44,682 bases of DNA from Candidatus Bathyarchaeia archaeon (GTDB lineage Archaea > Thermoproteota > Bathyarchaeia > Bathyarchaeales > Bathycorpusculaceae), in the NCBI GenBank assembly GCA_030019335.1, contig JASEET010000009.1:1-44682 (forward strand), written 5' to 3'. Below, piece by piece: positions 1 to 44,682 of the stretch. The position numbers and the translations under genes were made by a program. The notes beneath the pieces were generated by a model. That model had not been told where the DNA came from. It did not search any database and saw only the letters and a list, made by a program, of their open reading frames with translations. Every line of letters begins with the position of its first letter. Within the stretch, counting starts at the first letter, position 1.

Positions 1-276
1 CGCTTCATTCCCAAGTGTTACCTGAAGAAACCTAACAACAGCTACATGACCCCCAGTACTGGATGGCCGAAAACCCTTTTCAAACATAAAGGCCCTTTCA
101 GCACACAACATCGCATTGTATGAAACTGCCAAAGACCAATCGAACTTTCCGTTAGCAAGCAATGTTTTGGCTGTATCTATATCTCTTCTTACACGTTTAA
201 TTGCATTGAGTGCTAAATTGTGACCCGGTCTTATCCTCCTTATAACCCTACCCCTTAACAGTTCTTCTAAACTCAT
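1..276 (-). CDS. HEPN domain protein, partial (cut by left edge)
   Basis: The reverse strand from ATG 276 reads open to the window edge and starts MSLEELLRGRVIRRIRPG, followed by helical sequence with SLAVSYNAMLCAERAFMF. That alanine/tyrosine-rich helix and the size fit HEPN proteins, which pair with MNT nucleotidyltransferases as toxin-antitoxin systems. The gene overlaps the 3' end of the MNT gene by 29 bases, the usual tight coupling of MNT-HEPN pairs. The RNase motif Rx4-6H would lie beyond the edge, so activity cannot be judged. The family call rests on the context and on the visible first 92 residues. Confidence 0.7.
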   Translation of the reverse strand, partial: MSLEELLRGRVIRRIRPGHNLALNAIKRVRRDIDTAKTLLANGKFDWSLAVSYNAMLCAERAFMFEKGFRPSSTGGHVAVVRFLQVTLGNEA

Positions 277-844
277 CTTCCTCACCCACAATCATGATCA
301 CAGGCTTGCTCGCAATATCCCGCAATAAATGATGGCAACTCTTGACCCTTTTTATAAACTCTTCTTCACTCCACAATATGTAATTGATCTCCCTCCCCAA
401 ATCCTTTTCAATCTGACTTATCACATTAAGCATTCTCTCTTCGGTTACATCACCTACAACTAAAATATCAACATCGCTTGACTCCGACTCATCTCCGCTT
501 GCAAAAGAACCATAGATAAGTGCATATCTTATTCCCTTCAATTCGGAGAGAGCGCTTCCTAATAAATCGCCCAAACCCGCAGTCTTAATCATCAAATTTT
601 TTAACTCAGCAAAATATGGAAGGTTTTTGTTCACAGACACCAAAGTGACCCTGCCCCTTTTTTCCTCCTTCACTATGCCCAGAGAAACCAAGTTCTTCTC
701 CTCCTTATACAACATACCATAAGGTATCCTTAATTCCCTAGACAGTTCACGTATGTAGAAACGCTTGTCAGGATTCATCATGAGTTTAGCCAGCAAGGAT
801 ACTCTAGTTTTCGAACCAAACAATTTATCCATTTTATATGTCAT
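248..844 (-). CDS. Winged-helix / MNT nucleotidyltransferase, antitoxin-like partner of HEPN
   Basis: The protein has about 198 residues. The N-terminal 80 residues look like a winged helix (YIRELSRELRIPYGMLYKEE), followed by a minimal nucleotidyltransferase domain with the signature GSFASGDESESSDVDILVVG, which contains the GS and DxD metal-binding residues. MNT proteins of this kind modify or neutralise their HEPN partner, and the fused DNA-binding domain suggests self-regulation. Three starts are possible: TTG 865, ATG 844 and ATG 832. ATG 844 is preferred because a TATA box about 28 bases upstream would give a leaderless message. The gene overlaps the HEPN gene downstream, so the two form one operon. 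Confidence 0.75.
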   Translation of the reverse strand: MTYKMDKLFGSKTRVSLLAKLMMNPDKRFYIRELSRELRIPYGMLYKEEKNLVSLGIVKEEKRGRVTLVSVNKNLPYFAELKNLMIKTAGLGDLLGSALSELKGIRYALIYGSFASGDESESSDVDILVVGDVTEERMLNVISQIEKDLGREINYILWSEEEFIKRVKSCHHLLRDIASKPVIMIVGEEDEFRRTVKG

Positions 845-861
845 ATGACCTATTTTATATG

Positions 862-1160
862 TCAAAACTTATAAGCATATCTCCGCTCAGATGATGTAAA
901 AAAGGAATTTGCGGGGGTGCTGCCCTTACTTTTGATATGATTTATGACATAATACTGAGTGCTTCTGACATAGCCTTCATAGATTGTTTTCTCTTCGGAA
1001 ATATTTTCCCAGAGTTTTACCATCTCTCTAAGTTTTGGATATTGAAACCTATGTTGACCGCATGAAAATCGGTAGAGTTTTGTTGAACAAAAAGGGAAAA
1101 CACATATTCACCGGTTAATCAGAAAATTCATTAAGCCTGTTTTGCTTTTCCATACCAACC
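862..1160 (-). other. Intergenic region with an open frame of unknown meaning
   Basis: The reverse strand from about 1108 to 864 is open without a good start. It contains the peptides FSCGQHRFQYPKLREMVKLW and YEGYVRSTQYYVINHIKSKG before a TGA at 864-862. From the internal ATG at 1023 it would encode 53 residues. It runs through the promoter of the MNT/HEPN operon, so it may be the decayed end of another gene. No family was recognised. The rest of the stretch up to 1160 shows nothing clear. Confidence 0.2.
866..877 (-). promoter_or_regulatory. TATA box and duplicated operator-like repeat of the MNT/HEPN operon
   Basis: The reverse strand has GCTTATAAGT about 28 bases before ATG 844, right for an archaeal TATA box with leaderless transcription. 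Immediately downstream, the sequence ACATATAAAAT occurs twice (near 830-841 and 851-862) with 21-base periodicity, overlapping the start region. This would suit an operator for the winged helix of the MNT protein. The operator role is inferred. Confidence 0.45.
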
Positions 1161-2054
1161 ATGAAAAGCCAAAAAGCGAAGCCCAAGATTTACGTGCGGA
1201 AAGCCCGCAGTTCTGACCGTGAAGCAGTGTTCAAATTCTGCGAGAAAACTTGGAGCTGGGGCGACTACATACCGAAGGTTTGGGACAAATGGCTTAGAGA
1301 GAAAAATGGCAGAGTATTCGTGGCTACAATTAACGGTGTGCCCGTTGGAATATCCCATCTAAGCATGGATAAGCCACATGAAGTGTGGCTGAGCGCGGCG
1401 AGAACAGACCCAAACTATAGGCGGATAGGCGTAGCAACAGCAATAACCAAAAAATGTTTAGAATACGCCAAACGGAAAGGTGCAAAGATAGCGAGGCTTG
1501 TAACAGAATCAGATAATACTGCAGCCCAAACGATGCTACAAAAACTAGGATTCAAGCCAATAGCAGAATTCGCTGAAACGGTAACAGAAAACGTAACAGA
1601 GGAAAAAAGCAAAAACTCAAAATGGGCAAGGGAAAACGAAACAGAGGCAATATGGAATTATCTACAAACTTCAGAAACTTATCTCAAAGCAGCAGGCTTA
1701 TACACTGTTCTGTTCCACTGGTTCTCCTTAGAAAAACAAGATCTTAAACGGTTCGTTGAACAACGAAAAGCGATAGTGCATAAAAACAAAAAAGGCGAGG
1801 TGAATGGTTTGCTGCTGATTGAGGATGCAACAGCACGGGAATGGCATAAAAACACCATGCAAACATGCTATATAGACGGAGACTACGATGCAGTGCTTGA
1901 TATGATAAAATTTCTTAAAAGTCAATGCTACGATTTAGGCGTCAAAAGGATTTACGGATTCACATGCAACCACAAACCAGTAACCACAGCATTAGAAAAA
2001 CTCGATTTCAAACCACCAGACTCAATAGAAATAGTTTATGAAAGGAAAATATAG
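1161..2054 (+). CDS. Double-domain GNAT N-acetyltransferase
   Basis: The protein has 297 residues. The N-terminal half is a GNAT acyltransferase domain with an acetyl-CoA loop of the type RRIGVATAITKKCLEYAK (about residues 90-108) and the ending DNTAAQTMLQKLGFKP typical of strand 5 onward. The C-terminal half (about 165-297) repeats the layout weakly and ends with HKPVTTALEKLDFKPPDSIE, so it is probably a second, diverged GNAT domain. Such proteins transfer an acyl group from CoA to an amine; the substrate cannot be read from the sequence. The gene stands alone. Confidence 0.75.
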   Translation: MKSQKAKPKIYVRKARSSDREAVFKFCEKTWSWGDYIPKVWDKWLREKNGRVFVATINGVPVGISHLSMDKPHEVWLSAARTDPNYRRIGVATAITKKCLEYAKRKGAKIARLVTESDNTAAQTMLQKLGFKPIAEFAETVTENVTEEKSKNSKWARENETEAIWNYLQTSETYLKAAGLYTVLFHWFSLEKQDLKRFVEQRKAIVHKNKKGEVNGLLLIEDATAREWHKNTMQTCYIDGDYDAVLDMIKFLKSQCYDLGVKRIYGFTCNHKPVTTALEKLDFKPPDSIEIVYERKI

Positions 2055-2062
2055 CTGAAATT

Positions 2063-2296
2063 TTATGAAGAAACATGCTGAATAAAGGTTTTAGGCGTGT
2101 ACTGCAGTATCCCCTTGGCTTGATAGGCAAAACCTTTGGCAACTAAAACCTTCAAAATCTTTTCAGGACATAAACGCTTTCGTATCAAAAGCTCCAAAGC
2201 ATGCGTGTAATTGCGGTTAAGCTCCCGCACAGCCAACAACTGCTGCTTACGAGACAAAACATAATCCTTACACTCAACCAAATAAGCCAAAGACAT
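2063..2296 (-). CDS. Small hypothetical protein
   Basis: A 77-residue basic, helical protein starting MSLAYLVECKDYVLSRKQQL, convergent with the GNAT gene 8 bases away. The central part (RNYTHALELLIRKRLCPEKI) is predicted to be helical. No family was recognised. It may be real because codon use is normal and no better frame overlaps it, but a single short frame is weak evidence. Confidence 0.35.
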   Translation of the reverse strand: MSLAYLVECKDYVLSRKQQLLAVRELNRNYTHALELLIRKRLCPEKILKVLVAKGFAYQAKGILQYTPKTFIQHVSS

Positions 2297-2624
2297 GTCC
2301 GGCTTAACCGCCTTAACAGATGAAAGTTGTCAAAAATAATGTTAAAACTTTTACACTTAAGTTGTGTGGGTAATCGGGTTTAGGGTCTTTTGCTTTTTTC
2401 AGAAACTCTTCTGATTCTGGAACTCAGCGCCAGAAAGATCACCATCTCCGCACTGGGACAAGTGTACGTTTAGCCCCATAAGGATGGTCAGCATCCGCTG
2501 GGTTTGGTTCCCTTTTTTGGCCACGTATAGCCGTGTTGGAGAGGCATAGAAGCGAACTCTAGAATGGTTTATAGCAATAATGCTAAAATAGCTACGGTTC
2601 TTAAGTCAATTTTAGGTGTTAAGA
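2297..2624. other. Gene-free stretch
   Basis: No convincing coding frame is present in about 330 bases. The middle (2400-2540) is slightly richer in GC and has only short, interrupted frames. The last part (2569-2615) holds a repeat also found at 4861-4905. Confidence 0.4.
2569..2615 (+). repeat. Repeat A, copy 1 (upstream of the endonuclease-related gene)
   Basis: The AT-rich segment from TTATAGCAATAATGCTAAAA through AAGTCAATTTTAG matches 4861-4905 at most positions. It lies directly before the start of the gene at 2625 and may carry promoter or upstream-element sequence. Copy 2 lies behind the NosD-like gene. Confidence 0.5.
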
Positions 2625-3140
2625 ATGATTGAAGTTATCTTAACCATTATTGTTGGCATCATCATAGGAGTTTTGTTTGCCTTTTTCTATTTTAGAGCCA
2701 AAGTGGAATCGCTGGCGAGAAAGCGAGGAGACGAGTTAGGGCAGAGAGTTTTTGAACAGAGAAAAGCCGAGCTTGAAGGAGTTTTTGATGAGAAATTCAA
2801 GGCTCTCTTAGAACGGTGGAAGATAGAAAGCGAGAAGGCGTTCAGAGAGGATGCATTGGCAAGAAGTAGAGCTGTTCTTAAAGGTGCACTCGCAGAACAG
2901 TTAGCACCGATTTTCAAGATATTTGGGTACAACCCAAGTGATGCCAGATTCATAGGAGACCCCGTTGATTACGTGATTTTTGACGGTTACACAAAGGTTA
3001 AAGAAAGGATAGAAGACATTCCAATAACAATAGTTTTAGCAGATGTCAAAACAGGAGAAGCTGGTTTAACCTACGAGCAGAGGAGAATCCAGCGAGGAAT
3101 AGAAAACGGACGCGTTAAATTTGAAACAATTAGAATGTAA
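2625..3140 (+). CDS. Membrane-anchored Holliday-junction-resolvase-related endonuclease (Endonuc_Holl family)
   Basis: About 171 residues. A single N-terminal membrane helix (IEVILTIIVGIIIGVLFAFF) is followed by a charged coiled-coil segment rich in E, K and R (about 25-80) and a C-terminal domain with DPVDYVIFDGYTKVKERI and ITIVLADVKTGEAGLT. The D...(x)n...DVKTG pattern resembles the PD-(D/E)XK core of the family described as predicted secreted endonucleases related to archaeal Holliday junction resolvases. ATG 2625 is chosen over the in-frame GTG 2616 because the membrane helix begins right after it. Substrate and role are unknown. Confidence 0.7.
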   Translation: MIEVILTIIVGIIIGVLFAFFYFRAKVESLARKRGDELGQRVFEQRKAELEGVFDEKFKALLERWKIESEKAFREDALARSRAVLKGALAEQLAPIFKIFGYNPSDARFIGDPVDYVIFDGYTKVKERIEDIPITIVLADVKTGEAGLTYEQRRIQRGIENGRVKFETIRM

Positions 3141-3219
3141 TTGCATAAAGAAAACTCCCTTTTTCTGTTGTTTAGTTCACTTCTAGAAAACCTTAAGTTT
3201 AACGTTGAAACGTAGGTTT

Positions 3220-3237
3220 AAGGGCAGAAAGAGAACA
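3220..3237 (+). repeat. Repeat B, copy 1 (leader of the NosD-like gene)
   Basis: AAGGGCAGAAAGAGAACA is identical at 3220-3237 and 4918-4935. The bases before it (CCTTAAGTTTAACGTTG) also resemble those before copy 2, so a leader of about 50 bases is duplicated on both sides of the NosD-like gene. Confidence 0.6.
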
Positions 3238-3255
3238 GGAAATGAAGTGTGAAAC

Positions 3256-4845
3256 ATGAAAAAAGCGTGGAAAGTTTCTGGAATAATGCTTACGTTGCTT
3301 TTTATTGGTATGTTAGCGTTGGCATTTGATATTCAACCAGTTAAAGCAGAGCCTAGAACAATAATAGTTCCTGACGACTATCCAACGATACAGGAAGCCA
3401 TAAACGCAGCGAATCTAGGAGACACTGTTTCTGTGAAAAATGGAACATACTGTGAACATGTAGTTGTAAATAAGTCAATATCGCTTATTGGAGAAAATCC
3501 GACCACCACCATTATCGATGGAGGTGAAACTGGAAGCGTAGTCTGCCTGAGAGCCAACAATATCAAAATTAGCGGCTTCACCATACGAAATAGTGGGACG
3601 TTGGACTGGGATAGTGGTGTATACGTTAGTCCGTTCGACTGGAATACTGGTGCATACGTTAGTCGTTCAAGCGGGAACAATATAAGCTTCAACATCGTAA
3701 CAAACAACAAAAACGGCATTTTCATCCACAAGTCTAGCAAAAACACCTTAACTAACAATGTTGTAAATGCAAATTGGCTTTATGGCGTTCACCTCTGGGA
3801 TACCAGTAATGACACCTTAACCGATAACGTTGTCTCAAACAACTATGATGGAATTATAATAGAATTGTGCTCTAATGCTATCCTAAGAAATAACACGGCA
3901 TTGGGGAATGTGTATAATTTTGGAGTTGGAGGAGTGGAACTTTCCCACTTTGTTCACGACATTGATGCAAGCAATAAGGTTGAGGGAAAGTCGATACAAT
4001 ATCTTGTTGACAGAAAAGACATAGTTATAGACTCAAGTTGGGACGTTGGGTATCTTTGCCTGGTAAACTCCACAAACGTAACAGTAAAGGATCTAACACT
4101 CACTGTTAGAAATTGGCACGGGATAAAATTCGCTTATACAAAAAATTCGAGAATAGAGAATGTAACAATTTCGAGAACAAGCTACGCAATCGACTTCTCA
4201 TACTCTTTCAATAATACCATAATAAACAACAATATCTTGAACCAAATGGGAATTAGATTACATGATTCCAACGGCAACGCTATTATCAACAACAGCATTT
4301 CGAACACATGGCATGCAATCTCATTTTATTCTTCAAACAACAACACAATCACGAACAATTATATAAACAACAACAGGTACGGTATCTGGTCATACGATTC
4401 TTCTGACAACAAAATTTACCATAACAACTTCGTAGAAAACATTCAGCAAGCCTACGATTCTTCAATAGAATGTCCCGAGTATCCTCCTTCAATCAACATT
4501 TGGGATGACGGTTATCCATCTGGCGGGAACTACTGGAGCGACTACACAGGCATAGACGATTACAGCGGTCCCTACCAGAACGGAACAGGAAGCGACGGCA
4601 TCGGAGACACTCCCTACGAGATTGACATAAATAACCAAGACAGGTATCCACTCATGAACCCTTGGGGAGACGTAAAGCCTCCAGTGGCTGACGCTAGCTC
4701 CAATCAGTCGGTCGACGACCAACTCGGACAATACTACGGCTACACCCCAGAATTTCCAACATGGACATCAATAATACTTATGCTCACCATGCTTACAGTC
4801 GCCATAGTCATCTACAAACGAAGACCATTCAAAACAAGGCTTTAG
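3256..4845 (+). CDS. NosD-like right-handed beta-helix surface protein with C-terminal membrane anchor
   Basis: 529 residues. An N-terminal signal peptide (KVSGIMLTLLFIGMLALAF, then QPVKAEP) precedes IIVPDDYPTIQEAINAANLG, the typical opening of NosD/PbH1 proteins. Many Asn-rich parallel-beta-helix turns follow (NNTITNNYINNN and similar, about 60-420). Near the C-terminus, PEFPTWTS leads into a hydrophobic helix and a basic tail (YKRR), an anchoring/sorting arrangement common in archaeal surface proteins. It probably sits outside the cell and binds polysaccharide or forms part of the cell surface. The gene is flanked by matching leader repeats (3186-3237 and 4880-4935). The same signal peptide type occurs in a remnant at 29146. 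Confidence 0.8.
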   Translation: MKKAWKVSGIMLTLLFIGMLALAFDIQPVKAEPRTIIVPDDYPTIQEAINAANLGDTVSVKNGTYCEHVVVNKSISLIGENPTTTIIDGGETGSVVCLRANNIKISGFTIRNSGTLDWDSGVYVSPFDWNTGAYVSRSSGNNISFNIVTNNKNGIFIHKSSKNTLTNNVVNANWLYGVHLWDTSNDTLTDNVVSNNYDGIIIELCSNAILRNNTALGNVYNFGVGGVELSHFVHDIDASNKVEGKSIQYLVDRKDIVIDSSWDVGYLCLVNSTNVTVKDLTLTVRNWHGIKFAYTKNSRIENVTISRTSYAIDFSYSFNNTIINNNILNQMGIRLHDSNGNAIINNSISNTWHAISFYSSNNNTITNNYINNNRYGIWSYDSSDNKIYHNNFVENIQQAYDSSIECPEYPPSINIWDDGYPSGGNYWSDYTGIDDYSGPYQNGTGSDGIGDTPYEIDINNQDRYPLMNPWGDVKPPVADASSNQSVDDQLGQYYGYTPEFPTWTSIILMLTMLTVAIVIYKRRPFKTRL

Positions 4846-4860
4846 CCAACTCTGGAAGTT

Positions 4861-4935
4861 TTATCGGTAATGTTAAAATAGTTACAGATTCCTAAGTTGA
4901 TTTTAGCCCTTGAGTGAAAGGGCAGAAAGAGAACA
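4861..4935 (+). repeat. Repeats A and B, copy 2, behind the NosD-like gene
   Basis: Here repeat A (4861-4905) and repeat B (4918-4935) are adjacent, which is what a complete leader would look like, but no gene with a signal peptide follows. It may be the leader of a lost paralogue of the NosD-like protein. The rest of the gap up to the ribosomal operon (4936-5060) shows nothing else. Confidence 0.45.
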
Positions 4936-5061
4936 AAAACAATATACTCCTTCTTCTTAAACGCTTCAGCAACAGCACCCTCAAGCAAACTGCCACTCAC
5001 GACGAACACTACAGATTGTAATAGAGCTTACCCACGACTCTAATTAACCTTTAAAGGAAGG

Positions 5062-5076
5062 TTTAAATAAAATATA
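5062..5076 (+). promoter_or_regulatory. TATA-like promoter of the ribosomal protein operon
   Basis: TTTAAATAAAATATA lies about 55 bases before the S13 start. Transcription would begin near 5092 and give a leader of roughly 30 bases. Assigned by position and composition only. Confidence 0.45.
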
Positions 5077-5120
5077 GTTTATTTCGTAGATAGTTTCAAA
5101 CAATGTTAGGATGGCAGTAA

Positions 5121-5594
5121 ATGTCAAAGGAACTCCGTCACATACTACGAATATCAGACGCAGACATAGATGGCACTCTGAAAGCACCCTACGCATTAAC
5201 AAAAATTAATGGAATAAACCTTAACCTTGCAAACGCAATTTTGAAAAAAGCTGGTATAAACCCTGACGTAAGAGCAGGTTTTCTAACAGAGGCTGAAGTT
5301 AAAAAAATAGAGGAAATAATAAAAGAACCAACAAAATTTGAACTGCCAAACTGGCTCCTAAACAGAAGAAAAGATTTGGAAACTGGAAAAGATATTCATT
5401 TAATTAGTGCAGATCTTACCTTGAAAACAAAGATGGATATTGACCAGATGAAAGGGATAAAATCGTGGCGGGGATATCGCCATGCCTATGGACTGAAGGC
5501 GCGTGGACAAAGAACAAGAACTACTGGAAGAAAAGGGAGAGCTGTTGGAGTGAAAGTGAAAACGAGAAGAGTGATGGAGCATGGGAGATCCTAA
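5121..5594 (+). CDS. rps13: 30S ribosomal protein S13 (uS13)
   Basis: 157 residues, the length of archaeal S13/S18e. It has the expected KELRHILRISDADIDGTLKA opening, the helix-hairpin-helix KINGINLNLANAILKKAGI, and the C-terminal basic tail with RGYRHAYGLKARGQRTRTTG that contacts the P-site tRNA and the small-subunit head. It is the first gene of the operon and overlaps rps4 by 14 bases. Confidence 0.97.
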   Translation: MSKELRHILRISDADIDGTLKAPYALTKINGINLNLANAILKKAGINPDVRAGFLTEAEVKKIEEIIKEPTKFELPNWLLNRRKDLETGKDIHLISADLTLKTKMDIDQMKGIKSWRGYRHAYGLKARGQRTRTTGRKGRAVGVKVKTRRVMEHGRS

Positions 5595-6138
5595 AAAACA
5601 GAGAAAGAAATATGAAACTCCCAGGTTTCCTTGGCGGACAGACGTTTTGCAGGAAGAGCTCAAACTTTTAGGCCAGTATGGTTTGCGAAACAAGCGTGAG
5701 TTGTGGCGACATAAAACTATGCTTTCAAAATTTAGGGGGATAGCCCGCTCCCTCATAGGTAAAACTCTTGAAGAACGTAGAAAAATGGCGGAGGAACTTC
5801 TGGCACGCTTAAAAAAGCTCGGTATGATACATGAAACAGCGGTTTTGGATGACGTTTTGGACCTAACAATTGAGGATGTCCTTGAACGTAGACTCCAAAC
5901 AATCGTTTTCAGAAAAGGCCTAGCCAAGTCAATTTACCAAGCCCGTCAACTAATAACTCACCGGCACGTAGCCATAGGAAAACAGCGCGTAACCGTGCCA
6001 AGCTACCTAGTGACAAGAGAAGATGAAAACCAAATAACATATACACCTCAAAGCTCACTTGCAAATCCAAATCATCCCCTACGCCAAACAATAGCAGCCG
6101 TAGCCACTGTGGAAACCCAAACGGAGGAGAATAAATGA
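5581..6138 (+). CDS. rps4: 30S ribosomal protein S4 (uS4)
   Basis: 185 residues. Begins [18 protein letters not shown] as in archaeal S4; the S4 RNA-binding domain (about 108-170) contains [20 protein letters not shown] and [20 protein letters not shown]. It binds 16S rRNA early in small-subunit assembly. It overlaps rps13 upstream by 14 bases and rps11 downstream by the ATGA type of overlap, so the three are translationally coupled. Confidence 0.97.
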
Positions 6139-6548
6139 GCACTGGAAGCAGCACAAGCAAAAAACCTGAAAAGTGGGGTGTCGTCCACGTTTACAGCTCC
6201 TACAACAACACAATAGTACACGTAACAGACATTTCAGGCGCAGAAACAATAGCGAGAACCTCAGGCGGAATGTTTGTGAAGGCGGATAGAATGGAATCTT
6301 CACCATACGCAGCCATGCGGGCAGCCTCTGCAGCAGCAGGAATGGCCAGAGATAAGGGAATAACAGCCATACACATCAAGGTAAGGGCTCCAGGAGGTTC
6401 GGGACCGAGAACGCCGGGTGCAGGTGCACAAGCGGCTATAAGGGCTCTGGCGAGAGCGGGATTCCGCATAGGACGTATAGAGGAGGTTACACCTGTTCCG
6501 CATGATGGCACGAGGAGACCGGGCGGCAGAAGGGGAAGAAGAGTCTAG
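6135..6548 (+). CDS. rps11: 30S ribosomal protein S11 (uS11)
   Basis: 137 residues. Carries the S11 signature ([40 protein letters not shown], and the end [19 protein letters not shown]). It forms part of the platform of the small subunit. Its ATG overlaps the TGA of rps4. A gap of about 100 bases separates it from rpoD. Confidence 0.97.
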
Positions 6549-6652
6549 AAAATTCATGTTGTTCTTTTGCTATAGAAAAATTGAAATAATGCACCAGTAT
6601 TCTATTGAAAGGCACAACAATTATCATAGGCTATTACGGAGTGTCCAGATAA

Positions 6653-7477
6653 GTGGAAATAGAAGTGCTTGAAAAAGTCGATATGAATATGCGTTTACTT
6701 ATTCGAGGAGCCGATGTCCCATTTATTAATGCCTTAAGAAGAACAGTAATTACAGAAGTTCCATGCATGGCAATAGACGAAGTTGTGATAATTGAGAACT
6801 CTTCAGTATTACAAGATGAAACCATAGCTCATAGACTTGGACTCATCCCCCTCAAAACCGACCTAGACGGTTATAACCTGCCCGAGGAATGCCCATGCAA
6901 AAGCGAGTTCGGATGCAACCTTTGCAGAGTCTCGCTTACACTAGATGTTGAGTCGAAGGAAGGAACGAGAACTGTTTATTCAGGCGAGTTCATATCCGAA
7001 AACCCGGATATAGTGCCAGTAAGCGACAAAATACCCATAGTGAAACTGGCAAAAGAGCAGAAGCTGAAACTTGAAGCCTACGCAAGGCTTGGAAAAGGGA
7101 AAAAACACGCGAAATGGCAACCGGTTTCAATGTGCACATACAAGTTTCTCCCACAAATAAGAATCGACAGCAAGCGTTGTGATGCATGTGGAAAGTGTGT
7201 AGAAGTTTGTTCAAGAAAAGTCTTAGTGAAGGCTGGAGATAGAATAGAAATTCGCGATTTGATGCCTTGCACCCTTTGTCAAGACTGTGTTGACGTTTGT
7301 CCACAAAATCCACCAGCCGTAGATGTAAGCTGGGACGAAAACACTTTCATACTCAACCTTGAATCCGCGGGTGCTCTTCCTCCGGAAAGAATAATGAGTG
7401 AAGCCGTTAAAATCTTGGATAAACAGCTGAAGGAATTCGTAAGGCAAATCAAGGTGAAAAAGAGTGAAAAAAGTTAA
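6653..7477 (+). CDS. rpoD: DNA-directed RNA polymerase subunit D (Rpo3) with two [4Fe-4S] motifs
   Basis: 274 residues. The assembly domain (FINALRRTVITEVPCMAIDE) corresponds to bacterial alpha and eukaryotic Rpb3. Inserted at about 170-220 is a ferredoxin-like domain with two complete cysteine sets, CDACGKCVEVC and CTLCQDCVDVCP, so both clusters could be built, as in Sulfolobus RpoD. An additional Cys-rich segment CPCKSEFGCNLC lies at about 81-92. Start is GTG 6653. It overlaps rpl18e by 14 bases. The subunit nucleates polymerase assembly with subunits L, N and P. Confidence 0.96.
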   Translation: MEIEVLEKVDMNMRLLIRGADVPFINALRRTVITEVPCMAIDEVVIIENSSVLQDETIAHRLGLIPLKTDLDGYNLPEECPCKSEFGCNLCRVSLTLDVESKEGTRTVYSGEFISENPDIVPVSDKIPIVKLAKEQKLKLEAYARLGKGKKHAKWQPVSMCTYKFLPQIRIDSKRCDACGKCVEVCSRKVLVKAGDRIEIRDLMPCTLCQDCVDVCPQNPPAVDVSWDENTFILNLESAGALPPERIMSEAVKILDKQLKEFVRQIKVKKSEKS

Positions 7478-7826
7478 AACAACGAATCCAGAACTCGTTA
7501 AGCTTATTCGTTTCCTAAAAAAGCAAAGCAGAGAAAACAAGTCCAAGATATGGAGAGATGTTGCTGAGCGGTTGGCAAAGCCTAGGAGGAAACGCATAGC
7601 CGTGAACGTAAGCCGCTTAAACAGATACACAGAGAAAAATGAAACAGTGGTAATTCCGGGTAAAGTGCTGGGCGCAGGTGAAATAAACCATCCCATAACC
7701 GTGGCAGCGTTCACATTTTCAGAAAAGGCAAAAGAAAAAATAAGAGCCGCAAAGGGTAAATGCCTATCATTCTTTGATCTCGTCAAGAAAAATCCGAAAG
7801 GCTCAAATGTTAAGATAATTGGGTGA
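7464..7826 (+). CDS. rpl18e: 50S ribosomal protein L18e (eL18)
   Basis: 120 residues, the normal archaeal length. Contains LIRFLKKQSRENKSKIWRDV, the segment AEKPRRKR-like basic patch (RLAKPRRKRIAVNVSRLNRY) and VVIPGKVLGAGEI, all typical of L18e/L15 fold proteins. It lies between rpoD and rpl13, the standard archaeal order, with short overlaps. Confidence 0.95.
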   Translation: MKKVKTTNPELVKLIRFLKKQSRENKSKIWRDVAERLAKPRRKRIAVNVSRLNRYTEKNETVVIPGKVLGAGEINHPITVAAFTFSEKAKEKIRAAKGKCLSFFDLVKKNPKGSNVKIIG

Positions 7827-7830
7827 AAAA

Positions 7831-8274
7831 ATGCAGACAACAAAACAAACAGTCACAATAATAAATGCTGAAGGACTTATTCTTGGCAGAATGGCAAGCA
7901 CAGTCGCCAAACGACTGTTAAAGGGCGAAAAAATAATAATTGTGAACGCTGAGAAAACCGTGCTTTCGGGTAAAAAGAAAAGCAAAGTACGCGAAGCAAA
8001 AGAGTTCCTTGAAGTAGGACATCCAAAGAAAGGCCCATTCCATTACAGGAGACCAGACAGAATCCTTAGAAGAACTGTGAGAGGCATGCTTCCATACAAA
8101 CAGCCCAAGGGCAAACAAGCATATAAACGGCTTAAGGTACTCATCGGAATACCAGAAGACTTCAAAGACCAAAAAATGGAGACTTTAGCGAATGCACAAG
8201 CCAAAAAACTGACATGCCCATATTTCACACTGGGCGAGTTTGCAAAGGAAATAGGGTGGAACCTTGGTGAATAG
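7831..8274 (+). CDS. rpl13: 50S ribosomal protein L13 (uL13)
   Basis: 147 residues from ATG 7831; an in-frame TTG at 7819 overlaps the rpl18e stop and is less likely. Opens with [20 protein letters not shown] and contains [20 protein letters not shown] and [20 protein letters not shown], which are L13 signatures. Two bases separate it from rps9. Confidence 0.96.
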
Positions 8275-8276
8275 TT

Positions 8277-8690
8277 ATGCCCGCGAAAAAGGTTTTAGTT
8301 GTTAGTGGAAAAAGGAAAACCGCCATAGCACGAGCCGTTGTTAGGCCTGGAATTGGAAGGGTACGCATAAACAGAATTCCCGTAGAAATCTACGAACCTG
8401 AAATTGCACGTGAAAAAATCATGGAACCACTCATACAAGCTGGAGACGACATTTGGAAACAACTTGACATAGACATAAAAACTTGGGGCGGAGGCTACAT
8501 TGGACAAGCAGAAGCAGTAAGAACGGCGATTGCAAGAGGATTGTGGGAATGGACTAAAAAAAGTTCACGCCTACGAAGAATATTCACAGAATATGATAGA
8601 ACCTTGCTTGCCGGAGACCCTAGACGGAAAGAGCCTAAAAAATTTGGAGGCCCAGGAGCTAGGGCCCGAGACCAGAAAAGTTACAGATAA
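8277..8690 (+). CDS. rps9: 30S ribosomal protein S9 (uS9)
   Basis: 137 residues. Opens with [20 protein letters not shown] and ends with [20 protein letters not shown] followed by KSYR; the invariant C-terminal Arg of S9 touches the P-site tRNA anticodon stem. Follows rpl13 as in other archaea. Confidence 0.96.
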
Positions 8691-8706
8691 GAGAGTTGAT
8701 TGAAGA

Positions 8707-8940
8707 ATGATTATACCTGTGAGATGTTTTACGTGTGGCAAACTAATCGGAGATAAGTGGGAAGAATTCGCAAGAAGAGTTAAAACTGGAGAAGAAGCAG
8801 GCAGAGTTTTAGATAGCCTAGAGATTAAAAGATACTGTTGCAGACGAATGCTTCTGGCACATGTGGAAATCACCGACGAGATTCTACGATTTTATGAAGA
8901 AGCTGAGAAGAGGAAAGAAGCAAGAAACTACTATTATTAA
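8707..8940 (+). CDS. rpoN: DNA-directed RNA polymerase subunit N (Rpo10)
   Basis: 77 residues. Has the zinc-binding pattern CFTCGK near the N-terminus and YCCRRM near residue 50, matching Rpb10/RpoN. It closes the operon. The genes that often follow in archaea (rpoK, eno, rps2) are not here; the next genes are convergent. Confidence 0.95.
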
Positions 8941-9067
8941 ACAATAAAAGAAAGAGAGAAATACATAATTGGAGATTCTTCAGCAATTTCCCTTTTCTGT
9001 TTAAGGAGTTTCTCCAAACTTCTTGTTTTCTATACGCCTTTAGAAGTTGTTGGCTTAGTTTCTCTGA

Positions 9068-9340
9068 TTATTCTTCTTCTTTTTCGACTTCTCTTTTTTT
9101 AACAACTTCGGCTTCTGCAAATCTTCTGCTTATCCTTGTTATTCTTATCTTAACGTGGTCGCCTGGCTTCGTGTTTGGTATGAAAGTCACTAGACCCTGT
9201 ATTCGGGCTATTCCTTCTCCTCTGCGGCTTGTTTCTTGAACGTCCACTTCGTATTCTTTTCCAATTTCAACAGGTTTTGGAGGAAACCTGCTTCTTCCAC
9301 TGAATCCTCTTCTTGCGCCGAAACTTCTTCTCTCTTCCAT
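9068..9340 (-). CDS. TRAM domain protein (first of a pair)
   Basis: 90 residues: an Arg/Gly-rich N-terminal tail (GARRGFSGRSRFPPKP), then a single TRAM domain, VGKEYEVDVQETSRRGEGIA-like, with GLVTFIPNTKPGDHVKIRIT and a charged end. TRAM is a small beta-barrel RNA-binding domain; in archaea, stand-alone TRAM proteins have been linked to RNA chaperone, cold-response roles. An SD-like GAGGTG precedes ATG 9340. It is one of two TRAM genes flanking an OB-fold gene, all on the same strand. Confidence 0.88.
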   Translation of the reverse strand: MEERRSFGARRGFSGRSRFPPKPVEIGKEYEVDVQETSRRGEGIARIQGLVTFIPNTKPGDHVKIRITRISRRFAEAEVVKKREVEKEEE

Positions 9341-9393
9341 TCATTTCACCTCTCATTTCGCTGATAAAAATCCATTCATTTCAGATTCACATT

Positions 9394-9696
9394 TTATTCC
9401 GTGCTTTGCTCAACTGTTAAGTTTCCGTATCTTCCCACGTTTAGCTGGATTTCTCCTCTGAAGCTAGTAACATAGCCGTTTTCCACTTTGACTGTGTCGT
9501 TGACATCAACCTGGTTTATTTGCTCGTTCCACAATGTCAGTTTTATCGTTCCCGTTTCATCACGGATGATTGCTGTTGCAACTTTATGTGTTGTATCCTT
9601 AAATCTTGATACAACTTCACGGGTGTCAGATTTTTCAATGACCTTAGCTTCTACGCTAACGCGTTTCATTCCGTTTCGCAAATCCTTTATTTTCAA
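9394..9696 (-). CDS. OB-fold single-stranded nucleic-acid-binding protein (RPA/SSB-like)
   Basis: 100 residues: one OB fold, MKIKDLRNGMKRVSVEAKVI, then VATAIIRDETGTIKLTLWNE and VENGYVTSFRGEIQLNVGRY, the pattern of short archaeal SSBs related to SOSS-B/RPA. TTG 9696 is chosen as start because a GGGAGG Shine-Dalgarno sequence lies about 7 bases before it. No C-terminal acidic tail is visible. It sits between two TRAM genes, so the three proteins may act on the same single-stranded RNA or DNA. Confidence 0.85.
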   Translation of the reverse strand: MKIKDLRNGMKRVSVEAKVIEKSDTREVVSRFKDTTHKVATAIIRDETGTIKLTLWNEQINQVDVNDTVKVENGYVTSFRGEIQLNVGRYGNLTVEQSTE

Positions 9697-9712
9697 ATTC
9701 TTATCCTCCCGT

Positions 9713-10003
9713 TTAAGCTATTCTCTCCGCGACAGCAAATTTGCCGCCTACCGATAGAATTCTAACCTTTACACGTTCGCCTATTTTACTGTTAGGAACA
9801 AAAATCAGATAGCTCTGTATTCTTGCTATTCCATCGCCTCTGCTTCCAATATCATCAATAACAACTTCTAATTCTTGATTTTCCCATATGGGTGTTTTTT
9901 GCAAAAATGGTTTGCTTGGGCGGTACCGTCTTTTACTCCCACGTCTTCTTAGTTTCCTTTTAGCGTTTCTTGTTTTTTCTGGAAGCCTTCTTGGCATATT
10001 CAT
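9713..10003 (-). CDS. TRAM domain protein (second of a pair)
   Basis: 96 residues: a strongly basic N-terminal tail (RNAKRKLRRRGSKRRYRPSK) followed by a TRAM domain (VVIDDIGSRGDGIARIQSYL, FVPNSKIGERVKVRILSVGG). It is the paralogue of the protein at 9068-9340, with the same domain and a different basic tail. It is first in the TRAM-OB-TRAM cluster; 16 bases separate it from the OB-fold gene. Confidence 0.87.
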   Translation of the reverse strand: MNMPRRLPEKTRNAKRKLRRRGSKRRYRPSKPFLQKTPIWENQELEVVIDDIGSRGDGIARIQSYLIFVPNSKIGERVKVRILSVGGKFAVAERIA

Positions 10004-10145
10004 TTTTCGTCCTTATCGCGGAACCAGCCTCCACAAACAAAACCCACGGGTCACGTCTATGGCACCTGAGCTTTTTGTCAAGGCTAGTTACATGCAGAAA
10101 AGCCATCCAACCATATAAATCTTGCTAAATGATTATTCAAAATGA

Positions 10146-11033
10146 TTATTCATAACGTAATGCTTCGACAGGGTCTAATTTCGCTGCTTTCCTCGCAGGA
10201 TATAAACCAAAGATTACACAGACGATTATCGCAAAAACAAAGGCTGTTATCGTCCATTCAGGTGAGAAAGCAGGGTTTATGGTTATTCTCTGAGTTTCTG
10301 GAGTTGGGTGAGGAGTGTCTTGCTGTTGCGGTTGTATGAAGTTTGACAATACGTAAGCTAGTGCCTATGAAATTCCATATCCCGTAATTATTCCTATAGA
10401 ACCACCTACTATTCCAACCAGAATTGCTTCCGTGAGAAACATCGTAAGAACTGTACGACTTTTGGCTCCAATAGCCTTCAATATTCCAATTTCACGTGTA
10501 CGCTCCATAACAGAAACAGTCATAATATTCATTATGCCTATTCCAGCAACGAGAAGCGAAATAGATGCTATGGCCACGCGTTGTTGTTCTCCACCGCTTA
10601 GCTCGGAAGATCTGTGGTTTATGCGTGCTTCAAGACCCACGAGTTTCAACATTTCTTTAGCTCTTTTTAACGATTCTTTTTCTGGTACATCAGCGATTGT
10701 TAATGGCAACTCCACATTTCTTAGAGCAGTTAACCTCGGTAACAAATTGAAAAATTGGAAAACAAAACCTATCTTAGTTAAACGAAGCTCACTCAGTTTG
10801 TCATCGCTCAGTTTGAGGATGTTAGAACCATCGATTATAATTTCCCCCCTCATCTGGGCGGTCTAGACTACCCATCAAATGTAGTAACGTCGATTTTCTA
10901 CTGCCCGAAGCCCAAAAATACTTAAGAACTCCCTTTTTTCAACATCAAAATTTACCCCACGTAAAGCTGAAACGAGGGCTTTACCCATGTGATAGCTCTT
11001 TTTAACTTTTCGAACTTCAAGAATAGTGGTCAT
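10146..11033 (-). pseudogene. Decayed MacB/LolD-type ABC transporter (ATPase and permease pieces joined)
   Basis: The reverse strand starts at ATG 11033 with an ABC ATPase (MTTILEVRKVKKSYHMGKAL). The frame then shifts in the Walker A region, where the alternative frame reads [20 protein letters not shown], with Arg in place of the usual Gly before KST. The frame at 10853 resumes ([20 protein letters not shown]), passes the signature [12 protein letters not shown], and then joins in frame to the end of an FtsX-type permease ([20 protein letters not shown]). The Walker B region and most of the permease are deleted. An in-frame TAG at 10367-10365 interrupts the permease. The gene cannot make a working transporter. 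Confidence 0.88.
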
Positions 11034-11113
11034 AGGGTATTCCAGCTAGTGAGAAACAAACTTGCTGCATACTTGCTTTTCTTATAAAGTTTGTTTACTT
11101 TTTAGATTTAATA

Positions 11114-12274
11114 TCAAAGTATGAAACCTTCGACTAATACGCCAGCAAAGTAAGCCACTGTGGCGACAAGAAAACTTTTTGACCATGAGAATTCAGCTGA
11201 CAAACGGAGAACGATTGCACATAGTGCGATGGTCCAGATGGATACTGCTATTTGAACGTAACCAGTAATCTGATCAAAAAGCCAGGTTTCTTCCCGTATT
11301 TTGCTGATGGCATTTTTGGTTGGTTCTTCTTGTATGGGACCGCCTATTTCAAAAGGACTGTGAATATTTGGAAAGGTTGCAAATGCAACAATGTTTATTA
11401 GAACAGTTTGTACAAACAGAGTTATTAAAGCAAAACCCACTAAGATGAGTAAAGGCCTCCAAACAGTTTTAGCTCCGAATGCTTTACTCATTATGTAGAG
11501 TATTCCGCTAAGTAAAACCCATTTGATGGTAAACCGCATAAATGCCATCAATGAAGAATTGAGCATGTGGCTGGTAGCGTTTTCTACCAACGATTTGAAA
11601 ATTGAAGATCTGAAGAATAACCCATCAATCAGTATGGTTATATCTGAATCATTAAGCCACGTAAACTCTAACTTTACGCCATTAATGTTGTCCCAACGGG
11701 CATTGGCGCTATTATTCAACCATTCTTTAGACCCTAGCGGGATTGTTAGATTGTTCCAAACGTTATTGTAGAAACTTGTAAAATTCTCCGTCAAGTCGTA
11801 ATAGAAATAATCTAAAAAGGTTGGTGAAAATAGGTAAAGGGTTACATTATTCGGCTCATCATCTGGGCAGATCCATTTTATTCTTATAGACATGCGCTTG
11901 TAACCATCTGAACCTGAACAGTTTAACGGATTTGTGATGTTTAGTTGCATCCAGATCTTGGAATCATTAGAAACAGAGAACTTTATGCTTTTGTCTCCAT
12001 AGTAATATCCTCTTATACAGTCATCACTTTCAGTGATGTTGGGGGTATTCGATGACCATAAAGTGCGGTCTTCTGTCCATTCGTCTCTCTGTGAAGCTAT
12101 AGGCAAGGTTTGTTCATCGTATATTTTAGATGCTAGAACGTAAGCAAATCCCGCATTTGCAACAATGAAAAGAATCACTATCAAAATTGGTCCTATGTAT
12201 TTGGGGTTTTGAATTATTTCTTTGAATGCTTTAAACGGTGAATATATGACTTTGAATATTCCGTAAGCAAACAA
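11114..12274 (-). CDS. Yip1-like membrane protein with large extracytosolic insert
   Basis: 386 residues. The opening YGIFKVIYSPFKAFKEIIQN matches the start of archaeal Yip1-domain proteins. A membrane helix at about 27-50 is followed by a hydrophilic domain (about 55-235) with many N-x-S/T sites (NDSD, NCSG, NVTL, NFTS, NLTI), then several membrane helices at about 250-386. The hydrophilic domain resembles a beta-sandwich, carbohydrate-binding-like module, but this is only inferred. Start is TTG 12274; no ATG is available nearby. Function unknown. Confidence 0.6.
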   Translation of the reverse strand: MFAYGIFKVIYSPFKAFKEIIQNPKYIGPILIVILFIVANAGFAYVLASKIYDEQTLPIASQRDEWTEDRTLWSSNTPNITESDDCIRGYYYGDKSIKFSVSNDSKIWMQLNITNPLNCSGSDGYKRMSIRIKWICPDDEPNNVTLYLFSPTFLDYFYYDLTENFTSFYNNVWNNLTIPLGSKEWLNNSANARWDNINGVKLEFTWLNDSDITILIDGLFFRSSIFKSLVENATSHMLNSSLMAFMRFTIKWVLLSGILYIMSKAFGAKTVWRPLLILVGFALITLFVQTVLINIVAFATFPNIHSPFEIGGPIQEEPTKNAISKIREETWLFDQITGYVQIAVSIWTIALCAIVLRLSAEFSWSKSFLVATVAYFAGVLVEGFIL

Positions 12275-12324
12275 TGGCTTATACTCCGTGTATACGTGAT
12301 TGCGGTGGGTTTATTAATAATTTG

Positions 12325-13833
12325 CTACATTCCAAGTTTTAGTCGCCTATAAGTTGTATAATCTACATATTCCAGGAAGGAATTTTCCGCTTGATATTTA
12401 ACCGTCAGTTTTTGCCGTTGTCTTTTGTCTAGTATTTGGCTCGTTGTTATAAGCAAGTAAGCATCGCTTCCAGCTCCTGAACCATAACTCACAATTAGAA
12501 TACGTTCATCTGGCTTGGCTATGTCTAAAACAGCCGCCAAACCAACCGGTGAAGAGCCTGAGTAAGTATTGCCAAATTTAGCCACCTGAAGTGACGGCAA
12601 GTATTGTTCTTCTTTGAATCCAAGTTCCTTCGCTATTTTCACAGGGAACTGAACGTTTGGTTGATGGGCAACAAAATAGTTAATGTCTCCAACTTGCAGA
12701 TTAAGCCGTTCTATCATTTTTTTTGCGGCTTTTCTGATATGCTTAAAGTATGCTGGGTCTCCTGTGAACCTTCCACCATGCATTGGGTATGGTTCACCGT
12801 CTCTTCTCCAGAAGTCAGGCGTGTCAGAAGTGCATGAATACCACCCTTCAATTTCGGCTATAACGTCGTGTTTTCCGAAGATGTAGGCGCATCCGCCAAA
12901 TCCAACGAATAAGTCTAATTCTCCGCCAGGGCAGTCTCTTGGAGCCGCTTGTGAATTGTCTGTACCTATTACCATGGCGTACTGAATGTTTGATTTTGGA
13001 TAGTTAACTAGTGAGGCTGCATCTTTGAACATGCTTGTTGCGGCTTTGCATGCGAATTCTGCGTCTACAGCATCAACTCCTTGCATATCTTCGTCTTCTT
13101 CGCCAAGCTTTAGAACCTGTGCAACTTTCGAAGCAATGGGTTTAACAGCGTAGGGATTTGATTCTGAGCCTACATAAATTTTGCCAACGAGTGAACTGTC
13201 AACTCCAGAATGGATTAACGCGAGTTTTCCAGCTTCCACAGCAGCCGTTATTGCATCTTCATCGATGTATGGAACTGAGCGTTCAATGTTTCCCTCGCGT
13301 ATCCTAAACTTTGAGGTGTAGACTCCATAGCCTACTATTCCTGGGACATCATACTCTTTATTCGGTTTAACAACAGTGTATTCTTGGTGTGGATAATACT
13401 CATCGGCAAATGTGAAAGCCAAAGAAATTGTTGGAATGACGTCTCTTCTATCTACGGAATGTCGTCTTCTAAATCTTGGAACAACATATCTCCCTTCAAG
13501 GGCTGAAAAGTCAGTCTCTCCGTTGTCCTTCATTATTCGATCCGTCAGTCTTCCTGGAACACGTATTTTCCCGTTGTGGAATGAGACTATGCCGTAGATG
13601 TAGCTGCCGAGTTTTGTGAACTTGTTTGTTGGTTCGTTCACAAAGGTGCATACTTCTAGTTTACCCTTCTCGTAGAATAAGTCCATGTCAACCATTTTTC
13701 CGAAGCTTTTTCTGCCGCAATTTCCACAGTAATCCTTTATTTCAAAATATTCTTTCCCACAGATTTGGCAGCGTCTTCCTCGTAGCCTATCGCCAAGGTA
13801 TGAGACTCTTCTCTCTATTGGCTCACTACTCAT
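12325..13833 (-). CDS. DUF35 zinc-ribbon/OB domain fused to hydroxymethylglutaryl-CoA synthase
   Basis: 502 residues. Residues about 17-115 form a DUF35 domain: zinc ribbon CQICGKEYFEIKDYCGNCG followed by an OB fold. The rest is an HMG-CoA synthase: VGSESNPYAVKPIASKVAQV, the catalytic cysteine in EFACKAATSMF, the histidine in VAHQPN and GNTYSGSSPVGLAAVLD. In archaea, HMG-CoA synthase usually forms a complex with thiolase through a separate DUF35 protein that channels acetoacetyl-CoA into the mevalonate pathway. Here the linker is covalently attached to the synthase. ATG 13833 follows the thiolase stop by two bases, so the genes are coupled. Confidence 0.88.
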   Translation of the reverse strand: MSSEPIERRVSYLGDRLRGRRCQICGKEYFEIKDYCGNCGRKSFGKMVDMDLFYEKGKLEVCTFVNEPTNKFTKLGSYIYGIVSFHNGKIRVPGRLTDRIMKDNGETDFSALEGRYVVPRFRRRHSVDRRDVIPTISLAFTFADEYYPHQEYTVVKPNKEYDVPGIVGYGVYTSKFRIREGNIERSVPYIDEDAITAAVEAGKLALIHSGVDSSLVGKIYVGSESNPYAVKPIASKVAQVLKLGEEDEDMQGVDAVDAEFACKAATSMFKDAASLVNYPKSNIQYAMVIGTDNSQAAPRDCPGGELDLFVGFGGCAYIFGKHDVIAEIEGWYSCTSDTPDFWRRDGEPYPMHGGRFTGDPAYFKHIRKAAKKMIERLNLQVGDINYFVAHQPNVQFPVKIAKELGFKEEQYLPSLQVAKFGNTYSGSSPVGLAAVLDIAKPDERILIVSYGSGAGSDAYLLITTSQILDKRQRQKLTVKYQAENSFLEYVDYTTYRRLKLGM

Positions 13834-13835
13834 TC

Positions 13836-15032
13836 TCAATCTCTCCCTAAAATGTAAACATAACCTTTAGTTCCGAAACCCTCAAGCTCAAGCACACAGC
13901 CGTACTTTAATTCTCTGTCGCTTTTAACCTGTCGTTCACCAGCTTCTCCCCTTAACTGCTTAAAAACTTCAAAAATTTGGGCACCACCCGTAGCGCCTAA
14001 CGGATTACCATCAGCTTTCAATCCACCGTTCATATTCACAAAAAGTTTCCTTCCATCTACTTCATAGTATCCTTTGTAATCTTGACAGCTCTCGTATATG
14101 TTCATCCATGCTTTTCCACGTTCGCAGAACCCTAAATCCTCAAGCGAAATCATTTCCATAACTGTTGACTGATCATAAAGTTCAACGATTTGCAAGTCCC
14201 ATAGGCTTATCCCCGCCATCTCTAAAGCTTTTTTCATGGCCATTTCACTCACAAGAAAGTGTGTCATGTCTTCTCTTGCTGGAAAAGTCAGATAATCCGT
14301 TGCAGAAGACGAGCCAAGAATGTAAACGGGTTTGTTTGTAAACTTTTTGGCAAATTCTTCACTTGCAAGAATAAGGGCAGTTGCACCATCAGAAATTGGT
14401 GCGAAATCATAAAGCCCTAATGGCTTTTGAGCCCTTTTCCTTGCGCTCAAGACCTGTTCAAGCGTTATTTTTCTCTGAAACTGTGCATACTCGTTTTTCG
14501 TTGCATGCAAATGGTTTTTAACAGAAATCTGAGCTAAGCCAATGTTCAGTTTTTCAAGGTTCTCGCCGTTTATGCCGTATTTTTTAATGTAAGCTCGAAG
14601 CATCAGTTCATGGTTTGCTTCCGGTGTGCACCCTGCATAGTAACTCCACGGGTCTTCTAGGAGCATTAGGTCATCGCGGATTTTGTCCCACCTATCTGTC
14701 ATTTTCTCTATTCCGCCAACCAAAACCACATTGTGTCTTCCGGCTTGAATGGCGTTGCAAGCGTTTAGTAAGGCTGAACTGAAGGAGCGGGTTACTTCCA
14801 TCGGAACATGAACTTCTGTTAGTTCTGAAAGGAATCCCTCTTCCAATCCAAGCTTGTTTGTGATCGGGAGGAAATAGTCTGAAAGGTAAGCTGCTTCTAG
14901 GTCTCTACGTTCAATGCCCGCTTTCTCTGAAGCCTTAAGCCACGCTTCTTCGATCAGTTTTTCCGGTTCCTTCTCGTAATGCTCCCCAAACTTTGTTCTT
15001 CCCACAGCGATTATGGCTGGACGACTTTGCAT
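13836..15032 (-). CDS. Thiolase-fold protein lacking the usual catalytic Cys and His
   Basis: About 398 residues from ATG 15032, which has a GGTG Shine-Dalgarno sequence 6-9 bases upstream and gives the normal thiolase start (RPAIIAVGRTKFGEHYEKEP). The overall fold is that of archaeal acetoacetyl-CoA thiolases (VVLVGGIEKMTD, YDFAPISDGATALILA, EDLGFCERG). The nucleophile region that should read V-x-x-x-C-x-S-G reads VTRSFSSALL, with no Cys. The GHPxGATG motif reads GNPLGATG, and the usual HD before the EDLGF segment reads YD. Either it is a non-catalytic partner of the downstream HMG-CoA synthase or it performs another reaction. Thiolase-fold aldolases of the lipid-transfer type also lack Cys and use Tyr. 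Confidence 0.85.
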   Translation of the reverse strand: MQSRPAIIAVGRTKFGEHYEKEPEKLIEEAWLKASEKAGIERRDLEAAYLSDYFLPITNKLGLEEGFLSELTEVHVPMEVTRSFSSALLNACNAIQAGRHNVVLVGGIEKMTDRWDKIRDDLMLLEDPWSYYAGCTPEANHELMLRAYIKKYGINGENLEKLNIGLAQISVKNHLHATKNEYAQFQRKITLEQVLSARKRAQKPLGLYDFAPISDGATALILASEEFAKKFTNKPVYILGSSSATDYLTFPAREDMTHFLVSEMAMKKALEMAGISLWDLQIVELYDQSTVMEMISLEDLGFCERGKAWMNIYESCQDYKGYYEVDGRKLFVNMNGGLKADGNPLGATGGAQIFEVFKQLRGEAGERQVKSDRELKYGCVLELEGFGTKGYVYILGRD

Positions 15033-15155
15033 TTTCTTACACCTTTTTCGCCAATTAGCAATTATCCCTTTCATAGCGACTTTTAAGTATTTGCTGTTTT
15101 GCGGAAGATTCATAATTCACGTTAATAGACGTAGTGAAATAGCGAGGCAAAGATC

Positions 15156-15470
15156 ATGTGTGGTGAAGAGAAATACCGCTTGGTTATAACTGTTAAAGGG
15201 ATACGTGGAAAGTGTCCAGTTTTCAAAGTTGGAGACAGAATAGTTGTTGAGTCACCTAAAATAGTTGTTGACAAAACCGATAACATCTGCATTCACGCTT
15301 TCGGCTGCATGCTCTCTATGATTGTTCCCTTAAGCCGTGGAATAAGCTTCAAACAGCTGGGCTTAACAACAGAAGAAGGCGACAAAGGCTATATTCAATG
15401 CTTAGACCCGGGAAAACCCTACACAGACGGTGGAACAGTGCTTTTCGAAATAAAACGAGAAAGAATCTAA
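15156..15470 (+). CDS. TIGR04076 family protein
   Basis: 104 residues. The layout fits the TIGR04076 family: KYRLVITVKGIRGKCPVFKV, GDRIVVESPKIVVDKTDNIC, then ICIHAFGCMLSMIVPLSRGI, and the end YTDGGTVLFEIKRE. The conserved cysteines (C23, C47, C54 and one near the end) suggest metal or redox chemistry, but no function is established for the family. Transcribed away from the thiolase gene across a short shared promoter region. Confidence 0.75.
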   Translation: MCGEEKYRLVITVKGIRGKCPVFKVGDRIVVESPKIVVDKTDNICIHAFGCMLSMIVPLSRGISFKQLGLTTEEGDKGYIQCLDPGKPYTDGGTVLFEIKRERI

Positions 15471-15597
15471 GCCTATAGTTCATAAAATTTTTATTACGCC
15501 TAATTGGATAGGCTAACCGTAAAGTGATTGAAATTATGCTAAAAAATGTAGTTCGGCTTATGGTGCTTTTAAGCCTAATTTTATAGGGGTATTAGAA

Positions 15598-16188
15598 TTG
15601 CCTGAAGAAAGAAAACATACAGTGTTTTTGGGCTTAGCTTTTCTAATTTTGTTAGTGCTTTCTCCTGTTGAGAACACAGTTTTCTTCAATATTTTAAATG
15701 ACACTTTTCCAAATCATTTATTAGCTGTTAGGACGCTTTCCATACCTGGGATTCTCGTTAATTCTTTTATTTTATTAGGCATGTTTTTCATAAATAATGT
15801 TCTCTTTGTTTCTCTTATTTTACTAGGCATGACGTTTTATGTAAATCTCGTGTTGATTGGGTTTTTTAAAGGTGAATATGAGTATATTGTGCTTGAGCAT
15901 CCTAGAATCTTTGCTATAGTCTTTACAATAGTAGTTCTTTTCTTAAGCATTTTAAGAACTAGCAATCTAATTTACGGTGGAATCAGCATTGCAGCGTTAC
16001 CTCCTATTCTGCTTTTAAGTGCACCGATGGGAATGGTTGAGGGCTACGGCATTTACTTTACGATAAAGAAAACGTTGAACAGAGAAATGACCATGAAGAG
16101 TTTGGTTTTCATTTATGTCATTTTTCTGATAGCAGCCATAATGGAAGTTGTCTTCATAAACCTCTTGATACGGGTTACCACGGGGTAG
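15598..16188 (+). CDS. Multi-pass membrane protein of unknown function
   Basis: 196 residues with about six hydrophobic helices (for example TVFLGLAFLILLVLSPVENT near the start, LLIRV at the end) separated by very short loops. Starts at TTG with GGGGT a few bases upstream. No family recognised. It stands alone between the TIGR04076 gene and the convergent ribonucleotide reductase gene. Confidence 0.55.
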   Translation: MPEERKHTVFLGLAFLILLVLSPVENTVFFNILNDTFPNHLLAVRTLSIPGILVNSFILLGMFFINNVLFVSLILLGMTFYVNLVLIGFFKGEYEYIVLEHPRIFAIVFTIVVLFLSILRTSNLIYGGISIAALPPILLLSAPMGMVEGYGIYFTIKKTLNREMTMKSLVFIYVIFLIAAIMEVVFINLLIRVTTG

Positions 16189-16314
16189 AATTCTAAAAAC
16201 GTTTTATTCCATATATTTGCTATTGCTAAATCAGATTTGGAGTGCTTCACAAATGAGGTTATTCCATTACGCTTCAGATGAAGAAATGAAATGAGTAGAA
16301 AAGAAAGAGAGAGC

Positions 16315-18408
16315 TCAGTCGGGGAATGGGCAAGTTTTAGTTGGACAGCCGCCCGCATATTCTGATTCTACAGCAACAAATCGTTTCTTTTCAGTTTTTA
16401 TTTCTCCTATGTTAAGAACCTGCTCTGGTTTGCTTCCATATCGATAGACAGTTATTCCTTTGCATTTCAGCCTATAAGCCAACCAAAACACTTTTTCCAC
16501 ATCCCCAATTGTAGCATCTTGTGGAAGATTAACGGTTTTTGAAACCGCATTGTCCGTGAATTTCTGAAATGCTGCTTGCATTCTGACATGCCACTCTGGA
16601 CTAATATCTAAAGCCGTAACAAAAACTCTCTTAACGTCTTCGGGAACTCCTTCAATTCCCTGAACTGAACCTGTTCTCGCTATTTCCTCAAGAAGTTCAG
16701 CGCTGTAAAACCCTCTTTCCTTTGCTATCATCTCGAACAACGGATTTATTTCGAAAAGTCTGGTTCCTTCTAAAACCTTTCTCATGAAGGAAATTGCAAA
16801 TAACGGTTCAATTCCAGAAGAGCAACCAGCAATAATGCTTATGCTTCCTGTTGGTGCTATCGTTGTTATTGTGGCGTTTCTCATACCATGATACTTGTCT
16901 TTCAAAACACTTTTATCGAAATTCGGAAACGAACCCCTTTCTTCACCAAGCTCCATGGATTTTTTTCTTGCTTCTTGTGTAACAAATTTCATTATTTTTT
17001 CAGCAAGTTTCAAAGCACCTTCAGAGTCGTAGGGAATTCCAAGTTTTATGAGCATATCCGCAAATCCCATCACACCTAAACCTATCTTCCTGTTAGCCTT
17101 AGTCACCTTTTCTATTTCCTGCAAAGGAAACTTATTCGCGTCTATAACGTTATCAAGAAAGTGAACAGCATTTCTTACAGTCTCTCTTAGTTTCTTCCAG
17201 TTTGTCTTTCCATTTTCAACCATCCTAGAAAGATTTATCGAGCCTAGGTTGCAAGACTCGTGGGGAAGCAACGGCTGTTCGGCGCAGGGGTTGGTCGCCT
17301 CTATTCTTCCAATTTCTGGAATCGGATTGTGCCTATTGATTTCATCAATAAAAATAACTCCGGGGTCTCCGCTCTCCCAAGCAGACTTAGCCATCAAACT
17401 CCAAACATCTTTAGCTTTGAGTTTTCTCACTTTCTCTTTGTTTCTTGGATTGATTAACCAATATTCTCCGTCTTCTTGGAGAGTTTTTATGAAATCATCC
17501 GTGACAGCTACTGAAATGTTAAAGTTTGAAAGAACTCCCGGTTTTTGTTTAGAAGTTATGAACTCAATTATGTCTGGGTGATCGGCTCTTAAAACTCCCA
17601 TCATGGCGCCTCTTCTTTTTCCTCCGGCTTTTATGACTTCTGTTGCTGCGTCGAAAACACGCATAAAACTTACGGGACCAGATGCCACTCCCTTAGTTGA
17701 TTTAACTATGTCCCCCTTTGGTCTCAGCTTAGAAAAATCAAAACCGACTCCTCCACCGCTCTTTTCGATTAAAGCCATGTTTTTCACTGCAGTGAAAATG
17801 CTTTCTAAAGAATCCTCAGCTGGTAAAACGAAACATGCAGATAACTGACCGAGTTCTGTTCCCGCGTTGAAGAGAGTTGGAGAGTTGGGAAGAAATTCAA
17901 ATCTTGCCATCATTCCATAGAAAATTTTTTCACTTTCCTTTGAACTTCCACTGTATTTCCTGTCAACCTTCGCTATGGCTTTTGCAACTCTCATAAACAT
18001 TCTGGCAGGAGTTTCTATAATTCTCCCGTCTTCATCTCTCAAAAGATATCTTTTCCTCAAAACTTCTATAGCGTTAACTGTCAGTTTTGGCTCTTCTATC
18101 CCAAGCTTCTCTTTTAATCTCCGTATCTCCTCCTTTTTCTCCCTATAAGCCTGATACGCATCTGCAACTTTTTCATAACCCCTTTTCCTCAAAACCTCTA
18201 TAACCATGTCTTGAACATCTTCGACTGAAGGAATTCTTTTCTCGAATTTTTTCTCTAGAAGATGAACTACTTCTTCAGTTATGCTTTCAGCCCTTTTTCC
18301 ATTCTCAAGTTCAACCGCAATGAAAGCTCTATGAATAGCATCTCTAATCCTGCTAGAATCAAAATCTACAATTCTTCCGTCTCTTTTCCTTATTTTTGTG
18401 ATAAACAT
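16315..18408 (-). CDS. nrdJ: Adenosylcobalamin-dependent (class II) ribonucleoside-diphosphate reductase
   Basis: 697 residues. An ATP-cone regulatory domain (about 1-90: [20 protein letters not shown]) precedes the catalytic barrel. Expected motifs are [11 protein letters not shown] with the redox Cys, [20 protein letters not shown] with the radical Cys and Glu, and [20 protein letters not shown]. The tail [12 protein letters not shown] holds the Cys pair that re-reduces the active site. It makes deoxyribonucleotides without oxygen dependence, using B12. ATG 18408 is chosen; a TTG at 18423 would add five residues. Confidence 0.93.
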
Positions 18409-18436
18409 GGCTACCCAATTCAAATTTGTTCTAATT

Positions 18437-18446
18437 TTAATATAAA
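18437..18446 (-). promoter_or_regulatory. TATA box of nrdJ
   Basis: The reverse strand reads TTTATATTA about 33 bases before ATG 18408, the expected distance for a short-leader archaeal message. A short palindrome ATGCCGTTAGGCAT lies further upstream at about 18495-18508; whether it is an operator is unknown. Confidence 0.4.
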
Positions 18447-18557
18447 GATAAAGTTTAAAGTTTTTATGCGAAACACCATAGTAATGCCTCTGCTTATGCC
18501 GTTAGGCATATGTTCCGTTCATGGAAACTTTTCCAGTCTTGAGCATAGCAACATAAC

Positions 18558-19706
18558 TTAGCCTAAAACTTCCTCTTCCGTGATTTTTATTCCCCGTTTC
18601 TCTAACTCATTTAAAAACATGGAGAAAAACTCTTCACTCATACCTAGTCTCTCGGGAGGAACAACACCCTTCTCTTTCACGGTTTTTTTAAGCATTAACT
18701 GCGCAATGATTGATGCGGGATAAGCCGTTGTTCTGGCCATGGCAGTTATTTCTCGTTTTTCGTCATAACGGTCTAATAAATGGTAAACGTGGCGTGTTTG
18801 CTCGTCATTTTTAACTCCCGAAATTTCAACCTTCAATACCACAATATCCTTAACTTCTGGTTTCCATAGTTTTTGTCCCAAAAGCCTAACTGTAAGCTTT
18901 CTTGGCGATATGCTTACACCTTCAACATTGATTTGTTTTTCCTCAAAAAATCCTAGCGCCTTAAGCAACTTTATTTTACTTGCATGCCCCGGATATCGAA
19001 GCGTTTTCTCCCACATAACATTCACATTCCTCACCGTATACGGTAAAGTTCTAAGCCCATCCGTGTAAAAGGCTTCAAGTCTTCCAACATTGGGAAACTC
19101 AACTTCTTCCAAGCCACTTAAAGCTTCCACCTCAACGATTTCACCTTCCTTGACTATTCTCGCTTTTCTTATATACTCGTCAATGAGGCTTTCAAGAGAC
19201 CATGTGATAACATAGCCCAAAGGTGGCACAGGTTTTTCTGGAAGCCCGCCAACCATTATGCAAACTGTTTGAACCTTGTCAAGTTTTCCTACGGCACGTC
19301 CAACAAGAATGTTGCTGATACCAGGCGCTAATCCGCAATCTGGGATAATCGTTACACCAGCTTTTACAGCCTTGTCATTCAATGCTAAAGGATTTTTAGC
19401 CATGTAAGAAACATCCACCAAATCTTTTTCCGCATCAATACATGCTTCAGCTAGGCGGTAGCCAAGTTTTCCAGGCAAAAATCCCATCGCTAAGTCGAAG
19501 TCTTTCAGAGCGTTGACTAATTCATTATGGTTTGTTGCATCTAGTTGAATCCATGAAACGGTGCTTTCACCGATTCTTTCAGCAACCTCTTTAGCTTTTG
19601 CTCCATCTCTGTCGGCAACGACAACTTCAATAGAACTCATGCTTTTAGCGATATCTTCCGCTGCAACAGAACCAATGTTTCCAGAGCCTAATACAAGCAC
19701 TTTCAT
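18558..19706 (-). CDS. Saccharopine dehydrogenase-like reductase
   Basis: 382 residues from ATG 19706. Rossmann start VLVLGSGNIGSVAAEDIA, then VSYMAKNPLALNDKAVKAGV and PDCGLAPGISNILVGRAV, which define the saccharopine dehydrogenase / homospermidine-synthase-like family. The C-terminal half carries TAYPASIIAQLML typical of the family. The NAD(P)-dependent substrate in this archaeon is not clear; members act in lysine or polyamine metabolism or remain unassigned. An in-frame start 12 bases upstream (19718) is possible but the Rossmann motif favours 19706. Confidence 0.83.
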   Translation of the reverse strand: MKVLVLGSGNIGSVAAEDIAKSMSSIEVVVADRDGAKAKEVAERIGESTVSWIQLDATNHNELVNALKDFDLAMGFLPGKLGYRLAEACIDAEKDLVDVSYMAKNPLALNDKAVKAGVTIIPDCGLAPGISNILVGRAVGKLDKVQTVCIMVGGLPEKPVPPLGYVITWSLESLIDEYIRKARIVKEGEIVEVEALSGLEEVEFPNVGRLEAFYTDGLRTLPYTVRNVNVMWEKTLRYPGHASKIKLLKALGFFEEKQINVEGVSISPRKLTVRLLGQKLWKPEVKDIVVLKVEISGVKNDEQTRHVYHLLDRYDEKREITAMARTTAYPASIIAQLMLKKTVKEKGVVPPERLGMSEEFFSMFLNELEKRGIKITEEEVLG

Positions 19707-19801
19707 AAAATTAGTCAAGAGCTTATCCCATTAAAAACTTTCTCAAAAATCAAATTTGAACCAACACACTGGGCCTCTAATATAGAAGATAATTTTGAAA
19801 A

Positions 19802-19812
19802 TTTTATATACT
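19802..19812 (+). promoter_or_regulatory. TATA box of the aIF1 gene
   Basis: TTTTATATACT is centred about 33 bases before ATG 19840. This supports the ATG 19840 start and a leaderless or nearly leaderless message; a start at 19795 would lie upstream of the box. Confidence 0.5.
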
Positions 19813-19839
19813 GCTATGGTTATTGTAAGTCTGAGCATC

Positions 19840-20148
19840 ATGGCTGACATTTGTCCAATATGCGGGCTTCCCAAAGACTTGTGTGTCTGCAGCGAAATCG
19901 GAAAAGAACAACAAAGAATCCGCATAAGACTTGAAACACGGAAGTGGGGCAAAGCAACAACAATAGTGGAAGGCATAAACAACAAAGACACAGACCTAGC
20001 AAGCTTAGCCCAAAAACTGAAAAACTTCTGCGCATGCGGGGGCACAGCAAAAAACGGTCAAATACTTCTTCAAGGAGACCACCGAGAAAAAGTCCGTCAA
20101 TACCTAATAACGCTGGGATATCCAGAAGCAAACATAGAGCTTCAATAG
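19840..20148 (+). CDS. Translation initiation factor aIF1 (SUI1 family)
   Basis: 102 residues. Short N-terminal Cys-rich segment CPICGLPKDLCVC, then the SUI1 fold: RIRIRLETRKWGKATTIVEG, LAQKLKNFCACGGTAKNGQI and LLQGDHREKVRQYLITLGYP. aIF1 binds near the P site and monitors start-codon selection. The long frame extends upstream to 19795, but the TATA box and normal protein length argue for ATG 19840. Followed closely by a small zinc-ribbon gene on the same strand. Confidence 0.93.
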   Translation: MADICPICGLPKDLCVCSEIGKEQQRIRIRLETRKWGKATTIVEGINNKDTDLASLAQKLKNFCACGGTAKNGQILLQGDHREKVRQYLITLGYPEANIELQ

Positions 20149-20175
20149 CTGCCGCATAAAAGGTGCAAGCCCGAA

Positions 20176-20379
20176 ATGAAACTACTACAAAACATACGCG
20201 AAGTATTTAAAACACTAAAATATAGAAAACCATCAAAAATATACTGCCCAAAATGCGGAAGCCCAAACATCCACTTATCCAGCAGTTTTGACTATTGGCT
20301 AACACCCAAGAAATACGTATGTACAGACTGTGGATACAGAGGCTCCATAGTCATGGAGCTTGAAAAAGAGGAAAGCTAG
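20176..20379 (+). CDS. Small zinc-ribbon protein
   Basis: 67 residues with a classical zinc ribbon, YCPKCGSPNIHLSSSFDYWL then YVCTDCGYRG (CxxC...CxxC). Lies 27 bases after aIF1 with a GGTG before the ATG, probably the same operon. Likely binds RNA, DNA or a protein partner; no specific function can be assigned. Confidence 0.75.
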   Translation: MKLLQNIREVFKTLKYRKPSKIYCPKCGSPNIHLSSSFDYWLTPKKYVCTDCGYRGSIVMELEKEES

Positions 20380-20392
20380 CAACAATTACTTG

Positions 20393-21331
20393 TTAGTCGG
20401 GGAGTTCTAGATTCAACTGCTTCTTTAAAGTTTTGTAGCGGTTTCTTACAGTGACTTCGGTGACTCCTGCGGCTTCAGCGATATCCTTTTGAGTCTTCTT
20501 TTCATTATTCTGTAAACAAGCGATGTATAAGGCTGCAGCAGCTAAACCCATTGGGTCCTTACCAGCAGAAGCTCGCCTCTTCTGAGCCTCTCGAAGTATT
20601 TGAATAGCAAGTCCTTGGGTTTTGCCTGAAATTCCTGTTCTTTCAGCAATTTTTGAAATGTATGTGAGGGGGTCAGCGATGGGCATCTGCACATCAAGTT
20701 CACGGAGCAGAAGCCTATAACAACGAGCAACATCCTTCTTATCAACAAGGCTTGCCTCTGCAATTTCCCGAAGAGTTCTCGGGGTTCCGCTTCCGCGGCA
20801 AGCTGCATAAAGTGAAGCAGCTGCAATGGCTGAGATGGACCTTCCGCGAACTAAACCCTTATCCAAGGCCTTACGGTACATGACTGCCGCCTTTTCTTTA
20901 ATGGGCGGTGGAATGTAGACTTTGTCTGAGAGGCGGTCAAGTTCAGCCATTGCCTGAGCAAGGTTTCTGTCAATTGAGGAATGCACTCTGGAACGTATCT
21001 GCCATTTCCTCAAACGCCACATCTGCAGACGTGTGGAGAGAGGAAGTTTCCTTCCGAAGGCGTCGCGGTCAATTTGACTTATGGCTGTTGACAAGCCTTT
21101 GTCATGGACAGAATATGATGTTGGGACTCCAACGCGGCTTCTTGACGCCTTCTCTTCTTGGGTGAAAGCACGCCATTCAGGTCCCTTGTCCATCATTTGC
21201 TCGGATAAGACGAGTCCGCAGTCGCCGCAAACGGTTTCGCCAGTATCATAATCATGGATGAGGTTTGCACTACCGCACTCTGGACATTTGTCAACTAAGC
21301 GTTGATGGGATCTGCTTTTATTTTTACTCAC
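20393..21331 (-). CDS. tfb: Transcription initiation factor TFB
   Basis: 312 residues. N-terminal zinc ribbon CPECGSANLIHDYDTGETVC plus CGDCG, a B-finger/linker region (GPEWRAFTQEEKASRSRVG), then two cyclin repeats (about 110-200 and 210-305) including KKDVARCYRLLLRELDVQMP and AAGVTEVTVRNRYKTLKKQL, the BRE-recognition helix. It recruits RNA polymerase to TBP-bound promoters. Start GTG 21331. A convergent zinc-ribbon gene ends 13 bases away. Confidence 0.96.
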   Translation of the reverse strand: MSKNKSRSHQRLVDKCPECGSANLIHDYDTGETVCGDCGLVLSEQMMDKGPEWRAFTQEEKASRSRVGVPTSYSVHDKGLSTAISQIDRDAFGRKLPLSTRLQMWRLRKWQIRSRVHSSIDRNLAQAMAELDRLSDKVYIPPPIKEKAAVMYRKALDKGLVRGRSISAIAAASLYAACRGSGTPRTLREIAEASLVDKKDVARCYRLLLRELDVQMPIADPLTYISKIAERTGISGKTQGLAIQILREAQKRRASAGKDPMGLAAAALYIACLQNNEKKTQKDIAEAAGVTEVTVRNRYKTLKKQLNLELPD

Positions 21332-21541
21332 TTCTTTTCACTCTAATGGTTATTGGGTATAACCGTCGCCTTTCATGTTCCTCATCAGGGATTCGGAATC
21401 AGAAAACAGCGCATCCGGCCCCGCGTGTCTATCCAGATGAAATGTTTTAATATATAAAGTTTACGGTTTAACTAAAAATATTCAGTTCACAAATCTTGAA
21501 TACTTACACACACTATTAATTCAGTAAAGGAAAGTGCTCTG

Positions 21542-22657
21542 ATGATAAAACTTCCAGAAAAAATACGAAGAACATTAGAAAAAATAGTCAAGGAAATGAG
21601 AGTTAAGGAAGACATTTACGGTATAGGATTATTTGGAAGCTGGAACCGAGGCGACGCCACAACATCAAGCGACGTTGATCTATTCATCCTTGACAAAAAC
21701 AACTTCAATCATGAATATGTAGAAAGAATCGAAATTGGCGGTTTGTTTATAGATTTAGACCACGTTCCGAAACGCTGGATTCACGGTCCAATCCCACCAG
21801 AAATAGATCAGAAACTATATGAAATGCAAATCCTCTACGATAGAGACTGGTCGCTGACCAACACAAAACTTTTGATGGCTAAATCTTACAGTTCACCTGA
21901 AAGAGTTGACATCAGAACAGAAGCCCGCGTCATAGAATCAGACATATACCTAAGCCGTGCAACCTCAGCCTTTTCAAGGGAAGACTTCCGCAGCGCACAA
22001 CTCTTCGCCACAGTAGCCCTAGAAAATATCTTGAAGGTTCTAATTGAGATAGCTTTGGAGCCTTTTTCAGCCAGCCGATTCGTGGAGGAACTCGAAGATT
22101 CAGCAGAAAAACTAGGAATGCAAGACCTATTTAACAAATACGTGGAGATAACAGAACTAAGTGAAGCCGATAATACAAGCGTTAAAAACAAACTGAAGCT
22201 TTTCAAAATAATCTGGGACGAAATAAACGCCACAACCAAACAGAATCTTCAAGCACTTGAAGCATCTCATTTTAAAGTTAAGACAAAACTGAAGTATTAT
22301 TTGAATCCAGCTTTTCTGCAAGGCACAATGATGCGCACAAACTCTTTGATTAATTCTGAAAAGGTGACTGAAGCAGCGCACTATTTGAACAACATACTTC
22401 TTGACTTGGTTGAAAACTATGTCTGGTTAAAATCCTCAATTAACAAAGTCAAAATAGATTATACAACATTAATACGCTCTTTGGAAAGCCTAGAAGAGAA
22501 AAACCCAAAAAACTACAACCACATAATAAAGTTTCTAAACTTAAGCAACATAGACAAGCTCAACGCAGCCAACACGATCGAAAAAACCCGAAAGATCATG
22601 CTTAAAATACGTAGGGAGAGGAAGGTTTTAATCAAAAATCACTTAATAAAAAGTTAG
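21542..22657 (+). CDS. Fused MNT nucleotidyltransferase-HEPN-like protein
   Basis: 371 residues. The N-terminal nucleotidyltransferase has GLFGSWNRGDATTSSDVDLF (GS and DxD). Residues about 130-250 form a helical region (SRATSAFSREDFRSAQLFAT, VALENILKVLIEIALE) that resembles HEPN domains, and the C-terminal 120 residues are long basic helices. MNT and HEPN are commonly separate toxin-antitoxin genes; here both appear in one chain, as also in some aminoglycoside-nucleotidyltransferase relatives. The HEPN RNase motif is not obvious. It ends 23 bases before tRNA-Gln, at the edge of the mobile region. Confidence 0.7.
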   Translation: MIKLPEKIRRTLEKIVKEMRVKEDIYGIGLFGSWNRGDATTSSDVDLFILDKNNFNHEYVERIEIGGLFIDLDHVPKRWIHGPIPPEIDQKLYEMQILYDRDWSLTNTKLLMAKSYSSPERVDIRTEARVIESDIYLSRATSAFSREDFRSAQLFATVALENILKVLIEIALEPFSASRFVEELEDSAEKLGMQDLFNKYVEITELSEADNTSVKNKLKLFKIIWDEINATTKQNLQALEASHFKVKTKLKYYLNPAFLQGTMMRTNSLINSEKVTEAAHYLNNILLDLVENYVWLKSSINKVKIDYTTLIRSLESLEEKNPKNYNHIIKFLNLSNIDKLNAANTIEKTRKIMLKIRRERKVLIKNHLIKS

Positions 22658-22680
22658 CTCAACGCATGCTGCATAAACGA

Positions 22681-22756
22681 AGCCCGGTGGTGTAGCGGAC
22701 AAGCATAGCGGGCTTTGGACCCGCCGACGGGAGTTCGAATCTCCCCCGGGCTACCA
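22681..22756 (+). tRNA. tRNA-Gln (anticodon TTG), CCA encoded
   Basis: Acceptor AGCCCGG pairs with CCGGGCT; anticodon stem GCGGG/CCCGC encloses CTTTGGA, giving anticodon TTG; T arm GGGAG-TTCGAAT-CTCCC. Discriminator A is followed by an encoded CCA. The A1-U72 pair fits archaeal tRNA-Gln read by the GatDE route. Its last 11 bases recur downstream five times and serve as the likely integration core, so this gene is the attL of the mobile region. Confidence 0.95.
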
Positions 22757-22846
22757 ACTCTCTCTTTTTGTTGAAATTGATGTTTTTCAGCATGAAATCC
22801 TATTAGCTTAGGTTTCACAACTTATATGGTGCAGGGGGAAGTTGAG

Positions 22847-23254
22847 ATGTCGAAAAGACTGAAGAGACAATTAACTGGTAAAATAGGTGAGTTTAGCGTT
22901 TTCGTTAAGTTACTGGATCATGGACTTGTTCCTTATGTTCCATTGGTTGATGAAGGAATAGATTGTTTGTTACGGGATGGTACTAAGATCCAAATAAAAA
23001 CTGTAAAAACCCGGAGAGACCCGAGGTGGTTTCAAGTAACAAACCTTGTGCCTGAGGATAACTTTTACATCATTTGCGTTGATGCATGGGGTGAGTTTTG
23101 GATTTTTCCTTCAAGGGTTTTTGCTGAGAACGCTACCGAATCTAAGGGGATTTATGATCTCGACCTCGACAGAAAAGGTAGAGCTGAAAAACTTAAGGAG
23201 TACAGAGATGCTTGGGCATTACTAAAGAAACATAAGCCGTCGCGCACCCAATGA
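22847..23254 (+). CDS. PD-(D/E)XK nuclease-like protein
   Basis: About 135 residues from ATG 22847, with a purine-rich GGGGGAA sequence shortly upstream. Contains GKIGEFSVFVKLLDHGLVPY and then DEGIDCLLRDGTKIQIKTVK. The pattern E...GID...(Q)IK resembles small PD-(D/E)XK nucleases, with Gln in place of the usual Glu/Asp, as in some families. First gene in the att-bounded region after tRNA-Gln. An in-frame ATG at 22826 would add seven residues but sits near the likely TATA box. Confidence 0.6.
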   Translation: MSKRLKRQLTGKIGEFSVFVKLLDHGLVPYVPLVDEGIDCLLRDGTKIQIKTVKTRRDPRWFQVTNLVPEDNFYIICVDAWGEFWIFPSRVFAENATESKGIYDLDLDRKGRAEKLKEYRDAWALLKKHKPSRTQ

Positions 23255-23471
23255 GTCCCTCATGTATTCGGTGGAGTAAGCTTTCTCGCGAACGAAGGCA
23301 GAAGGGGGTTCTTTCTCTCCACAAGGGGTTTAGACAAACCATACGATAGTGATGATATCCCCCGCAAACTCCCCTCTTTTTTCTACTTTTGAATCATGTT
23401 TCCAGTGCGGAGTTAATGTTTTGCTTGTGAGCGAAAAAGTTTTTCGGGGTCGCAGTTGTCTTGGGATTAAG

Positions 23472-23843
23472 CTATTTTTGTTTTCTCTTTCTCGACAGAA
23501 TTTGGAATACGTATTCTTCTACATCGTCGCTTTGTCCCAAGGCGCCGCCGAAGACCAGCCAGTACCCTCCGTCCACATCTTTTTCTGGAGGCAAGAACCG
23601 CATATTCTCAAGTTCAGTTTTTCCTTCGAAATCAACAGTGAAATCGACGAAGCCCGGGGCGTGAAGTTCTTTCAAAGATGTCATATCTGGCTCTGCTACT
23701 ATCGGGTCAATTTGAAGAAAGGCTTCGCGCTCATTCTTCGCCCACACCACAAACCATTCCTTCGGATTCCCTTTATAATGGCCTACCCATACCTTCAAGA
23801 GCGAACCTCCGCAGACTATTTGTTTTAACCAATTCTTAAGCAT
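23472..23843 (-). CDS. Hypothetical protein
   Basis: About 123 residues from the ATG at 23843 (the open frame extends to 23900). Contains KVWVGHYKGNPKEWFVVWAK, LKELHAPGFVDFTVDFEGKT and VDGGYWLVFGGALGQSDDVE. The tryptophans and alternating strands suggest a small alpha/beta domain. No family recognised. A short sequence with CCCCCGCAA occurs on both sides (about 23357 and 23892), which may be chance. Confidence 0.45.
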   Translation of the reverse strand: MLKNWLKQIVCGGSLLKVWVGHYKGNPKEWFVVWAKNEREAFLQIDPIVAEPDMTSLKELHAPGFVDFTVDFEGKTELENMRFLPPEKDVDGGYWLVFGGALGQSDDVEEYVFQILSRKRKQK

Positions 23844-24050
23844 TACAGTAACTATAAAAGAACACCATATTTCGTTGATTAGTGGAGATGTCCCCCGCAA
23901 TCCACCTTTTTATGCTCTTGCGTGCTTTTTCAGCTGATCTCGAGTAGGTTACTGAAATGGACAGGGTTAAGCTCTTCATCACACACTTTTCAAGAAGGGC
24001 TCTCAACTAGAGAGAAGGCAATATGCCTCAAGTTTTAACGTTTATACAGG

Positions 24051-24971
24051 TTAAATCGATTTTTGAGTGAAGTACTTCTTTGCGGCTTCTTTCAGTTCCT
24101 TATGATTCCTTTCAAAGGCTTCTTTACTCAAGTAATCTCGTTCCTCACGTTGTTTCTTCTCGAGTGGTTTCTGAACTCCCTCGTAAAACTCTTGATAGAC
24201 CTTTATCAATCGTTCCGCTTCTTCATCGTTAGTAAATATCCGTTTGTACTTTATCTTATATCCCAAGTTTTTCAAGCGACCTATAAGTCTTGAAAAGTTG
24301 CTCTTTGTTTCTTGTATAGCCGCTACCTTTGCTTCAGAAATGGTAATGAGAGGCGGCTTTGTCTTGCGAACGAGTTTGAGCATTTGCGCTGTCCAGCAAA
24401 GTTGACCGAGCTGTGTATATTTGATTGGCGTATAACACTCGCTCTGCAATTCTTGCAAGTAGTCAACATCGAGGTCAAGAAGAGCATACTCCGCTTCTCT
24501 CAGCATATCCGCAAGTTTCATCAAATTCTTTGGTGGGCTCGTATAGACTTTGATGCCCAAACATTCTGACAGATAGCTCAAGCAAGTCTCCATAGGATCC
24601 CTCAACTTATTTGGCAAGAGAGCACCGCCGAGGATAATATCTCGCATTTTCTTAGCTTGCTCAAGGACGTACTCGTTCAGCGAGATTCGAGGGACTACAA
24701 GGATCATTTCTGGAAGAAAATCGATAGGCAAACCTTCTGCTTTTAGAAAAATGGGGAGGTCTCCAAGAACGCGGCGAATCATTGTATGCGCGCTAGCTCG
24801 AATTGCGGCCAACCGAATCTGTTTGGGCATGAGGTCAAGTATATCTTTGGTACCCATGAACACATCCAAGTGAGAATCAAGAGCCACGACAAGGTCGGGC
24901 TCCTCATCTAACTCATTTAGGGTTCTAAATACTTGTGAGTGGAAATTGTGAATAATGACACGCCGCTCCAA
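24051..24971 (-). CDS. Conserved-looking protein with a VALDSHLDVF motif
   Basis: 306 residues. Starts (TTG 24971) RRVIIHNFHSQVFRTLNELD, then PDLVVALDSHLDVFMG, a D-x-H-x-D pattern reminiscent of metal-binding loops in the arginase/deacetylase-fold and related proteins. The middle is alpha/beta; the C-terminal 60 residues form charged helices (KPLEKKQREERDYLSKEAFE). The resemblance to arginase-fold proteins is only by motif. Its 5' end abuts the truncated integrase frame, so a recombination junction lies near 24970-25010. Confidence 0.5.
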   Translation of the reverse strand: MERRVIIHNFHSQVFRTLNELDEEPDLVVALDSHLDVFMGTKDILDLMPKQIRLAAIRASAHTMIRRVLGDLPIFLKAEGLPIDFLPEMILVVPRISLNEYVLEQAKKMRDIILGGALLPNKLRDPMETCLSYLSECLGIKVYTSPPKNLMKLADMLREAEYALLDLDVDYLQELQSECYTPIKYTQLGQLCWTAQMLKLVRKTKPPLITISEAKVAAIQETKSNFSRLIGRLKNLGYKIKYKRIFTNDEEAERLIKVYQEFYEGVQKPLEKKQREERDYLSKEAFERNHKELKEAAKKYFTQKSI

Positions 24972-25422
24972 TTTCCTATCCTACAATTTATTTCGCGCGT
25001 GCACTGAAATATTTTGCTACAAAAGCCGAGGATACCAGCTACGAGCCCACAGCATACGCAAATACTTCCGAACCCAGATGGCAGCATTAGGCGTCAACAC
25101 CGACTACATCGAATACATGATGGGCCACAAAATCAGCAGCTACCACGACGTCCAAATGAAGGGCGTAGAATTTCTACGCAACATATATGCCGCATCCGGA
25201 CTATCCATTAAGCCGAAAACCCGCGTGTCGAAAATTGATGCTCTCAAGGAGATAATAAGAGCATGGGGCATGAACCCAGAGGAAATCCTCACCAAAGAAG
25301 CTCTATCACAGCCTCACCGCACCTATGCAACGCCTACCCAAAGAGAAGAAGACCAAATCAAAACCCTCGCCTTCGCATTGAAGGAAACGATGAGAAAGGA
25401 GCTGCTCGCAGAAAAGGTATAA
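24955..25422 (+). pseudogene. Tyrosine recombinase (integrase), C-terminal fragment
   Basis: The recognisable part begins near 25012: LRAHSIRKYFRTQMAALGVN holds the HxxR motif, YMMGHKISSYHDVQMKG the second His region, and FLRNIYAASGLSI the probable nucleophilic Tyr. The N-terminal arm/core-binding domain and the first catalytic Arg are missing; the bases before it run into an unrelated gene on the other strand. It ends 23 bases before an att core. It looks like the remnant of the integrase that used the tRNA-Gln site; alone it should not recombine DNA. Confidence 0.85.
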
Positions 25423-25445
25423 ATTCATGCATATGCGCTGGTTTT

Positions 25446-25458
25446 CCCCGGGCTACCA
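25446..25458 (+). repeat. att copy 1 downstream of tRNA-Gln (displaced tRNA 3' end)
   Basis: CCCCGGGCTACCA equals the last bases of tRNA-Gln. It follows the integrase fragment and lies directly before the stop of the convergent radical SAM gene. It is the natural attR of a 2.7-kb element whose attL is inside the tRNA gene. Confidence 0.8.
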
Positions 25459-25459
25459 T

Positions 25460-26335
25460 TCAGGGTTTATTGTAACCTAGCTTTTGTTTTATTAGCCATG
25501 AACCGTCACATGTTGCAGTGTTTAAATGGCTTAAGCCTTCTCTGCATGTTCCAAATTTGATGCCGTAGTTTTTAGCTAGCAGACTCACTTTTTTCATTAT
25601 TTTTAATCTTAATTCCTTTGGTAAGTAAGTGTGTCTGCTGATTTTTTCGCCTTTTTCAAAATAAAGCGGCTTTAGTTTTTCCGCTGTTTTTGGCATCACT
25701 TTACTGAATCTTTTCCAGTTGTCTGGTTTGATTTTGTATGTTGAGCTTGTAATGTGTCTGACGCCTATGGAGGCAAGGGTCTTAATCAGATTTTCAGGAT
25801 TATCATTTACAAATGGAATTATCGGGTCTACGCGTGTAGATACTGGAATGCCTTTTTCGATCAGGATTTCAGCAGCCTTCAGGCGCTCCGATAAAGGTGG
25901 AGAATGCGGTTCAATAACTTTTGAAACGTCGTCGTTGTCTGTTGTGATTGTTAAAGTGACCATTGAAGGGATTTTCTTCAAAAAGTCTATGTCTCTGACC
26001 ACAAGACTTGACTTAGTGACTATTTGAATCTTGCAGTCGTGCTTAGATAAAATTTCTAAGCATTTCCTCGTTAAGCCAGTTTCTGCCTCTAAAGCCGGAT
26101 AAGGGTCAGAAGAATTGGACATGGAAATTATTTCGCCCCTGAGCCTAGCGGCCTCCTTTGGCAATCTTGAAATCAAGTCCTTTTTTGGTCTGCAATCGAA
26201 GAATTTTGGAATGTAGCTTGAGGCATAACAGTAGATGCATCCATGGTCACAACCAGTGTAAGGATTAAAGGTTAATTTAGGCGGGCAAGTGCAAAGCGTT
26301 GAACGCCAAGGATCAAATCTAAAAATTAAATTCAC
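25460..26335 (-). CDS. Radical SAM protein, spore-photoproduct-lyase-like (SPL) family
   Basis: 291 residues. FNPYTGCDHGCIYCYASSY is the CxxxCxxC cluster motif binding [4Fe-4S] and SAM. The following SMSNSSDPYPALEAETGLTR, IVTKSSLVVRDIDFLKKIP and STRVDPIIPFVNDNPENLIK segments match the COG1533/SplB-like group often called Rv2578c-type. It makes a 5'-deoxyadenosyl radical; the substrate is unknown. The stop codon lies 2 bases from the att copy, so the module boundary runs exactly behind this gene. Confidence 0.88.
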   Translation of the reverse strand: MNLIFRFDPWRSTLCTCPPKLTFNPYTGCDHGCIYCYASSYIPKFFDCRPKKDLISRLPKEAARLRGEIISMSNSSDPYPALEAETGLTRKCLEILSKHDCKIQIVTKSSLVVRDIDFLKKIPSMVTLTITTDNDDVSKVIEPHSPPLSERLKAAEILIEKGIPVSTRVDPIIPFVNDNPENLIKTLASIGVRHITSSTYKIKPDNWKRFSKVMPKTAEKLKPLYFEKGEKISRHTYLPKELRLKIMKKVSLLAKNYGIKFGTCREGLSHLNTATCDGSWLIKQKLGYNKP

Positions 26336-26420
26336 ACGCTTTCACTGCAACTATTCTAAAACAGAACATTAACAAAAACGATTCGCTTTCCTCATTTTTT
26401 GTGAAATTTAAGATAGTGAC

Positions 26421-26456
26421 GGATAGGTTTAAAACTCGGTTTAAATTCTCGGGATT
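26421..26456 (+). repeat. att right-arm remnant without tRNA core
   Basis: GGTTTAAAACTCGG is followed at once by GGTTTAAATTCTCGG (sharing bases). The second matches the right arms of the att copies at 33512 and 36353, and GGATAGG before it matches the bases preceding the arm at 36340. No tRNA core is visible, so this would be a damaged half site. Otherwise the gap 26336-26552 is empty. Confidence 0.45.
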
Positions 26457-26552
26457 TTAGAAATGTCTATTCCTCTAGGAATCAGTTTACGCCCTATAAT
26501 TTTCCGTTATTCCGATAGAAATCGCATATGCGGACAACTTTTCGAAAAACTT

Positions 26553-27035
26553 TTAAAACATTGAAAAGGAGAATAGAGATGCGTAGAGTTGGCTGTTCTT
26601 GGAATAATGTTTCCCTTTTTCAACAACCTCATCGACGGAATCTGCTACCATAAAAACGGCATGAGTAAGCTCTCTGAATCCTGATTTTTCGAAAAAGCCC
26701 TTGCTCTTCGTACTTGCAGTTACCGCAACTGATGGAGCACCCATTTCTTTAAATCTGCGAGCTATTTCTTGCACCAAAGCCGAGCCTACCCCATGTTTCT
26801 GATATTTTGGATGAACAGATATTTGATGGATTAGCGTCCTAGAACCGTCATAGATGCCTTTAATAACGCCGACGACTTCACAATCTTCCTCAGCAACTAA
26901 ATACACAGCAGCTTCACATTCACTGACTCTTTTCATGGCTTCAGGCCCCTCCAAGAGAGGTAAATATTGATCATTGAGCTTCAAAATTTCTATCACCTTA
27001 TTAATATCCTTGAGTTCAAAATTTCGAATTTCCAT
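26553..27035 (-). CDS. GNAT N-acetyltransferase
   Basis: 160 residues. ISVHPKYQKHGVGSALVQEI is the acetyl-CoA-binding A motif, followed by AVTASTKSKGFFEKSGFREL. A compact single-domain GNAT; substrate unknown. It lies alone inside the module between the arm remnant and the DUF3795-like remains. Confidence 0.85.
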   Translation of the reverse strand: MEIRNFELKDINKVIEILKLNDQYLPLLEGPEAMKRVSECEAAVYLVAEEDCEVVGVIKGIYDGSRTLIHQISVHPKYQKHGVGSALVQEIARRFKEMGAPSVAVTASTKSKGFFEKSGFRELTHAVFMVADSVDEVVEKGKHYSKNSQLYASLFSFSMF

Positions 27036-27220
27036 TAGTTCACGCTCGATGATTCAATCTTGGTTTTATTTGCGTCAGACTCGACACCTGCAGTTGCTGA
27101 TATTATATTGTATTTTCCACAAATAAAAAAATATGTAGTAACGGCATTTTTTGCTTTCATAAACAATACTTTTCTGTTTACCCCTCGTCATGTTCATTTT
27201 GTAAGCAGGTAATTGTCTAA

Positions 27221-27479
27221 TTGAACAATGCTTTAATTCTTATCTTTCCATTGTTGTGGAGGAGACAGAGGGTTTGTGGGATTTATTGTGGCTTTTGCCA
27301 AGTGCCCTGGCTGTTTAAAAGACCACGCTCAAAAGAATGCGCTCTGTATGCTTGCGCTTCAAAGAAATCAATTAGATACTGCTTTCAGTGCAACGAGTTT
27401 CCCCGTCAAACTCATTAGAAAAAAAGGAACCTATAAAAAAACAAGCATTAGACAACTGAAAAAGGATGATAAAGGATAA
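27221..27479 (+). pseudogene. DUF3795-like Cys-rich protein, frame-disrupted
   Basis: One frame reads CGIYCGFCQ and later CALYACASKKSIRYCFQCNE, close to the DUF3795 signature, but the segment between fits better in the next frame (AKCPGCLKDHAQKNALC), and the last part again in that frame (RKKGTYKKTSIRQLKKD). Two compensating frame changes would explain this. DUF3795 proteins are small Cys-rich proteins of unknown role. Whether the 65-residue frame (27221-27418) is still made is unclear. Confidence 0.5.
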
Positions 27480-27600
27480 ACAAATTCACAAGGGATGAGT
27501 GTTCGAGGCACAACAAGAAAGAGCAGAAAATAAAAGAAACATTTAGAGAACTATTTTCAGAAAACATCCCCAAAATAACGTTAAAATGAATGACTGAATT

Positions 27601-28284
27601 TTAAGGTTTCCCTGGCTTCAATTTGTTTCCTAATCTTACCAGTTCAAAGTAACTGTTTAGAATGCCGTTGCGCAATCTAACATTTTCTTTATCTTGTTTC
27701 GTCATTTTTTCCCATTCCTTTTCTCGACTTTCAAGAACCTGATCTATATTCACTTTCGTTCCAAGCTCCCTAAACACTTCTTTTTCGTCAAGGATTGCTA
27801 CGTGTTCTTTTCCATTCCAGTCTCTTGCTCTTTTTGGATCGAGTTCTTTGTCAAAAGTGGTGTCAGCCATTAACCATTTTCCATCAACATAAACCTCTGC
27901 CAAATAGTGCGTAACTTCACCCGAAAACTCCTCATCAATGAATGGTGGCGGAACCTTGTCCCCAAAAAGAAGGCGAGCCTCAGTCAGCTGCAATCGAAAT
28001 CGAGCAGGAATTCCGATGCTCCTCAACAACACAACCTGAACATTTGCTTTTGATGAACAAGTGCCGTATCCCAGCCTTAATGTATCTGAAGCCTTGCCCA
28101 ATGAAGGATATGCAAACCTTATTTGATCACGAGCAAAATAGAAAATTCGCACAGCTGCTTCTCGATCGTTCTCGGTTCCTTTAGTTAGTTCTTTCACGGT
28201 ACTATTAACCTCAGCATTGTCACAATCACAAAAAGCTGATGGCCCAAGGAACTGTTTCAACCTAACATCATGCTTATAACTCAA
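27601..28284 (-). CDS. Transglutaminase-like cysteine protease-fold protein
   Basis: 227 residues. The catalytic triad is visible: Cys in LRLGYGTCSSKANVQVVLLR, His in VTHYLAEVYVDGKW, Asp in LMADTTFDKEL. No signal peptide, so probably cytosolic. Start (TTG 28284) is the only start giving the full N-terminal helix. Members of this superfamily cut or crosslink peptides; the substrate here is unknown. Confidence 0.82.
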   Translation of the reverse strand: MSYKHDVRLKQFLGPSAFCDCDNAEVNSTVKELTKGTENDREAAVRIFYFARDQIRFAYPSLGKASDTLRLGYGTCSSKANVQVVLLRSIGIPARFRLQLTEARLLFGDKVPPPFIDEEFSGEVTHYLAEVYVDGKWLMADTTFDKELDPKRARDWNGKEHVAILDEKEVFRELGTKVNIDQVLESREKEWEKMTKQDKENVRLRNGILNSYFELVRLGNKLKPGKP

Positions 28285-28352
28285 ATTTTAGCCTCTTCGA
28301 TGATTTTAATTTAAGAAAATTGTGGTTATTCTTAAAGATTTCTCTTGGAAAA

Positions 28353-28634
28353 ATGGTTGGAAACCGCTTAGAATGTGAAGAGGGCTTTAGGTATAGGCAA
28401 ACAAGCTTTTACCGTCAGATTCGCCGCGTGCTCTTAACCTTGGGGCTGATTGCTGTTGAGCAGAGGTTTGAGACAAAGCGGGATTTTGACTTAACCTCAT
28501 TCGTTGTTAGGGAGAAGTATGTTCCTGTGCGGCAGCCCATTCCCAAACGACCGCCAGACGGTTTAAACCTGCCAAGGCTTATGTGGACAATCTGCAAGCG
28601 CGGGAATGTCGAGTTCTTAGGTAAATGGGTCTGA
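28353..28634 (+). CDS. Hypothetical basic protein, possibly winged-helix
   Basis: 93 residues from ATG 28353 (the open frame extends to 28320). RQTSFYRQIRRVLLTLGLIA could be a recognition helix, followed by a beta-like stretch VEQRFETKRDFDLTSFVVRE and KRPPDGLNLPRLMWTICKRG. The helix-then-hairpin layout suits a small winged-helix DNA-binding protein of a mobile element, but no family was recognised. Confidence 0.4.
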   Translation: MVGNRLECEEGFRYRQTSFYRQIRRVLLTLGLIAVEQRFETKRDFDLTSFVVREKYVPVRQPIPKRPPDGLNLPRLMWTICKRGNVEFLGKWV

Positions 28635-28664
28635 GGACGGCTGGTAGTGAACACATGAAGGAGA

Positions 28665-29051
28665 ATGCTGATAGAGTCGTTCCGCAAGTTTTATTTTTTA
28701 ACAAGCGATTTAGGTTTAACGGGGAATGATTCTGAAGAAAGCGTTTCTCCGAGTTTTGTTCGCGCGTTACTCCAGGGGGTTGTGCTTGCTCTGAAAAGTC
28801 GTGTTCAAAGAAGAGGACATAGTTTGAAGTTTTATTTGCTAATTGTTGTTATTGTTACATTCACTACAGCCATGATCTTTAGAGTTTACGACGCATACCT
28901 CCAAGGAGATGTTTGGTTAGCGTTTAGTCGACGTTCTGACGTAGGCTACCCGATAGCCCAAATTCTGGCACTCATAGCACTTGCAACCTTGCTATATTTA
29001 AGGTTCGGACTTAAAAAGACAGGTTCCTTAAAGGAAAAGAGAGACCGTTAA
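28665..29051 (+). CDS. Small membrane protein
   Basis: 128-residue frame with two membrane helices (FYLLIVVIVTFTTAMIF and IAQILALIALATLLYL) and a basic end. The N-terminal 45 residues are low in signal and the true start may be further in, near residue 40. No family recognised. Confidence 0.4.
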   Translation: MLIESFRKFYFLTSDLGLTGNDSEESVSPSFVRALLQGVVLALKSRVQRRGHSLKFYLLIVVIVTFTTAMIFRVYDAYLQGDVWLAFSRRSDVGYPIAQILALIALATLLYLRFGLKKTGSLKEKRDR

Positions 29052-29145
29052 GGCTTGCACGCACACACAAACTACAAAATAACTATAGAAGATTTTTCGT
29101 AAGTTTTATTTGCAGAACAGATTATTTAGGGTTTGGAGAAAGGAA

Positions 29146-29289
29146 ATGTTAACGAAAGCTGTTTCTGGAATGATGCTGGCACTGCTTTTAGCTTGCGTAT
29201 TAACATTTGCGTTTAACATTCAACCAGCCAAGTCACCGTATACGCCTAAGGGGGCAAATAAGGGTGAAGTGGCGGTCAAGAATCGTTAA
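29146..29289 (+). pseudogene. Signal-peptide remnant of a NosD-type surface protein
   Basis: 47 residues: KAVSGMMLALLLACVLTFAF, then NIQPAKSP. This closely parallels the signal peptide of the NosD-like protein at 3256 (KVSGIMLTLLFIGMLALAF, DIQPVKAEP). After it the homology stops and the frame ends within 16 residues. It looks like the 5' end of a lost paralogue, now overlapping the start of the next gene. Confidence 0.6.
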
Positions 29290-29740
29290 GGAGCTGATAT
29301 TTGCTTTATTCCTTCTAATCTGGGTTTCTGTGATTTCTGAGGCCCTTACCAAAGCGTATCCAATGTTTCCCCTCCTTTTCTTCGGCGTAATTGCACCCGC
29401 CGAAATAATACTTATCCACGTCTTCTTTATATTAAAGAGTGCAAAAAGAGGAATGAAGTGGATTGTTGTTGCAGCGCTTGGGTTGACGTCCCCCTTTCTC
29501 TCATTGGCCTTGTGTCCATCCTTAGGACCTGAATGGATTATCCTCTTGTCAGTAGGCTTTCTAATTTGGATATTCGGTTTGTGGCGCGCAAAGCGTGCTA
29601 CACATTCCTCCGACAAAGAAGCCTTAGAAGTAAGGGCTCCAGAAACACCCAAAAGCTTTATGAAAAAGTGTGCCAAATGCGGCAGGGAAATCTCCATAGC
29701 CTCGGAGCAATGCCCCTTCTGTGGGCAAACGCAGCCATAA
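29264..29740 (+). CDS. Membrane protein with C-terminal zinc ribbon
   Basis: About 158 residues from GTG 29264. Four hydrophobic helices (for example LIFALFLLIWVSVISEAL, PLLFFGVIAPAEIILIHVFF, WIVVAALGLTSPFLSLAL, WIILLSVGFLIWIFGLW) precede a soluble tail ending in a zinc ribbon, KKCAKCGREISIASEQCPFC. Similar membrane-plus-zinc-ribbon proteins are common in archaea and have no known role. The frame is open upstream to 29207, but that region overlaps the signal-peptide remnant. Confidence 0.6.
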   Translation: MKWRSRIVKELIFALFLLIWVSVISEALTKAYPMFPLLFFGVIAPAEIILIHVFFILKSAKRGMKWIVVAALGLTSPFLSLALCPSLGPEWIILLSVGFLIWIFGLWRAKRATHSSDKEALEVRAPETPKSFMKKCAKCGREISIASEQCPFCGQTQP

Positions 29741-29974
29741 TTCCGCAAAACCACAAACCTTGCGTAAAAAGAACTCTCCTTACAAAAAACTTTCTAAATT
29801 TTTCCCTGTACTTTTTCTGTTATTAGGCTTATGCTTTTTGCGTATTCCATGAACGCTTGGTGTAGAACCTGGCTTTGCTATTTTTGGCGATTTCTTAAAT
29901 TAGAGTTTAATTAAAGTTTTGTTTCAGAATTTCTTTTATTTTTCTGGCTTAACATAGTTGATGGTGTTGAATGT

Positions 29975-30118
29975 TTGCCCATCTTCCAGCAGAGCGTTGG
30001 CGCTGAATTGTATGAGTGGCTTTTGAAGGAGCAGAAGAGGCGTGGGGCTCGCACAGTCCAAGATGTGATTCGCCAGATTCTGCGGGAAGCCGAAGGGGTG
30101 GCGGAGAAGCATGGTTAA
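29975..30118 (+). CDS. Small ribbon-helix-helix-like protein upstream of the portal gene
   Basis: 47 residues from TTG 29975: MPIFQQSVGAELYEWLLKEQ then KRRGARTVQDVIRQILREAE. The strand-helix-helix pattern and the RTVQDVIRQIL helix resemble CopG/ribbon-helix-helix DNA-binding proteins. It overlaps the next start by 8 bases. The 230 bases before it (29741-29974) hold no recognisable gene. The start codon is weakly supported. Confidence 0.35.
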   Translation: MPIFQQSVGAELYEWLLKEQKRRGARTVQDVIRQILREAEGVAEKHG

Positions 30119-30407
30119 TTTTGCGGTTGCCCTAAAGAAGGTTTTGAAAAGGTTTGCTGTTGCTTCGACGCCTCGGACGCAGGCTGAGATTCAACGGTTT
30201 TACACGGGTTTTGCTGCTGAGTTTGGGCAGCCCATAACCAATGAGAAAATAACTGAAGCTTTGAGGCGCATACTCATAGCCCACCGCATAGTTTTTGCCG
30301 TGGCTCATGATGTGTTTGACAATTGGTTTGAGGTTGAACCCCTCGAGGAGGGTGTTGACAAGGAAAAGTTCGACGAGGCTGTTCAGAAAGTTTTTGTTAA
30401 TGCTTGA
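30111..30407 (+). CDS. Phage portal protein, N-terminal part (split gene)
   Basis: 98 residues. Its last two thirds (RILIAHRIVFAVAHDVFDNW, FEVEPLEEGVDKEKFDEAVQ) read like the N-terminal region of DUF1073-type portal proteins, where a conserved stretch of this type precedes the AAVFERAYGWS segment. That segment begins in the +1 frame right at the stop of this gene. The N-terminal third looks different and may derive from a separate small gene. Translated in the order given, the two pieces would rebuild one portal protein. Confidence 0.6.
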   Translation: MVNFAVALKKVLKRFAVASTPRTQAEIQRFYTGFAAEFGQPITNEKITEALRRILIAHRIVFAVAHDVFDNWFEVEPLEEGVDKEKFDEAVQKVFVNA

Positions 30408-31560
30408 CGCTAAGGATGTTTTTACGCAAGCGGCTGTTTTTGAGAGGGCTTATGGCTGGAGCATAATCGTCATAGGCTACCAGGATAAGGCTGCAACTTT
30501 AAAAGAGCCTGTTTTTATGCCTGAAAAAATCGTCAGCCTCGAGGCTTACAGCCCACAGTACATGGAAGAGCCAGAAATAGACAAGGATGAAAACAGCCCA
30601 CATTTTGGACAGCCCAAAATATACAAAATCAAAATTACGGACAGCAAAACTGTTGAAGTTCACTATAGCCGCGTCATTCACTTCGCAACCCGAAAGCTTG
30701 AGCCTGGCTATAAGGGCATGAGCGTGCTTGAGCCAATCTGGGACATGTTAACCGTCTTGTGGAACATTCTTTGGGGCATGGGACAAACCATGTACCGCTA
30801 CGGCAGCGGCTTCCCCGTCGTAACCGTCAAAGGCGCCACAAAAGAACAGATAGACCAGTACAAACGCGAATGGGGACCATTAACGGCGCAGACAAGCATG
30901 TGGGCAGACGAGAACACAACCATAGAGTTTAAGGGCTTGGCTGGAAGAGCCTTAGACCCCGAGCCCTACTACACGCCCATCATGGAAAACATAAGCGCAG
31001 GCACAAGCATTCCCATGGCTATTTTAAGGGGCGCTCAAGCTGGACAATTGGCGGGAAGCGAAGTAAACGAACGCGAATACTTCAAACTCATAAGCGACTG
31101 CCAATCTCGCTATGAACCATACATCATGGACCTAATCGACCGCTTAATGGAAACAAAACAAATTCCAAACGTGCATTACCGCATTAACTGGCTTGGCGGC
31201 TTCGAAATTAATCCACGTGACAAGGCTGCTGCAGAACTCGACAGAGTCAGAGCCTTAACGCTCATGACAAACTGGATGACCGTCAACGAAATTAGGCTGT
31301 TGGAGGGTTTGGAGCGTATTCCGGGAGGCGACGTTGTTTTAGGCTTAAATAAGCTTCAAAGCGCAGCATTTTCAAACAATGCCCATGTAACTTCAAAGAG
31401 GAAATTGCAGCTGGAATGCAGGTTCGGAAAGCCCGTTGATAAGCTCTTGGCGGACAGGATTGCCGCTGGACACAGCGTTAACAAAATCTGCAGAGATTTG
31501 GGGATAAGCACGCAGACGTTTTACAGTTGGGTTGAAGAGTATGGGTTGAAATCACACTAA
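30400..31560 (+). CDS. Phage portal protein (DUF1073/anti-CBASS-Acb1-like family), main part, with C-terminal HTH
   Basis: 386 residues from ATG 30400. The body matches DUF1073 portal proteins of tailed viruses: AAVFERAYGWSIIVIGYQ, VIHFATRKLEPGYKGMSVLE, GSGFPVVTVKGATKEQIDQY, AIPMAILRGAQAGQLAGSEV-like segment, and YRINWLGGFEINPRDKAAAE. The portal forms the DNA gate of the capsid. The last 55 residues (LLADRIAAGHSVNKICRDLG, ISTQTFYSWVEEYG) are a helix-turn-helix not expected in a portal, probably joined by recombination. No terminase or capsid gene is nearby. Confidence 0.8.
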   Translation: MLDAKDVFTQAAVFERAYGWSIIVIGYQDKAATLKEPVFMPEKIVSLEAYSPQYMEEPEIDKDENSPHFGQPKIYKIKITDSKTVEVHYSRVIHFATRKLEPGYKGMSVLEPIWDMLTVLWNILWGMGQTMYRYGSGFPVVTVKGATKEQIDQYKREWGPLTAQTSMWADENTTIEFKGLAGRALDPEPYYTPIMENISAGTSIPMAILRGAQAGQLAGSEVNEREYFKLISDCQSRYEPYIMDLIDRLMETKQIPNVHYRINWLGGFEINPRDKAAAELDRVRALTLMTNWMTVNEIRLLEGLERIPGGDVVLGLNKLQSAAFSNNAHVTSKRKLQLECRFGKPVDKLLADRIAAGHSVNKICRDLGISTQTFYSWVEEYGLKSH

Positions 31561-31618
31561 CATTTTGGTTAATCAAAATAATAAGTCAGCCTGTGCGCTT
31601 TTTCCATGGTGAAAGTGC

Positions 31619-31843
31619 ATGTCTGAACAGAAAGATAGGAATAATCGTTTCGGGCGAATAGCAACCAAAGGCGTCTTAGGCGGATTGTCCGGCGGCTTTC
31701 TGCTTTATCTGGCTTTTCTGTTCTTCAGAATAGCCATAAACGCCGTTGCAGGCACAGACATTGTGCCCGCATCCACGGAGCTCGGCGGCTTCGCCCTCGG
31801 ATTCGCAACAGGCGTAAGCCTCGCCTTCCCAACCAAAGAATAG
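31619..31843 (+). CDS. Small membrane protein in the viral segment
   Basis: 74 residues with two glycine-rich hydrophobic stretches (GVLGGLSGGFLLYLAFLFF and LGGFALGFATGVSLAF). Lies between the portal and the DUF2213 gene with the same orientation. A holin-like role is conceivable from size and topology but not supported by any motif. Confidence 0.5.
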   Translation: MSEQKDRNNRFGRIATKGVLGGLSGGFLLYLAFLFFRIAINAVAGTDIVPASTELGGFALGFATGVSLAFPTKE

Positions 31844-31889
31844 CCCCTAAACGTCTTTCGGCTGTTCAAATCCTTCGAGCTGGTTAAGC

Positions 31890-32978
31890 ATGATAATGTA
31901 TGCCCTAAAATCCATTGAAGCGGGAAAGTTTGAATTCAGAGAGGATGAGGAAACCCTCACCGTGCCAGCCGTCATCACGAAAGAGGATGTTTACGATTAT
32001 GACGGCATGCTTGTTTATGAGCCTGCTGAAGAAATTGAGATGGCTGCTTTCACTGCCCAGAACGCTTGGATTGTGGAAAACCACCCAGCAGAGGCTATTC
32101 TGACAAAGGCTGAGGATATAAAGGGAACAGTTTCAAAAGCGGTTTTTGAGGAAGACCGCATAAAAGCGGATTTAACCTTCTACAAAAACCGCTGCAGCCC
32201 CCAGTATTTAAGCGACATAAAGAGGGGCAAAATAAAAAGCGTTAGCATAGGCTTCTTCTGGGAGCCCGAAGCCCTCAAAGGCGAGTTCAAAGGCAAACAT
32301 TACGATTACATCATGCGAAGCATCTTCATTGACCATGTGGCTGTTGGAAGCTGGACGGGAAGATGCAGCTATCCCCTATGCGGAATAGGAATAGACGGAA
32401 AACTTAAAGGAGCAAATCCCTACCCAAACGAGCACTCATGCCGCCTAAAAAACCCAGAAACCCTTGACATGGTGGGAAGCGGAGAACGAAAACACAACGG
32501 CAAAACCTACCGCGTCATCTACGGAAAGCCAAAAGGCAAGCCCGAAGCAGGCTCTGTTGAGCAGGCCTACCGCTATCCAACTGAAACATGGAGCGAGGCT
32601 GAAGCCCGCAAGCACTGCGAAGCCCACGGTGGAACGTTTGAGCCCGCAACGGTGGAAAAGAAGGAACCAGCCCAAAAGGGAGAGGGCGAAAGGGAAAAGC
32701 TGCATGAGGCTGCAAAACAGCGAGAACAAAAATACGGCATAAAATTCCGTGAGGGAAAAGGACATTTAACTCCACCAAAGGATTATCCGCAAGAAGAAGA
32801 GGATTACGGAGACCCGGCACGGGAGCTTATGAAAAGAGCCGACTATAAAGAGCTTGAAGCAGCCCAAAGAATAGTCGAAGCAGCAAGAGAAGCCCTAGGC
32901 TGCAGGTTCATAACAGCCCTTGAACATTGGGAAATGCAAAAAACCGCCTCAAATGCACAACAGGAAGCAAAGCCCTAA
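31890..32978 (+). CDS. DUF2213 phage protein with C-terminal head-protein-associated domain
   Basis: 362 residues. Residues about 10-165 match DUF2213 phage proteins (FREDEETLTVPAVITKEDVY, WIVENHPAEAILTKAEDIKG, IKSVSIGFFWEPEALKGEF, DHVAVGSWTGRC), thought to be scaffold or prohead protease relatives. About 175-255 is the module NPYPNEHSCRLKNPETLDMV with QAYRYPTETWSEAEARKHCE and AHGGTFEPA, common in head-assembly proteins of archaeal and bacterial tailed viruses. The 3' end runs into the RadA fragment in another frame. Confidence 0.78.
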   Translation: MIMYALKSIEAGKFEFREDEETLTVPAVITKEDVYDYDGMLVYEPAEEIEMAAFTAQNAWIVENHPAEAILTKAEDIKGTVSKAVFEEDRIKADLTFYKNRCSPQYLSDIKRGKIKSVSIGFFWEPEALKGEFKGKHYDYIMRSIFIDHVAVGSWTGRCSYPLCGIGIDGKLKGANPYPNEHSCRLKNPETLDMVGSGERKHNGKTYRVIYGKPKGKPEAGSVEQAYRYPTETWSEAEARKHCEAHGGTFEPATVEKKEPAQKGEGEREKLHEAAKQREQKYGIKFREGKGHLTPPKDYPQEEEDYGDPARELMKRADYKELEAAQRIVEAAREALGCRFITALEHWEMQKTASNAQQEAKP

Positions 32979-33535
32979 ACACCCTTCTCGAAGGCGGAAT
33001 AGAAACCCAAGGCATAACAGAACTCGTAGGTCAATACGGGTCTGGAAAAACCCAAATATGTCAAACCCTGTGCGTAACAGCCCAACTTAAACCAGAAAAT
33101 GGAGGATTAGGCGGAAATGTTCTTTACTTTGACACGGAAGGAACATTCAGCTCCAACCGCGTCTACCAAATAGCAGCAGAAAACGGCTTGGACCCAGGAC
33201 AAACATTGCACAACATAGTACTTTCAAGGGTTTACACTTCAGACCACCAAATGTTCCTTTTGGACAACGCCTTCGAAAAATGCGCAGAAGAAAACATAAA
33301 ACTCGTAGTCGTAGACTCAGTCATATCACATTTCAGAGGCGAATTCCTCGGAAGAGAAACACTGGCTGACAGACAACAGAAGCTAAACCTATACATGCAC
33401 AAGCTGCTACGCCTAGCAGAAATTCTAAACCTAGCTGTCGTAGTCACAAACCAAGCACAATCAGACCCTCAACCACAATATCCGGGCTACCATGAAACCC
33501 AAGTCAGGGGAGGTTTAAATTCTCGGTTTGTGTAG
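32927..33535 (+). CDS. RadA/RadB recombinase core fragment, truncated at an att site
   Basis: 202 residues. Begins at the RecA-fold core (CTTGSKALNTLLEGGIETQG), has Walker A VGQYGSGKTQICQTL, Walker B-type IKLVVVDSVISHFRGEF and VVVTNQAQSDPQPQ, and then stops matching. The N-terminal helix-hairpin-helix domain is absent and the C-terminal end (after VVVTNQ) is replaced by PGYHETQVRGGLNSRFV, which is simply the translation of the att repeat at 33482-33529. It overlaps the DUF2213 gene by 52 bases. It is probably a non-functional piece, or at most an ATPase core. Confidence 0.8.
   Translation: MGNAKNRLKCTTGSKALNTLLEGGIETQGITELVGQYGSGKTQICQTLCVTAQLKPENGGLGGNVLYFDTEGTFSSNRVYQIAAENGLDPGQTLHNIVLSRVYTSDHQMFLLDNAFEKCAEENIKLVVVDSVISHFRGEFLGRETLADRQQKLNLYMHKLLRLAEILNLAVVVTNQAQSDPQPQYPGYHETQVRGGLNSRFV
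33482..33529 (+). repeat. att copy 2, core plus right arm
   Basis: Core CCGGGCTACCA (33482-33492) is followed by TGAAACCCAAGT and, 20 bases after the core, the arm GGTTTAAATTCTCGGTTT (33512-33529). The left side is RadA sequence, so this copy lacks the left arm. It cuts the RadA reading frame. Confidence 0.75.
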
Positions 33536-33558
33536 AATTAGGATTTGACGATTTGCTC

Positions 33559-34005
33559 TTATCTAACGCTCTTTTTTTTTTCAAAAATTAATTCTTCAAA
33601 AATTTTCCCCTTCTTCCAAAGAAGCAGATATCCAAAGAAAACCCAGACTATTAGTTGAATTGAAAAGTAGGGCACGAGGAAATATGGAACAACTTCTATC
33701 AATAACATTTCTGGGATCACCATTGCCTCCACATTTCTAGATGCCACCGATGCAGCAAACGAATGAATCGCTAATAGCAGAAATAGAGTAGGTGCCAAAC
33801 GAACTCTTCTAGCATACTTGCTAATGTCTTCATGCCGTTTTTCATAGTGTCGCAAAGTCTTAAAAGTGTAAGGAAAAAGAAACAGAATGTCCGTAAACTT
33901 CTCTCTGATAATCTTTTCATTGCAAAGAGGACAGCGTCCATTAGGTGTACGACGCAAATTATGATAGACTTTGCGCATTTTACGTGCGTAGAAGATGGCG
34001 ACCAA
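33559..34005 (-). CDS. Hypothetical membrane protein with N-terminal CPLC motif
   Basis: 148 residues (TTG 34005; ATG 33978 is an alternative start). A basic N-terminus with RTPNGRCPLCNEKIIREKF is followed by helices (PTLFLLLAIHSFAASV and PYFSIQLIVWVFFGYLLLW) and a charged tail. Only one CxxC is present, so a full zinc ribbon is doubtful. Unknown function; single cargo gene of the short module 33530-34277. Confidence 0.45.
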   Translation of the reverse strand: MVAIFYARKMRKVYHNLRRTPNGRCPLCNEKIIREKFTDILFLFPYTFKTLRHYEKRHEDISKYARRVRLAPTLFLLLAIHSFAASVASRNVEAMVIPEMLLIEVVPYFLVPYFSIQLIVWVFFGYLLLWKKGKIFEELIFEKKKSVR

Positions 34006-34401
34006 AAGGACAGGCCATATTAAAAAAAAGGGAGAATTGCAAGCAAGGAGAAAATTTCAAGCAGCAAGCCCGTGATCTCTTGTGCCACGTTGACGCCCGC
34101 CTAATAGTCTCTAAACAACCAATAGTAGTCTAGCAAATATGCTTTATGCTTTATCCGAAATACCACCGTAAAATTTGATTTTGAGGTCATTTCGTGGATA
34201 TTTTCACGAAAGAATACAAAATTGTGTTTTAACCCCCGATAATTTAAACCGATATTTGAACCAATCCCGGGCTACCACAAGATTTTCTTAAGATTTTCTA
34301 TAGTCAATTATAGAATTTAGTGGAATCTATTCGATAGAAGATTGTCTTTATGTGCTATTGCTTTATTAACTAACTACTCTAACACATGAGACCGTGCGCA
34401 C
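34006..34401. other. Gene-free stretch holding att copy 3
   Basis: No coding frame is convincing. The useful content is the att copy at 34211-34277 and an AT-rich region after it (34290-34395) that probably contains the promoter of the broken DUF4258 gene. Confidence 0.5.
34211..34277 (+). repeat. att copy 3, left arm plus core
   Basis: About 67 bases (AAAATTGTGTTTTAAC, then TTTAAACCGATATTTGAACC and core CCGGGCTACCA at 34267-34277) are nearly identical to 34985-35049. The bases TTTGAACCAATCCCGGGCTA imitate the T arm and acceptor end of tRNA-Gln. The right flank (CAAGATTTTCTTAAG) lacks the arm. Confidence 0.8.
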
Positions 34402-34679
34402 ATGTCTGTCCAGTTTAGTCGTCATGCCTTGGAGAAGATGCGTAGGAGAAACGTTAAGACTTCAGATGTATATGCCACGATAGAGTCTCCTGACGAGGTT
34501 TAGAGGATGTGGAACATGGAACGGTAGTAGCTATGAAAAAGGTCAATGCCAAATCTGTCATTCTTGCCTATAAGATGGAGGCTGGGGTAGTTAAGGTTAT
34601 AACACTCTACTACACTACTAAACTTGACAGACTCCTTAAAACAAAGACGGTGAGAGGCGCATGGAAGAGGGTAAAGTAA
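34402..34679 (+). pseudogene. DUF4258 toxin-like protein, frameshifted
   Basis: Starts SVQFSRHALEKMRRRNVKTS and VYATIESPDEV, then meets TAG. The rest continues in another frame: EDVEHGTVVAMKKVNAKSVI, LAYKMEAGVVKVITLYYTTK and RGAWKRVK, a normal DUF4258 C-terminus. DUF4258 resembles RelE-type RNases and is often paired with DUF2283, which follows here with a 19-base overlap. One indel near 34500 breaks the gene. Confidence 0.8.
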
Positions 34680-34879
34680 GAGCATGGTATGATAAATCAG
34701 TGGACATACTATACCTGCTTTTTAGAGAAGGACCTAGCCATGAAGTAATAGAGGCTGATCCTGACGTGCACCTTGAACTGGATGAAAACGGAAAAATCAT
34801 GGGTATAGAAATCTGGAACGCAAGGAAAAGCGGTCTCATAAAACAAGTGGCAAAAGCCATAACTGAAATAGCTTCATAA
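34661..34879 (+). CDS. DUF2283 protein (antitoxin-like partner of DUF4258)
   Basis: 72 residues with the DUF2283 pattern: RAWYDKSVDILYLLFREGPS, VHLELDENGKIMGIEIWNAR. DUF2283 genes usually follow DUF4258 genes and the pair is a predicted toxin-antitoxin module. The start overlaps the end of the broken DUF4258 gene. An intact antitoxin-like gene beside a broken toxin-like gene fits decay of the toxin first. Confidence 0.85.
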   Translation: MEEGKVRAWYDKSVDILYLLFREGPSHEVIEADPDVHLELDENGKIMGIEIWNARKSGLIKQVAKAITEIAS

Positions 34880-34984
34880 GAGCAAAAGCGGGTTCTAAAT
34901 TCTTAATCTTACCTGAGGGTGACTGCTTAACACTTTGCACACGAAATCTTCTTCTGAGCTTGTTTTGGAGATATTTCGCATAAA

Positions 34985-35085
34985 AGACTGAAAATTGTGC
35001 CTTAACCCCGATATTTTAAACCGATATTTGAACCTATCCCGGGCTACCAACAAACCCAAGTCTGGTCAACGTTCAAACTCTCGTT
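34985..35085 (+). repeat. att copy 4, both arms
   Basis: Left part (34985-35049) repeats 34211-34277; core CCGGGCTACCA at 35039-35049; then ACAAACCCAAGT and, 21 bases after the core, GTTCAAACTCTCGTT (35071-35085). The right flank matches that of copies 2 and 6. With copy 3 it bounds a 772-base unit holding the DUF4258/DUF2283 pair. Confidence 0.8.
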
Positions 35086-35143
35086 CTTAAAGTTGCCTAG
35101 CTTGTAGGCAAGTTCTAAATAATGATATTAGGAGAGTACTCTT

Positions 35144-35395
35144 GTGGAGAGTTGGCAACCTTTAGGGAAAGGACGAAGAACAGCTTATGTGCGTTTGAAA
35201 AGTCACGCAAAAGATATAAAAAGACACTTCAGGAATGCATCATCTTTTTTGGTTAAATGCCAGATTATTGGACCGTACGTAGAGAAAGGTGTCTTGCGTG
35301 GTTCTGTATGCCCTTGGGAAATTGGCGCGTTGGATACATATGGTTTCACTATAGTCGAGGATTTCCATGATACCTTAGAAGCAATCTGGGTCTAG
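35144..35395 (+). CDS. Hypothetical protein
   Basis: 83 residues from GTG 35144. Basic N-terminal half (GKGRRTAYVRLKSHAKDIKR) then IIGPYVEKGVLRGSVCPWEI. No family recognised. First of two genes in the module between att copies 4 and 5; the next begins 51 bases later on the same strand. Confidence 0.4.
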   Translation: MESWQPLGKGRRTAYVRLKSHAKDIKRHFRNASSFLVKCQIIGPYVEKGVLRGSVCPWEIGALDTYGFTIVEDFHDTLEAIWV

Positions 35396-35446
35396 TCATA
35401 CTATACCAAAATTTCAAAGAACTTTGCCTACAGGCCAAATATCCAA

Positions 35447-36181
35447 ATGGGGTGGGAGTACATTACAGCTAACTTCCCACGTTTCATACCACCCTCCAAG
35501 GAAGATGAAGGACTTTATGATTACGCGTGGCTGACTCTCAGCGGTTCCATGTACGAAAAGGTTTTCGCGGACAAGAGCTATCGAAAATGGATTGAGATCG
35601 CTGGAGACAGACTTGCCTGTTACATGTCGTCCATTCGTTCGGTTCGAGGGCGAGAATATTATGACCCTTGGCGGATGGTAGTGTGCTTAGCTTCAGCAGC
35701 GCAATCCTTGGAACATCTTGAATGGTTGGAAGTAGCACAAAAATTCGTTCAACAGAAGGTTATCGAAGAGCAGACGCCTTTCTCGAGCGTTGAGAAAGAA
35801 CCTCGCCATAAGGGGCCTGGGGGTCACGACTTCTTTTCCAGTAACGCAAACAAGGCACTTGCACTTTTGTCTTGCTTTCCATCCCAGACTGTCGCCACGG
35901 AAATTGCTGTGAATAAATTTCTGCCCGCAACGCCAAAAAGCTTTCTAAAGCGGCATGCAGACGAAAATGCATGGAATGCAAACGTGGCCACAGCTCTGGG
36001 AAAAAGCTACTTACTTACAGGTGAAGAAGAGTTCCTTTGCCGATACTTTTCGATAATGGATGAACTCAAGAAGAGGGCCTCTCAGAACTCATTTGCTCTC
36101 GGTCGTTGTGACGGATATCCCGTAAAAGAATCTTGGGTCACCTGTTTCTTCGCATATGCATATGCTTCTGTCATTGCTTGA
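35447..36181 (+). CDS. Hypothetical protein, mostly alpha-helical
   Basis: 244 residues. Contains DEGLYDYAWLTLSGSMYEKV, YYDPWRMVVCLASAAQSLEH, DENAWNANVATALGKSYLLT and KESWVTCFFAYAYASVIA. The repeated aromatic helical pairs suggest an alpha/alpha-barrel-like fold, but no family is recognised and no catalytic residues can be named. Second cargo gene of its module. Confidence 0.5.
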   Translation: MGWEYITANFPRFIPPSKEDEGLYDYAWLTLSGSMYEKVFADKSYRKWIEIAGDRLACYMSSIRSVRGREYYDPWRMVVCLASAAQSLEHLEWLEVAQKFVQQKVIEEQTPFSSVEKEPRHKGPGGHDFFSSNANKALALLSCFPSQTVATEIAVNKFLPATPKSFLKRHADENAWNANVATALGKSYLLTGEEEFLCRYFSIMDELKKRASQNSFALGRCDGYPVKESWVTCFFAYAYASVIA

Positions 36182-36263
36182 ATTCAATAGCTAGAAACTG
36201 ACCTCTCGGGTGAACATCGAAAACGCTACTGGAATTTCGCTGTTTTGATTGCGATTTCATAAG

Positions 36264-36370
36264 CTTTTACTCGCAAAACGATAGTGTCTGACGATGTTTG
36301 AACCGAGAGTTTGAAGTTATCCCGGGCTACTATTATACCGTGGATAGGTCGAGGTTTAAATTCTCGGTTT
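36264..36370 (+). repeat. att copy 5, both arms; inverted partner of copy 6
   Basis: Left arm AACCGAGAGTTTGAA (36301-36315), core CCGGGCTACTA (36322-36332, one mismatch), right arm GGTTTAAATTCTCGGTTT (36353-36370). The arms are inverted repeats of each other. Upstream bases TTACTCGCAAA (from about 36269) also occur, inverted, beside copy 6, so the homologous block is about 100 bases. Confidence 0.8.
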
Positions 36371-36439
36371 TTTAACTTTGCGGGCACATATTTTTAAGCG
36401 AGCATTAAGAAATGTTTTTCTTTAGAGGTGATTTATTAT

Positions 36440-37063
36440 ATGGAAAAAGCTTCATCGCTGTTAAACATCATAAAGTCTCGAAGATCTATACGACGCTTTA
36501 AGTTTGATTCGGTTCCAAGAGAATATTTGGACATGATTCTGGAAGTTGCGAGATGGGCTCCATCAGCAGGGAACTGTCAGCCATGGAGATTTATTGTCGT
36601 CTCAGAGGTGAACATCTTAGAGAAGATAGGCGAAATTTATCAGGATATGCGTGCAGGCGATATTAAAGGAGCCCCACCAAGTAGCGACTATTACAAAGCG
36701 ATGAGCGAAAGGGTTAGAACCAATTTCTATAAGAACATATTTACAACGGCGCCTCTTCTTATTGTTGTCTGTGCAGACGCTGAACAATCATTCCGTTCGA
36801 GAACTTGGGCGATGGATTGTTCAATAGCCACGCAAAACATGCTGTTAATGGCACATGCGTTGGGGCTCGGCTCGGTTATCATAGATTTTCAACGTCCAGA
36901 GCATGAAACCTTGCTGAAGAAAGTCAGAGATTTGTTGGGGGTACCTGATGGAATTAAACTTATGTTCATGCTACCCGTAGGCTACCCGGATGAAGAACCC
37001 GCTCCACCCCGTCGCATGGAGCTAAGCCAGATAGTATACCTCGAAAAATACGGTCACAAGTAA
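36440..37063 (+). CDS. Nitroreductase family FMN-dependent oxidoreductase
   Basis: 207 residues from ATG 36440, with AGAGGTGAT upstream. IIKSRRSIRRFKFDSVPREY is the FMN-phosphate-binding start, ARWAPSAGNCQPWRFIVV the family signature, and GLGSVIIDFQRPE with LMFMLPVGYPDEEPAPPRR the end. It reduces nitro, quinone or related compounds with NAD(P)H; substrate unknown. First gene after att copy 5. Confidence 0.9.
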   Translation: MEKASSLLNIIKSRRSIRRFKFDSVPREYLDMILEVARWAPSAGNCQPWRFIVVSEVNILEKIGEIYQDMRAGDIKGAPPSSDYYKAMSERVRTNFYKNIFTTAPLLIVVCADAEQSFRSRTWAMDCSIATQNMLLMAHALGLGSVIIDFQRPEHETLLKKVRDLLGVPDGIKLMFMLPVGYPDEEPAPPRRMELSQIVYLEKYGHK

Positions 37064-37214
37064 AGTGCGGAGGATAGCGCTATAACTCGAATTTAAACCC
37101 ACCATTTGATGGTTGACAGCAAATTTTTGAGGGCAAGAGAAATATGTGGTGACAGATGTCATGACATAATGTTTCTCGTTCCGCTAGAAATTCCGATAGA
37201 ATCAACATTTCGCT

Positions 37215-37682
37215 TTATTCTAACACCTTCTCGAGAAATAGGTCGTATCCCCAGGCTTTGGCGCCCTTATCAACAACTTTGTAGCCCAATTTTTTATAGA
37301 AGCTTATTGCCCAATGCGCATTCATATCTACGTAGGGGACTCTTAGCTTTTCGAACCCAAGCTTTATTGCCTCGCCCTCGATATATTTCACTAGCGATGT
37401 TCCGATTCCCTTTCTTTGATGTTCAGGCAGAACATAAACAAAGCGAACACTTCCTGAATGATCGATTTCAGTCTGTAAGGCAGCGACACCTACAGCCATG
37501 TCTTCCAGTTCATAAATATAAAAGCGCATCTCCTCAAATTTCTTCAAAATATCTTCATAAGTGAACACAGGTTCCTTAAAGTACTCTGGCGGAATGATTT
37601 TCCGGTAGGCCTCGGCATTACTTCTATTTATTACACACAAAACTTTTGAAGCATCGCTAACATTTGCTTTGCGAATACTCAT
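37215..37682 (-). CDS. GNAT N-acetyltransferase
   Basis: 155 residues. VRFVYVLPEHQRKGIGTSLV is the acetyl-CoA-binding motif and HWAISFYKKLGYKVVDKGAK the C-terminal part. Typical of RimI-like single-domain enzymes; substrate unknown. Convergent with the nitroreductase gene, in the module between att copies 5 and 6. Confidence 0.87.
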   Translation of the reverse strand: MSIRKANVSDASKVLCVINRSNAEAYRKIIPPEYFKEPVFTYEDILKKFEEMRFYIYELEDMAVGVAALQTEIDHSGSVRFVYVLPEHQRKGIGTSLVKYIEGEAIKLGFEKLRVPYVDMNAHWAISFYKKLGYKVVDKGAKAWGYDLFLEKVLE

Positions 37683-37814
37683 AATATTATAGCATAAAAG
37701 ATGTTAACTATTTATCTTTTAACGTACAAATAAAACGTGATAATGGAAATTCTAGAAAATTTCATATGTCACGACGTTTTCGCCAAAAAGCCGTAAAACA
37801 AGCTTAGTTATGGA

Positions 37815-38026
37815 TGGTGCGGGGGATTAGAAAGTATGGCAACCGTTTTCTCTGGTGCTTGTTGAGTTTGTGGTTGGCTGAAGGTTCCTGTTTAAACCTA
37901 GTCCTCTGAGACCCCGGGTTAGAGTGGACCGTAAGATGAGCGGCTACTGTAATGGTCTAAAGAGACTCGATAGGAGGTTGCCGCCTGTGATTCAGCCATC
38001 AATTGAATGGGAGGTGAATGGGAAGA
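37815..38026 (+). other. Probable left-end non-coding region of an IS110-family element
   Basis: About 200 bases without a coding frame precede the transposase start, with GC-rich patches (CTCTGAGACCCCGGG, GATAGGAGGTTGCCGCC) that can fold. IS110 elements carry such a region before the transposase, and in several it encodes the bridge RNA that pairs with target and donor. The assignment here is inferred from position. The left boundary is not defined. The remaining bases 37683-37814 show nothing. Confidence 0.4.
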
Positions 38027-38138
38027 ATGAGGTATGTAGGAATAGATGTTCACAAGAACTTCTGTCAATTCGCCATGATGGATGATACAGGGCATATAGT
38101 CAAGGAGGAAAGATTCCCTAACACAGATGAAGGCATAA
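38027..38138 (+). pseudogene. IS110-family transposase, N-terminal stump
   Basis: From ATG 38027: MRYVGIDVHKNFCQFAMMDD, then TGHIVKEERFPNTDEG. GIDVHK with the first Asp of the DEDD catalytic site is the hallmark of IS110/IS1111 transposases. Homology ends near 38138, where the reversed end of a ThiL fragment begins, so the element was cut by a deletion or insertion. Confidence 0.88.
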
Positions 38139-38925
38139 CCTTTTCCTCTCCACCGTAAAGCGCCAACTCTAATGGGTCAAGGTTATGGGTTTCAGCAAAC
38201 TTTTCAGCCTCATCGGCTATTGGAAGTTTATTAATTAAGAAGCCCACTTTGCTAGCCCTTGCAATTTCATGAAGGCTCCATGCTAAGCCATCACTTGAGT
38301 CTATGGATGCCGTAACCGCTTTTATTTGGCTTAGGGCTAAACCCTCTTTTAAACGGGCTTTTGGCATCAAAACTGATTCAACAAGCGCACGGCGAATTTT
38401 AGCTGGGGCCTCAAACCCATCAACAAGAATTTTTAACCCAGCTGCTGTTTTACCGAAAAAGCCAGTAACCGCAACAATATCTCCGTGTTTTGCCCCGCTC
38501 CGCAGCACAACCTCCGTCTTTTTGGCTATTCCAAAGAGGGAAATGCTGATTACAAGGTTTGAGGCTTCGTTTGTGTCTCCTCCAATAATGTAACCACTCA
38601 TGTTCTCAATTATGCCAATTATAGGAGTGCTTAGTTGTCTGGCGAAAGTTACAGCCTTCTTCATCACAACCTGTGAAACTTCAGATGGTATCGTGACTAT
38701 TATCACACCATCCATATCTGGAATTAGTTGCATAACGCTCAGTGGTTCATCGCCTGTTCCCGGTGGGAGATCTATAAACAGAAATTCGAGGTCTCCCCAC
38801 GTTATATCGGACAAAAACTGTTGAATGGCCTTCATTTTCAATGGACCACGCCAAATTACAGGTGTCTCATCGCCTGAAAGCAAGAAGTCCATGGATACAA
38901 CTTTAATTCCCAGAGGCCCCATCAC
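38065..38925 (-). pseudogene. Mrp/NBP35-ThiL in-frame chimera of two gene fragments
   Basis: Residues 1-110 are the middle of an Mrp/ApbC-type P-loop ATPase (GPLGIKVVSMDFLLSGDETP, FLFIDLPPGTGDEPLSVMQL, PIIGIIENMSG); the homology extends upstream to about 38964 (LQANPIGVFPV). From residue 111 it is thiamine-monophosphate kinase ThiL (GGDTNEASNLVISISLFGIA, RSGAKHGDIVAVTGFFGKTA, SIDSSDGLAWSLHEIARASK, LYGGEE). The last 24 residues read antisense through the IS110 stump. Both parents lack their ends: Walker A of Mrp and the N-terminus of ThiL are missing. No function is expected. Confidence 0.85.
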
Positions 38926-38977
38926 GGGAAATACGCCTATGGGATTAGCTTGAAGCCTTGGGCTACTGGTCTCCCGA

Positions 38978-39187
38978 ATGGGCAGGCGGAGGAAGAATAC
39001 GAGAAATCAAAGTGGGGAAAAAGGAATCTTGACGTTGTCTGTGGGCCAGTACAATATGGAAATAACCTTTCCAAACACAAACATTACCGATTTTGGAGCC
39101 CAAGTATCAGTGTCTTGCGTGCATGAAGGATCAGAAATCCATGCATCCTTTGAACTGGAAAGTCTCGAGGTAATCCCCTCAGCTTGA
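38978..39187 (+). CDS. Small hypothetical protein
   Basis: 69 residues: basic start (GRRRKNTRNQSGEKGIL), then a strand-rich part (YNMEITFPNTNITDFGAQVS, VSCVHEGSEIHASFELESLE). No family recognised. It lies between the Mrp fragment and att copy 6 and has no clear promoter. Confidence 0.35.
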   Translation: MGRRRKNTRNQSGEKGILTLSVGQYNMEITFPNTNITDFGAQVSVSCVHEGSEIHASFELESLEVIPSA

Positions 39188-39615
39188 CAAATAATCTAAC
39201 TAGCCAGCACTCACGGCACATAGCGGATCAAATCTAAAAGCTCCTGAAATTTGGCTTGTACCTGAAGCTGGAACACTGAATAAACCGTTGCCATTCTCAG
39301 GTCAGAAGAGTGTGGATTTGTTTTAGTTAGTGCGCGAACAGAAAAAAGAGGTGGACGCAGGAGACTTCGCCATTTGACCATTGATGCAAACACAATCCCA
39401 GAACCATCATTAACCCGAGAGTTCGAACGTCGTCCTTATATGGGTTTCATGGTAGCCCCGGGATAGCTTCAAACTCTCGGTTCAAACTTTTCCTGCATCC
39501 TATCAATTTGCGAGTAAGAACTAGCTCAATTGCGTTGAGAACGGCTACGTTTTACTAGTATTTTGTCTATTCACCCGAGAGCTCGAGGTTTTTCGCGATC
39601 ATGTTATAGGGTGCG
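39188..39615. other. Gene-free stretch holding att copy 6
   Basis: A 60-residue reverse frame (39211-39393) has no supporting features and was not called. The stretch contains the inverted att copy (39412-39487) and another arm-like sequence CACCCGAGAGCTCGAGG at about 39572-39588, just before the end of the HExxH gene. This marks the outer edge of the mobile region. Confidence 0.55.
39412..39520 (-). repeat. att copy 6, inverted, both arms
   Basis: On the reverse strand: left arm AACCGAGAGTTTGAA, then GCTAT, core CCGGGGCTACCA (39450-39461, one extra G), TGAAACCCA, and right arm GTTCGAACTCTCGGGTT (39412-39428). The right flank resembles copies 2 and 4, the left flank copy 5. It is the only copy in the opposite orientation. 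Confidence 0.8.
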
Positions 39616-40308
39616 CTAGTCACCTTCACTTAGTCTTTGTACTTCACGTATGAATTCAGCAATGTCATGATAATTGTTCTTATCTCGAAGATAACAGTCC
39701 CATTGTCCTTTAATTCGCTTCGCGCGCCATATCCATTCTGCAAATTGGGGTATCTCATAGTCAAAATATGATCTCCTTACTCCACATCTGAGAGCTATTT
39801 CTTCTTCAATTAGTTGTACAAAAGGGTGAGTCATGGAAGAACCTAAATTACTGTTTTGGTTAAAGATTATGTGAGTCAGTTCGTGAGCAATTGTTTCTGT
39901 GTACCCCCACCCTTTTCTTATTTTTCCCAATATGACTAACGGTAGGCTCTTAAAAGGTGTCTCAGCAAACATGTATGGCACAATGAATATGCTAACGTTA
40001 GGCGTCTTATAGAGGAATCCCGTTAAGTCTTCTATCCATACAAGAACACGTGCCTCGTTCTTCTTCCATTCTTTCTCTATGTTGGAACACATTTGATGAG
40101 CTCTGGTAATATCTTCGAAGTGTTCCCTCATTGCAAGTTGAAGTTTCTTTTTTACGCTACTTTGATTTGATGAAAATATTTTTTCCCATTCACCATATGA
40201 GAGGGCAAAATCACGGATTCCTCGCCTTTGCATTGCGTATGCAATACCAGCTTCCGTAACCTCAAAACGAATGTCTAACCGATTCCTCATCATGGGCGTC
40301 ACTCGCAT
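39616..40308 (-). CDS. HExxH zinc-metallopeptidase-like protein
   Basis: 230 residues. GWGYTETIAHELTHIIFNQN carries HExxH, with downstream Glu residues (VQLIEEEIALRCG) that could give the third ligand as in gluzincins. The N-terminal half is helical and rich in charged residues. No signal peptide, so cytosolic. It overlaps the upstream SPASM-containing frame by 10 bases, so the two were probably co-transcribed; a peptidase next to a SPASM peptide-modifying enzyme is a common layout for peptide natural-product loci. Confidence 0.72.
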   Translation of the reverse strand: MRVTPMMRNRLDIRFEVTEAGIAYAMQRRGIRDFALSYGEWEKIFSSNQSSVKKKLQLAMREHFEDITRAHQMCSNIEKEWKKNEARVLVWIEDLTGFLYKTPNVSIFIVPYMFAETPFKSLPLVILGKIRKGWGYTETIAHELTHIIFNQNSNLGSSMTHPFVQLIEEEIALRCGVRRSYFDYEIPQFAEWIWRAKRIKGQWDCYLRDKNNYHDIAEFIREVQRLSEGD

Positions 40309-41069
40309 TCAGATACCGGTGATTCTTTCTCATATTTTACATTTTCGAAGCAATGGTGAGCAACCTTGAGCAATGCATCTTTGTATAACGACTTGTAAGC
40401 CGAGCAGTACGGGTCTGGAAAAAGCAGGTTTCCATGTTTTAGGTATGCGTTTATTTTACATCCGCCACCACAAAAAAGTCGCCACATGCAACTGTTGCAT
40501 TTTGTTTTCCCTAAAGCCCAACTGCACTTCTTTCTCAAAGTTTTGGAATACAATTTCTCTAAATTGAAGTCTACCTTGGCAGCCCATTCTACGTATACCC
40601 TTGGATCAATGTAAGACTTGAGAGAAGTTCCCAAATTGTACTCTTTTGTTTTATTTGCCAGTTCTATATCAAGTTTGGTCTTATCAATTCTGTTAAGAAC
40701 AGCATCTGTTTTCTTTCCCTGTTTCCTTCTCTCTTCTAACTGAATCTCAAGTTTTTTAAGCCTAGCCTCTTTCTTAGCCAACCTTTCATTAAAATTCGCA
40801 GAAATCATTCGATGATTAGCTACCGTAGCTCCTTCTAAATTAGCCATCTTAGCCTGAAAAACCTCTACGTAGTCAGCATCCTCCTTTTTGACGCCACAGT
40901 TATCTAAGTATTTTTTTTTAACAACTTTCGTGGTTCTCCAAGTTCGGAATACTTTAGCCGTTAACCCGTTCATTTGTTCTGAAATAAACCTAGAAACTTT
41001 CTTAGAATCTAACCCTTCGAAGAGATATTCCTTACATGTTTTAGAATAGTGTTCAATGTTGCTGATCAA
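40299..41069 (-). CDS. Topoisomerase IB catalytic C-terminal part fused to a SPASM domain (fragment)
   Basis: 256 residues. Residues about 1-182 are the catalytic end of type IB topoisomerase: LTAKVFRTWRTTKVV with the catalytic Arg, a long coiled-coil linker (KKLEIQLEERRKQGKKTDAV), and LGTSLKSYIDPRVYVEWAAK with the nucleophilic Tyr, ending at KKCSWALG where topoisomerase IB normally stops. It continues in frame with KTKCNSCMWRLFCGGGCKIN and FPDPYCSAYKSL, a SPASM iron-sulfur domain from a radical SAM peptide maturase. The start is internal to the topoisomerase; the preceding part is in another frame. Confidence 0.82.
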   Translation of the reverse strand: MISNIEHYSKTCKEYLFEGLDSKKVSRFISEQMNGLTAKVFRTWRTTKVVKKKYLDNCGVKKEDADYVEVFQAKMANLEGATVANHRMISANFNERLAKKEARLKKLEIQLEERRKQGKKTDAVLNRIDKTKLDIELANKTKEYNLGTSLKSYIDPRVYVEWAAKVDFNLEKLYSKTLRKKCSWALGKTKCNSCMWRLFCGGGCKINAYLKHGNLLFPDPYCSAYKSLYKDALLKVAHHCFENVKYEKESPVSECE

Positions 41070-41733
41070 AATTGGAGGCGCATTTATGCTTTTTAACCCA
41101 TCTCACTGAATCTTTTCCTAAAAAGTCAAAATGCAAGACATTGCCGTCTATCTTGATGTGTTCTGGTCTTAAAGTTATGGCTCCAACAGTGTCTGCCTCT
41201 CCTGGGTCTTTTTCGTCGCCGACTCTTATGTTTAGGGCGTGGATGAGCCAACAAACTGTTGCTATCTTTCTTCTTTCTTCATTTTTTGATTCCAAATTTT
41301 TCATGATGTGGGCTTCAATTTTTGGGATTACTTTGCCGAGTTTTTCAGCCTTCTTAAATTTTTCCTTCTCCTTTTTCTGTTTGAGATAAGCTGAATCGGA
41401 AAACCAAACATACTTCATTTTTCCAGTAAGTTTGTCTTGCCATTTAGCTATGTACATTTTATCTGGTTCCCAAACAATGGCTTTCCATTTTCCCCTTTTC
41501 GGATGGTCGCCCCTCCCAGAGAATAAGCATGATGGCTCGGCTGTCCAGTTTGCAATTTCTATCTTTTTTCCATCAATAAAGGCGTAGCCAAACTTTTTCT
41601 TTAACGCTTCCCTTTGCGCTTTTCTTTGCTTTGCAAGTTTCTTTTTCTCTCTCTTTGTTAGACCTAGCTTCTTCTGGTTTTCCTTGTCTAAATACTCGAA
41701 AATTTCGGAAAAATCCACACCGTCAACATTCAT
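41053..41733 (-). CDS. Topoisomerase IB core, middle part (split gene)
   Basis: 226 residues. Has EPSCLFSGRGDHPKRGKWKA, the eukaryote/thaumarchaeal-type IB signature, then VWEPDKMYIAKWQDKLTGKM, CWLIHALNIRVGDEKDPGEA and HFDFLGKDSVRWVKKHK with a catalytic Arg. After that the frame changes: the next frame continues INAPPILISNIEHYSKT, so one indel near 41075 breaks the gene. Its start overlaps the end of the N-terminal piece by 4 bases. Confidence 0.83.
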   Translation of the reverse strand: MNVDGVDFSEIFEYLDKENQKKLGLTKREKKKLAKQRKAQREALKKKFGYAFIDGKKIEIANWTAEPSCLFSGRGDHPKRGKWKAIVWEPDKMYIAKWQDKLTGKMKYVWFSDSAYLKQKKEKEKFKKAEKLGKVIPKIEAHIMKNLESKNEERRKIATVCWLIHALNIRVGDEKDPGEADTVGAITLRPEHIKIDGNVLHFDFLGKDSVRWVKKHKCASNFDQQH

Positions 41734-42062
41734 GTAACTTGAGGTTCAAAACAGTTCTCTATGCTCTTTAAATGTTCAACGGAAAAACTAACTAAAAAAT
41801 CTGCAGAAAAATTTTCCAATTTTAACTGGTTTAGGAAATCTTGCATGAAATTTTTGTAAAAAACCTCATCTGGTGGAGTTGGAGAGCGCAATTTCTTTGT
41901 CCATGCCAAAGCTATCTGTTCGCTTTTCAAACCCAATTTTACAGCATGCCCATTAATTTTAATTGCGAAACCCTTATAATCGTATGGTGGAACGTAAATG
42001 CTATTATGCCTCAAAGTTTTCAACGTTTTCACACTTGCCATGTAAAGGTTTTCTTTATTCAC
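41730..42062 (-). CDS. Topoisomerase IB, N-terminal part (split gene)
   Basis: 110 residues: LKTLRHNSIYVPPYDYKGFA, IKINGHAVKLGLKSEQIALA and SPTPPDEVFYKNFMQDFLNQ are the N-terminal region of type IB topoisomerases. It ends ENCFEPQVT with TGA overlapping the ATG of the next piece. In intact relatives the chain continues straight into the FSEIFEYLDKE segment, so this is either a frameshift or a separately translated domain. Confidence 0.83.
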   Translation of the reverse strand: MNKENLYMASVKTLKTLRHNSIYVPPYDYKGFAIKINGHAVKLGLKSEQIALAWTKKLRSPTPPDEVFYKNFMQDFLNQLKLENFSADFLVSFSVEHLKSIENCFEPQVT

Positions 42063-42441
42063 TCTTTCGCTTACTTAAAAATTTCTTGTACAATTTTTCC
42101 ACGGCTTCCCTATTAACAAATCCTTTATGAGGACGAAAACCGCCAGAAAACCCAGAGGGAACGTGCAAAAGTTCATGAATCAAGGTTTTTTCCTTTTCCG
42201 CCTCAGAAAGATTATCAAACCTTTCAGAAATCACTTCAATTATGTAGGATGGTGGAAGGTTTAAAGCTTCTTGCCAAATTTTACCTAAACCATGGATGCG
42301 GGCAACCGTTTGCCTTGACTTAGAACCCTTACTCCTTACACAATAAACAAACTGGGGCACAACATTAAAAAGTTCAAGCATATCAGCAATTTCGTCAACA
42401 TGCCTCTTAATGTCAGGAGCCCTAAAATATTTTATCCGCAT
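42055..42441 (-). CDS. Putative phage-type metallopeptidase
   Basis: 128 residues. EKTLIHELLHVPSGFSGGFR carries HExxH and is followed by RPHKGFVNREAVEKLYKKFL, matching the small putative metallopeptidase family found in archaea and phages. The N-terminus is FRAPDIKRHVDEIADMLELF. It overlaps the topoisomerase N-terminal piece by 8 bases, so these genes share a transcript. Zinc-dependent; substrate unknown. Confidence 0.78.
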   Translation of the reverse strand: MRIKYFRAPDIKRHVDEIADMLELFNVVPQFVYCVRSKGSKSRQTVARIHGLGKIWQEALNLPPSYIIEVISERFDNLSEAEKEKTLIHELLHVPSGFSGGFRPHKGFVNREAVEKLYKKFLSKRKSE

Positions 42442-42530
42442 AAATGCCTTCCTCCACTCACATATGCAAGTACCAAATTTAACTTTAACTCAGTTATAAG
42501 CCCGAACAATCCAATCCAAATGAAAATTAG

Positions 42531-42605
42531 TGGACCGGGCGGGATTCGAACCCGCGGCCTCCACGATGCCAACGTGGCGATCATTCCAGACTGATCTACC
42601 GGCCC
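42531..42605 (-). tRNA. tRNA-Ala (anticodon GGC)
   Basis: On the reverse strand GGGCCGG pairs with CCGGTCC (one G-U), anticodon stem CCACG/CGTGG encloses TTGGCAT giving GGC, and the T arm is GCGGG-TTCGAAT-CCCGC. Discriminator A; CCA is not encoded, unlike tRNA-Gln in this window. No displaced 3' end of this tRNA is seen nearby. Confidence 0.95.
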
Positions 42606-42718
42606 TTGTGAGAGTAAACCGAATGAAAAGCTATTAAGTATTTTGCATGATATGAGCGGGTGAGAAGAATATTTTCTAAAATTTAGTGTTATAATGAAAA
42701 AGAGAAGTTGGAAAATGG

Positions 42719-43495
42719 TTATACGCTGTTGGCTGAAGGCATTTTTCTCTTGGTCGTTAGAAGTATTGCAATAGCTGCAACGGCGCCGACTACTGCAATA
42801 AGCACTAGAATTATTATCCATGCATCGCCTAATGTTGGACCTTGGGCTTGTAAGACGTTTATGATTGCGGTTCCTGATTTGGCTGTGTATCCATCCGCAT
42901 CTGTTACGTTAAGATATATTTCGTATGTGCCGCTGCTTGTTGGTGTAAAGGTCCAGCTGCTTGAGGTTGCGCCTGATATGGCTGTTCCATTTACGCACCA
43001 TTGGTAAGTGTATGGTGAGGCTCCGCCGCTTACGGAACCTGTTAGGCTTACTGATTGACCCATGGTTATTGATGAAGTGAGTGGTGTTATTGTTGCGCTT
43101 GGAAGCGGAATGTCTTCTCCGCGGGCGATGGCTGCGTTACATTCTTTTATTAAGGCTTTGGCTCGCCAATGATACTCAAATAGTCCAGTGCAAACCTCAA
43201 ATTTTTGCTTAGCCGCTGAATAATGTCCGTCATAGAAATACCGTAAACCTTCAAGGAATGCCTCGTCAACGGGACCACGTATGTTCTTGCTTTTCACGTT
43301 TGCTTCGCTTAAAATGCTGTTTGCAACATCGCTCTCAATTAAGAAATTAAATCCTGCAACTTGAATTCCTTCTCGCACTGCTCCCATGCTGCAGATGCCT
43401 ATGACTTCGCCTTTATCGTTTAAGCCTGGTCCACCGCTCATTCCATAAGTGAGACTGGCGCTTGTTTCAAAGCATGGGGTTTGAGTGCTTGTCAA
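42719..43495 (-). CDS. Trypsin-like serine protease, C-terminal part with Ig/PKD-like domain and membrane anchor (split gene)
   Basis: 258 residues. Contains the catalytic Ser in YGMSGGPGLNDKGEVIGICS, a helical segment (GLRYFYDGHYSAAKQKFEVC), an Ig/PKD-like domain (VSLTGSVSGGASPYTYQWCV, SGTYEIYLNVTDADGYTAKS), and a C-terminal membrane helix (IIILVLIAVVGAVAAIAILL) with basic tail. It continues the frame of the protease start at 44303 after one frameshift near 43530; the frame between reads GAFNERGQISQKRLTSTQTP. Confidence 0.8.
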   Translation of the reverse strand: MTSTQTPCFETSASLTYGMSGGPGLNDKGEVIGICSMGAVREGIQVAGFNFLIESDVANSILSEANVKSKNIRGPVDEAFLEGLRYFYDGHYSAAKQKFEVCTGLFEYHWRAKALIKECNAAIARGEDIPLPSATITPLTSSITMGQSVSLTGSVSGGASPYTYQWCVNGTAISGATSSSWTFTPTSSGTYEIYLNVTDADGYTAKSGTAIINVLQAQGPTLGDAWIIILVLIAVVGAVAAIAILLTTKRKMPSANSV

Positions 43496-43520
43496 CCGTT
43501 TTTGGCTTATCTGCCCTCTT

Positions 43521-44303
43521 TCATTGAAGGCGCCAACAGAGTTTCAACCCTAATTCCTCTGCGAAAACTGTGACGTCTGCGAATCCAAAAGAGTACACAT
43601 TGGAACCAGTTGTGACGGTGGATGAGTCGCCCATAAGCAATACTGGACAGTAGTTTGATGGCGGTTCAATTTTTAATAAGGCTATGTCTCTCTCGTAGAA
43701 TGAACTTACATCTATTATACGTGCAACCCATCCCTTGCTTTCAACTTCTGTCAGTGTCGGTCTAACCTCACCTAGAACAGTATAGATTTGCCGGAGAGAG
43801 TCTTTTATTTCTCCATAATTCATAATATAGTTCCAAAGCAGCTCTAACTCTTCAAGTGTGAAATAGTAGCCTGCCTCTTCGAGTTCTTGAACTATATTAT
43901 AGAAGGCTGTTTCTATCAAAAAATATTTCGTGTACAAATCTTGAGTTATGTCTTTGTGAGTGAAACAAAAAATCACATGCCCAGCCGTGACTATGTAACC
44001 ATCTGCACTAACAAAGAATCCTGAACCCACTGCCCCTACGCTTACGGGAACAAGGAAATATGTAGTCATGGGTTCCCAGTAAATATTGGGATAGTACACT
44101 TTGATGTTGGCGTCAATCTGCGAGTAAATAAGCACGGTGGAAGCCTCACCCAACTCAGCAATCAGTGAAGGCGAATACGAATATGTTGTAGTGGCAGCAG
44201 CATTACAGAATTGCACTTTCGCTAAGAAGTTCATGCTTGTCATCAAAAGCAGTAGCATTATTGCCTTAGTTATAGCTGATTTCTTTATTTTTATTCCCTC
44301 CAA
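43521..44303 (-). CDS. Secreted trypsin-like (HtrA/DegP-type) serine protease, N-terminal part (split gene)
   Basis: 260 residues. A signal peptide (AIMLLLLMTSMNFLAKVQFC) precedes a chymotrypsin-fold domain with His in SADGYIVTAGHVIF and Asp in SFYERDIALLKIEPP. A helical insert lies between them (LEELELLWNYIMNYGEIKD). The frame ends LGLKLCWRLQ just where the Ser-containing part should follow. Start TTG 44303 with a TATA box about 33 bases upstream. Together with the next frame it would be a cell-surface protease facing outward. Confidence 0.82.
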   Translation of the reverse strand: MEGIKIKKSAITKAIMLLLLMTSMNFLAKVQFCNAAATTTYSYSPSLIAELGEASTVLIYSQIDANIKVYYPNIYWEPMTTYFLVPVSVGAVGSGFFVSADGYIVTAGHVIFCFTHKDITQDLYTKYFLIETAFYNIVQELEEAGYYFTLEELELLWNYIMNYGEIKDSLRQIYTVLGEVRPTLTEVESKGWVARIIDVSSFYERDIALLKIEPPSNYCPVLLMGDSSTVTTGSNVYSFGFADVTVFAEELGLKLCWRLQ

Positions 44304-44329
44304 ACTTTTGTGTGGTTCATTTAAAACAA

Positions 44330-44341
44330 GTATTTATAAAT
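44330..44341 (-). promoter_or_regulatory. TATA box of the protease gene
   Basis: The reverse strand reads CTATTTATAAAT about 33 bases before TTG 44303, which fits an archaeal promoter with a very short leader and supports that start. Confidence 0.5.
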
Positions 44342-44455
44342 AGTTTATTAAGTTCAAATAAAAAGCCATATTATTAACTCTTATTCATCGAAAGTCGGAT
44401 TAGAATTAGAATAATAATCAGTTTCATAAAAATTTTGAAGAATACAAATTAACTG

Positions 44456-44682
44456 CCATGCACAGGCCAAGACACCCTAAAAATATCGTCCAGACACTAC
44501 ATGAGCCCGACACCTCAGGCGGTTGGGGGCCGCAGGCTGAACCGGTCGGCCGAAGCCTTCCGGCTTACACCCCGGCTCCATCAAACCCATCTTCTATGGG
44601 AGCCCTCGTCCCCGTTAGCCAGGCTGTTGCCAGCCCAGCGTTTTAGGGGAATGGCTGCCTATTTTCGGGAGAGGCTTCGGGC
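44456..44682. ncRNA. Candidate structured RNA, GC-rich, cut by right edge
   Basis: After AT-rich sequence the last 227 bases are GC-rich and have no good coding frame. GCCCGA-CA-CCTC (44506-44518) can pair with GAGG-CT-TCGGGC (44671-44682), a 10-bp helix with a small internal loop enclosing about 150 bases. GGCCGAAGCCTTCCGGC (from 44550) can form local hairpins. Strand is undecided. SRP RNA or RNase P RNA were considered, but their invariant core motifs were not found, so no name is given. Confidence 0.4.

Follow-up and report, generated by a model that had tools for sequence, protein, structure and literature searches.

The closest described relatives of the gene analysed here are the archaeal topoisomerases IB of the eukaryote type, such as Caldiarchaeum subterraneum TOP1 (PDB 6z01; PMC8748870) and the thaumarchaeal enzyme (PMC2621148). 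An active enzyme of this type is expected to have Topoisom_I_N, Topoisom_I and Topo_C_assoc within a single open frame. The window, the whole stretch of DNA that was analysed, is the entire contig C73 (44,682 bp) of a genome, G000, assembled in 73 contigs (1.64 Mb). It contains a gene that agrees with those enzymes in its domains, their order and its catalytic residues, but is distributed over three frames, lacks 24 residues and has a scrap of SPASM domain as its C-terminus. By its Cys motif and a score above the cut-off, that scrap is recognizable as the SPASM domain (TIGR04085) found in radical SAM peptide maturases, but nothing of such a gene is there beyond its 3′ end, and no radical SAM domain lies ahead of it. 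The locus resembles prokaryotic pseudogenes and island scraps in its homopolymer frame shifts, its deletion at short repeats, its truncated neighbours and the intact alternative gene elsewhere. It differs from the usual scraps in that the joined piece keeps the reading frame, which gives the look of a multidomain protein. The apparent topoisomerase-SPASM fusion is best read as gene decay and not as a new enzyme. Very probably it is a recently decayed (pseudo)gene of the usual type-A topoisomerase IB of the family, illegitimately joined to the 3′ end of a radical SAM/SPASM gene and a HExxH open reading frame.

The topoisomerase gene and its lesions

The features of the locus are the following (positions are those of the window):

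39616-40308, minus strand: 230-aa open reading frame with a HExxH motif, overlapping the SPASM end
40299-40511, minus strand: 3′ end of a radical SAM gene with its SPASM domain (TIGR04085), in frame with topoisomerase piece 3, radical SAM domain absent
40512-41069, minus strand: topoisomerase IB piece 3, the remaining half of Topoisom_I plus Topo_C_assoc, including the active-site Tyr
41053-41733, minus strand: topoisomerase IB piece 2, remainder of Topoisom_I_N and first half of Topoisom_I, stopping at the second frame break (about 41085)
41481-41494, minus strand: scar of a 72-bp in-frame deletion of 24 conserved residues, at imperfect 14-bp direct repeats
41730-42062, minus strand: topoisomerase IB piece 1, N-terminal part of Topoisom_I_N, stopping at the first frame break (about 41744)
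42055-42441, minus strand: intact metallopeptidase gene (PhageMetallopep), directly upstream of the topoisomerase, a neighbour conserved in relatives
42530-42605, minus strand: tRNA-Ala (GGC)
42719-44303, minus strand: trypsin-like/PKD gene split by frame breaks, intact in G034 (432 aa)
26400-44500, no strand: island of about 18 kb, from the 3′ end of the 23S rRNA (44503-44682) to a Spl-like radical SAM gene (25460-26335)

The initial annotation had described a complete topoisomerase IB in three frames from 42062 to 40299, with the catalytic Arg residues and the Tyr visible. The three minus-strand frames (42062-41730, 41733-41053 and 41069-40299, the last including the SPASM tail) agree with this, and the frame changes lie where they had been placed. 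Topoisom_I_N is recovered from pieces 1 and 2 together, Topoisom_I from pieces 2 and 3, and Topo_C_assoc from piece 3, each above its Pfam cut-off; the frame breaks fall inside domains. Motifs and alignment indicate that all the catalytic residues are kept, Arg (RVGDEKD), Lys (LGKDS), Arg (AKVFRT), His (ANH) and Tyr (SYIDPR), divided between pieces 2 and 3. The term complete does not hold, since comparison with intact orthologs reveals the loss of a conserved 24-residue block inside piece 2 and the replacement of the natural C-terminus. The missing block, EDI..N..D..P..W, belongs to the DNA-binding part and is present in the intact relatives, in 6z01 and in human TOP1. The intact orthologs carry from 3 to about 25 residues of their own after SWAL, and no SPASM; hence the final codons of the topoisomerase, and not merely its stop, have been replaced. 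Homology to topoisomerase ceases at 40512-40500.

The first frame change forms a 4-base start-stop overlap (ATGA) at 41730-41733, and opposite shifts would be needed at the two changes to restore the frame. Of 144 positions without variation among 24 intact orthologs, the window copy changes only 3, deleted ones aside, which indicates that the decay is recent.

The SPASM tail and the HExxH frame

As had been annotated, piece 3 runs in frame, after WAL, into a SPASM domain (29.4 bits in TIGR04085, above the cut-off of 27), whose homology begins at once where that of the topoisomerase stops. The radical SAM core with its CxxxCxxC motif, expected ahead of SPASM in a maturase, is absent, its place being occupied by topoisomerase sequence. 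The stop codon of the tail overlaps by ten bases the start of the frame 40308-39616, which had been taken for a HExxH peptidase gene. The overlap and the motif (HELTH) stand, while the peptidase label derives from the motif, the frame having no match in Pfam, NCBIfam or PDB. Among 257 genomes of the class a single one, G236, has a homologue (39% identity), without an adjoining SPASM; 398 sampled genomes of the phylum gave none apart from its own, and IMG/VR holds no relative, for which reason a viral nature of the frame was rejected. Both the SPASM tail and the HExxH frame are free of stop codons, which counts against decay, as does the in-frame junction with the topoisomerase, although chance would give the latter once in three.

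The fusion, which the initial annotation had proposed to look for in relatives, was not recovered there: in 60 of them no protein match spans both the topoisomerase and the SPASM part. Scans of the genome contigs for the fused protein and for HExxH gave pattern matches, none of them a confirmed relative, and a literature search gave no paper joining SPASM, radical SAM, fusion and topoisomerase. Caution is advisable, as a domain search would list this locus as a topoisomerase-SPASM fusion.

A second topoisomerase IB in the genome

Another topoisomerase IB, whose existence had been raised as a check, is encoded on contig C33 of the same genome. It is intact (598 aa) and differs from the window copy. 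In the tree it lies in a type-B clade (100/100) with the forms of G015, G020, G171, G173 and G236, and the window copy lies among the type-A forms (about 545 aa; 100/100), nearest to those of G034 and G004. The intact G034 ortholog matches 6z01 at E 1e-129. Topoisomerase IB is present in 61 of the 91 genomes of the family; among these 91, only G000 has two such genes, and copies broken by frame changes occur only in G000 and G025. The metallopeptidase gene lies directly upstream of the type-A topoisomerase in all six relatives checked, and a second, truncated copy of it is found in G000 at C33:109 kb. Judging from sequence, the topoisomerase IB work of the cell is most likely done by the type-B enzyme of C33. 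A decaying type-A gene beside an intact type-B gene in one archaeon would suggest that within the family one form may be replacing the other.

Disrupted genes also occur outside the island of the window: the DEAD-box helicase next to the intact C33 topoisomerase (locus L081, 3516-4647) appears as two open reading frames separated by about 218 bp.

A near-identical copy in a relative

Contig C59 of G025 is 99% identical to positions 41481-42542 of the window. One extra base in a homopolymer run lets it read through at the first split, and it keeps the 72 bp; the first break and the deletion are thus absent from a copy 99% identical to that of the window, and the orthologs are intact. As the difference at the split is a single homopolymer base, the ATGA overlap is an accident of that indel. 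Over about 700 bp of topoisomerase sequence, six substitutions, every one amino-acid-changing, and four indels separate the two copies, and on the metallopeptidase side there is one silent difference in 488 bp (Fisher P 0.03). Six non-synonymous changes out of six have a probability of 0.0002 if 25% are expected under purifying selection, a figure drawn from few events, among which sequence errors are possible. The substitutions and indels would fit relaxed selection, though errors in either sequence could add to the pattern.

G025:C59 is itself an imperfect witness, with several frame breaks, homopolymer indels and an N gap. At about 2535 of this locus (L031), inside the topoisomerase and 150 bp before the N gap, the match to the window rises abruptly from 77% to 98% identity, which may reflect recombination or a chimeric scaffold; in window coordinates the identity falls from 99% to 77% at about 41170.

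Origin of the joined locus

Taking into account that: (i) the gene carries two frame breaks, a deletion and a replaced end; (ii) a near-identical copy lacks the first break and the deletion; (iii) the genome has an intact second topoisomerase IB; (iv) the fusion is absent from the relatives searched, and (v) frame breaks cluster in the island, we propose the following course for the decay, which agrees with the suggestion of the initial annotation that the gene is decaying after an event that joined two loci. With the type-B enzyme present the type-A gene would be redundant and free to decay. Slippage in homopolymers would then produce the two single-base frame changes, and deletion between the short direct repeats the in-frame loss of 72 bp, leaving a product presumably without activity. 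Illegitimate recombination would have removed the last codons of the topoisomerase and joined to it the 3′ end of an unrelated radical SAM-HExxH unit. The open frame at the junction would be due to chance. The order of these events is likewise conjectural.

It is conceivable, though somewhat less probable than not, that the block of trypsin-like gene, tRNA-Ala, metallopeptidase and type-A topoisomerase was imported from a relative resembling G025 and is decaying in the island, so that it would not be the native type-A gene of the lineage. The 99% identity to G025:C59, against about 77% for core genes, argues for such an import, as does the second, truncated metallopeptidase copy on C33. However, G025:C59 is possibly a scaffold of two sources, given its identity jump and N gap, and the place of the window copy in the tree is next to G034 and G004, not clearly inside another genus. 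Import is compatible with the decay proposed above and differs from it only in the origin of the gene.

It is unlikely that the locus is an artefact, in which base errors would account for the frame changes and a chimeric contig for the contact between the topoisomerase end and an unrelated SPASM-HExxH piece. The assembly is fragmented into 73 contigs. At the two borders of a tRNA-Gln element, the ends of contigs C34 and C9 each match the window over exactly 55 bp; these overlaps offer alternative paths at that site and suggest that another element occupies it in part of the population. The matching G025 contig also has homopolymer indels and the drop in identity mentioned above, and the single-base indels of the window could be sequencing errors. 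However, the exact overlaps suggest assembly at k = 55, in which case two sequences would be misjoined only where they share about 55 bases, whereas SPASM homology starts right where that of the topoisomerase ends (40512-40500); the 72-bp deletion, moreover, sits on 14-bp repeats.

The distribution of frame breaks also speaks against an artefact. The 14 core genes of the same contig (11.9 kb) are whole open frames, and four core genes of contig C91 of G025 match in single frames, whereas in about 4.4 kb of island genes there are four or five breaks: two in the topoisomerase, one in the portal gene and at least one, two by our reading, in the trypsin-like gene. Elsewhere, the aligned sequence of G000 has four breaks over 60 kb, and that of G012/G003 none over 56 kb. 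The clustering in the island has a probability of about 1e-5 with five breaks and about 2e-4 with four, and locally low coverage could be its cause. The count over the aligned sequence missed the topoisomerase of the window, since the intact C33 copy scored higher, and this gene was compared by hand. The contig carries the only ribosomal-protein operon of the genome and is therefore not wholly foreign; contamination by the whole contig was rejected on this ground.

The other reading offered by the initial annotation was a functional split topoisomerase IB with a real SPASM fusion, in which the pieces would be translated separately through ATGA coupling, or by frameshifting, and SPASM would add an iron-sulfur module. 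The start-stop overlap, the full set of catalytic residues, the open in-frame fusion and the few changes at invariant positions would fit it. It is nevertheless highly improbable, as the overlap comes from a homopolymer indel that the 99%-identical copy reads through, the breaks lie inside domains, 24 conserved residues are missing, the 60 relatives have no matching fusion, an intact topoisomerase IB exists elsewhere in the genome and all six substitutions change amino acids. Programmed frameshifting was rejected because opposite shifts would be needed at the two breaks and the first is absent from the near-identical copy. That piece 3 and the SPASM tail are expressed as a small stand-alone protein, the C-terminal half of a topoisomerase IB with an iron-sulfur module in a role unrelated to DNA relaxation, is barely credible.

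The island and other genes of the contig

In G034 the distance from the 3′ end of the 23S rRNA to the Spl-like radical SAM gene is about 490 bp, whereas in the window it is about 18 kb (44503 to 26335). The 23S rRNA end of the window fits the archaeal model, and the lineage is probably Bathyarchaeia-like. The 18-kb stretch adjoining 23S rRNA is a variable island in which truncated, frameshifted and fused genes abound. It contains the block of trypsin-like gene, tRNA-Ala, metallopeptidase and topoisomerase, a RadA piece, a Mrp-ThiL-like fusion, viral portal genes and dispersed palindromic repeats.

The RadA/Rad51 core (32927-33535) lacks both ends and lies directly behind phage head genes. At 38065-38925 a part of a Mrp/NUBPL-type ATPase is fused in frame to an AIR-synthase-like (ThiL-like) part, with the join at 38594-38605. 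The phage portal gene (30111-31560) has a frame break and a HTH transposase-like tail, its IMG/VR relatives being up to 82% identical; a copy 94% identical adjoins the same tRNA-Gln in G025.

The dispersed palindromic repeat, of about the form CCGATATTTTAAACC...CCCGGGCTACCA...GGTTTAAATTCTCGG with a middle resembling a tRNA 3′ end, is found at 33484-33530, 34234-34277, 35006-35049, 36289-36332 and 39434-39487, and also at loci L048 and L039. Many copies exist in G000 and G025, one of them where the RadA piece is cut off. What had been taken for a helicase scrap at 36200-36370 proved to be a self-match between two of these repeats.

At 22681-25457 a tRNA-Gln is followed by an integrated element of 2.7 kb, which has a C-terminal fragment of an integrase and ends in a tRNA 3′-end repeat (CCCCGGGCTACCA). 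At 10365-10853 an ABC ATPase is joined in frame to the C-terminus of a FtsX permease. The relatives are about 1.1 kb longer at this place, which means that a deletion has affected the core of the contig as well.
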